This document shows positions 1 to 29,821 of a DNA stretch of 29,821 nt, piece after piece; position 1 is the first letter of the stretch; each line of letters begins with the position of its first letter. Where the stretch lies: the IMG/VR virus record IMGVR_UViG_3300042914_000986, positions 1 through 29,821 of that record; one strand, written 5' to 3'. Under the pieces are notes generated by a model. The model did no database searches. It was not told where the DNA came from and saw only the letters and a program-made list of their open reading frames with translations. Position numbers and translations under genes: made by a program. This DNA comes from a virus.

Positions 1-127
1 AAGATTGCAGTGGCCAATGCATACTTCGACAAGGGGCTCACAACGGCACGATCTATGGCGCAATATTTCAAAATCCCAAACACCTCAGCACACTACCTAA
101 TCGCTGACATAAAAAACACGCTTAAAT
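1..127. repeat. Left copy of 127-bp terminal overlap
   Basis: These bases are identical to 29695-29821. The reading frame of the sigma-like gene runs unbroken through the overlap, so this is the same genomic locus seen twice. An overlap of exactly 127 bases equals a commonly used largest assembly k-mer, so it most likely marks a circular (or circularly permuted) molecule and not a biological direct terminal repeat. Confidence 0.95.
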
Positions 128-153
128 CCATACACTATGAAAATAAAAGATGA
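1..153 (+). CDS. Sigma-70/ECF-like factor, 3' part (continues from window end)
   Basis: Base 1 is the first base of codon 128 of the gene starting at 29314 (29695 is in the same phase). This part encodes the region-4-like helix-turn-helix and a short basic tail (IHYENKR), ending at the TGA at 151-153. The last 17 nt overlap the start of the next gene at 137, so translation is probably coupled. It must be read together with 29314-29694. Annotated alone it would look like a truncated gene. Confidence 0.6.
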   Translation, partial: KIAVANAYFDKGLTTARSMAQYFKIPNTSAHYLIADIKNTLKSIHYENKR

Positions 154-394
154 ATACAAGGGCAAGACTATCGTCAAGAATACCACGCTCGGAAACATGA
201 CAGTGGTTGTTGACAATATAGATGTGAACAGATACCGATACTATGTCAGCATCGGATTCGGCTATTTGTTCGAGAAGGAGACCACAACTGCACCAGAGCA
301 GTGCATTCGATACGAGGGCATCGAGGCTGATGAGCAGACGGAAGCTCCGAGAGTAACAAAACCAAAAACAAAACGTAAGAGAGCAAATGGGTAG
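137..394 (+). CDS. Small hypothetical protein before terminase
   Basis: An 85-aa protein with a beta-rich N-terminal part (VVVDNIDVNRYRYYVSIG) and a very basic C-terminal tail (PKTKRKRANG). The first half reads like the short unnamed proteins often found next to the terminase in Bacteroidota phages, but I cannot name a family. The start overlaps the sigma-like gene by 17 nt and the end overlaps the small terminase by 8 nt, so it belongs to the packaging operon. The basic tail could bind nucleic acid, which is inference only. Confidence 0.7.
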   Translation: MKIKDEYKGKTIVKNTTLGNMTVVVDNIDVNRYRYYVSIGFGYLFEKETTTAPEQCIRYEGIEADEQTEAPRVTKPKTKRKRANG

Positions 395-809
395 ACCAAG
401 AAACTTCGAAGAGCCAGAGGACCTATATCAGCTTTTCGTTGAGTACAGAAAGAAAGTGAAAGAGAATCCAAGGTATCAATATTCCCTTTCAAATAAGACT
501 GGGAAGGCTGAACCGATTCCACTGGAGGTACCGCTCACAATGAGTGGCTTCAGAGTATTTGCACACGATCATGGTCTTGTGGTGCACGATTATTTCGCAA
601 ACACTGGAGGGAGATATTCAGCGTTTACGACAATCTGCACGCGCATAAGCGATGAAATTCGAAACGACCAAATTCAGGGCGGCATGGTTGGACAGTTCAA
701 TGCTTCCATCACTCAGCGACTGAATGGTCTGACTGAAAAGACTGACATCACTTCTGGAGGGCAGAGCATCTCCGAGGTGAAGGTGAATATAATTAGACCT
801 ACTGAATAG
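387..809 (+). CDS. Terminase small subunit (gp3-type DNA-packaging protein)
   Basis: A 140-aa protein that should recognise phage DNA and present it to the large terminase. It opens with MGRPRNFEEPEDLYQLFVEY, typical of the gp3/GP3_package small terminases (start MGRP, then a helical segment). It continues with a fingers-like helical segment near LTMSGFRVFAHDHGL and ends with the characteristic NGLTEKTDIT followed by a short beta tail. Its length is usual for the family. It lies immediately upstream of the large subunit with an 8-nt overlap to the small gene before it. The family call is from recognised sequence pattern and position. DNA specificity cannot be read from the sequence. Confidence 0.85.
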   Translation: MGRPRNFEEPEDLYQLFVEYRKKVKENPRYQYSLSNKTGKAEPIPLEVPLTMSGFRVFAHDHGLVVHDYFANTGGRYSAFTTICTRISDEIRNDQIQGGMVGQFNASITQRLNGLTEKTDITSGGQSISEVKVNIIRPTE

Positions 810-823
810 ATATTTTTATATCT
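808..823 (+). other. AT-rich hairpin after small terminase stop
   Basis: AGATAT (808-813) and ATATCT (818-823) form a perfect 6-bp inverted repeat around TTTT, starting within the terminase stop codon. It is followed by TTG, not a U-tract, so it is a weak terminator at best. It may instead be a processing or attenuation site between the two terminase genes. Confidence 0.35.
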
Positions 824-826
824 TTG
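819..826 (+). promoter_or_regulatory. TATCTTTG box (possible host -7 element) before large terminase
   Basis: TATCTTTG matches the Bacteroidota -7 consensus TAnnTTTG and lies 60 nt before the large terminase start, in the 77-nt gap between the terminase genes. No TTG is present 17-23 nt upstream, so the -33 part is missing. It is a possible weak promoter only. Confidence 0.3.
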
Positions 827-886
827 TAGGAAGTGGCTATATGAGAGAAATACTCGTATAGCATCCCTATTGCCTAAACTTGACCT

Positions 887-2047
887 ATGGCTGAAATCTC
901 AATCGACAGCACTGTCATCTTCGAAAAGAACTACACTGCATTGGCAGACCCGAGCATCCGCTTCATCATCAATGAGGGTGGAAGCCGCTCGAGCAAGACC
1001 TACTCGCTGTGCCAAATGATCGTGGTGTACTGCCTACAACATCCTGGCAAGGTGGTCAGCATCGTGCGCAAGACATTCCCAGCTTTGAGGGCAACGGTCA
1101 TGCGTGACTTCTTTGAAATCATGAAGGAGATGGGCATCTATGAGGTGATGAGCCACAACAAGTCAGAGCACATCTACACCTTCGACAATGGCTCCATCGT
1201 GGAGTTCTTTTCAGTCGATAATGAGCAAAAAATCAGGGGTCGCAAGAGGGACCTGGGGTGGTGCAATGAAGCCAATGAGCTATGGTTCGAAGACTTTCAG
1301 CAGCTCAACATGAGGACCGAGCACAAGCTCATCTTCGACTACAACCCGAGTGAGTCATCATCTTGGCTGTACGAGCTGCCGATGGATGAGAGCATCATCA
1401 TCAAGTCAACGTACAAAGACAACCCATTCCTTCCTGACAGCATCAAGCGACAGATTGAGGACCTCAAGCGAACCGATGAAGCCTTGTATCAAATCTATGC
1501 GCTCGGAGAGAAAGCCATCAGCAAGAGCAACATCTACTCCAACTGGACATTCGTCAAGCATCGCCCGGCAAGGTTCGTCAACTTTGTGTATGGGCTCGAC
1601 TTTGGGTACAATCACCCGACAGCCTTGGTGAGGGTCTACTACTGCGACAATGATATTTACATCGAGCCGGTCATATACGAAAGCTACCTGACAACGACCA
1701 ACCTCATCGACAAGATGGGCAACCTCGGCATCGAGAAGCACGTCACCATCGTGGCTGACTACGCTCGCCCTGAAATCATTGCCGAGATGAACAACGCTGG
1801 GTACGATGTGCAGAACGCCAACAAGGTGGTCAAGAAGGGCATCGACAACATCAAGACCTTCGGTGTGGTCTGTGAGGATGAGCCACGCATCAAGAAAGAA
1901 TACGAAAACTACAAGTGGAAAAAGGTCGGTGACATCATCACCGATGAGCCCGTGAAGCTGTTCGATGATGCCATGGATGCCGTCCGCTACGCTGCCACGC
2001 ACATCCGCCAGGAGTACTACACCGATGACTCGTATTTCGCCTTCTAA
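887..2047 (+). CDS. terL: Terminase large subunit
   Basis: A 386-aa packaging motor with ATPase and nuclease domains. Walker A is GGSRSSKT (residues 31-38). The Walker B region is LGWCNEANE (123-131), where E128 would be the catalytic glutamate and the first acidic position is asparagine. A NP-containing coupling motif (FDYNPSES) lies near 150-157. The RNase-H-like nuclease domain follows, with GLDFGY (D238), VADYAR (D291) and FDDAMDAVRYA (D360, D361 and D364). Length and motif order fit the PBSX/Terminase_3 type. It follows the small subunit after a 77-nt gap that holds a hairpin and a host-like -7 box. The antisense frame of 225 codons opposite it is a shadow of its codon bias. Confidence 0.95.
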   Translation: MAEISIDSTVIFEKNYTALADPSIRFIINEGGSRSSKTYSLCQMIVVYCLQHPGKVVSIVRKTFPALRATVMRDFFEIMKEMGIYEVMSHNKSEHIYTFDNGSIVEFFSVDNEQKIRGRKRDLGWCNEANELWFEDFQQLNMRTEHKLIFDYNPSESSSWLYELPMDESIIIKSTYKDNPFLPDSIKRQIEDLKRTDEALYQIYALGEKAISKSNIYSNWTFVKHRPARFVNFVYGLDFGYNHPTALVRVYYCDNDIYIEPVIYESYLTTTNLIDKMGNLGIEKHVTIVADYARPEIIAEMNNAGYDVQNANKVVKKGIDNIKTFGVVCEDEPRIKKEYENYKWKKVGDIITDEPVKLFDDAMDAVRYAATHIRQEYYTDDSYFAF

Positions 2048-2076
2048 ACATTTGGTTGCCTTTCTGCAATATAAGC
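2046..2076 (+). promoter_or_regulatory. Bipartite late motif, copy A (tail fibre)
   Basis: AAACA starts at 2046 and GCAATATAAG at 2066 (start-to-start 20 nt). It is followed by one base and the ATG at 2077. Its 10-base box is identical in the other three copies at 10942, 12648 and 15243. It may be a phage-specific promoter giving a leaderless or nearly leaderless message, or a translation signal. Confidence 0.6.
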
Positions 2077-3537
2077 ATGGCATTTAGAACACAGAAGATA
2101 TCCCAGATGACTCCCAAGGGAGCCGACTTGGAAGCAACCGACCTCATCGAAGTATCCACCATTGAGAGTGGAAGCTACGTCACACGATCTATAACTGGTC
2201 AAGAACTCATTGATGCGATACCGCTACCGCCGTCAGGCTTAACAGTCGGCACTACACCGATATCTTCGGGTACAAACGGAAGAGTATTGTTTCAAGGTAC
2301 GGGGAATGTGTTGCAGCAGTCAATTGATTTCGCTTTTAATACTGCAAATTCCAATTTATTATTAGGTAGAAACGCATCAAATACATCTGCTTTACTTTTT
2401 CAATATCCTAGAATGGCAGGTATTAATGGAGTAATTTGGGCAGAAACATCTGCATCATCTCCTTATGGTTATATTGCATTAGATAGAGGGACGGGCGAAA
2501 TGAGAATGTTTACTAACACTTCATACTTCCCAACATTCTACTCAAGCAATGCTGAACGTATGCGTATTGCCACAACAGGCAACGTCCTAATAAACACAAC
2601 AACCGATGCAGGCTTCCGTTTAGACGTCAATGGTACTGCGAGAATCAACACACTTACGGTTGGTTTAGGTGGTGGGCAACAATCAACAAACACCGCTGTT
2701 GGAGTTACTGCATTAAACGCAAATACAACGGGAGTATCAAACACCGCAATTGGATTTGAAGCATTGCTTTTAAATTCTACGGCGTCGGGAAATACTGCAC
2801 TTGGACGAAGGGCATTAAGAGCAACAACGGGAGCTTCAAACATTGCTATTGGCAATGGCGCAATGGAAAATAATACTTCGGGTGTAGCAAACATAGGAAT
2901 TGGTGAGGGTGCAGGAAACGTAAATACAACGGGTGGCAGCAATATTTTCATTGGCAATTGGAGTTCGGGAGTAGTTAACAACGGCGTGAACAGAACTTGG
3001 ATAGGTAACTCCTCAACAACCTCAACATATTTAGCAGGCAACGTACTCATCAACACCACCACAGACGCTGGCTTTAGACTTGACGTTAACGGGACTGCGA
3101 GGTTTGCAACATCAATGGATTGTCCAGCTTGGAATTGGTCAGGCACTAACATTTCTCAAAGAATAAGAGTTACACAAGTCGGAAGCGTTAATAGAGCGTT
3201 AGTCAATATTGAAAATGGGCAAGGTGGTTTAAATTATTCAACAGATGGGTTTGTTAATTCAATACTTGCTATAAATAATTCATTGGTTCTTCAAAATCAG
3301 GGAATGGCTTCTTGCTTTACAATCAATCCAACATACAACTTTAATGGTAACGTAACAAGTGGAGCAATAATGCGTGGTATTTATTACAACCCTACGTTAA
3401 CAAATATAGGAACTGCTACACACTATGCTTTCCACTCAACAAGCGGAAGAGTTAGATTTGAAAACCTACCAACATCCGCAACGGGACTTTCAGCAGGCGA
3501 CATATGGAATGACGGAGGAACATTAAAAATAGTTTAA
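2077..3537 (+). CDS. Tail fibre / adhesin-like protein
   Basis: A 486-aa protein, probably a receptor-binding fibre. The ATG at 2077 is preferred to a TTG 21 nt earlier because it directly follows the conserved bipartite motif. The N-terminus (RTQKISQMTPKGADL and on to SITGQELIDAI) reads like the tail-attachment segment common in Bacteroidota phage fibres. The middle has about six 16-17-residue repeats of NTAIG/NIAIG type, like YadA/Hep_Hag head repeats (about 2683-2985). They are flanked by two copies of a NVLINTTTDAGFRLDVNG segment. The C-terminus, AGDIWNDGGTLKIV, is also typical of these fibres. The first ~70 codons share the composition of the neighbours. From about 2300 the gene is clearly AT-richer, so it looks chimeric. 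Adsorption as its role is inferred from domain type. Confidence 0.8.
   Translation: MAFRTQKISQMTPKGADLEATDLIEVSTIESGSYVTRSITGQELIDAIPLPPSGLTVGTTPISSGTNGRVLFQGTGNVLQQSIDFAFNTANSNLLLGRNASNTSALLFQYPRMAGINGVIWAETSASSPYGYIALDRGTGEMRMFTNTSYFPTFYSSNAERMRIATTGNVLINTTTDAGFRLDVNGTARINTLTVGLGGGQQSTNTAVGVTALNANTTGVSNTAIGFEALLLNSTASGNTALGRRALRATTGASNIAIGNGAMENNTSGVANIGIGEGAGNVNTTGGSNIFIGNWSSGVVNNGVNRTWIGNSSTTSTYLAGNVLINTTTDAGFRLDVNGTARFATSMDCPAWNWSGTNISQRIRVTQVGSVNRALVNIENGQGGLNYSTDGFVNSILAINNSLVLQNQGMASCFTINPTYNFNGNVTSGAIMRGIYYNPTLTNIGTATHYAFHSTSGRVRFENLPTSATGLSAGDIWNDGGTLKIV
2578..2643 (+). repeat. Fibre 22-codon repeat, copy 1
   Basis: Encodes a 22-residue segment starting GNVLINTTTDAG and ending DVNGTAR, identical in protein to 3037-3102. 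Fifteen of the 22 codons differ, all synonymously. It lies just before the NTAIG-type repeat block. Confidence 0.9.
2683..2985 (+). repeat. YadA-head-like NTAIG repeats in tail fibre
   Basis: About six consecutive units of 16-17 residues, each with a (S/T)N(T/I)A(I/V)G core: NTAVG, NTAIG, NTALG, NIAIG, NIGIG and NIFIG. Such repeats form left-handed beta-roll trimers in bacterial adhesins. The units are diverged at DNA level, so this is not a tandem DNA repeat. Confidence 0.8.
3037..3102 (+). repeat. Fibre 22-codon repeat, copy 2
   Basis: The second copy of the GNVLINTTTDAG...DVNGTAR segment, after the beta-roll repeats. The protein is identical to copy 1 while 15 codons are recoded synonymously. 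The pair brackets the repeat block. Confidence 0.9.
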
Positions 3538-3547
3538 TAATAAAAAT

Positions 3548-3817
3548 ATGAAAACACAACCAACACAAGGAGTAGCAATTGAACCAATTGTATACCCACT
3601 AAACGCAGGAACGGCTACGCAAATGTCCGTTTTAGTTCTTAACTTTACAACCGAGGCAACGACTTGCACAACGTACTGGCAATTGCTAACTGAGGACGGA
3701 CTACAACTTTCGCAAGGTAACTACACTTTGACTGAGGAAGAGTTCGCAGCTTGGGGTACTGACAACAACTACGTTAACCAAGTCGTTGCTGCCGCTATTG
3801 GCGTAACTTTAATTTAA
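3548..3817 (+). CDS. Small hypothetical fibre-associated protein
   Basis: An 89-aa protein, not recognised by family name. It is Thr-rich and predicted mostly beta (MSVLVLNFTTEATTCTTYWQLL), with an acidic TEEEFAAWG stretch and a hydrophobic end. It follows the tail fibre after 10 nt and shares that gene's AT-rich composition and codon choice, unlike the next gene. It was probably exchanged together with the fibre body and may be a fibre chaperone or a fibre-tip partner. That role is inference from position and composition only. Confidence 0.65.
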   Translation: MKTQPTQGVAIEPIVYPLNAGTATQMSVLVLNFTTEATTCTTYWQLLTEDGLQLSQGNYTLTEEEFAAWGTDNNYVNQVVAAAIGVTLI

Positions 3818-3821
3818 GATT

Positions 3822-3968
3822 ATGATTCAGCTCACTGAAGAGAATGTAAAGGCATTGGTAGAATTCGCCAATGAATTGCCAACCAAGTATGGTCTGCCGT
3901 TATTGCAGTTCATAGAGAAACTCAAAGAGAATGGCGCAGACAACCATAGCGAGTCCGCAGACGTTTAG
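3822..3968 (+). CDS. Small hypothetical protein (48 aa)
   Basis: ATG at 3822 to TAG at 3966-3968. The predicted helical protein starts MIQLTEENVKALVEFANELP and ends in a polar tail. It overlaps the next gene (ATG 3931) by 38 nt in another frame. Base composition returns here to that of the main late genes, so the AT-rich fibre cassette ends just before it. The helical sequence with regular hydrophobic spacing and the tight placement support a real gene, but no function can be assigned. Confidence 0.55.
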   Translation: MIQLTEENVKALVEFANELPTKYGLPLLQFIEKLKENGADNHSESADV

Positions 3969-5415
3969 TCCGGCATACAACCCACTGAAGTTCATCATCG
4001 ATTCCACCAATAAATCATTGGCTGGCTTTCGATACATCTTTGATGTCTACGCTGCTGGCACTGCAACCAAGATAGCGGAGTACAAGGTGCTTCCAACCTA
4101 TGGCACTGGATATGGCGAGGAGGACCTATCCAAGTTGCTCCAGAATCAAGTGAGCTGGGATTTGAACACAGAGCTCACATCCAACTATGGCGCACCGAAT
4201 TCATTCTACGCATACGATGTCAAGGTCGGTGAGGAGTATGTCTACGAGGTAGCCTATACGAGTAGCTTAACAAATGCGAGTGGCAGCGTGCAGATAAACG
4301 TCGCCAACTCATTCGCTACTGGAGACCAGGTCATCATCACACAAGCTGATGGTGGAGTGGCAAACCCACAGCTCGAAGGACTGCACACTGTGGTCAGTGC
4401 AACTGGCTCGGCATTCGTGGTCAACGTAAACTGGTCCACGATCACGAGCGCAACAATCGATGGCTCGGTGAGCTATGCTGACAAGCGCAAGACCATCACC
4501 AGGGACATCACTCTCTTCGAAGATTATGGCGTATTCAATGGAGCGTTCAGATGGTTGGACTGGACAACGTATGACAAGCTCGACTACAAACTCAACACAC
4601 CCACTGCATTGTGGCTGACCAACCAACCAACGGCAGACTTCTACTGCACATTGGGTCAAGACTTATATCTCAACCTCCAAAATCCGAAAGGTACTGACCG
4701 CATCTACTTCGAGAACTCGAATGGTGCTGTGTTCTACAAGGCAGTTATCTCGAGTACTGACATCCTTCAGGTGCCAGTGGGTCCGAACAACTATGGAATC
4801 TTGGTGGGCACAGGAGACCTCATCGACAACACTGTTGAGTGGTATGATGTGTGGTTCAACAACGGCACCACATTGCAAATCCAAGACTCTGTGAAGTACC
4901 GCATCTATATCGACCGCCGAGTGCTCATCTCCGAGTATCATGTGTTGTTCCTGGACCGACTCGGCTCATGGTCATCATTCGCCTTTCAGCTCAAATCATA
5001 TGAGCGTGGTGAGGTGAGTCGTGAGATGTACAACCAAGATGTCGCTGGCTACGTCAACGCCTTGGATGAGTGGACCTACAAAACAGAGGAGTTCGGATTC
5101 AGAACATTCAACACCAACGTCACCAAGCGCATCGACCTCAACACGAACTGGATGACGCAGAACATGGCGACCTACTTCGAGGAGCTGGTAACATCACCGC
5201 AGACCTTCCTCAAGATTGTCACATACGTCACCACAGAGGATGGCATCCCACTCATTGATGAGGATGGTTGCCCGATTCACATCCCCGAGTCAACGGCATA
5301 TCAGCCATGCATCGTGGACAACAACGCATACGAGATGCTCAATCAACGCAATAAGAATCTGATGCGCCACTCAATCACCGTGCGCCTCGCAAACCAGGAC
5401 AACGTAAATGGTTAG
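3931..5415 (+). CDS. Tail protein (tail-tip region), hypothetical
   Basis: A 494-aa protein, mainly beta in prediction. The N-terminus (MAQTTIASPQTFSPAYNPLK) and overall character match a large unnamed tail protein usually found beside the hub protein in Bacteroidota siphophages. Residues about 110-185 form a compact beta segment (VQINVANSFATGDQVIIT) that looks like an inserted binding domain. The rest resembles distal-tail proteins in size and position. It overlaps the following 896-aa gene by 8 nt (ATG inside its stop region), so the two are translationally coupled. A distal-tail/baseplate role is inferred from gene order. I recognise no catalytic motif. Confidence 0.65.
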   Translation: MAQTTIASPQTFSPAYNPLKFIIDSTNKSLAGFRYIFDVYAAGTATKIAEYKVLPTYGTGYGEEDLSKLLQNQVSWDLNTELTSNYGAPNSFYAYDVKVGEEYVYEVAYTSSLTNASGSVQINVANSFATGDQVIITQADGGVANPQLEGLHTVVSATGSAFVVNVNWSTITSATIDGSVSYADKRKTITRDITLFEDYGVFNGAFRWLDWTTYDKLDYKLNTPTALWLTNQPTADFYCTLGQDLYLNLQNPKGTDRIYFENSNGAVFYKAVISSTDILQVPVGPNNYGILVGTGDLIDNTVEWYDVWFNNGTTLQIQDSVKYRIYIDRRVLISEYHVLFLDRLGSWSSFAFQLKSYERGEVSREMYNQDVAGYVNALDEWTYKTEEFGFRTFNTNVTKRIDLNTNWMTQNMATYFEELVTSPQTFLKIVTYVTTEDGIPLIDEDGCPIHIPESTAYQPCIVDNNAYEMLNQRNKNLMRHSITVRLANQDNVNG

Positions 5416-8098
5416 AATACAACTTGAGAATGGATATCTCGATGTGAAGGAGGGGACAGTCTTTCCTTTGAACTTTGCTGTCGGAGATATCCGTGACCTC
5501 ACCAAGCGCAGCGGAGCATTCTCCAAGACCATCACCTTGGTGGGTAGCAAGAACAACCACGAGCTGCTCAACCACTACTATGATGTCAACATCTCCGCTG
5601 GAACATTCGATATCAATGCACTCACAAAGTGCAGCGTGATTCAGAACAACGTGCCCATCATGGAGGATGCGCTGCTTCAGTTGCTATCGGTCAACAAGAA
5701 TCAGCAGACAGATGCCTATGAGCAAGCTGTCGAGTATGAGGTCCTCATCAAGGATACGAGAGTCGAATTCTTTACAGCCATCGCCAACAAGGACCTGACT
5801 GACCTGGACTTCACTGACCTCAACCATACATTCTCGGCTGCTGACATCGTGGCAACATTTGACAACACGATCACTGACGGCTTCAAGTATGTGTTGCCAT
5901 ACGACACTGACAACATCTACAACGTGCGCCAGATGAAGCCAGCCATCTATGCCAAGACATACCTTGACCGCATCTTCGCCACTGCTGGCTTCCAATACGA
6001 GTGGAGTGACCTGGCATCTGCTCGCTTCGACAAGCTGCTGATTCCTTACAATGGTGACAGCAACACATTTGATTCAGCTGATTATTTGGTTGAAGAGGAG
6101 AAGAATACTCCATTCACTGCATCAGTTGCTTCGACATCAGCTAACAACTACCGAGAAGATGCAACTGGATGGACTGAAATCACTGACGTGCAAGGCTCAT
6201 TCAACCCAACAACTGGTGAGTTCACCGTTCCATTCTCAACCAACGCAGCGGCTGGTGAGGCATACATCATGGAGTATCAGATTGACTATGAATTCCAAAT
6301 CGACAACACGAATCCATCATCAACTTTAGTATTCAATAACCTATCACCATTCAAGGCGACTCCAGTCATTGGCTTCAGCATTCTTGGATACAATGGTCAG
6401 TACTCTAACCTATCGGCAGAGCAAGTCATCAATCAAATGAGTCTTATTCCAAGCGGAGTCACGCTATTAACTGGAGGGATTGTCACAGGTAGCGTTGCTC
6501 TCATGAGCGATGGAACTGTCCCAGCGACGTTGACCGCTGCTCAAGTAGCAAATGTTGTGGTTGGATGGCAGAACGGATACTGCCAGTTCACTGGTGCGTT
6601 GCCAGTCAACGTGGAGCTGATAGTCAACTCGGTTCGTATCAAGATTACTCCAACTGCCAACATCCAAGTGATTGGTGGCATCCTGGACATCAACCAATAT
6701 GTGCCGCTCAAAATCAAGCAGAGCGACTATGTGAAGTCCATCTTCCAGATGTACAACCTCTATGCTGACACCGATGTGGACCAACCCAACAAGCTCATCC
6801 TTCGCCATCGTGACGAATACTATGATAGCGGAGCAGAGAAGGATTGGTCGCAGAAACTAATGAAGGACAGAGAGCAGAATCTCATCTTCCTCCCTGACCT
6901 CACTGCCAAGAAACTCAAGCTCACATACAAGGCAGACAATGACTCTCCGAATGTGGTCTACACCCAGATGACTGACGAGATTTATGGTCAGCTCGAGTAC
7001 ACCTTTGAGAATGAGTACGTCAGAGACACCGACACCAAGGAACTCATCTTCTCACCGACTCCAGTGGTTGCCACGACATTCGATGCCTATGTGCCAGCCT
7101 TGAATGGTGAAGCACCAAAGACCAACATCCGCATCCTGTATGATGGTGGCGAGCAGACGTGCGGCTCATGGGACCTCATTGAGTACGGCACAACGGGTGA
7201 GCTCGGCATCACTACCTATCCGATGCTCGGTCACTTCGATGATGCGCTCACACCGACATTCGACATCAACTTCGCAACGTGCGACTACTACTACTACTCA
7301 CCGAGCACACTGACTGCGAATAACCTCTACAATCTGTACTGGCGCAGAACAGTCAACCAAATAAATGTCGGGAAGATGTTGGTGGCTTACTTCCATTTGA
7401 CCGAGGCTGACATCCAAACACTCAAGCTCAATGACAAGATTCGCATCGACAACTCATGGTGGAACATCAACAAGGTCATCGACTATGATGCCAATGCAGA
7501 GGTGCCGACAAAGGTGGAACTCATCAGCATCGACACTGAAATTGACCTCGCTCCATTCGTAACGAATCCAGGCACACCCGTCTCACCACCAATCACTGCC
7601 TCATCCCATGACACAAATCTTGCCACACGATCAGTGGAAGCAAATGTCAACCTCTCAGGAATGGATGTCATCGTGCGTGGTGAGGGCAACAACATCGGTG
7701 ATGGTCTGCGTGGCTTGGTCATCGGTGACAATAAGACACTCCAGGAGGATGGCATCATCACACCTCGCATCAACGGAGCAGCTGCTGTGGCGCAGACTTA
7801 TGTGGCGTTACTAACGCAGAGCGGTACTGCTGCACCCACTGCTTCTGTATTGGCTGAGAACATCGGAATAATCACCTGGACTCGCACAGCTGTTGGTCAA
7901 TATCTCGGCACTCCTATCAGCCCATTCGATGCTCTAAACACTTTCGTCATAATCGGCAATGTAGAACATGACTACATTGCTACTGCCTACGTCAACAGCG
8001 ATGGCAACATTGTGGTGCACACAACCAAAACACAGAATCATGCACACACTGATTCAAAATTATTAAACTCACCAATCGAAGTCAGAATATATGGCTAA
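5408..8098 (+). CDS. Large tail-tip / baseplate hub-type protein
   Basis: An 896-aa protein, the largest in the genome. The N-terminal ~200 residues (RIQLENGYLDVKEGTVFPLN) resemble the start of tail-tip proteins in Bacteroidota phages. The central part is beta-rich. Near 740-800 there is a Gly/Asn-rich stretch (VRGEGNNIGDGLRGLVIGDN) of the kind that forms beta-helical fibre shafts. The last ~90 residues form a separate C-terminal domain with a His-rich segment (HTTKTQNHAHTD). The order before the tape measure and 8-nt overlaps on both sides suggest the hub that carries fibres and contacts the cell surface. Hub versus long side fibre cannot be decided from sequence. Confidence 0.65.
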   Translation: MVRIQLENGYLDVKEGTVFPLNFAVGDIRDLTKRSGAFSKTITLVGSKNNHELLNHYYDVNISAGTFDINALTKCSVIQNNVPIMEDALLQLLSVNKNQQTDAYEQAVEYEVLIKDTRVEFFTAIANKDLTDLDFTDLNHTFSAADIVATFDNTITDGFKYVLPYDTDNIYNVRQMKPAIYAKTYLDRIFATAGFQYEWSDLASARFDKLLIPYNGDSNTFDSADYLVEEEKNTPFTASVASTSANNYREDATGWTEITDVQGSFNPTTGEFTVPFSTNAAAGEAYIMEYQIDYEFQIDNTNPSSTLVFNNLSPFKATPVIGFSILGYNGQYSNLSAEQVINQMSLIPSGVTLLTGGIVTGSVALMSDGTVPATLTAAQVANVVVGWQNGYCQFTGALPVNVELIVNSVRIKITPTANIQVIGGILDINQYVPLKIKQSDYVKSIFQMYNLYADTDVDQPNKLILRHRDEYYDSGAEKDWSQKLMKDREQNLIFLPDLTAKKLKLTYKADNDSPNVVYTQMTDEIYGQLEYTFENEYVRDTDTKELIFSPTPVVATTFDAYVPALNGEAPKTNIRILYDGGEQTCGSWDLIEYGTTGELGITTYPMLGHFDDALTPTFDINFATCDYYYYSPSTLTANNLYNLYWRRTVNQINVGKMLVAYFHLTEADIQTLKLNDKIRIDNSWWNINKVIDYDANAEVPTKVELISIDTEIDLAPFVTNPGTPVSPPITASSHDTNLATRSVEANVNLSGMDVIVRGEGNNIGDGLRGLVIGDNKTLQEDGIITPRINGAAAVAQTYVALLTQSGTAAPTASVLAENIGIITWTRTAVGQYLGTPISPFDALNTFVIIGNVEHDYIATAYVNSDGNIVVHTTKTQNHAHTDSKLLNSPIEVRIYG

Positions 8099-10493
8099 TG
8101 AAATAGAAATACCTCTCAAGCTATCAGGTGTTCAGTCACTCAAGGCAGAGCTTGTATCACTCAAGGCTGGCATTGCTGACGCATCTGACCCAGAACAAAT
8201 GGCTGCACTGGCTGCAAAGGCTGGTGAAGTGTCTGAAAAGATAAAGGATGCAAATGAGCAGTTGGCTGAAATGTCAAAGGGCTCAAGTTTAGGCAAGGTC
8301 AGTGAGGCATTCCACGACATCAAAGAAGATATCAACTCAATTGACTTTGCTGGAGCTACCAAGCAAATGGATAAATTTTCAGAGGCTTCAGCTGAATCAG
8401 CAAAAAGCCTTGATAAAGGAGCTACATTTGCGCAGAGGTATGGTGAGGAACTTCAGCCACTCACCACTCGATTGGGTGAGGCAGAGGATAGGCTATATGA
8501 GCTTGCTCTTGCTGGTGAGAAAACGTCACAAGAATATCAAGACTTGCTTGATACAGTATCGAGATACCGAAGAGTTCAGATAGAGACAGACCAGGTGGTT
8601 GATGGTGCGTCGCAAACAATGGCGCAGAAGCTCGGAGGTTCACTTGGTGGAGTGACTTCAGCCTTTGAATTGGCTCAAGGTGCAGCTGGTGCATTTGGTG
8701 CAAGTGGTGAAGCCATTGAGAAATCATTGCTCAAGGTTCAGTCAGCTGCTGCAATCGCTCAAGGATTCCAAGGAATAAAGGAAGCTATTCCTTCAATCAA
8801 AGCATTAGGTGCTTCATTCAAAGGTCTTGGTGTTACCATCATATCAAATCCAATCTTCCTGCTCGCTGCTGTAATTACCGCAATATTGGTTGCAATAGGT
8901 ATTTTCTTGAAAAAAATTGGTGTACTTGATAAGATATTCAATGCCATCAATGCGGCACTGAAGCCATTGATTGATGGATTCAAGCAACTGACTGAATGGT
9001 TGGGATTGAGTACGGCTGCTTCAGATGATGCAGCAGAGAAGGTCAAAGCCAACAATGAGAAGATTGTTGCATCTTCCAAAGAGAGGGCTGAAGCACAAAG
9101 CAAATCAATCGAACAGGAGATTCAACTTGCTCAATCATTAGGCAAAGAAACGACTGACCTTGAAATTGAAAAGACCAAGGTAACGGAAAGAGAGTCCAAA
9201 AAGCGATTGAAGCAAACCGAAAAAGACCTTAAAGAATTAAAAGATAAGCGTGGTACTTTAGCCGAAGAAGAAAGAGCCAGACTCAAGAAACAACTCAAGG
9301 AAGAGAATGCACTCATCCGTCAGGCACAGATTGATCGTAAGGTCATCCTAAACAAAGCCGCCAAAGAGGATGCGGATGAAGCGAAAGAAAAGGCGGCAAA
9401 GGATGCTGAAGATGCAAAGAAAAGAGCTGAAGATGCAGCCAAGGCATACCGAGAAGGAAGAACAGCGATTCAAAAAGAGATTGCCGCAGCCAATAAGTTG
9501 GTTGTCGATTCTGGAAAGACACAACAGCAGAAAGAAATTGATGATGTCAAGGCTAAATATGATGCTCTCATCAAGGAAGCTAAAAAATATAAGCAAGATA
9601 CCACTGCACTTAAAGCAGCAGAAAAGTTGGAGATTGATGCTATCAACAAAGCTGCCGCTGATGCTGAACTTGAAATACAAAAGAATCTCGCAAAGCAATT
9701 AGCTGATTTCAGAAATGAAGAGCTCGACAGAGCAGAAGCAATCCAGGAGCAAGCATATCAATCCGGACTGACTGCTCGACAAAAAGAAATTGAAGAGCGC
9801 ACATACTACTACGATAACCTAATTGCTGAAGCCAACCGATATGGTGTTGACACCAAAGTATTTGAAGAGCAACGCAGAAAGGAACTCGCTGACATCAATA
9901 AGAAATTTGACGACCAAGATAAGCAAGTTGCACTTGAAAAGATAGCTCAAGAACAAGCCATCAGAGATGCCAAGATTGAGATTGCATCTTCAGTTGCTCA
10001 AGGACTTGGTGCTATTGGTGAGGCATTCATCAAGGACCAAGAGAAGCTCGAGAAATTCAACAAGGCGCAAGCACTTATACAGATAGGTATCGACACAGCC
10101 AAAGCAATCAGTTCATTGGTTGCGATGTCTCAAGCCAACCCACTCAACTCGGTAACTGCTGGTGCGGCTGGTCTTGCTCAATACGCTGCTGGTATCGTTC
10201 AGATTGTGACCAACATTGCGAAGGCGAAGTCAATATTGATGAACCCAACCAACACATCTGCGGCATCTGCTGGAGGAGGTGGTGGAACAAGCAGCAGCGC
10301 AAGCGCAAGCTCATCCGTTCCATCATTCGTACCTGGTAACCTATTCGGTCAAGGCAACGCAGCGAACAACGTAACCGCACCAACTGGCATGGAGTCAGGT
10401 CAGAATATCACTGTCACTGCTGTGGTGAGTGAGACAGAAATCACAGCCACGCAGAACAAGGTCAACAAAATCATGAAAAATTCAGTATTATGA
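8091..10493 (+). CDS. Tail tape measure protein
   Basis: An 800-aa protein that should set tail length and line the tail lumen. The N-terminal half is helical and Ala-rich. Residues about 249-277 form a strong hydrophobic segment (NPIFLLAAVITAILVAIGIF), as expected for a membrane-penetrating part. From about 310 to 650 it is a long Lys/Glu/Ala coiled coil (KDLKELKDKRG, KAAKDAEDAKK). A second hydrophobic, Ala-rich stretch precedes a Gly/Ser-rich linker and a conserved-looking C-terminal tail (NITVTAVVSETEITATQNKV). At about 1.5 Angstrom per residue it would give a tail near 120 nm, which points to a siphovirus (rule of thumb). It is tightly coupled to the genes on both sides (8 and 4 nt overlaps). 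Confidence 0.9.
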   Translation: MANEIEIPLKLSGVQSLKAELVSLKAGIADASDPEQMAALAAKAGEVSEKIKDANEQLAEMSKGSSLGKVSEAFHDIKEDINSIDFAGATKQMDKFSEASAESAKSLDKGATFAQRYGEELQPLTTRLGEAEDRLYELALAGEKTSQEYQDLLDTVSRYRRVQIETDQVVDGASQTMAQKLGGSLGGVTSAFELAQGAAGAFGASGEAIEKSLLKVQSAAAIAQGFQGIKEAIPSIKALGASFKGLGVTIISNPIFLLAAVITAILVAIGIFLKKIGVLDKIFNAINAALKPLIDGFKQLTEWLGLSTAASDDAAEKVKANNEKIVASSKERAEAQSKSIEQEIQLAQSLGKETTDLEIEKTKVTERESKKRLKQTEKDLKELKDKRGTLAEEERARLKKQLKEENALIRQAQIDRKVILNKAAKEDADEAKEKAAKDAEDAKKRAEDAAKAYREGRTAIQKEIAAANKLVVDSGKTQQQKEIDDVKAKYDALIKEAKKYKQDTTALKAAEKLEIDAINKAAADAELEIQKNLAKQLADFRNEELDRAEAIQEQAYQSGLTARQKEIEERTYYYDNLIAEANRYGVDTKVFEEQRRKELADINKKFDDQDKQVALEKIAQEQAIRDAKIEIASSVAQGLGAIGEAFIKDQEKLEKFNKAQALIQIGIDTAKAISSLVAMSQANPLNSVTAGAAGLAQYAAGIVQIVTNIAKAKSILMNPTNTSAASAGGGGGTSSSASASSSVPSFVPGNLFGQGNAANNVTAPTGMESGQNITVTAVVSETEITATQNKVNKIMKNSVL

Positions 10494-10939
10494 TAAGCTA
10501 TCAAGCACTCGTCAACGAAATCATTGCATTCTACAACGCCCATCTTCAAGTCAAAAAGGTAGGCTCTGACTTCAAGGAGCAGCTCTTCAACTTCGCCACC
10601 AAGGATGAGAAGTATCCGATTGTGTACATCGTGCCAGTGGATGCGATTCCAACCGAGAACACCAATGACTTCACGCTTGAGATTTACTGCTTCGACATCA
10701 TCCAAAAAGACCGTGCAAACATCAACGTCATCTTGAGTGACTGCCATCAGATTCTCATGGACTTGTATTTGAACTATACTTTCAATCTTGATGATCGTGA
10801 TTTTGATGTGGTCGGCTTCCCAGCTCTCGTGCCGCTCAACAATGACCTCCTCGACTACGCTGCTGGATGGTTGATGACCATCACATTCACCATGGATTCA
10901 TGGACCGACTGCCAGATTCCTAAACAAATCGGTGACTAA
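10490..10939 (+). CDS. Tail completion/terminator-like protein
   Basis: A 149-aa protein. The pattern is an N-terminal helix, then beta strands YPIVYIVPVDAIP and FTLEIYCFDI, a helical middle (NVILSDCHQILMDLYLN), and a late strand WLMTITFTMDSWTDC. This resembles tail-terminator or minor tail proteins annotated in Bacteroidota phages. Its start overlaps the tape-measure stop by 4 nt (ATGA). The next gene begins 14 nt downstream behind the bipartite late motif. The name is based on fold-like pattern and position, so moderate confidence only. A neck or baseplate role remains possible. Confidence 0.55.
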   Translation: MISYQALVNEIIAFYNAHLQVKKVGSDFKEQLFNFATKDEKYPIVYIVPVDAIPTENTNDFTLEIYCFDIIQKDRANINVILSDCHQILMDLYLNYTFNLDDRDFDVVGFPALVPLNNDLLDYAAGWLMTITFTMDSWTDCQIPKQIGD

Positions 10940-10953
10940 ATGCAATATAAGTA
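10922..10953 (+). promoter_or_regulatory. Bipartite late motif, copy B
   Basis: AAACA at 10922 and GCAATATAAG at 10942 (20 nt start-to-start), then two bases and the ATG at 10954. The first box overlaps the end of the preceding gene (stop at 10937-10939). Its placement inside an otherwise tight gene run suggests an internal start of transcription or a translation signal. Confidence 0.55.
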
Positions 10954-11379
10954 ATGGCACGTTACGCAGACACTGGAGAATACAACTTCAAATATCCTTT
11001 GAGAAGGCGAGTCGCCAATACTCTCAAGAAAGTTATCAAGGATGAGGCACTCATCGACACTGGTACGCTTTACGATTCTGTGCGTATTAACGCCAAGGTG
11101 AGCACCGAGGGCAATCTACGCATTCAGATTCTTGCTGCCTACTATTTTGGCTACCTAAACAATGGCACGGCAACCATCGCTCCATTCGATTTGGTGCAGA
11201 AATTCAACAACGCACTTGAGATGAATGGATTGATTGCTGAAATGTACGGAATGTATGTGGCTGACTTGGCGCAGAAGTTCCCAATCCTTGAGCTTGGTAA
11301 TTTGTTACGCAAGAAACCGAAAGTAATCTATGACTTTGAGCCGCTATTCGGTGAATTCAACTACTCACTGGACTACTAA
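10954..11379 (+). CDS. HK97-gp10-like / neck protein, putative
   Basis: A 141-aa protein. The basic N-terminus is followed by DEALIDTGTLYDSVRIN and then a strand and AAYYFGYLNNGTATI. This 'DTGxLxxS ... Y..yln.GT' pattern is typical of HK97-gp10-type head-tail joining proteins. The C-terminal third is helical. The gene starts behind a bipartite late motif. It ends by convergent overlap (4 nt) with the minus-strand gene 11376-12113, the stop codons interlocking as CTAA at 11376-11379. Family membership is a pattern-based judgement. Confidence 0.55.
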   Translation: MARYADTGEYNFKYPLRRRVANTLKKVIKDEALIDTGTLYDSVRINAKVSTEGNLRIQILAAYYFGYLNNGTATIAPFDLVQKFNNALEMNGLIAEMYGMYVADLAQKFPILELGNLLRKKPKVIYDFEPLFGEFNYSLDY

Positions 11380-12113
11380 ATCTCCAGCTCTTTTCTCATC
11401 GCCAAGAAATTAAACACAAGCACGAGCTTCATGTTGATGACTTGGTCGTATTTGGTGAGGTCACCGTTGCACATCGACCAGATAAGCTGCTCCCATCCCC
11501 ATTTCTGCGATGACTTCTCACGCTCTGCTTCTTTCTTTTCTTCAGGGTCAGTGATGTCATCGATGTCATCCACCACTTGCTCGGTCATCAGATTCTTGTG
11601 GCTGGTGATGAAGTTATCTCTGAACTTAATATACTCGGTCAGCACACCATACATCTTGGTGATTGGATGCTCCAGGAAGTAATGCACTCGACTCGATGTC
11701 TTGAAATCAGTTGACTCCCATTTTGCGACAACTCCATCCTCCACGATCTCGGGAATTCGATACAACAGAGCGCAGATGTTTGGAAGATATTTGATGTAGT
11801 CGCTTGTGAAGTAGTGCTCGAGGTCGATGAACTCACCGAGAGTGAGGTCAGTCATTGGCTTGAGATAGAACTTGCCAATCCTATCGGTATACAATTTGCT
11901 CGGCTCGGTGTAGAGCCACTGAAGGTCCTTGAATATCTCGGCTACCTCTGTGATATCGAGGTCATCGAAGTCATCTGGTACGGCATCTGTGAGCGCACAG
12001 AGGATATCGATGTTGTGGTTGAATGTACCATCCTCTGCTTTGAGTTGGCGCAGCTCAATGAACTGCTCAAGACTGACTTCCTTCCACCCCTTGGGCAGTA
12101 TTGGCTTGGGCAT
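11376..12113 (-). CDS. Tail assembly chaperone-like protein, second of pair
   Basis: A 245-aa protein on the minus strand within a plus-strand structural region. The N-terminus MPKPILPKGWKEVSLEQFIE shares the 'W/M-x-E-(V/L)-(S/T)-(L/I)-EQF' start with the gene before it (12067-12615), so the two look like diverged paralogues. An acidic linker (DIDDITDPEEKKEAEREK) precedes a C-terminal WGWEQLIWSMCNGDLTKYDQ segment, a pattern I associate with tape-measure chaperones of Bacteroidota phages. It has its own ATG and overlaps the upstream gene by 47 nt in a +1-shifted frame. A translational frameshift product is possible but no clear slippery site is seen. The function is inferred. Confidence 0.55.
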   Translation of the reverse strand: MPKPILPKGWKEVSLEQFIELRQLKAEDGTFNHNIDILCALTDAVPDDFDDLDITEVAEIFKDLQWLYTEPSKLYTDRIGKFYLKPMTDLTLGEFIDLEHYFTSDYIKYLPNICALLYRIPEIVEDGVVAKWESTDFKTSSRVHYFLEHPITKMYGVLTEYIKFRDNFITSHKNLMTEQVVDDIDDITDPEEKKEAEREKSSQKWGWEQLIWSMCNGDLTKYDQVINMKLVLVFNFLAMRKELEI

Positions 12114-12615
12114 ATTCAGCTATCTTCTCGGTGACAAATACAATGTAAGGAACGCAGAGCTCTGCTTTCTGTGTGCGAAATAGTTTTGCTTTGTGCTTGA
12201 GGTGAGCATCGGTGAAGTGCTCTGTGTTGGATAGGTCAGTTCGTTTGAACATGATTGCCATGATGTCACTGATGTAGTGGTTTGGCTTGGTGTTCACAAT
12301 CTTCTCGATGAGCTTGGTCTCTTTCACTGACAATTTCAACTGCGCCTCATAGGTGTAGCCTTCCAACTCGATTGATGTCTGCGCCTCATTTGGTGTGTAT
12401 GAATCGAGGTTGAATTCTTGCACGAGTTTGATGAACTCGCTGAATGGGTAGTCATCCCACATCTCCTCCTTGATGCCAAGATATTTGAACATCTCCACAT
12501 ACTTTTCGATGTTGTCGAAGTCTTGGTTGTTAAGGATTTGACTGATTTTTTCGAACTGCTCAATGGTCAGCTCGCTCATTTTGTTAGGAATCTCCTGGTC
12601 GAATATCTGTATCAT
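12067..12615 (-). CDS. Tail assembly chaperone-like protein, first of pair
   Basis: A 182-aa protein. The ATG at 12615 is preferred to a TTG at 12666, because the longer form would overlap the divergent start at 12659 and contain the predicted promoter. The sequence starts MIQIFDQEIPNKMSELTIEQ and is helical throughout, with a conserved-looking VSEKTxxxIEK-type segment (LSVKETKLIEKIVNTKPNHY). It is related in its N-terminal motif to the downstream gene 11376-12113 and overlaps it by 47 nt. A TATCTTTG box on the minus strand lies just upstream. The chaperone role is inferred from motif and neighbourhood. The minus orientation is unusual for this class. Confidence 0.55.
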   Translation of the reverse strand: MIQIFDQEIPNKMSELTIEQFEKISQILNNQDFDNIEKYVEMFKYLGIKEEMWDDYPFSEFIKLVQEFNLDSYTPNEAQTSIELEGYTYEAQLKLSVKETKLIEKIVNTKPNHYISDIMAIMFKRTDLSNTEHFTDAHLKHKAKLFRTQKAELCVPYIVFVTEKIAEYAQANTAQGVEGSQS

Positions 12616-12628
12616 AATACTAATTTTT

Positions 12629-12658
12629 GAACAAAGATAAAAAAAAAGCAATATAAGC
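12629..12658 (+). promoter_or_regulatory. Bipartite late motif, copy C (head genes)
   Basis: GAACA at 12629 and GCAATATAAG at 12648 (19 nt start-to-start, an A-tract between), then one base and the ATG at 12659. It lies in the 43-nt gap between divergent genes, so here the plus strand needs its own start of transcription. This favours promoter function for the motif. Confidence 0.6.
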
Positions 12659-12667
12659 ATGACCAAA
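12632..12667 (-). promoter_or_regulatory. Host-type promoter for the minus-strand chaperone pair
   Basis: Read on the minus strand, TTTG (12667-12664) is followed after 24 nt by TATCTTTG (12639-12632), an exact TAnnTTTG -7 box. The spacing is 1 nt longer than the usual 17-23. The expected start of transcription is near 12625, about 10 nt before the ATG at 12615. It overlaps the bipartite late motif for the divergent plus-strand gene. Confidence 0.5.
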
Positions 12668-13633
12668 GACCTTCCAATTTACAAAATCACCATCGAGGAT
12701 GAATATGCCGATGGCGAGAATTTGGGAATCGAAATGATAGCATTCACGAGTTCGCCAGCCATAAAGGTTCGTGGCTTAGCTTTCAGTAGCGAGAAAAAAA
12801 TGCTTTTCGCTGATGATGTGAAATATCGCATCACTGCACCAGCTATGATACCGATGGACATCTATCGCAGAGATTCTGAAGAGGGTGACTATTATGTGCA
12901 GTTCACCGCTGATGTCATTGAGAAGATTCATGCCAAGTTTATGGCTGACCTCCGCAATCGTGACATCTTCAACCTGGAGCATGACACTGATAAGAAGGTA
13001 CCAGCCTACATCCTTGAAACATGGATCGTGGACAACCCAACCAAAGACAAAGCATTCAGCACATTTGGCATCGAGGTACCGGAAGGAACTCTCATGGTGA
13101 CTGCTCAAGTGACTGACCCAGAGTACTACAACAAATTGGTTGAAGAGGGTCAAGTTGGTTTTTCCATCGAAGGCTTCCTTGGTCTGAAACTTTCGGAACA
13201 ATTAAATCTTAATACAATGAAGTTACCTGATGGAGAGCACACCATTGAGGACAAAATCTATGTCGTGAAAGACGGCGAGGTTGTTGAAATCAAAGAGGTG
13301 GAAAAAGAACCAACTGAAGAAGTGGTTGAGGAAGAGATGTCAACTGAAGAGGTTGCAATGGAAGAAACAACAGTTGAAGAGACAACTGAAGAGTCTACCA
13401 CTACCGAAGAGGAGATGGCTATCGACCCAGCAACAGACGCAGAAGCAATTCTTGCAATCGTCTTGCCAGTGATTGAGGAGCGTGAGAAGGCATTGATTGC
13501 CATCATCGCTGACCTCCGCAATCAGATGGAAGAGATGTATGCAGAGAAAGAAGAAGAGAAGGCAGAGGAGCAAATTGCCGAGGCTACAATGAGCCAAAAA
13601 TTTGCCGCATTTAAGCAATTCAGTAATCAATAA
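12659..13633 (+). CDS. Head maturation protease (XkdF-like) fused to scaffold-like domain
   Basis: A 324-aa protein. Residues about 75-180 match the XkdF-type prohead serine protease pattern: FNLEHD (H108), a strand YILETWIVDN, then EEGQVGFSIEGFLG, where S169 is the likely nucleophile. Residues about 205-255 are extremely Glu/Thr-rich (EEVAMEETTVEETTEES). The C-terminal helix (EEREKALIAIIADLRNQMEE) resembles a scaffolding delta domain. The protein would therefore guide capsid assembly and then cleave the scaffold. It directly precedes the major capsid gene (13 nt gap) and starts behind the bipartite late motif. The protease call is by motif. The scaffold part is inferred from composition. Confidence 0.75.
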   Translation: MTKDLPIYKITIEDEYADGENLGIEMIAFTSSPAIKVRGLAFSSEKKMLFADDVKYRITAPAMIPMDIYRRDSEEGDYYVQFTADVIEKIHAKFMADLRNRDIFNLEHDTDKKVPAYILETWIVDNPTKDKAFSTFGIEVPEGTLMVTAQVTDPEYYNKLVEEGQVGFSIEGFLGLKLSEQLNLNTMKLPDGEHTIEDKIYVVKDGEVVEIKEVEKEPTEEVVEEEMSTEEVAMEETTVEETTEESTTTEEEMAIDPATDAEAILAIVLPVIEEREKALIAIIADLRNQMEEMYAEKEEEKAEEQIAEATMSQKFAAFKQFSNQ

Positions 13634-13646
13634 AAAACAAATAAAA

Positions 13647-14579
13647 ATGTCAAGAAAACTCCGTTTCGATTTGGATGTTGACGCATCCGCTCTATTGGCA
13701 GCGAACCCAGAGGCATTCTACTCTAAAGCATATTTGAGTGAAGAGTCTATCGCTGACAACTACCGCCTCCTTCCTGGTGTGAAGGATAAGACTAAACTTG
13801 CAACCGTGTTATTTTCACGACCGTTGCAAGCATCTAACTGCTCATTCTCGGCTCCCGATGATGACTTGAGCGCAGTTGAAATTTCGGTATGTGCGTTATC
13901 CAGCCTTGCGCAAATCTGTCAGTTTGACCTTGAGCAATCATTCCTTGCACTTCAAATGGCTAAAGGTTCAAATGGTGACTTCACTGTTGCATCTTTCATG
14001 GATTTCTACTGGAATGAATTAGCTAAAGCTATCGGTCAAAGCATCGAGCTTATCCGTTGGCAAGGTGACACAGAGAGTGTTGATACTACTTTATCTCTTT
14101 GTGATGGTTACGAAAAAATCCTTTGTGGTAATGAGGCTGTAAATGGTCTTTATGGTGGTGCAATTACATCTTCAAATGTATTGACTCAATTGGCTGCTGT
14201 ATTTGCTGCTGCTCCTGCTGCAATCATCCGCAAGAAAGCTGACCTTCGCTTGTATGTTTCTACCAACGTAGCAAACGCATACGAATTGGCTGCTGCTACT
14301 GGCAACACCATGACATATGTGACTACTCCATTGGCATTGACTTACCTTGGTGTTAAAGTTGTAGCTTGTGAAGGTATGTCTGACAACACAATCGTGTTGA
14401 CTTTGAAAGATAACCTCATCTACGCATTCGACGCAGAGGGTGATTCAAAAGCGTTGAAAGCTGTCAACCTTTCTGACACAGTTGCAGAGCCGTACATCCG
14501 TACTCGTGCAAACATGAAAGTTGGTTTCACTGTTGTGAATCCAAGCGAGGTTGTTATGTACAACGTTTGCTTCGACTAA
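13647..14579 (+). CDS. Major capsid protein
   Basis: A 310-aa protein. The ATG at 13647, with an A-rich leader (AATAAAA), is preferred to an in-frame ATG at 13602 that lies inside the preceding gene. It begins MSRKLRFDLDVDASALLAAN. Further segments fit the HK97-fold coat proteins of Bacteroidota phages: an E-loop-like polar part, a helical spine near FMDFYWNELAKAIGQSIELI, and a C-terminal P-domain strand series ending NPSEVVMYNVCFD. The length, the position after protease-scaffold, and the strong terminator directly after it all fit a highly expressed coat gene. Confidence 0.85.
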   Translation: MSRKLRFDLDVDASALLAANPEAFYSKAYLSEESIADNYRLLPGVKDKTKLATVLFSRPLQASNCSFSAPDDDLSAVEISVCALSSLAQICQFDLEQSFLALQMAKGSNGDFTVASFMDFYWNELAKAIGQSIELIRWQGDTESVDTTLSLCDGYEKILCGNEAVNGLYGGAITSSNVLTQLAAVFAAAPAAIIRKKADLRLYVSTNVANAYELAAATGNTMTYVTTPLALTYLGVKVVACEGMSDNTIVLTLKDNLIYAFDAEGDSKALKAVNLSDTVAEPYIRTRANMKVGFTVVNPSEVVMYNVCFD

Positions 14580-14602
14580 TCGAAAGCAACCCATATATAT
14601 TT

Positions 14603-14628
14603 GGGGGGTGAAATTCCCCCCTATTTTT
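14603..14628 (+). terminator. Rho-independent terminator after capsid gene
   Basis: GGGGGG (14603-14608), 7-nt loop, CCCCCC (14616-14621), then TATTTTT. It lies in the 69-nt gap between capsid and tail tube. A TATATTTG box (14596-14603) runs into its left arm, but with no well-placed TTG it is not called as a promoter. The terminator may be partial, giving more capsid than downstream messages. Confidence 0.8.
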
Positions 14629-14648
14629 AAACTGATAAATCAAAAATT

Positions 14649-15170
14649 ATGGCTTGTGAAGCTTTAGAAACAATTGTAAAATCATGCGACAACAATAGTG
14701 GTGGCATTGAAAAGATTTGGATTAATCAGCAAGACAACATTGCGTCATTCACTTTAGATGCAACCAACACATGGACAATCGATGCTATCACTTTAGCTGG
14801 TGGTGCTCCTGACTATACTCCATTCGAGATACGCAGAAACACTGGAAGCTATGTTGAAGATGCTGCCATCGACCTCGTGAACGGTTCATCTTATGTGACT
14901 GCGACAATCTCTTTGATGTTCCACCGTCGTGACCAAGACAAATCTCAAGCAATCAAAATCTTGGGTGCTGGTCAGCAATACCTTAACGCAATCGTGAAGG
15001 ATATGAATGGCAAGTACTGGTACTTCCCATTCCTTCAGTTGAGTGCTGTTGGTGAAGGTTCAGGTACTACTCGTGCAGATGGTAGCAAGTACTCTGTGAC
15101 ATTGATCGCAGAGAATGACTTCCTCGCATACGAGATTGAAGAGGCTGCTGTGAATGCTGTCATTGCTTAA
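14649..15170 (+). CDS. Major tail tube protein
   Basis: A 173-aa protein. It starts MACEALETIVKSCDNNSGGI and is beta-rich throughout, with a long antiparallel segment (SYVTATISLMFHRRDQDKSQ) and a final SKYSVTLIAENDFLAYEIEE. Size and pattern match the tail tube protein family of Bacteroidota siphophages. The gene stands alone between two strong terminators (14603-14628 and 15194-15220), as expected for an abundant structural protein. Its place on the far side of the capsid gene, away from the tape measure, is unusual. Confidence 0.75.
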   Translation: MACEALETIVKSCDNNSGGIEKIWINQQDNIASFTLDATNTWTIDAITLAGGAPDYTPFEIRRNTGSYVEDAAIDLVNGSSYVTATISLMFHRRDQDKSQAIKILGAGQQYLNAIVKDMNGKYWYFPFLQLSAVGEGSGTTRADGSKYSVTLIAENDFLAYEIEEAAVNAVIA

Positions 15171-15193
15171 TCAAAAATCAACCTACTATAAAG

Positions 15194-15220
15194 AGCCATC
15201 CACACCGGGTGGCTTTTTTT
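15194..15220 (+). terminator. Rho-independent terminator after tail tube gene
   Basis: AGCCATCC (15194-15201), loop ACACC, GGGTGGCT (15207-15214), then six further T. The stem is 8 bp with one G-T pair. It is followed within a few bases by bipartite late motif D, so transcription most likely restarts there. Confidence 0.9.
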
Positions 15221-15222
15221 GT

Positions 15223-15255
15223 GAACAAAATTTGACCTCATTGCAATATAAGTAA
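15223..15255 (+). promoter_or_regulatory. Bipartite late motif, copy D (portal block)
   Basis: GAACA at 15223 and GCAATATAAG at 15243 (20 nt start-to-start), three bases, then the ATG at 15256. It lies immediately after a strong terminator, so a new start of transcription is needed here. This is the best positional evidence that the motif is a promoter. Confidence 0.65.
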
Positions 15256-15597
15256 ATGATTTACATTAACAAGGGAGAGGTGAATTCGATTGTGTTGACT
15301 TTGACAGAGGTCTCAACATTGTCTGCACCTTATTATTTATTCGTTTTCCAAAACGAAATGAACCCAACATCCGACCCAATACTCTTCACAGCACCCGATG
15401 ACTCCGACTATCCAGAGAGATTCAACCTATTCTATTTGGATGAGCCCGTTGATGTCGAGCTAATGAAGGGACAATATACATACTCGGTGTACGAATCCAC
15501 AATTCCACCCACAGAAATCAGCGATACCACTGGTGTTGTCATTGAAGAGGGCAGAATGGTTGTGAGTGGCGCATCGACATCATCAATTTATGACTAA
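15256..15597 (+). CDS. Hypothetical structural protein before portal
   Basis: A 113-aa beta-sandwich-like protein: KGEVNSIVLTLTEVSTLSAP, then YYLFVFQNEMNPT, a Pro/Asp-rich turn region, and a final strand GQYTYSVYES with VIEEGRMVVSG. Similar unnamed proteins occur near structural genes of Bacteroidota phages. A head decoration or neck role is possible but unproven. It is the first gene after the terminator and motif D, and the portal follows after 2 nt. Confidence 0.6.
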   Translation: MIYINKGEVNSIVLTLTEVSTLSAPYYLFVFQNEMNPTSDPILFTAPDDSDYPERFNLFYLDEPVDVELMKGQYTYSVYESTIPPTEISDTTGVVIEEGRMVVSGASTSSIYD

Positions 15598-15599
15598 TT

Positions 15600-16934
15600 A
15601 TGGCTTGGTACGATAGATTCAGAGCAAAACAACAACCAGAGATGGAAGTCATCTCGCCAAATTATGAGGCATTCAGCACACCATTCCTCAAGGTAGGTGG
15701 CGCAAACCTTTCTTTGCCATACGTCAACGGCAGATACACAACTGCTGGATGGATTTCATTTGGCCAGGACAATATGTATCCAGAGCTACTCAATCAAATG
15801 GTGTTCAGCTCGCCACTTCATGGTGCCATCGTGGACTACAAGACCAATGCTGTCATTGGTGGTGGCTTCGACATCAAAGTTGAGGGCGCAACTGCCAAGG
15901 ATTTGCTTGACCTCTACACATTCGAGAAGAAAATCAACATCAAAAAGATTGCACGAGCAGTCACTGAGCAGTTGGTTGTGCACAATCGTGTTTACTTTCG
16001 CCTGGTATTTGATGAGAAAATGAAGCTCAAGAGAGCTCACAACGTATCGCCAGAGAAGGTGAGACGTGGTCGTCAACCAAATCAGTACTTCATCTGTGAG
16101 GATTGGTCGGCTCGAATCAATGTCCAAGAAATTAAGAGACACCATCCGACTTGCACTGACACAGAACAGTTGTTCGTTTATGAGGTTGAGACCCTTGGTC
16201 AAGATTGGTATCCGCTACCAAAGTACAGCTCCGCACTTAACTTTGCATTTTTGAGTGGCGACCTGTCATTTTTTGCAAAGAGCAACATTCAGAACAGCAT
16301 CTTCCCATCATTTGCGATTATGTTCCCAAAACGTCCGCAATCAGAAGAAGAAAAGAACGTACTCAGAAACACCATCGACAAGCTCAAAGGAGCTCAGAAC
16401 GCTGGCAAGACTGCCGCATTTTTTGCGAACTCACAAGACCAGCTTCCAAAGATTGAGAGCATCCCAACCAACTCGAATGACAAGCTCTTCCAGGAAGCAT
16501 CTGCACTCAACACAGAGCAAATCTGCTTCGCTCACACCATCGACCCAATTTTGATGGGTGTCAGAACAACTGGCTCACTTGGTTCTGGTAGCGACATCAA
16601 GCAAGCATATGTCATCTTCGAGAAAAACGTTGTCATGCCATTGCGTGAGCAAGTGCAAGATATCTTCAATGAGATTCTGCACATCGCCAAGCTCGGATTC
16701 GCTGACTTCAAAATCAATAACTTCCAAATCATCAATGAATCAATCGTTGAAATCGAAGGTGATGCAAGCAAGACATCTGATGCACTCAATGCAATGAGCC
16801 CATTGGTTGCTACCAAAGTACTCGAGCAGATGACTGTCAATGAGGTCAGAGCACTCGCATCACTTCCACCGATTGAAGGTGGTGACCTCACTCAAGCACA
16901 AGCAGCAGCACAACCTCAAACACCTCAAGCGTAA
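15600..16934 (+). CDS. Portal protein
   Basis: A 444-aa protein forming the dodecameric DNA gate of the head. It starts MAWYDRFRAKQQ. Recognisable parts are a wing region with LLNQMVFSSPLHGAIVDYKT and AVTEQLVVHNRVYFRLVFDE (typical portal helices and strands), a stem/clip region around AINF-type YSSALNFAFLSGDLSFFAKS, and a C-terminal crown helix rich in Gln/Ala/Pro (LTQAQAAAQPQTPQA). TGSLGSGSDIKQAYVIFEKN is the usual portal 'G..S.i...' helix. The stop shares one base with the next start (16934). The call rests on pattern plus the position between capsid and connector genes. Confidence 0.85.
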   Translation: MAWYDRFRAKQQPEMEVISPNYEAFSTPFLKVGGANLSLPYVNGRYTTAGWISFGQDNMYPELLNQMVFSSPLHGAIVDYKTNAVIGGGFDIKVEGATAKDLLDLYTFEKKINIKKIARAVTEQLVVHNRVYFRLVFDEKMKLKRAHNVSPEKVRRGRQPNQYFICEDWSARINVQEIKRHHPTCTDTEQLFVYEVETLGQDWYPLPKYSSALNFAFLSGDLSFFAKSNIQNSIFPSFAIMFPKRPQSEEEKNVLRNTIDKLKGAQNAGKTAAFFANSQDQLPKIESIPTNSNDKLFQEASALNTEQICFAHTIDPILMGVRTTGSLGSGSDIKQAYVIFEKNVVMPLREQVQDIFNEILHIAKLGFADFKINNFQIINESIVEIEGDASKTSDALNAMSPLVATKVLEQMTVNEVRALASLPPIEGGDLTQAQAAAQPQTPQA

Positions 16935-17500
16935 TGTTGTATTTTATCACAGAAAACTACCTCAAGACCAACACACCAATCACCGCCAATGTGGATGTGA
17001 CTGATGTATTCCCATATGTAGCCACTCAAGCGCAGCTCAGAGTGATGCCGATATTGGGCACCGTATTCTACAACCATTTGCTCGAGGCATACAACGATCA
17101 GACTCTCACACCTGAAGAGGAGCAGCTCGTGTTGTTCATTCAGCCGGTCATTGCATGGAGGTCTGCTGAAGATGCTGTATTTGGTTTGACATATCAGCTC
17201 AAAAATAAAGGACTCCAACAACAGAGTGGTGACTACTCGCAGCCAGTAGGTCGCAGTGAGGTTGCATTCGGCATGGAGCACTATGCACAGAAGGCTTCAT
17301 TCTTTGAGATGCGCCTCATCAGATACCTGGTAAAAAACCGAGCAGAATATCCTATCTTCATTAGCCATGAGAATCGTGACACCGACCTTCGCCCACAAAT
17401 TGAGTGCGTGCAGTGCATCGGTGACTGCTTCATGAATGGTGCCTGGAACTGCGGATATCCACGCAACAACGGATACAACAACCAAATTCTTGTCATCTGA
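16934..17500 (+). CDS. Head-tail connector-like protein (DUF6712-like)
   Basis: A 188-aa protein beginning MLYFITENYLKTNTPITANV, then helical (YNHLLEAYNDQTLTPEEEQL) with a central WRSAEDAVFGLTYQLKNKG. This resembles the connector/adaptor-type proteins that follow the portal in Bacteroidota phages. The C-terminal part has several cysteines (CVQCIGDC, C in WNCGYP), which may bind metal or form structure. One-base overlaps with both portal and holin genes point to coupled translation. The adaptor role is inferred from position. Confidence 0.6.
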   Translation: MLYFITENYLKTNTPITANVDVTDVFPYVATQAQLRVMPILGTVFYNHLLEAYNDQTLTPEEEQLVLFIQPVIAWRSAEDAVFGLTYQLKNKGLQQQSGDYSQPVGRSEVAFGMEHYAQKASFFEMRLIRYLVKNRAEYPIFISHENRDTDLRPQIECVQCIGDCFMNGAWNCGYPRNNGYNNQILVI

Positions 17501-17925
17501 TGAAAAACAGCCTTTTTATTTTGACCGCTTCATTCGTTACAATACTCGCACCAGTACAACCAATGGTGTTGATTGCCATTCTTGCCATATTCATTGACAC
17601 CATATTTGGAGTATGGCGAAGCGTAAAGAAAGGAGGCTGGCAAGCATTCAAATCTCGCAGACTATCTGATACAATCGGTAAGTCATTGCTCTATTGTGGT
17701 GGCATCATCTTCACATTCCTCATCGAAAAGTACATCGCTGGTGATATCATCGCTCACTTCATTTCTGTTGAGCTCATCATGACAAAATTTGTGGCTTTTT
17801 TCTGCGTAGTGGTTGAGGTGAAGAGCATCAACGAATCATATGAAAGCGTGACCGGAAAGAATATCCTCGCTGCCATGCGTAGATTCGTTACACGATCTAA
17901 AGCAGAACTCGATAAATGGAATTAG
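17500..17925 (+). CDS. Holin
   Basis: A 141-aa membrane protein. An N-terminal hydrophobic segment (FILTASFVTILAPVQPMVLI) runs into AILAIFIDTIFGVWRSVKKG, the 'D.i.G..ka.k.g...s...' signature of the phage_holin_4 family. Two more hydrophobic segments follow (SLLYCGGIIFTFLIEKYIAG and VAFFCVVVEVKSINES, with the family's E-x-K-S-I-x-E end). The C-terminal tail is basic. It would open the inner membrane at lysis. The amidase and spanin follow directly, with overlaps of 10 and 4 nt, forming a complete lysis cassette. Confidence 0.85.
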   Translation: MKNSLFILTASFVTILAPVQPMVLIAILAIFIDTIFGVWRSVKKGGWQAFKSRRLSDTIGKSLLYCGGIIFTFLIEKYIAGDIIAHFISVELIMTKFVAFFCVVVEVKSINESYESVTGKNILAAMRRFVTRSKAELDKWN

Positions 17926-18563
17926 ACATCTCCAAAATCAAGCAAGTTAGGCTCAAAGAGTCGCAGTACTTTGCTGAGGAGTCAGGCAAGACTCAAATCT
18001 ATTTGCACCACACTGCTGGCAACGGCAATGCGGAGGCAGTCAGTAGGTATTGGAACGGAACCAGCGATAGAGTAGCCACTGCTTTTGTGGTTGGTCAGGA
18101 TGGATTGATTGTGCAGTGCTTCAGCTCAAAGCATTGGGCGTGGCATCTCGGCATCAGCAAAGCAGAATTCAAAGGTCAAGGTGCCAAATATCAAAATCTT
18201 GACAAGGCTTCTGTTGGAATCGAGGTCTGCAACTGGGGATATCTCAAGGAGAAAGATGGTAAGTTCTACAACTATGTGAACGCTCGAGTGCCTGAATCTA
18301 TGGTGACCACCTTGGACGAGCCATTCAAGGGATACAAGCATTGGTACAAATATACCGATGCACAAATTGAAAGCACTCGCCAGTTGTTGGTGTATCTCTG
18401 CGATACCTATAACATACCGAGAGAATATAGAGCGCAAATATTTTCGCTTGACAAGGAGGCATTCAAGGGCACTCCTGGTATCTATACTCACAATTCGGTC
18501 AGAAAGGACAAGAGTGACATCTATCCATGCCCGAGAATGATTCAAATGCTTGAGAACTTATGA
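17916..18563 (+). CDS. Endolysin, N-acetylmuramoyl-L-alanine amidase (Amidase_2)
   Basis: A 215-aa zinc amidase that would cut the amide bond between MurNAc and the peptide stem. The motifs are YLHHTAGNGN (H31/H32), ATAFVVGQDG, WHLG, VGIEVCNWG (E103), and C-terminal THNSVRKDKSDIYPCP with H192, K199 and C205. This gives two His and one Cys as likely zinc ligands. No signal peptide is seen, so export depends on the holin. It sits between holin and spanin. Confidence 0.9.
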   Translation: MELDISKIKQVRLKESQYFAEESGKTQIYLHHTAGNGNAEAVSRYWNGTSDRVATAFVVGQDGLIVQCFSSKHWAWHLGISKAEFKGQGAKYQNLDKASVGIEVCNWGYLKEKDGKFYNYVNARVPESMVTTLDEPFKGYKHWYKYTDAQIESTRQLLVYLCDTYNIPREYRAQIFSLDKEAFKGTPGIYTHNSVRKDKSDIYPCPRMIQMLENL

Positions 18564-18970
18564 AGATTCTGTCTCTAATATTGGTAATATTTGCGACAAG
18601 TTGCACAGCCAACTATCATCTGCGCAAAGCAATTAAGAAAGGATACCGCTGCGATGAGGTTGGGGACACCATTCGCATCACATCAATCGACTCGATTCCA
18701 TACGTTGTAAACGATTCAATCTATTGGGAGAAGGTGCTGGTCCAAAAAGATACGATAGTGCGCTACAAGACGTCCTATGTGCCCAAAACAAGATGGCAGA
18801 CTCGCATCGAATACAAGCTCAAGCGTGACACCATTCGCCAGGTGCAGAAGATAGAGGTGGCAAAGTACAAATCACAAAAAGAAAAGCCATCATTTTGGGT
18901 GCTGATTCTTGGCTTTGTGATTGGCATGGGAACAATGTATCTATTCAGATACTCTAAATCAAGTTTATGA
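18560..18970 (+). CDS. Single-gene spanin (u-spanin-like lipoprotein)
   Basis: A 136-aa protein with two membrane anchors. The N-terminal signal ends in IFATSC, with C15 as the lipid-modified cysteine of a lipobox. A C-terminal transmembrane segment spans about residues 111-130 (FWVLILGFVIGMGTMYLF), followed by a short basic tail. The periplasmic middle is polar and rich in T/R/K/I with beta-like alternation (VRYKTSYVPKTRWQTRIEY). An outer-membrane lipoprotein end plus an inner-membrane helix is the u-spanin layout, which fuses the two membranes at the last lysis step. Position right after holin and amidase (4 nt overlap) supports this. Alternatively it is an Rz-like protein of another type. 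Confidence 0.7.
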   Translation: MKILSLILVIFATSCTANYHLRKAIKKGYRCDEVGDTIRITSIDSIPYVVNDSIYWEKVLVQKDTIVRYKTSYVPKTRWQTRIEYKLKRDTIRQVQKIEVAKYKSQKEKPSFWVLILGFVIGMGTMYLFRYSKSSL

Positions 18971-19845
18971 TATTAAAAAAGCACGCCAAGAACATCCACG
19001 AGCTTCAACTCGAGGGCAACTTGGTGAAGATAGCGATGCTATCAGATGTCCATTGGGACAATCCAAAAAGCGATTGGAAGCTCCTCAAGCGTGACCTCGA
19101 CTATTGCCTGGAGCACAACATCCCCGTCATGATAAATGGCGATATGTTCTGCCTAATGCAAGGGCGTGGTGATCGTAGAGGAAACAAGTCAGACATCAGA
19201 CCAGAGCATAACAATGCAAAGTACCTGGATAGCATAGTCGACACCGCTGTTGAGTGGTTTCTACCATATGCTCACATTCTGACAGTCATCGGATACGGCA
19301 ACCATGAGACCGCAATCATCAAGTATCAAGAGACTGACATCCTTCAGCGATTCGTGGACCTTCTCAACTACAAAGCTGGGAGCAATGTGTTCGCTGGTGG
19401 ATATGGTGGATGGTTGATTGTTCGCCAGACATTCAATGGCAATGTGCAGATGGCTACCAAAATCAAATACTTTCACGGCAGTGGTGGTGGTGGTGTGGTG
19501 ACCCGTGGTGCCATCAACTTGACCAGGGCTTTGGAGATGTATGAGGACTTCGATGTGTTCACGATGGGTCACATCCACGAGAATGCTGCCAGAAATGATG
19601 TGCGTGACACAATCAGCTTCCATTCAAAGACCGGATATCGCCACCATCACAAAGACATCCATCTCATGCTCACTGGTACCTACAAGGAAGAGTATGGTGA
19701 TGGGTCCAAAGGATGGCACGTTGAGCGTGGTGCTCCCATCAAGCCAACTGGAGGGCGTATCCTCACCATTGAGTGCGGAAGATATGAGGAGGATAAGGTG
19801 AAAAAAACCGCCAAGTCTATCGACTCAATCAAATTTCCTTTGTAA
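18967..19845 (+). CDS. Calcineurin-like metallophosphoesterase
   Basis: A 292-aa protein with the full metallophosphatase motif set: SDVHWD (D27, H29), INGDMF (D59), GYGNHE (N112, H113), YFHGSG (H170) and MGHIHE (H202, H204). It has a Gly-rich stretch GSGGGG after the fourth motif. Such enzymes hydrolyse phosphodiesters in DNA, RNA or nucleotides. The substrate cannot be read from the sequence. It is the last gene of the late region, overlapping the spanin by 4 nt and followed by the nested terminator. Its presence beside lysis genes is odd. It could act in host DNA breakdown or genome processing. Confidence 0.85.
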   Translation: MILKKHAKNIHELQLEGNLVKIAMLSDVHWDNPKSDWKLLKRDLDYCLEHNIPVMINGDMFCLMQGRGDRRGNKSDIRPEHNNAKYLDSIVDTAVEWFLPYAHILTVIGYGNHETAIIKYQETDILQRFVDLLNYKAGSNVFAGGYGGWLIVRQTFNGNVQMATKIKYFHGSGGGGVVTRGAINLTRALEMYEDFDVFTMGHIHENAARNDVRDTISFHSKTGYRHHHKDIHLMLTGTYKEEYGDGSKGWHVERGAPIKPTGGRILTIECGRYEEDKVKKTAKSIDSIKFPL

Positions 19846-19861
19846 ATTTATATCCGTATTC

Positions 19862-19910
19862 ATAATACGTTGTTTTGGGGGAGCTTTCGGGCTCCCTTTT
19901 TTCGTATTAT
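19862..19910 (+). terminator. Nested terminator at end of late region
   Basis: The inner hairpin is GGGAGC (19879-19884), loop TTTCGG, GCTCCC (19891-19896), followed by TTTTTT. It is flanked by an outer perfect inverted repeat, ATAATACG (19862-19869) and CGTATTAT (19903-19910). The T-run lies inside the outer stem, so the outer arms may be a separate operator or a second structure. Confidence 0.85.
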
Positions 19911-19940
19911 AATAGGATATTTGCGAACATTTGCGTACAT

Positions 19941-19959
19941 AATCGGGTATAAACCGATT
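19941..19959. repeat. Inverted repeat AATCGG...CCGATT
   Basis: Perfect 6-bp arms with a 7-nt spacer (GTATAAA). It has no T-run after it, so it is more like an operator half-site pair than a terminator. Confidence 0.6.
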
Positions 19960-20013
19960 AAACTCACATTATATTGCACCTTTTAGGGTACGTTTTGTAC
20001 CTTTTTGGGTACA

Positions 20014-20042
20014 ATTAAGCGTATTTCACCGCTATTAAGCGT
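20014..20042. repeat. Two ATTAAGCGT direct repeats, 20 bp apart
   Basis: Identical 9-mers start at 20014 and 20034. Twenty bases are about two helical turns, placing both on the same DNA face, as for cooperative binding by a regulator or initiator. Confidence 0.55.
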
Positions 20043-20049
20043 TTTTCAT

Positions 20050-20107
20050 GTCACAAAATAAGGGTAAAACCTTACGAACTTTGTCATAAAATAAGGGTAA
20101 AACCTTA
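20050..20107. repeat. Two 25-bp direct repeats with internal dyad
   Basis: Copies at 20050-20074 and 20083-20107 (33 bp start-to-start) differ at one base (C/T at position 5). Each contains the dyad TAAGG-GTAAAA-CCTTA. They resemble tandem operators or iterons upstream of the first early gene. Confidence 0.75.
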
Positions 20108-20164
20108 ATAAAGTAAACGATTTTGCTTACACTCCAAAAAAAAAGTTTAAAAAAATGTTCATAA

Positions 20165-20198
20165 TTTGTAACATATTTGCAAATGTTGCGTATATTCG
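20165..20198 (+). promoter_or_regulatory. Putative early promoter
   Basis: TTTG (20165-20168), 22-nt spacer, then TATATTCG (20191-20198), one base from the host consensus TAnnTTTG, in an AT-rich stretch 22 nt before the first early gene. Spacing fits the 17-23 nt seen in Bacteroidota promoters. Confidence 0.5.
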
Positions 20199-20219
20199 CA
20201 GAAACAAAAACAATTTATT

Positions 20220-20405
20220 ATGGACAAAGAACAAATTTTAGAACTAATTAGAACCACAGAGGCAGAGCTATACAAGGAACTTCTTGAGTGTTATCAGTAT
20301 CGTGATGCAAGGGATGCAAAAGATGCGGCTATATTCAGAGCATCAGCTGCTTGGTTTTCTGTTAATGAACTACTTGAAAAAATCGAAGAAAATGAAAACA
20401 ATTAA
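20220..20405 (+). CDS. Small acidic hypothetical early protein
   Basis: A 61-aa protein, predicted all-helical (MDKEQILELIRTTEAELYKE, then FSVNELLEKIEENENN), strongly acidic at the end. No family is recognised. It is the first gene after the control region, behind an A-rich leader (AAACAAAAACAATTTATT), and overlaps the following membrane gene by 14 nt. First position in the early operon suggests a host-takeover or regulatory protein, which is inference only. Confidence 0.65.
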   Translation: MDKEQILELIRTTEAELYKELLECYQYRDARDAKDAAIFRASAAWFSVNELLEKIEENENN

Positions 20406-20631
20406 ATTCCTATTTCAAGACCTCAACCAAGACGAGCGTCAGATTCTTGGTGGTGCAGCTGTGATGATTGCTGGCATTTGGTTCCTATTTTGGTTGGCGA
20501 CAAACGTATCAAGACCAGTGGTCGACCATCCAAGCATCGACCCACAAATCTATCAAGAGCCAAGCTACGAGCTGCCAGCTTCATTTGATAAGTATGTCAA
20601 CCATGTGTACAACGATAAATACAACAAGTAA
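20392..20631 (+). CDS. Small single-pass membrane protein
   Basis: A 79-aa protein. The ATG at 20392 is chosen over one at 20284 because it gives a clean short N-terminus (MKTIKFLFQDLNQDERQ) and only 14 nt of overlap. One transmembrane helix covers about residues 20-40 (LGGAAVMIAGIWFLFWLATN). The polar C-terminal half, with many Asp, Pro and Tyr, would lie on one side of the membrane. No family is recognised. One base of its stop is shared with the next start. Confidence 0.65.
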   Translation: MKTIKFLFQDLNQDERQILGGAAVMIAGIWFLFWLATNVSRPVVDHPSIDPQIYQEPSYELPASFDKYVNHVYNDKYNK

Positions 20632-20939
20632 TGATTACAATCGATATCCGTGACCACGAATGCATCAAGATATTTGGCGAAGCTGCCGTTGATTTATTCG
20701 TTGAATTCGAAGATGTGGGTGATACCGAGACGAATGGCACAACCATGGCAAACTATGTCATCAAAGTGGGTGACTCTTATGGCGATTATAAAATAACAGA
20801 AAAACACTATTATGAAAAACTTACAATCAAACAAACAAAAGAATGCGATGAATACCTCGCCAAGCTCTATGAGCAATGCTACTTTGAGCAAGCATACATC
20901 GAAGCCATCAACGAGGATGAGCTTGATTGGTTCATTTAA
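20631..20939 (+). CDS. Hypothetical early protein (102 aa)
   Basis: It starts MITIDIRDHECIKIFGEAAV, beta-rich in the first half (YVIKVGDSYGDYKITEKHYY) and helical and acidic in the second (LAKLYEQCYFEQAYIEAINE). No family is recognised. The start overlaps the preceding stop by one base. The 81 bases after it (20940-21020) hold no gene that I can support. Confidence 0.6.
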   Translation: MITIDIRDHECIKIFGEAAVDLFVEFEDVGDTETNGTTMANYVIKVGDSYGDYKITEKHYYEKLTIKQTKECDEYLAKLYEQCYFEQAYIEAINEDELDWFI

Positions 20940-21020
20940 TCACTACCAGGTCAACCGATTTTGTACATCATTCAACCACGATCTATACAACAGAATTTGT
21001 GAAATCAAAATGACAGAGAT

Positions 21021-21167
21021 ATGAGATTCAAACTAACATACCACATCGGGCTCGCAGTCGTGCAAGAGTGGATATTTACCAGCAAATCGCTGGCATACTG
21101 GAAAAAAATGGACCTGATTGAGACGGGTCGATTCAATGATGGAAAATTTAAGGTAACACCGGTATGA
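21021..21167 (+). CDS. Small hypothetical protein before methyltransferase (48 aa)
   Basis: ATG at 21021 to TGA at 21165-21167. The protein is MRFKLTYHIGLAVVQEWIFT and on to FKVTPV, basic with aromatic residues. Its end overlaps the methyltransferase start in an ATGA, the same arrangement as elsewhere in this genome, which supports a coupled real gene. No function can be assigned. Confidence 0.5.
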   Translation: MRFKLTYHIGLAVVQEWIFTSKSLAYWKKMDLIETGRFNDGKFKVTPV

Positions 21168-22252
21168 GAGTAGGTTCAGACTTTAGTGGAGTTGGTGCAT
21201 TCAACCAAGCTCTAATGAGATTAGGTGTTCAATTTGAAGAGGTGTTCGCTTGTGACATGGATAAATATGCACGAGAAACATTCATCCACAACTATGGTGA
21301 GCCGAAATATTATCCGACCAATGTCTATGACCGAGAGATTCCAACCGAGTCACTTGATATCTATATGACTTCACCGCCTTGTCAAGCATTCAGTTTGGCT
21401 GGAAAGCGACTGGGCAAAGAGGATAAGCGAGGCATCTTGTTCTTCAACTCACACGAGTTCATTCAGGTAAACAAGCCGAGATTCTTCATCTTTGAAAACG
21501 TCAAAGGATTGCTCTCTGATGATGGTGGCAAAACATTCCAGGAGTGGGTGAATATGCTTGGAGGCAAATCAGTCAATGGAGTTCCAGTTTTATTCCCTTA
21601 TGATGATTCAGTTCCATACCATTTGTATTGGCAAGTTCTAAACGCAAAGCATCACGGAGTTCCGCAGAATCGTGAGCGAGTTTTCTTGATTGGTATCCGT
21701 GACGATGCTGATAACAAATTCCAATTTCCAAGAGAAGAGCATTTGACCAAACGATTGAAGGATGTGCTGGAGGATGCTGTGGATGATAAGTATTTTTTGA
21801 GTGAAAAGTTGTTAAATTTTTTAATAAATTATCAACCTAAAAATTTTCAAATTAATACTCCATTAATTAACACAACAAATATATCAAGATCAATAAATAC
21901 TCGCACTCAATTTTGCGGCAGACAAGATAATTTTATTAAAATAAATTCAAACACATCCAAAGGATATGAGGAAGCCATTGAAGGTGACTCAATTAATTTT
22001 AGTGTACCTAACAGCGAAACAAGACGTGGTCGTGTAGGTAAAGGAGTTGCACAAACATTAGACACGTCTTGCAATCAAGGAACTTTGAAATCAGGTGAAA
22101 TTAGAAGACTCACACCCAGAGAATGCTTTAGATTGATGGACTTCCCAGATTCATTTACCTGGAAGGTAAGCGATTCACAAGCATACAAACAAGCTGGCAA
22201 CTCAATTGTTGTCAATGTACTTTACAAAATCTTAAAACAACTACCAATATGA
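21164..22252 (+). CDS. DNA (cytosine-5) methyltransferase
   Basis: A 362-aa enzyme that would transfer methyl from SAM to C5 of cytosine. The motifs in order are: I, SDFSGVGAF (5-13); IV, PPCQAFS with catalytic C73; VI, FENV (110-113); VIII, QNRERVF (168-174, the QxRxR set); IX-like, RRLTPRECFRL (314-324); and X, QAGNS (343-347). The target-recognition region (about 205-295) is much AT-richer than the rest of the gene, with Asn/Ile-rich codons, suggesting a swapped specificity segment. There is no adjacent restriction gene, so it probably protects phage DNA from host restriction. The target sequence cannot be predicted. It overlaps its neighbours by 4 nt on both sides. Confidence 0.95.
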   Translation: MRVGSDFSGVGAFNQALMRLGVQFEEVFACDMDKYARETFIHNYGEPKYYPTNVYDREIPTESLDIYMTSPPCQAFSLAGKRLGKEDKRGILFFNSHEFIQVNKPRFFIFENVKGLLSDDGGKTFQEWVNMLGGKSVNGVPVLFPYDDSVPYHLYWQVLNAKHHGVPQNRERVFLIGIRDDADNKFQFPREEHLTKRLKDVLEDAVDDKYFLSEKLLNFLINYQPKNFQINTPLINTTNISRSINTRTQFCGRQDNFIKINSNTSKGYEEAIEGDSINFSVPNSETRRGRVGKGVAQTLDTSCNQGTLKSGEIRRLTPRECFRLMDFPDSFTWKVSDSQAYKQAGNSIVVNVLYKILKQLPI

Positions 22253-22665
22253 CAATCCAAGACCTAATTGACGAAGTCAAGCAAGAAATCGAGGCAAGAG
22301 ACCTGGCGTATCGCCATGGAGCCAACAACCGCATGAGATACAAAGTGTATCAGAAATACTACCTCATGCACTATTTGAGAAAGCATAAGCTAACCCTGCA
22401 AGAGATTGGCGATTTATTCGGTCTCAAGCATTGCACTGTGTTGTATGGAGCGCAACAAGCTGAATGGTTGAAAAAAGACAGACTGTTCCTGAAGATGACT
22501 GATGATCTACGCCAGAAATTTGAGAAATACACCGCACTCAACTACCCCATCACAAGAAATCTCATCCATGATGTGATGCAATGTAGCGCATATTGGGAGC
22601 TTAAAAAGATACAGACTGACATCAAGCGAGGGGTGTATGGTGAGTTCACAAGCGTGACGGAATGA
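22249..22665 (+). CDS. DnaA domain IV-like DNA-binding protein
   Basis: A 138-aa protein. Residues about 33-85 follow the DnaA C-terminal domain pattern: an R-x-x-x-x-Y helix, then LTLQEIGDLFGLKHCTVLYG (compare the family signature EIG..FG.r.HtTVlhA), then a helix AEWLKKDRLFLKMTDDLRQK. There is no AAA+ ATPase part, so this is a stand-alone double-strand-DNA-binding module. The C-terminal 50 residues are helical and unassigned. It lies 71 nt before the first of four ATCGTCAC repeats and just upstream of the primase-helicase, so it may be the phage's origin-binding protein. The fold is inferred from the motif. Binding site and role are not shown. Confidence 0.7.
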   Translation: MTIQDLIDEVKQEIEARDLAYRHGANNRMRYKVYQKYYLMHYLRKHKLTLQEIGDLFGLKHCTVLYGAQQAEWLKKDRLFLKMTDDLRQKFEKYTALNYPITRNLIHDVMQCSAYWELKKIQTDIKRGVYGEFTSVTE

Positions 22666-22876
22666 CGATTGCTCTATTGTACCGATTACTGGAGTGATGG
22701 TAAACACAACAAGAGCAAAAAAAAATTTAGAGCGTCATCGTCACGGAAAAACGTTAAGTCGCACAATACCAACGTTTTAACCATCAAGATTTGCATATTT
22801 ATCGTCACGCATCGTCACAAAATACCCATTTATCGTCACGAAATGCTTATATTTATACCCCACAAAACAACATTTT
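22666..22876. promoter_or_regulatory. Repeat-rich gap before primase-helicase (candidate origin)
   Basis: 211 bases without a convincing gene. The only frame (22669-22896) is Lys/His/Ile-rich with no recognisable pattern and is rejected. The gap contains an A9 tract, four ATCGTCAC copies, the inverted repeat AAAACGTT (22748-22755) / AACGTTTT (22771-22778), and TATATTTA (22848-22855), similar to a -7 box but lacking a TTG at the right distance. Confidence 0.6.
22737..22839. repeat. Four ATCGTCAC iterons
   Basis: Identical 8-mers lie at 22737, 22801, 22811 and 22832, all in the same direction. The last three are 10 and 21 bp apart, so they lie on one face of the helix, as initiator-binding iterons do. 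Confidence 0.75.
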
Positions 22877-25276
22877 ATGAAAGTTTCAATCTTTAAATCA
22901 CTATTTAACATCAAAGAAACGCCTTTTGAATTGTCCATTCACGAGGTTTACAACCGCATAAAGCACGGCAACCCCGAGCTCATTAAAAAGGTCACAACCA
23001 TACGATCACTGGAGAAGGCTGACCCAGAGCATGACCGCCTCAAGTCATCACTGAACGCCATCATGTTCAATGGGACCTTCACCGAGCGCAATGACAGCAG
23101 TCTGGTCGAGCATTCTGGTCTGTGCATTCTGGACTTTGACCAATATCCAACCAAAAAGAAAATGATGGAGGAAAGGAAGCGGCTGATTGCTGACCCTCAT
23201 GTGATGATGGTATTCACCTCTCCATCTGGAAATGGCTTGAAAGCTGTCATCAGAATACCGAAGTCGGATAAGGTAGAGCACAAGCGCAGATTCACAGCAT
23301 TCGGCAAATACTTCCAGAGTGAATACTTTGATACAAAGAACAGCAACGTCAGCCGGGTATGCTTCGAATCATATGACCCTGACATCTACTTCAATGAGTT
23401 CTGCCAGGTATTTGAAGGCATTGAGCAAGACCAAGGATTCAGCTACACAGAGCGCACTCCCATCTGTATCCTATCCGATGAGGACAAAATCATCAGCTTG
23501 ATTGAGCGATTCGACCATGGATGTCAATTCGAGGAGGGCAGTCGCAATGAATTTGTGTTTAAATTAGCAGCAGTTCTTTGCGAGTATGGCATTGGGAAGG
23601 ATACGGCAGAACAGTATATCTGGACCAAGTATGCTCAAGGCTCCAGCTTCAGCGAGCAAGAGATGGTGACAACCATTCGCTCGGCTTACAAAAAAGCCTC
23701 ATACGGCATCAAATACTTCGAGGACAAGGATACCTTCCAAAGGGTGCGTCAAAAGCTAAAGAGCGGCATCGCAGATGATGACATCAAGAAACAACTGAAT
23801 GTGCGAGAGGATGTCATTGAGGACATCAAGAAAGAGATTCAGACCGGTGATGATATCTTTTGGTCGGTCAATGAGAAAGGCACGATCACAATCAAGCCAT
23901 CCAACTACTCTGAATTTCTGGTCAAGAACGGATTCAATAAGTACTATCCAGAGAATGCAGAGAAGCCAACCTTTGTCAGAGTCAAAGAGAACAAGGTCAA
24001 GATATCATCGGCTGAACAAATCAAGGACTTTGTGCTGAACTATCTGCAAAGCAAGGGTGAGATGGATGTATGGAACTACTGCTCCAGGAATGCGTTTCTA
24101 TTCAATGAGAACTTCATAAATATGATTGATAGCATCAACATACTGATGCTTCAGGATAGCAAGAGCTCCTCATATATCCCATTCAAGAATGGAGTGGCAA
24201 AGATATCCAAGAATAAAGTGGAGCTCAAAAGTTACATCGATGTGGATGGATACATCTGGGAGAATCAAATCATCGAGCGAGATTTCACTCTACTGGATGA
24301 CTGCACCAATGACTTTCAAGATTTCGTCAGCAAGGTCTCAGCAGATGATAGAGGCAGAATCAATGCGCTTGAGACCACACTCGGCTACTTGATGCACACC
24401 TTCAAAGATAAAACTGACCAGAAAGCAATCATCTTCAATGACCAAGAAATCGATGACAATCCAAATGGAGGGTCAGGAAAGTCACTCATGCTGGCTGCAC
24501 TCGGCAATCTGCGCAGAGTTGTCAAGATAGATGGCAAGAGCTTCAATCCATCGAAGTCTGATTTCGTTTATCAGCGAGTCAACCTGGACACGCAGATTCT
24601 TGCATTCGATGATGTGCGCAAAGCATTTGACTTCGAGCAGCTCTTCAGCCTCATCACAGAGGGAATCACTGTCAACCGAAAGAACAAGGATGAGATATTT
24701 ATCCCATTCAACCGCTCACCAAAGATTGTCATCACAACCAACTATGTCATCAGTGGTGCAGGCTCTTCTCATGATCGCAGAAGGCATGAGCTGGAGTTCT
24801 ATCAGTACTTTCACTCCAAGCGCAGCCCACTCGATGAGTATGGTCGACTATTATTCGACTCCTGGACCGATGAAGATTGGTTGAAGTTCGACAACTATAT
24901 GGTCAAGAACCTTCAGAAGTACCTCACCAATGGATTAATGAAAGCCATTAGCATCAACGCAGATGCCAAGCGACTCATTCAGGCAACGTGCAAGGATTTC
25001 TTTGATTGGGTGGAGGAAGGCAACCTCGCTCTCGATGTGTACCACTACAATGGAAGCAAGATTCAAGAATTCACCTCCGAGTTCACATCATTCAAGGAGC
25101 TCGAGCCACGCAGATTCCTCAAATGGGTGCAATCGTATGCTGACTATAAAGGTTACAACATCACCAAAGGACGCAATCACAACGGCAGATACTTCATTCT
25201 CGATTCGGGAACTCCCAAACCGACTCCAGAATCTGATGATATTTGGGATGAACTTAATGAAAAAGCAAAGCAATAA
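22877..25276 (+). CDS. Primase-helicase (VirE-N / D5-like, SF3 AAA+)
   Basis: A 799-aa replication protein. The N-terminal part (about 60-175) matches the BT4734-like/VirE-N primase-type domain: GLCILDFDQYP, VMMVFTSPSGNGLKAVIRIP, and a later SRVCFESYDPDIYFN. A linker helical region follows. The C-terminal helicase has Walker A GGSGKS (531-536), Walker B LAFDDV, sensor-1-like KIVITTNYV, and an arginine-rich DRRRHELEF, which together fit an SF3/D5-type ring helicase. It would unwind DNA and prime it at the phage origin. Iterons directly upstream fit that. No phage DNA polymerase is visible, so the host polymerase is probably recruited. Confidence 0.9.
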   Translation: MKVSIFKSLFNIKETPFELSIHEVYNRIKHGNPELIKKVTTIRSLEKADPEHDRLKSSLNAIMFNGTFTERNDSSLVEHSGLCILDFDQYPTKKKMMEERKRLIADPHVMMVFTSPSGNGLKAVIRIPKSDKVEHKRRFTAFGKYFQSEYFDTKNSNVSRVCFESYDPDIYFNEFCQVFEGIEQDQGFSYTERTPICILSDEDKIISLIERFDHGCQFEEGSRNEFVFKLAAVLCEYGIGKDTAEQYIWTKYAQGSSFSEQEMVTTIRSAYKKASYGIKYFEDKDTFQRVRQKLKSGIADDDIKKQLNVREDVIEDIKKEIQTGDDIFWSVNEKGTITIKPSNYSEFLVKNGFNKYYPENAEKPTFVRVKENKVKISSAEQIKDFVLNYLQSKGEMDVWNYCSRNAFLFNENFINMIDSINILMLQDSKSSSYIPFKNGVAKISKNKVELKSYIDVDGYIWENQIIERDFTLLDDCTNDFQDFVSKVSADDRGRINALETTLGYLMHTFKDKTDQKAIIFNDQEIDDNPNGGSGKSLMLAALGNLRRVVKIDGKSFNPSKSDFVYQRVNLDTQILAFDDVRKAFDFEQLFSLITEGITVNRKNKDEIFIPFNRSPKIVITTNYVISGAGSSHDRRRHELEFYQYFHSKRSPLDEYGRLLFDSWTDEDWLKFDNYMVKNLQKYLTNGLMKAISINADAKRLIQATCKDFFDWVEEGNLALDVYHYNGSKIQEFTSEFTSFKELEPRRFLKWVQSYADYKGYNITKGRNHNGRYFILDSGTPKPTPESDDIWDELNEKAKQ

Positions 25277-25278
25277 TC

Positions 25279-25644
25279 ATGGGACAAAAACGAAATTTAC
25301 CAACTCAAAAAAATATCATAAAACATTGGAATAATACATATGAAACTGATTTTGAAGAAGGTTATTGTTGGGGATGTGGATTTAACGCAAGATTAGAGAG
25401 ATGTCATATTTATGATAGATATAAATCAAATGATGATTCAGAAGATAATTTAGTGATTTTATGTAAATTTTGCCATAATCATTTACAAGAGACTCAATGC
25501 CTAACAGAAAAAGGAAGGGAACAATTTAAAAAATCTATCATTGAAGGCATTCCTTATATGAGTATTGTTATGTCTTGGAGATTAGAAGCATTAAAAAAAG
25601 GAATTTATTCAGAAATTTTAACAATAAACCCATTCAACAAATGA
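25279..25644 (+). CDS. HNH endonuclease
   Basis: A 121-aa nuclease with a zinc-ribbon HNH motif: YCWGCGFNARLERCHIYD (C30, C33, H43), then DNLVILCKFCHNHLQ (N57, C62, C65, H66/H68). The gene is far AT-richer and uses A/T-ending codons (TTA, AGA, GAT) much more than both neighbours, so it was probably acquired recently. It begins 2 nt after the primase-helicase stop and overlaps the next start by 4 nt, so it has been fitted into the operon. It might be a homing-type nuclease, a packaging-associated nuclease or a restriction partner of the methyltransferase. The sequence alone does not decide. Confidence 0.85.
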   Translation: MGQKRNLPTQKNIIKHWNNTYETDFEEGYCWGCGFNARLERCHIYDRYKSNDDSEDNLVILCKFCHNHLQETQCLTEKGREQFKKSIIEGIPYMSIVMSWRLEALKKGIYSEILTINPFNK

Positions 25645-26099
25645 CACGACAACACCGACAAATCCTAAAAGACCTCCAGCTCAAGCACAAGATGGAAAAG
25701 TATCCAACCATCCCACCGCAAAACATTGCACTGGACCAATGGAATGACAACTCAGCCAATGCACTGACCAAGTCAATCATCGCCTTCCTTCAGTTCAGTG
25801 GATGCCAAGCGGAGCGAATCAACACGATGGGAGTCTATCGCAAAAAATACCGCACAGATGGAGTTGTCATCGGTGGTCAGTGGACCAAGGGCACCGGCAC
25901 ACCAGGTTCGGCAGATATCTCAGCCACGATCAAGGGACGTTCTGTAAAAATTGAGGTCAAGTATGGCAAGGATAGACAGTCAGATGTGCAGAAAGCATAC
26001 CAGAAAGCCATCGAGGAAGCTGGTGGTGTGTATGTTATTGCAAAAGATTTTGAAGGATTCTTGAAATTTTATGAGCAATTTTGTGAATCAATCAAATAA
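25641..26099 (+). CDS. VRR-NUC domain nuclease
   Basis: A 152-aa protein. The ATG at 25641 (ATGA overlap with the HNH stop) is preferred to one at 25575 inside that gene. The C-terminal half is a PD-(D/E)XK VRR-NUC fold: GTPGSADISATIKGRSVKIE with D92, E105-V-K107, then Q117 (SDVQKAYQKAIEEAGGVYVI). Such small phage nucleases often act as resolvase-like, structure-specific enzymes on branched DNA. Its place between primase-helicase and recombination genes fits branch resolution before packaging. The substrate is inferred. Composition is again that of the main genome, unlike the HNH gene. Confidence 0.85.
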   Translation: MTRQHRQILKDLQLKHKMEKYPTIPPQNIALDQWNDNSANALTKSIIAFLQFSGCQAERINTMGVYRKKYRTDGVVIGGQWTKGTGTPGSADISATIKGRSVKIEVKYGKDRQSDVQKAYQKAIEEAGGVYVIAKDFEGFLKFYEQFCESIK

Positions 26100-26112
26100 A
26101 TCAGTATATTTA
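26080..26112 (+). promoter_or_regulatory. Possible promoter for recombination genes
   Basis: TTTG (26080-26083), 21-nt spacer, TATATTTA (26105-26112; last base differs from TAnnTTTG), 28 nt before the ERF start. The 41-nt gap is one of few in the early operon. Confidence is low because the final G is missing. Confidence 0.35.
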
Positions 26113-26140
26113 CAATTCAAAACAACAAAAAAAAACGATT

Positions 26141-26674
26141 ATGACTACAAAGAAAGCGGAGGCTACACTCGCAGAGCCAATGAACATTTGGCAAAAATTA
26201 CACGCTGCCAAGCAGCAGATTGGAAAGGTTGCAAAGAATGCAACGAATCCTCATTTCAAAAAGAGTTATGCTGACATCAATGCACTGCTCACAACGGTGG
26301 AGCCTATCCTCCACGAGCATGGACTGCTTCTCTTGCAGCCAGTGGTTGGCAATGATGTGGTGACTCGTATCATCGACATCGATTCTGGTGAGGTCATCGA
26401 GTCATTCATGAGCCTTCCGGTCATCACAGACCCACAAAAGGTGCTCGCTGCCGTCACTTACTTCAGAAGAGGTACATTGCAATCACTGCTATCACTTCAA
26501 GCTGTGGATGATGATGGCAATACAGCGGCTGCTGCTCCTCAAGGAAAGCCAACAATCAATGCAGAGCGATTCAAATCAGCACTCGAAGCAATCGAAGCTG
26601 GCAAGTACACAGCAGAGCAATTGGCTTCAAACTATGCACTAACTGAAGTACAACTCAAAGCTCTCGCACTATGA
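26141..26674 (+). CDS. ERF-family single-strand annealing protein
   Basis: A 177-aa recombinase-like protein that pairs complementary single strands. It shows the ERF pattern: NIWQKLHAAKQQIGKVAKNA, NPHFKKSYADINALLTTVEP, HEHGLLLLQPV, then ITDPQKVLAAVTYFRRGTLQ and SLLSLQAVDDDGNTA. The C-terminal part is a short helical tail (RFKSALEAIEAGKYTAEQLA) of the type that interacts with SSB or exonuclease partners. It starts after an A-rich leader and overlaps the exonuclease start by 4 nt. Together with that exonuclease and SSB it makes a Red-like recombination unit. Confidence 0.9.
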   Translation: MTTKKAEATLAEPMNIWQKLHAAKQQIGKVAKNATNPHFKKSYADINALLTTVEPILHEHGLLLLQPVVGNDVVTRIIDIDSGEVIESFMSLPVITDPQKVLAAVTYFRRGTLQSLLSLQAVDDDGNTAAAAPQGKPTINAERFKSALEAIEAGKYTAEQLASNYALTEVQLKALAL

Positions 26675-27288
26675 AATGGCATCCATCGCAAATCGGTAAG
26701 CTGATGACCAATGGCAGAGCCAAGGACAGCATCGGAGAAACAGCCAAGAGCTACATCAAGCAGTGTGCAAAGGAAGATTTCTACAACTACACCACAGAAC
26801 TCAACAATAAGTACATCTGGAAAGGTAGAGAGCAAGAGCTGGAATCAATCAACCTCATCAACTCTGTGAGGTTTACCAACTACGTCAAGAATGAACAGAC
26901 CATCGAGAATGACTATCTCATCGGCACAGCTGATATCGTCATCGAGCAGCGAGTCATCGATGTCAAAACATCGTGGTCCCTGGATACATTCCCAGCACTT
27001 GTGGAAGATGCAGTCAACCCACTCTATGAATGGCAGCTGCGTGCTTATATGATGCTCTATGACAAGCCATGTGCCGAGCTGATATATTGCATGGTCACAA
27101 CATGGGATGAGTTCCTCAACGAATACGAGAATCTCCAGCTGCACAGAGTCGACCATATCAATCCAGAGAAGCGAATCACAGCTCTCTGGTATGATAGGGA
27201 TGAAGATATCGAGGCAAAGATGGTTGCTCGCCTTAAAGAAGCATCCGATCTATATCATGAATATTACGAACAATTAAATAACAAGTAA
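26671..27288 (+). CDS. PD-(D/E)XK exonuclease (YqaJ/lambda-exo-like)
   Basis: A 205-aa nuclease, the likely partner of the ERF protein, chewing one strand of double-stranded ends. The motifs are KGREQELESI (E56 region), LIGTADIVI (D88), VIDVKTSWSLDTFP (D97, K99) and YEWQLRAYMMLYD (Q122). This is the usual order for the lambda-exo/YqaJ/Cas4 superfamily, without a Cas4-type cysteine cluster. Expected to act as a ring-shaped 5'-3' exonuclease, from family knowledge. The start is coupled to the ERF stop (ATGA), and SSB follows 2 nt after. Confidence 0.85.
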   Translation: MKWHPSQIGKLMTNGRAKDSIGETAKSYIKQCAKEDFYNYTTELNNKYIWKGREQELESINLINSVRFTNYVKNEQTIENDYLIGTADIVIEQRVIDVKTSWSLDTFPALVEDAVNPLYEWQLRAYMMLYDKPCAELIYCMVTTWDEFLNEYENLQLHRVDHINPEKRITALWYDRDEDIEAKMVARLKEASDLYHEYYEQLNNK

Positions 27289-27290
27289 AA

Positions 27291-27605
27291 ATGGAAGAGC
27301 TAAAAGCAAAAGGCACCATTCACCACCTTGGTGAAGCCAAACAAGTGAGTGACAAGATGAACATCAGAGAGTTCGTTCTATCAATCGGTGACAAGTATCC
27401 GCAGCTGGTACAATTCCAAGCAGTTAATGAGCGAGTGAAGTTCCTGGATGGAGCCAAAGTCGGTCAAGAATGTGAGGTAAAGTTCGACCTTCGAGGTCGT
27501 GAGTACAACGGCAAGTATTATGTCAGCCTCAATGCATGGGATATCCGCATCGCAGCACCATCAAAACCAATCACAGATGAAATCGATGACGATTTACCTT
27601 TCTGA
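27291..27605 (+). CDS. Single-stranded DNA-binding protein (DUF3127-type OB fold)
   Basis: A 104-aa protein. The OB-fold pattern of the Bacteroidota DUF3127 group is clear: AKGTIHHLGEAKQVSDKMNI, REFVLSIGDKYPQLVQFQAV, CEVKFDLRGREYNGKYYVSL, NAWDIRI. It ends with the acidic tip DEIDDDLPF, as in classical SSB proteins where it docks partner enzymes. It lies directly after ERF and exonuclease and probably serves both replication and recombination. Its last 20 nt overlap the next gene. Confidence 0.9.
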   Translation: MEELKAKGTIHHLGEAKQVSDKMNIREFVLSIGDKYPQLVQFQAVNERVKFLDGAKVGQECEVKFDLRGREYNGKYYVSLNAWDIRIAAPSKPITDEIDDDLPF

Positions 27606-27786
27606 TGGCGAGAACATTCGGGACTTCATCCATAAAGAGTTGAGGTCCCGACTCTCCAAGAGATATCGGATGACTCACTTGGCTGAAGATATGAATCTCA
27701 ACTACTACACATTGACCAGATTCATGAAAGGCAATGGGGTGGGCGATGAGTTCTACATTCAAGCATTCAACTTCCTAATGAAATGA
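27586..27786 (+). CDS. Small HTH DNA-binding protein
   Basis: A 66-aa protein (69 aa if the ATG at 27577 is used; the later start leaves less overlap with SSB). Residues about 20-45 form a helix-turn-helix-like pattern: RYRMTHLAEDMNLNYYTLTR, then FMKGNGVGDEFYIQAFNFL, close to XRE-type regulators where an FMKG/FLKG turn follows the recognition helix. It might regulate early-to-late switching. It is coupled to the following gene by an ATGA overlap. It is not called a lysogeny repressor because no operator or integrase partner is visible. Confidence 0.6.
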   Translation: MTIYLSDGENIRDFIHKELRSRLSKRYRMTHLAEDMNLNYYTLTRFMKGNGVGDEFYIQAFNFLMK

Positions 27787-27971
27787 AGTATTTCATCGCA
27801 TACATAGGCACCAAAAATGACAACCTCGATAGCTTGGTTGCAAGGGTGCACGACTTATTCAACATGATGCCAGGTGTCAACACTTGCATCGTGCTCACCT
27901 TCTCGGATGAAGTACACATCTCGGAAGTGACTCCAGAGGAATTCTACGAACAATATTCAAGCCTTAACTAA
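27783..27971 (+). CDS. Hypothetical protein (62 aa)
   Basis: It starts MKYFIAYIGTKNDNLDSLVA, with a second strand VNTCIVLTFSDEVHISEV and an acidic end. The alternating beta-alpha-beta character suggests a small folded domain, but no family is recognised. It overlaps the gene before by 4 nt and the one after by 1 nt. Confidence 0.6.
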   Translation: MKYFIAYIGTKNDNLDSLVARVHDLFNMMPGVNTCIVLTFSDEVHISEVTPEEFYEQYSSLN

Positions 27972-28195
27972 TGGAACAGCAAATACAAGACCCAATCGTG
28001 CTCAAGGTGCTGGCAAAGTATTATGAGCGCAGCCAGCTCGGGATTCAGAAATATGGGCGCACTTTAGATCGTGATGACTTGAGCCTCACCGATTGGTTGA
28101 ATCATCTCCAGGAGGAATTGATGGATGCCACGCTCTACATTGAGAAGCTGAAGGCAGATGTCAAGTTTATTGAGCAAAAAACTGGACAAGGATAA
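27971..28195 (+). CDS. MazG-like / dNTP-diphosphohydrolase-like small protein
   Basis: A 74-aa all-helical protein with QLGIQKYGRTLDRDDLSLTD, WLNHLQEELMDATLYIEKLK. The 'KYG..L.r.dL....WL.Hl.EElmDa..Y' pattern occurs in small phage MazG-like proteins, where the EExxD acidic residues bind magnesium and hydrolyse nucleotides or a related signal. It is shorter than a full MazG domain, so activity is uncertain. It is the last gene of the early run before the noncoding stretch at 28196. Confidence 0.5.
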   Translation: MEQQIQDPIVLKVLAKYYERSQLGIQKYGRTLDRDDLSLTDWLNHLQEELMDATLYIEKLKADVKFIEQKTGQG

Positions 28196-28334
28196 GTGGT
28201 AAAAATTGCCACATATCTAAACACGAAATGTAAACGAGAGATGCAACTGACGAGTTGAACGTAGACTACCGTGCATTGGCTGCGGTTCTCATCGTAGGGA
28301 GATAGGTTAGCCTTCCGAGAAAAAAGGCTTTTTT
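28196..28334 (+). ncRNA. Candidate small RNA / structured leader
   Basis: About 140 bases with no coding frame but several possible stems: GTGGT-7-GCCAC (28197-28213 region), CAACT-GACG-AGTTG (28244-28257), and a loose CTAC...GTAG enclosing CCG/CGG (about 28265-28297). It ends in the terminator at 28309-28334. It could be a terminated small RNA, or a 5' leader attenuator for the small genes that follow. No known family is recognised and it is not a tRNA. Confidence 0.4.
28309..28334 (+). terminator. Rho-independent terminator
   Basis: AGCCTT (28309-28314), 9-nt loop, AAGGCT (28324-28329), then further T to 28334. It lies 19 nt before the ATG at 28353, so the following small genes need read-through or a new start of transcription. 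Confidence 0.7.
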
Positions 28335-28352
28335 AAACTAAACAACAAGACA

Positions 28353-28532
28353 ATGAAAACAGCAGTAGAATGGTTAGCAGAGCAAATGTTATGGAATGAA
28401 TTTCATAATCCATATTTAGACCAAGCCAAAGAAATGGAGAAGGAGCAGATAGGTGATGCTTATGAAAGAGGATTTAATCAAGGATACAGAGACCCTGAAT
28501 TTTTAAATACAAATGATTCAGATGATGAATAA
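28353..28532 (+). CDS. Small hypothetical protein (59 aa), common Bacteroidota phage type
   Basis: MKTAVEWLAEQMLWNEFHNP, then YLDQAKEMEKEQIGDAYERG and a polar acidic tail. The 'MKTAVEWLxEQ ... QAKEMEKxQIxDAYxxGF' pattern is one I recognise as widespread in Bacteroidota and their phages, with no function known to me. It starts after the leader TAAACAACAAGACAATG, a near copy of the repeated leader further on. Its composition is AT-richer than the early operon. The stop region overlaps the next ORF by 8 nt. Confidence 0.75.
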   Translation: MKTAVEWLAEQMLWNEFHNPYLDQAKEMEKEQIGDAYERGFNQGYRDPEFLNTNDSDDE

Positions 28533-28641
28533 AATAACCTTTAAACAACAAGAACAATGCAAGTGTGGTCAGCCAAAAGTTGGTGGATATAGTTGCCAAA
28601 GAACGGATTGTAATCAAACCTTTAAACAACAAGAACAATGA
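28525..28641 (+). CDS. Possible zinc-finger mini-protein (38 aa)
   Basis: ATG at 28525 to TGA at 28639-28641. The protein is MNKITFKQQEQCKCGQPKVG, then GYSCQRTDCNQ and TFKQQEQ. Four cysteines (C12, C14, C24, C29) suggest a zinc site. Both ends are the same six residues because the DNA leader repeat 28536-28559 / 28617-28640 is inside the frame. It overlaps the gene before (8 nt) and the gene after (ATGA), as usual here, which supports a real gene. Alternatively the frame is a by-product of the duplicated leader around a decayed gene. Confidence 0.5.
   Translation: MNKITFKQQEQCKCGQPKVGGYSCQRTDCNQTFKQQEQ
28536..28640 (+). repeat. Duplicated 24-bp leader ending in ATG
   Basis: 28536-28559 and 28617-28640 are identical 24-mers containing TTTAAACAACAAGAACAATG, 81 bp apart. 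A looser copy (AACAACAAGACAATG) precedes 28353. The first copy's ATG opens only 11 codons, while the second starts the gene at 28638. The repeat probably acts as a translation-start leader in a host without Shine-Dalgarno dependence. Confidence 0.75.
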
Positions 28642-28796
28642 AAATAGAAATCACCCACTACGGACACAAAGCCAGCTATGAGTTCGAACACGAGGATGTG
28701 GAGCTTGAGGACTTGATTTATCACATTGAGCAGTTGATTCGGTTGACTGGCTATTCAATCAATGGAACATTAGAAATAGTAAACGAAGAACAATGA
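28638..28796 (+). CDS. Small hypothetical protein (52 aa)
   Basis: MKIEITHYGHKASYEFEHED, VELEDLIYHIEQLIRLTGYS, then INGTLEIVNEEQ: a beta-helix-beta pattern, acidic. No family is recognised. It begins at the second copy of the 24-bp leader and overlaps the following gene by 4 nt (ATGA). Confidence 0.65.
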   Translation: MKIEITHYGHKASYEFEHEDVELEDLIYHIEQLIRLTGYSINGTLEIVNEEQ

Positions 28797-28909
28797 AACT
28801 AAACCAAAACGATCAACGTGAGGAGATGGCTGCAATCGGCACCATGATACTCTTGACAGCAATAGCTATTATTTTAGTAATTAAAACTATCTTTGACCTA
28901 TGGAACTGA
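28793..28909 (+). CDS. Tiny membrane protein (38 aa)
   Basis: ATG at 28793 to TGA at 28907-28909. A short polar N-terminus (MKLNQNDQREEM) is followed by one transmembrane helix (IGTMILLTAIAIILVIKTIF) and a short end. It is coupled to both neighbours by overlaps (4 and 10 nt). Function unknown. Its size and layout would also fit a small holin-like or membrane-modifying protein, which is speculation. Confidence 0.55.
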   Translation: MKLNQNDQREEMAAIGTMILLTAIAIILVIKTIFDLWN

Positions 28910-29148
28910 TACAATACCTCGCACTCGGGTGGCTCATCGCTAACTTCGAGCCTCTGCACTGGGTCATCGACTTCACATTCATGAGAGTCATCCCAAGCTC
29001 CAAGCTCGGTGATTACATTCACGCTGGATTCGGATGCTGGAAGTGTACCTCATTTTGGACTGCTCTGGCACTCTCAGGCAATATATATACGGCAGCAATC
29101 ACAGCGATGGTCGCCTACATCATCAGCGAATGGATAGAGAGCAAATAG
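28900..29148 (+). CDS. Small membrane protein with CxxC motif
   Basis: An 82-aa protein. The N-terminal hydrophobic segment (MELIQYLALGWLIANF) and a C-terminal one (FWTALALSGNIYTAAITAMV) bracket a loop with HAGFGCWKCTSFW, where the two cysteines may bind metal. I recognise this CWKC-SFW layout as recurring in small proteins of Bacteroidota phages, function unknown. It overlaps the next gene by 19 nt. Confidence 0.65.
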   Translation: MELIQYLALGWLIANFEPLHWVIDFTFMRVIPSSKLGDYIHAGFGCWKCTSFWTALALSGNIYTAAITAMVAYIISEWIESK

Positions 29149-29330
29149 AATATATCAAAGCAGTGCAAGAAATGGATGAGAAAGAACGTCTCACCAAGAA
29201 AGTGCTGAACAGACTCAAGGCTATCAAGGTCAGCGTGACCGGACAGCCAGACAGAGAGTGCTTCTGCTCGCAAATCAGACGCAAAATCTGGTACAAAGAC
29301 TTCACCAACTGGTATGAAAGCAACGCTTGA
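29130..29330 (+). CDS. Small basic hypothetical protein before sigma-like gene
   Basis: A 66-aa protein. The ATG at 29130 is preferred to an upstream in-frame one at 29034 inside the membrane gene. It is a helical N-terminus (MDREQIEYIKAVQEMDEKER), then PDRECFCSQIRRKIWYKDFT and NWYESNA. The CFCS-RRK-WY end resembles short proteins often seen beside the terminase region in Bacteroidota phages, with no known function. It overlaps the sigma-like gene by 17 nt, which suggests coupled expression, perhaps as its partner or regulator. Confidence 0.6.
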   Translation: MDREQIEYIKAVQEMDEKERLTKKVLNRLKAIKVSVTGQPDRECFCSQIRRKIWYKDFTNWYESNA

Positions 29331-29821
29331 CCGCTACATATCGTCTCACTATGAGGAGCTGTATCGATACACCAGGTACTTCTGCTCCAAGTACAATCCG
29401 AAACTCACTATCGACACGGTCATCTCCAACGCATACCTTCACTGCCTCGAAATCAATGACAACACCGAGGATGTCGGCAAGGTCAAGAGCTATATCCTCA
29501 ACTCAATCAAGCGCCAGGTGATATGGAAGAACGTCAACAGCTTCAAGGACGAGCGAATCCTGGCATCAGAAATCGCAGTTCCTGACACTTTCGATGATGA
29601 TGAGGACCTCAACTACAAAATCGCCATCGAACAGCAATACCAGGGATGGAAGTCATCGGTGGATATCTATCGAGATGGGCTGACAGACAACGTCAAGATT
29701 GCAGTGGCCAATGCATACTTCGACAAGGGGCTCACAACGGCACGATCTATGGCGCAATATTTCAAAATCCCAAACACCTCAGCACACTACCTAATCGCTG
29801 ACATAAAAAACACGCTTAAAT
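29314..29821 (+). CDS. Sigma-70/ECF-like factor, 5' part (runs across the circular join)
   Basis: The ATG at 29314 opens a frame that stays open to the window end and continues at base 1, giving 177 aa in total. Residues about 5-75 look like sigma region 2: a helical stretch beginning near DRYISSHYEELYRYTRYF and ending with a basic helix around YILNSIKRQVIWKN. Residues about 118-168 look like region 4: a helix-turn-helix around LTTARSMAQYFKIPNTSAHY, then a helix ending IKNTLK. Spacing and size fit a small ECF-type sigma factor. The start overlaps the preceding gene by 17 nt and the gene sits just before the terminase genes, a sensible place for a late-transcription switch. The family call is by pattern only. 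A non-sigma HTH regulator is the alternative. Confidence 0.6.
   Translation, partial: MKATLDRYISSHYEELYRYTRYFCSKYNPKLTIDTVISNAYLHCLEINDNTEDVGKVKSYILNSIKRQVIWKNVNSFKDERILASEIAVPDTFDDDEDLNYKIAIEQQYQGWKSSVDIYRDGLTDNVKIAVANAYFDKGLTTARSMAQYFKIPNTSAHYLIADIKNTLK
29695..29821. repeat. Right copy of 127-bp terminal overlap
   Basis: Exact copy of bases 1-127. Joining the ends removes one copy and gives a circle of 29,694 bp. It lies inside the sigma-like gene and has no repeat structure of its own, which argues against a packaging end. Confidence 0.95.

Follow-up and report, generated by a model that had tools for sequence, protein, structure and literature searches.

Late sigma factors encoded by phages are known as a kind from other phages, and the late and middle sigmas T4 gp55 and SPO1 gp28/gp34 follow the same general strategy as the one considered here. 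The late promoters of T4 lack a -35 box and require a sliding clamp, and no sequence relation was seen between these sigmas and the sigma-like protein of the present phage. A closer parallel is Salmonella phage 7-11, a phiEco32-like phage in which gp47, a phage protein of the sigma family, acts with the host core polymerase at bipartite late promoters, the early genes being served by the host sigma (PMC8948821). The sigma-dependent late promoter of phage 7-11 is given there as GTAAtg-16-aCTA, with transcription starting 6-9 nt downstream of the second box. In phiEco32, gp36 is likewise a sigma-family protein used for middle and late genes, and its single-element promoter, tAATGTAtA, is attributed to a missing region 4 (PMC8948821). 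The sigma A promoters of Bacteroidota consist of -33 and -7 elements, the latter being TAnnTTTG. Most Bacteroidota host messages have leaders (PMC6847099, PMC9723704), and in Flavobacterium psychrophilum 5.5% of the starts mapped are leaderless (PMC9723704). Descriptions of how Bacteroidota phages programme their transcription are few, and the papers searched contained no account matching the system below.

In this study, a stretch of viral DNA of 29,821 nucleotides (IMGVR_UViG_3300042914_000986; hereafter the window) was compared with about 40 whole relatives and more than 200 further contigs, and the conservation, spacing, placement and concerted change of its promoter-like sites, as well as remote sigma homology, were computed. 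The window, whose 127-bp ends are identical (bases 1-127 repeat 29695-29821), constitutes a complete circular genome of a phage. Its host is apparently a member of the Bacteroidota, as judged from conserved TAnnTTTG boxes and from the terL matches, which include many phages of Bacteroides, Parabacteroides and Flavobacterium. The close relatives are almost entirely uncultured viral contigs. Among named phages, the search found none with a relative of the window's sigma-like protein, and the nearest named-phage capsid, that of the Nonlabens phages P12024S/L, is only 23% identical. The genes that concern the argument are the following:

29314..29821, plus strand: N-terminal part of the sigma-like gene (177 aa in total), continuing across the circular junction
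1..153, plus strand: sigma-like gene, C-terminal part
387: terS
887: terL
2077..3537, plus strand: fibre-like virion protein (phrog_6002, phrog_4636), first gene of candidate promoter P1
8091: tape measure
10954..11379, plus strand: HK97-gp10-like tail gene, a weak assignment (PF04883, E 0.0047, below the PF04883 cut-off), gene of P2
12659..13633, plus strand: head maturation protease homologue (Pfam Peptidase_S78_2), first gene of P3
13647: capsid-type virion protein
15256..15597, plus strand: small gene preceding the portal gene, without a match in family searches, first gene of P4
15600: portal
17916: endolysin-type amidase

A sequence-only reading of the window had proposed that a decamer lying 1-3 nt before the start codons of four structural genes forms, together with an upstream RAACA box, a phage-specific late promoter. 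The decamer, GCAATATAAG, does occur in four copies, all on the plus strand, at 2066, 10942, 12648 and 15243, with gaps of 1, 2, 1 and 3 nt to the ATG codons at 2077, 10954, 12659 and 15256, and RAACA begins 20, 20, 19 and 20 nt ahead of it. The sites and their neighbouring signals are:

2046..2075, plus strand: candidate late promoter P1 (RAACA 2046-2050, decamer 2066-2075), before the first gene behind terL
10922..10951, plus strand: candidate late promoter P2 (RAACA 10922-10926, decamer 10942-10951), before the HK97-gp10-like gene
12629..12657, plus strand: candidate late promoter P3 (RAACA 12629-12633, decamer 12648-12657), before the protease and capsid genes
15223..15252, plus strand: candidate late promoter P4 (RAACA 15223-15227, decamer 15243-15252), before gene 15256, portal and downstream genes
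15190..15220, plus strand: intrinsic terminator at the end of the capsid unit, immediately ahead of P4 (folding, -16.6 kcal/mol, z -4.3)
12632..12639, minus strand: host-type -7 box TATCTTTG, overlapping the RAACA box of P3 and serving the minus-strand gene that starts at 12615

The description of the four genes as structural largely stood: gene 12659 is a protease homologue and gene 2077 is fibre-like, gene 10954 is only weakly HK97-gp10-like, and gene 15256 is without a family match. Recurrence of the decamer was rejected as evidence by itself, as eight different decamers each occur four times in the window; what goes beyond chance is the placement ahead of start codons plus the second box. 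Across the 12 whole genomes that share the dialect, the window among them, 36 copies of the decamer were found 0-5 nt ahead of a start codon and one at another place; permuted decamers averaged 0.14 and 0.81. An Rfam search returned nothing. At 19968-19977 on the minus strand, GCAATATAAT matches the decamer at nine of ten positions; it is intergenic, between the late terminator and the early genes, with no gene behind it.

The two-box sites stand at the starts of transcription units, namely behind a terminator, at a divergent gene pair and before the first gene behind terL, and none was found before the internal late genes. The terminator ahead of gene 15256, which a terminator scan had missed, was confirmed by folding, and gene 12659 indeed diverges from a minus-strand gene. 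Upstream regions of homologous genes in the relatives were gathered through protein homology and not through the motif. Per-position comparison of these regions showed that both boxes are conserved at homologous gene starts and that the spacer between them drifts. Moreover, the exact two-box pattern was searched in the viral collection, and 97 of 112 among the matches listed belonged to this phage group at these positions, the remaining 15 looking like chance in unrelated contigs. The P1 site stays behind terL whichever gene follows, be it the fibre gene (window), a gene for a 123-aa protein (L327, L354) or a homologue of gene 3931 (dialects C and D). The P2 site is absent in dialects C and D, where the HK97-gp10-like gene follows a neighbour without a site.

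At least five lineage-specific dialects of the second box were distinguished: GCAATATAAG, GCAACATAAG, ACAATATAGG, TAATATnGTT and CTATTnT. Identity of the sigma-like protein to that of the window declines with the dialect, from above 85% in the same dialect to about 65% with GCAACATAAG (or GCAATATAAG), about 43% with others and 34% with CTATT. In phages whose sigma-like protein shares at least 85% identity with that of the window, the form is RAACA-N14/15-GCAATATAAG, some having GCAATATAAC at one site, and this form is kept even at 64-65% capsid identity (G021, G023-G027). A lineage with about 64% sigma-like identity has GCAACATA at every site found, and another, at 65%, retains GCAATATA. At about 40-45% identity, TAACA or TAAT-like boxes are combined with ACAATATAGG, or GAACA with TAATATnGTT, and TAACA is paired with CTATTnT in the most distant lineage (34%). 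Whatever the dialect, 0-4 nt separate the second box from the start codon; RAACA begins 30-33 nt ahead of the A of the ATG, and the distance to the ATG is constant across dialects. Dialect matches numbered 158 in about 35 genomes (whole ones and large contigs), and 142 of them lie directly ahead of a gene start. The late genes of these phages share a motif that is distinct from the host promoters.

The strongest evidence for a trans-acting reader is the concerted change of independent sites, although this does not by itself name the reader. The sites before genes 12659 and 15256, which are not homologous DNA, were compared across lineages. Their decamers agreed at 0.85 within lineages and 0.61 between them, as good a result being given by 4 of 720 pairings, whereas the 14-nt spacers in the same comparison agreed at 0.34 within and 0.36 between (556 of 720 pairings). 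The sites of one lineage change together and the spacers do not, which argues for one sequence-specific trans-acting reader per lineage, recognised here indirectly. The cross-site test took the place of a Mantel test of motif distance against sigma and capsid distance, in which the motif followed sigma with capsid fixed (0.68) and the spacer did so too (0.78); because the spacer also correlates with sigma, that result shows only shared descent and not a sigma-motif pairing. Three contigs with doubled late modules, G020 (IMGVR_UViG_3300034111_000131), G004 and G017, were left out of both statistics for that reason. In G020 the sigma-like gene and terL are each present twice, in copies from different lineages; the three contigs may be assembly chimeras or recombinants.

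The strongest candidate for the reader, and a likely one, is the 177-aa protein encoded directly before terS at the end of the early/middle region. The sigma-like gene proposed earlier exists, starting at 29314 and wrapping the circular junction to position 153. It was found in 26 of 26 records long enough to tell, the three records without it being pieces of 17-18 kb. With the NCBIfam sigma70-ECF model TIGR02937, 26 of 37 members matched (best 2.7e-6, full length in the proteins shown), at about 14-26 bits in those proteins against a curated cut-off of 42.9. The window copy or profile gave no sequence match in Pfam, PHROG or PDB, the PDB sequence search with the profile yielding chance hits only, and profile-profile comparison gave a probability of only 5%, with a collinear but weak alignment. 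The predicted structure (pLDDT 73, pTM 0.41) comprises two all-helical domains joined by a low-confidence linker at 73-106, and the first 27 PDB matches by Foldseek were all sigma factors or complexes with them (among them SigL, SigH, sigma E, FliA and sigma 32; best E 7e-3). Taken together, the protein would be a remote relative of sigma factors, and it is called sigma-like and not a proven member. In dialect C (G010, G011, G012, G013, G018 and G043), the late decamer, together with the ATG of a short reading frame that comes next, lies within the final codons of the sigma-like gene (..QYRYE). The protein could thereby activate its own downstream operon, with coding constraint as a confounder.

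Host-type boxes occupy other positions. The claim that TAnnTTTG is absent from the plus strand held at the four late sites, none of which carries it on the coding strand, but failed elsewhere, for example at 819 ahead of terL and at 14596. Such boxes, of the type found in sigma A promoters of Bacteroidota, precede terL and the divergent minus-strand gene of the window phage. At the divergent site, the minus-strand box was kept in 40 of 40 genomes, and in the window two of its bases fall within the RAACA box of P3. Ahead of terL (819-886), the host-type TATCTTTG was kept in 15 of 15 close relatives and is followed by a conserved hairpin in which three of nine pairs have changed on both sides with pairing kept, so that terL may be controlled by a structured leader. 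At 14596-14621, between the capsid gene and 14649, TATATTTG runs directly into a GGGGGG...CCCCCC hairpin and a U-run, possibly a terminator, or else an attenuator, that a host-type box overlaps.

The reading of the two-box signal as a phage-specific late promoter is well supported at the level of sequence by fixed spacing across lineages, joint change of sites, placement at unit starts and absence from internal late genes. Which factor reads it is a separate matter. A host alternative (ECF) sigma, or host sigma A with a phage activator, could do so instead of the phage protein; Flavobacteria have several ECF sigma factors (PMC9723704), the dialects could track host lineages, and the homology of the phage protein is remote. 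This was judged unlikely, since no relative of sufficient length lacks the sigma-like gene, the best structural matches to its product are sigma factors without exception, and the host-type box stays TAnnTTTG in all lineages, indicating a host sigma A code that is constant while the late motif varies.

That the decamer is instead a translation-initiation signal before highly expressed genes is very improbable. It touches the ATG, and Bacteroidota ribosomes respond to bases just upstream, preferring A at -3, -6, -12 and -13 (PMC6847099), but these preferences do not predict a 10-base word, and no ribosomal reader is known for recoding across a lineage. Nor would translation explain a second box 19-21 nt upstream at a kept spacing, or sites confined to unit starts, two of which (15256 directly behind a terminator, 12659 at a divergent pair) need a promoter. 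Sequences spread by exchange as recombination linkers at module boundaries would account for the location of the sites at module borders and for the variable gene content behind terL; the fixed ATG distance, the two boxes, the non-homologous spacers and concerted drift without flanking similarity make this the least credible of the three, with hardly any probability left to it.

It is thus considered quite probable that the late promoters depend on the phage's own sigma-like protein and that their messages start at or within a few nucleotides of the AUG; taken separately, reading by this protein is likely, and so is leaderless or near-leaderless output, which is inferred from geometry. The following scheme is inferred as regards binding by the sigma-like protein, recruitment of the polymerase, the precise 5' ends, the timing and the switch at the divergent pair. 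RAACA would be the -35-like and GCAATATAAG the -10-like element, both recognised by the host RNA polymerase core with the sigma-like protein, and transcription would begin at, or within a few nucleotides of, the start codon, leaving the structural-unit messages with no leader or almost none. Host TAnnTTTG promoters would drive the early genes, terL and the minus-strand gene at 12615. Where the host and phage promoters overlap at the divergent site, host sigma A and the phage reader would compete and so reverse the direction of transcription, the late-sigma polymerase also shutting off the opposing gene.

The closeness to the ATG, regarded as odd at first, proved a consistent property, the start codon occupying the expected start point of transcription in every dialect. 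Because N-termini are conserved from the two-box-adjacent ATG, a start codon further into the gene is improbable. TATAAG was tried as a standard sigma-70 -10 box and rejected: the start would fall inside the gene past the ATG, yet the N-termini are conserved. By analogy with phiEco32 promoters, a distance of 6-8 nt, if counted from the decamer end, would place starts just inside the gene. In phage 7-11, box spacing is similar and the overall distance to the start is equivalent to the 30-33 nt found here (PMC8948821); that phage is, however, unrelated, with a host of another phylum and a different motif, and leaderless starts are not among the features taken from its description. Unlike phiEco32 gp36, the present system has two boxes and a protein with a predicted region-4-like C-terminal helix-turn-helix.

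In conclusion, the literature searched appears to contain no description of this phage family, of its dialects, of the leaderless geometry or of the host promoter that is overlapped at the divergent site. The wider picture, of a Bacteroidota phage family with leaderless late promoters for its structural genes, its own fast-evolving and otherwise unrecognised ECF-like sigma, at least five matched dialects and a direction flip at a conserved divergent site where phage -35 and host -7 boxes overlap, is put forward with only a slight lean in its favour. The system offers a testable sigma-promoter pair and a candidate orthogonal expression signal for Bacteroidota, and with five natural variants a recognition code could be worked out from sequence alone. 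If the reading is true, the viral proteins made in greatest abundance would depend on leaderless translation, though Bacteroidota hosts make few leaderless messages.
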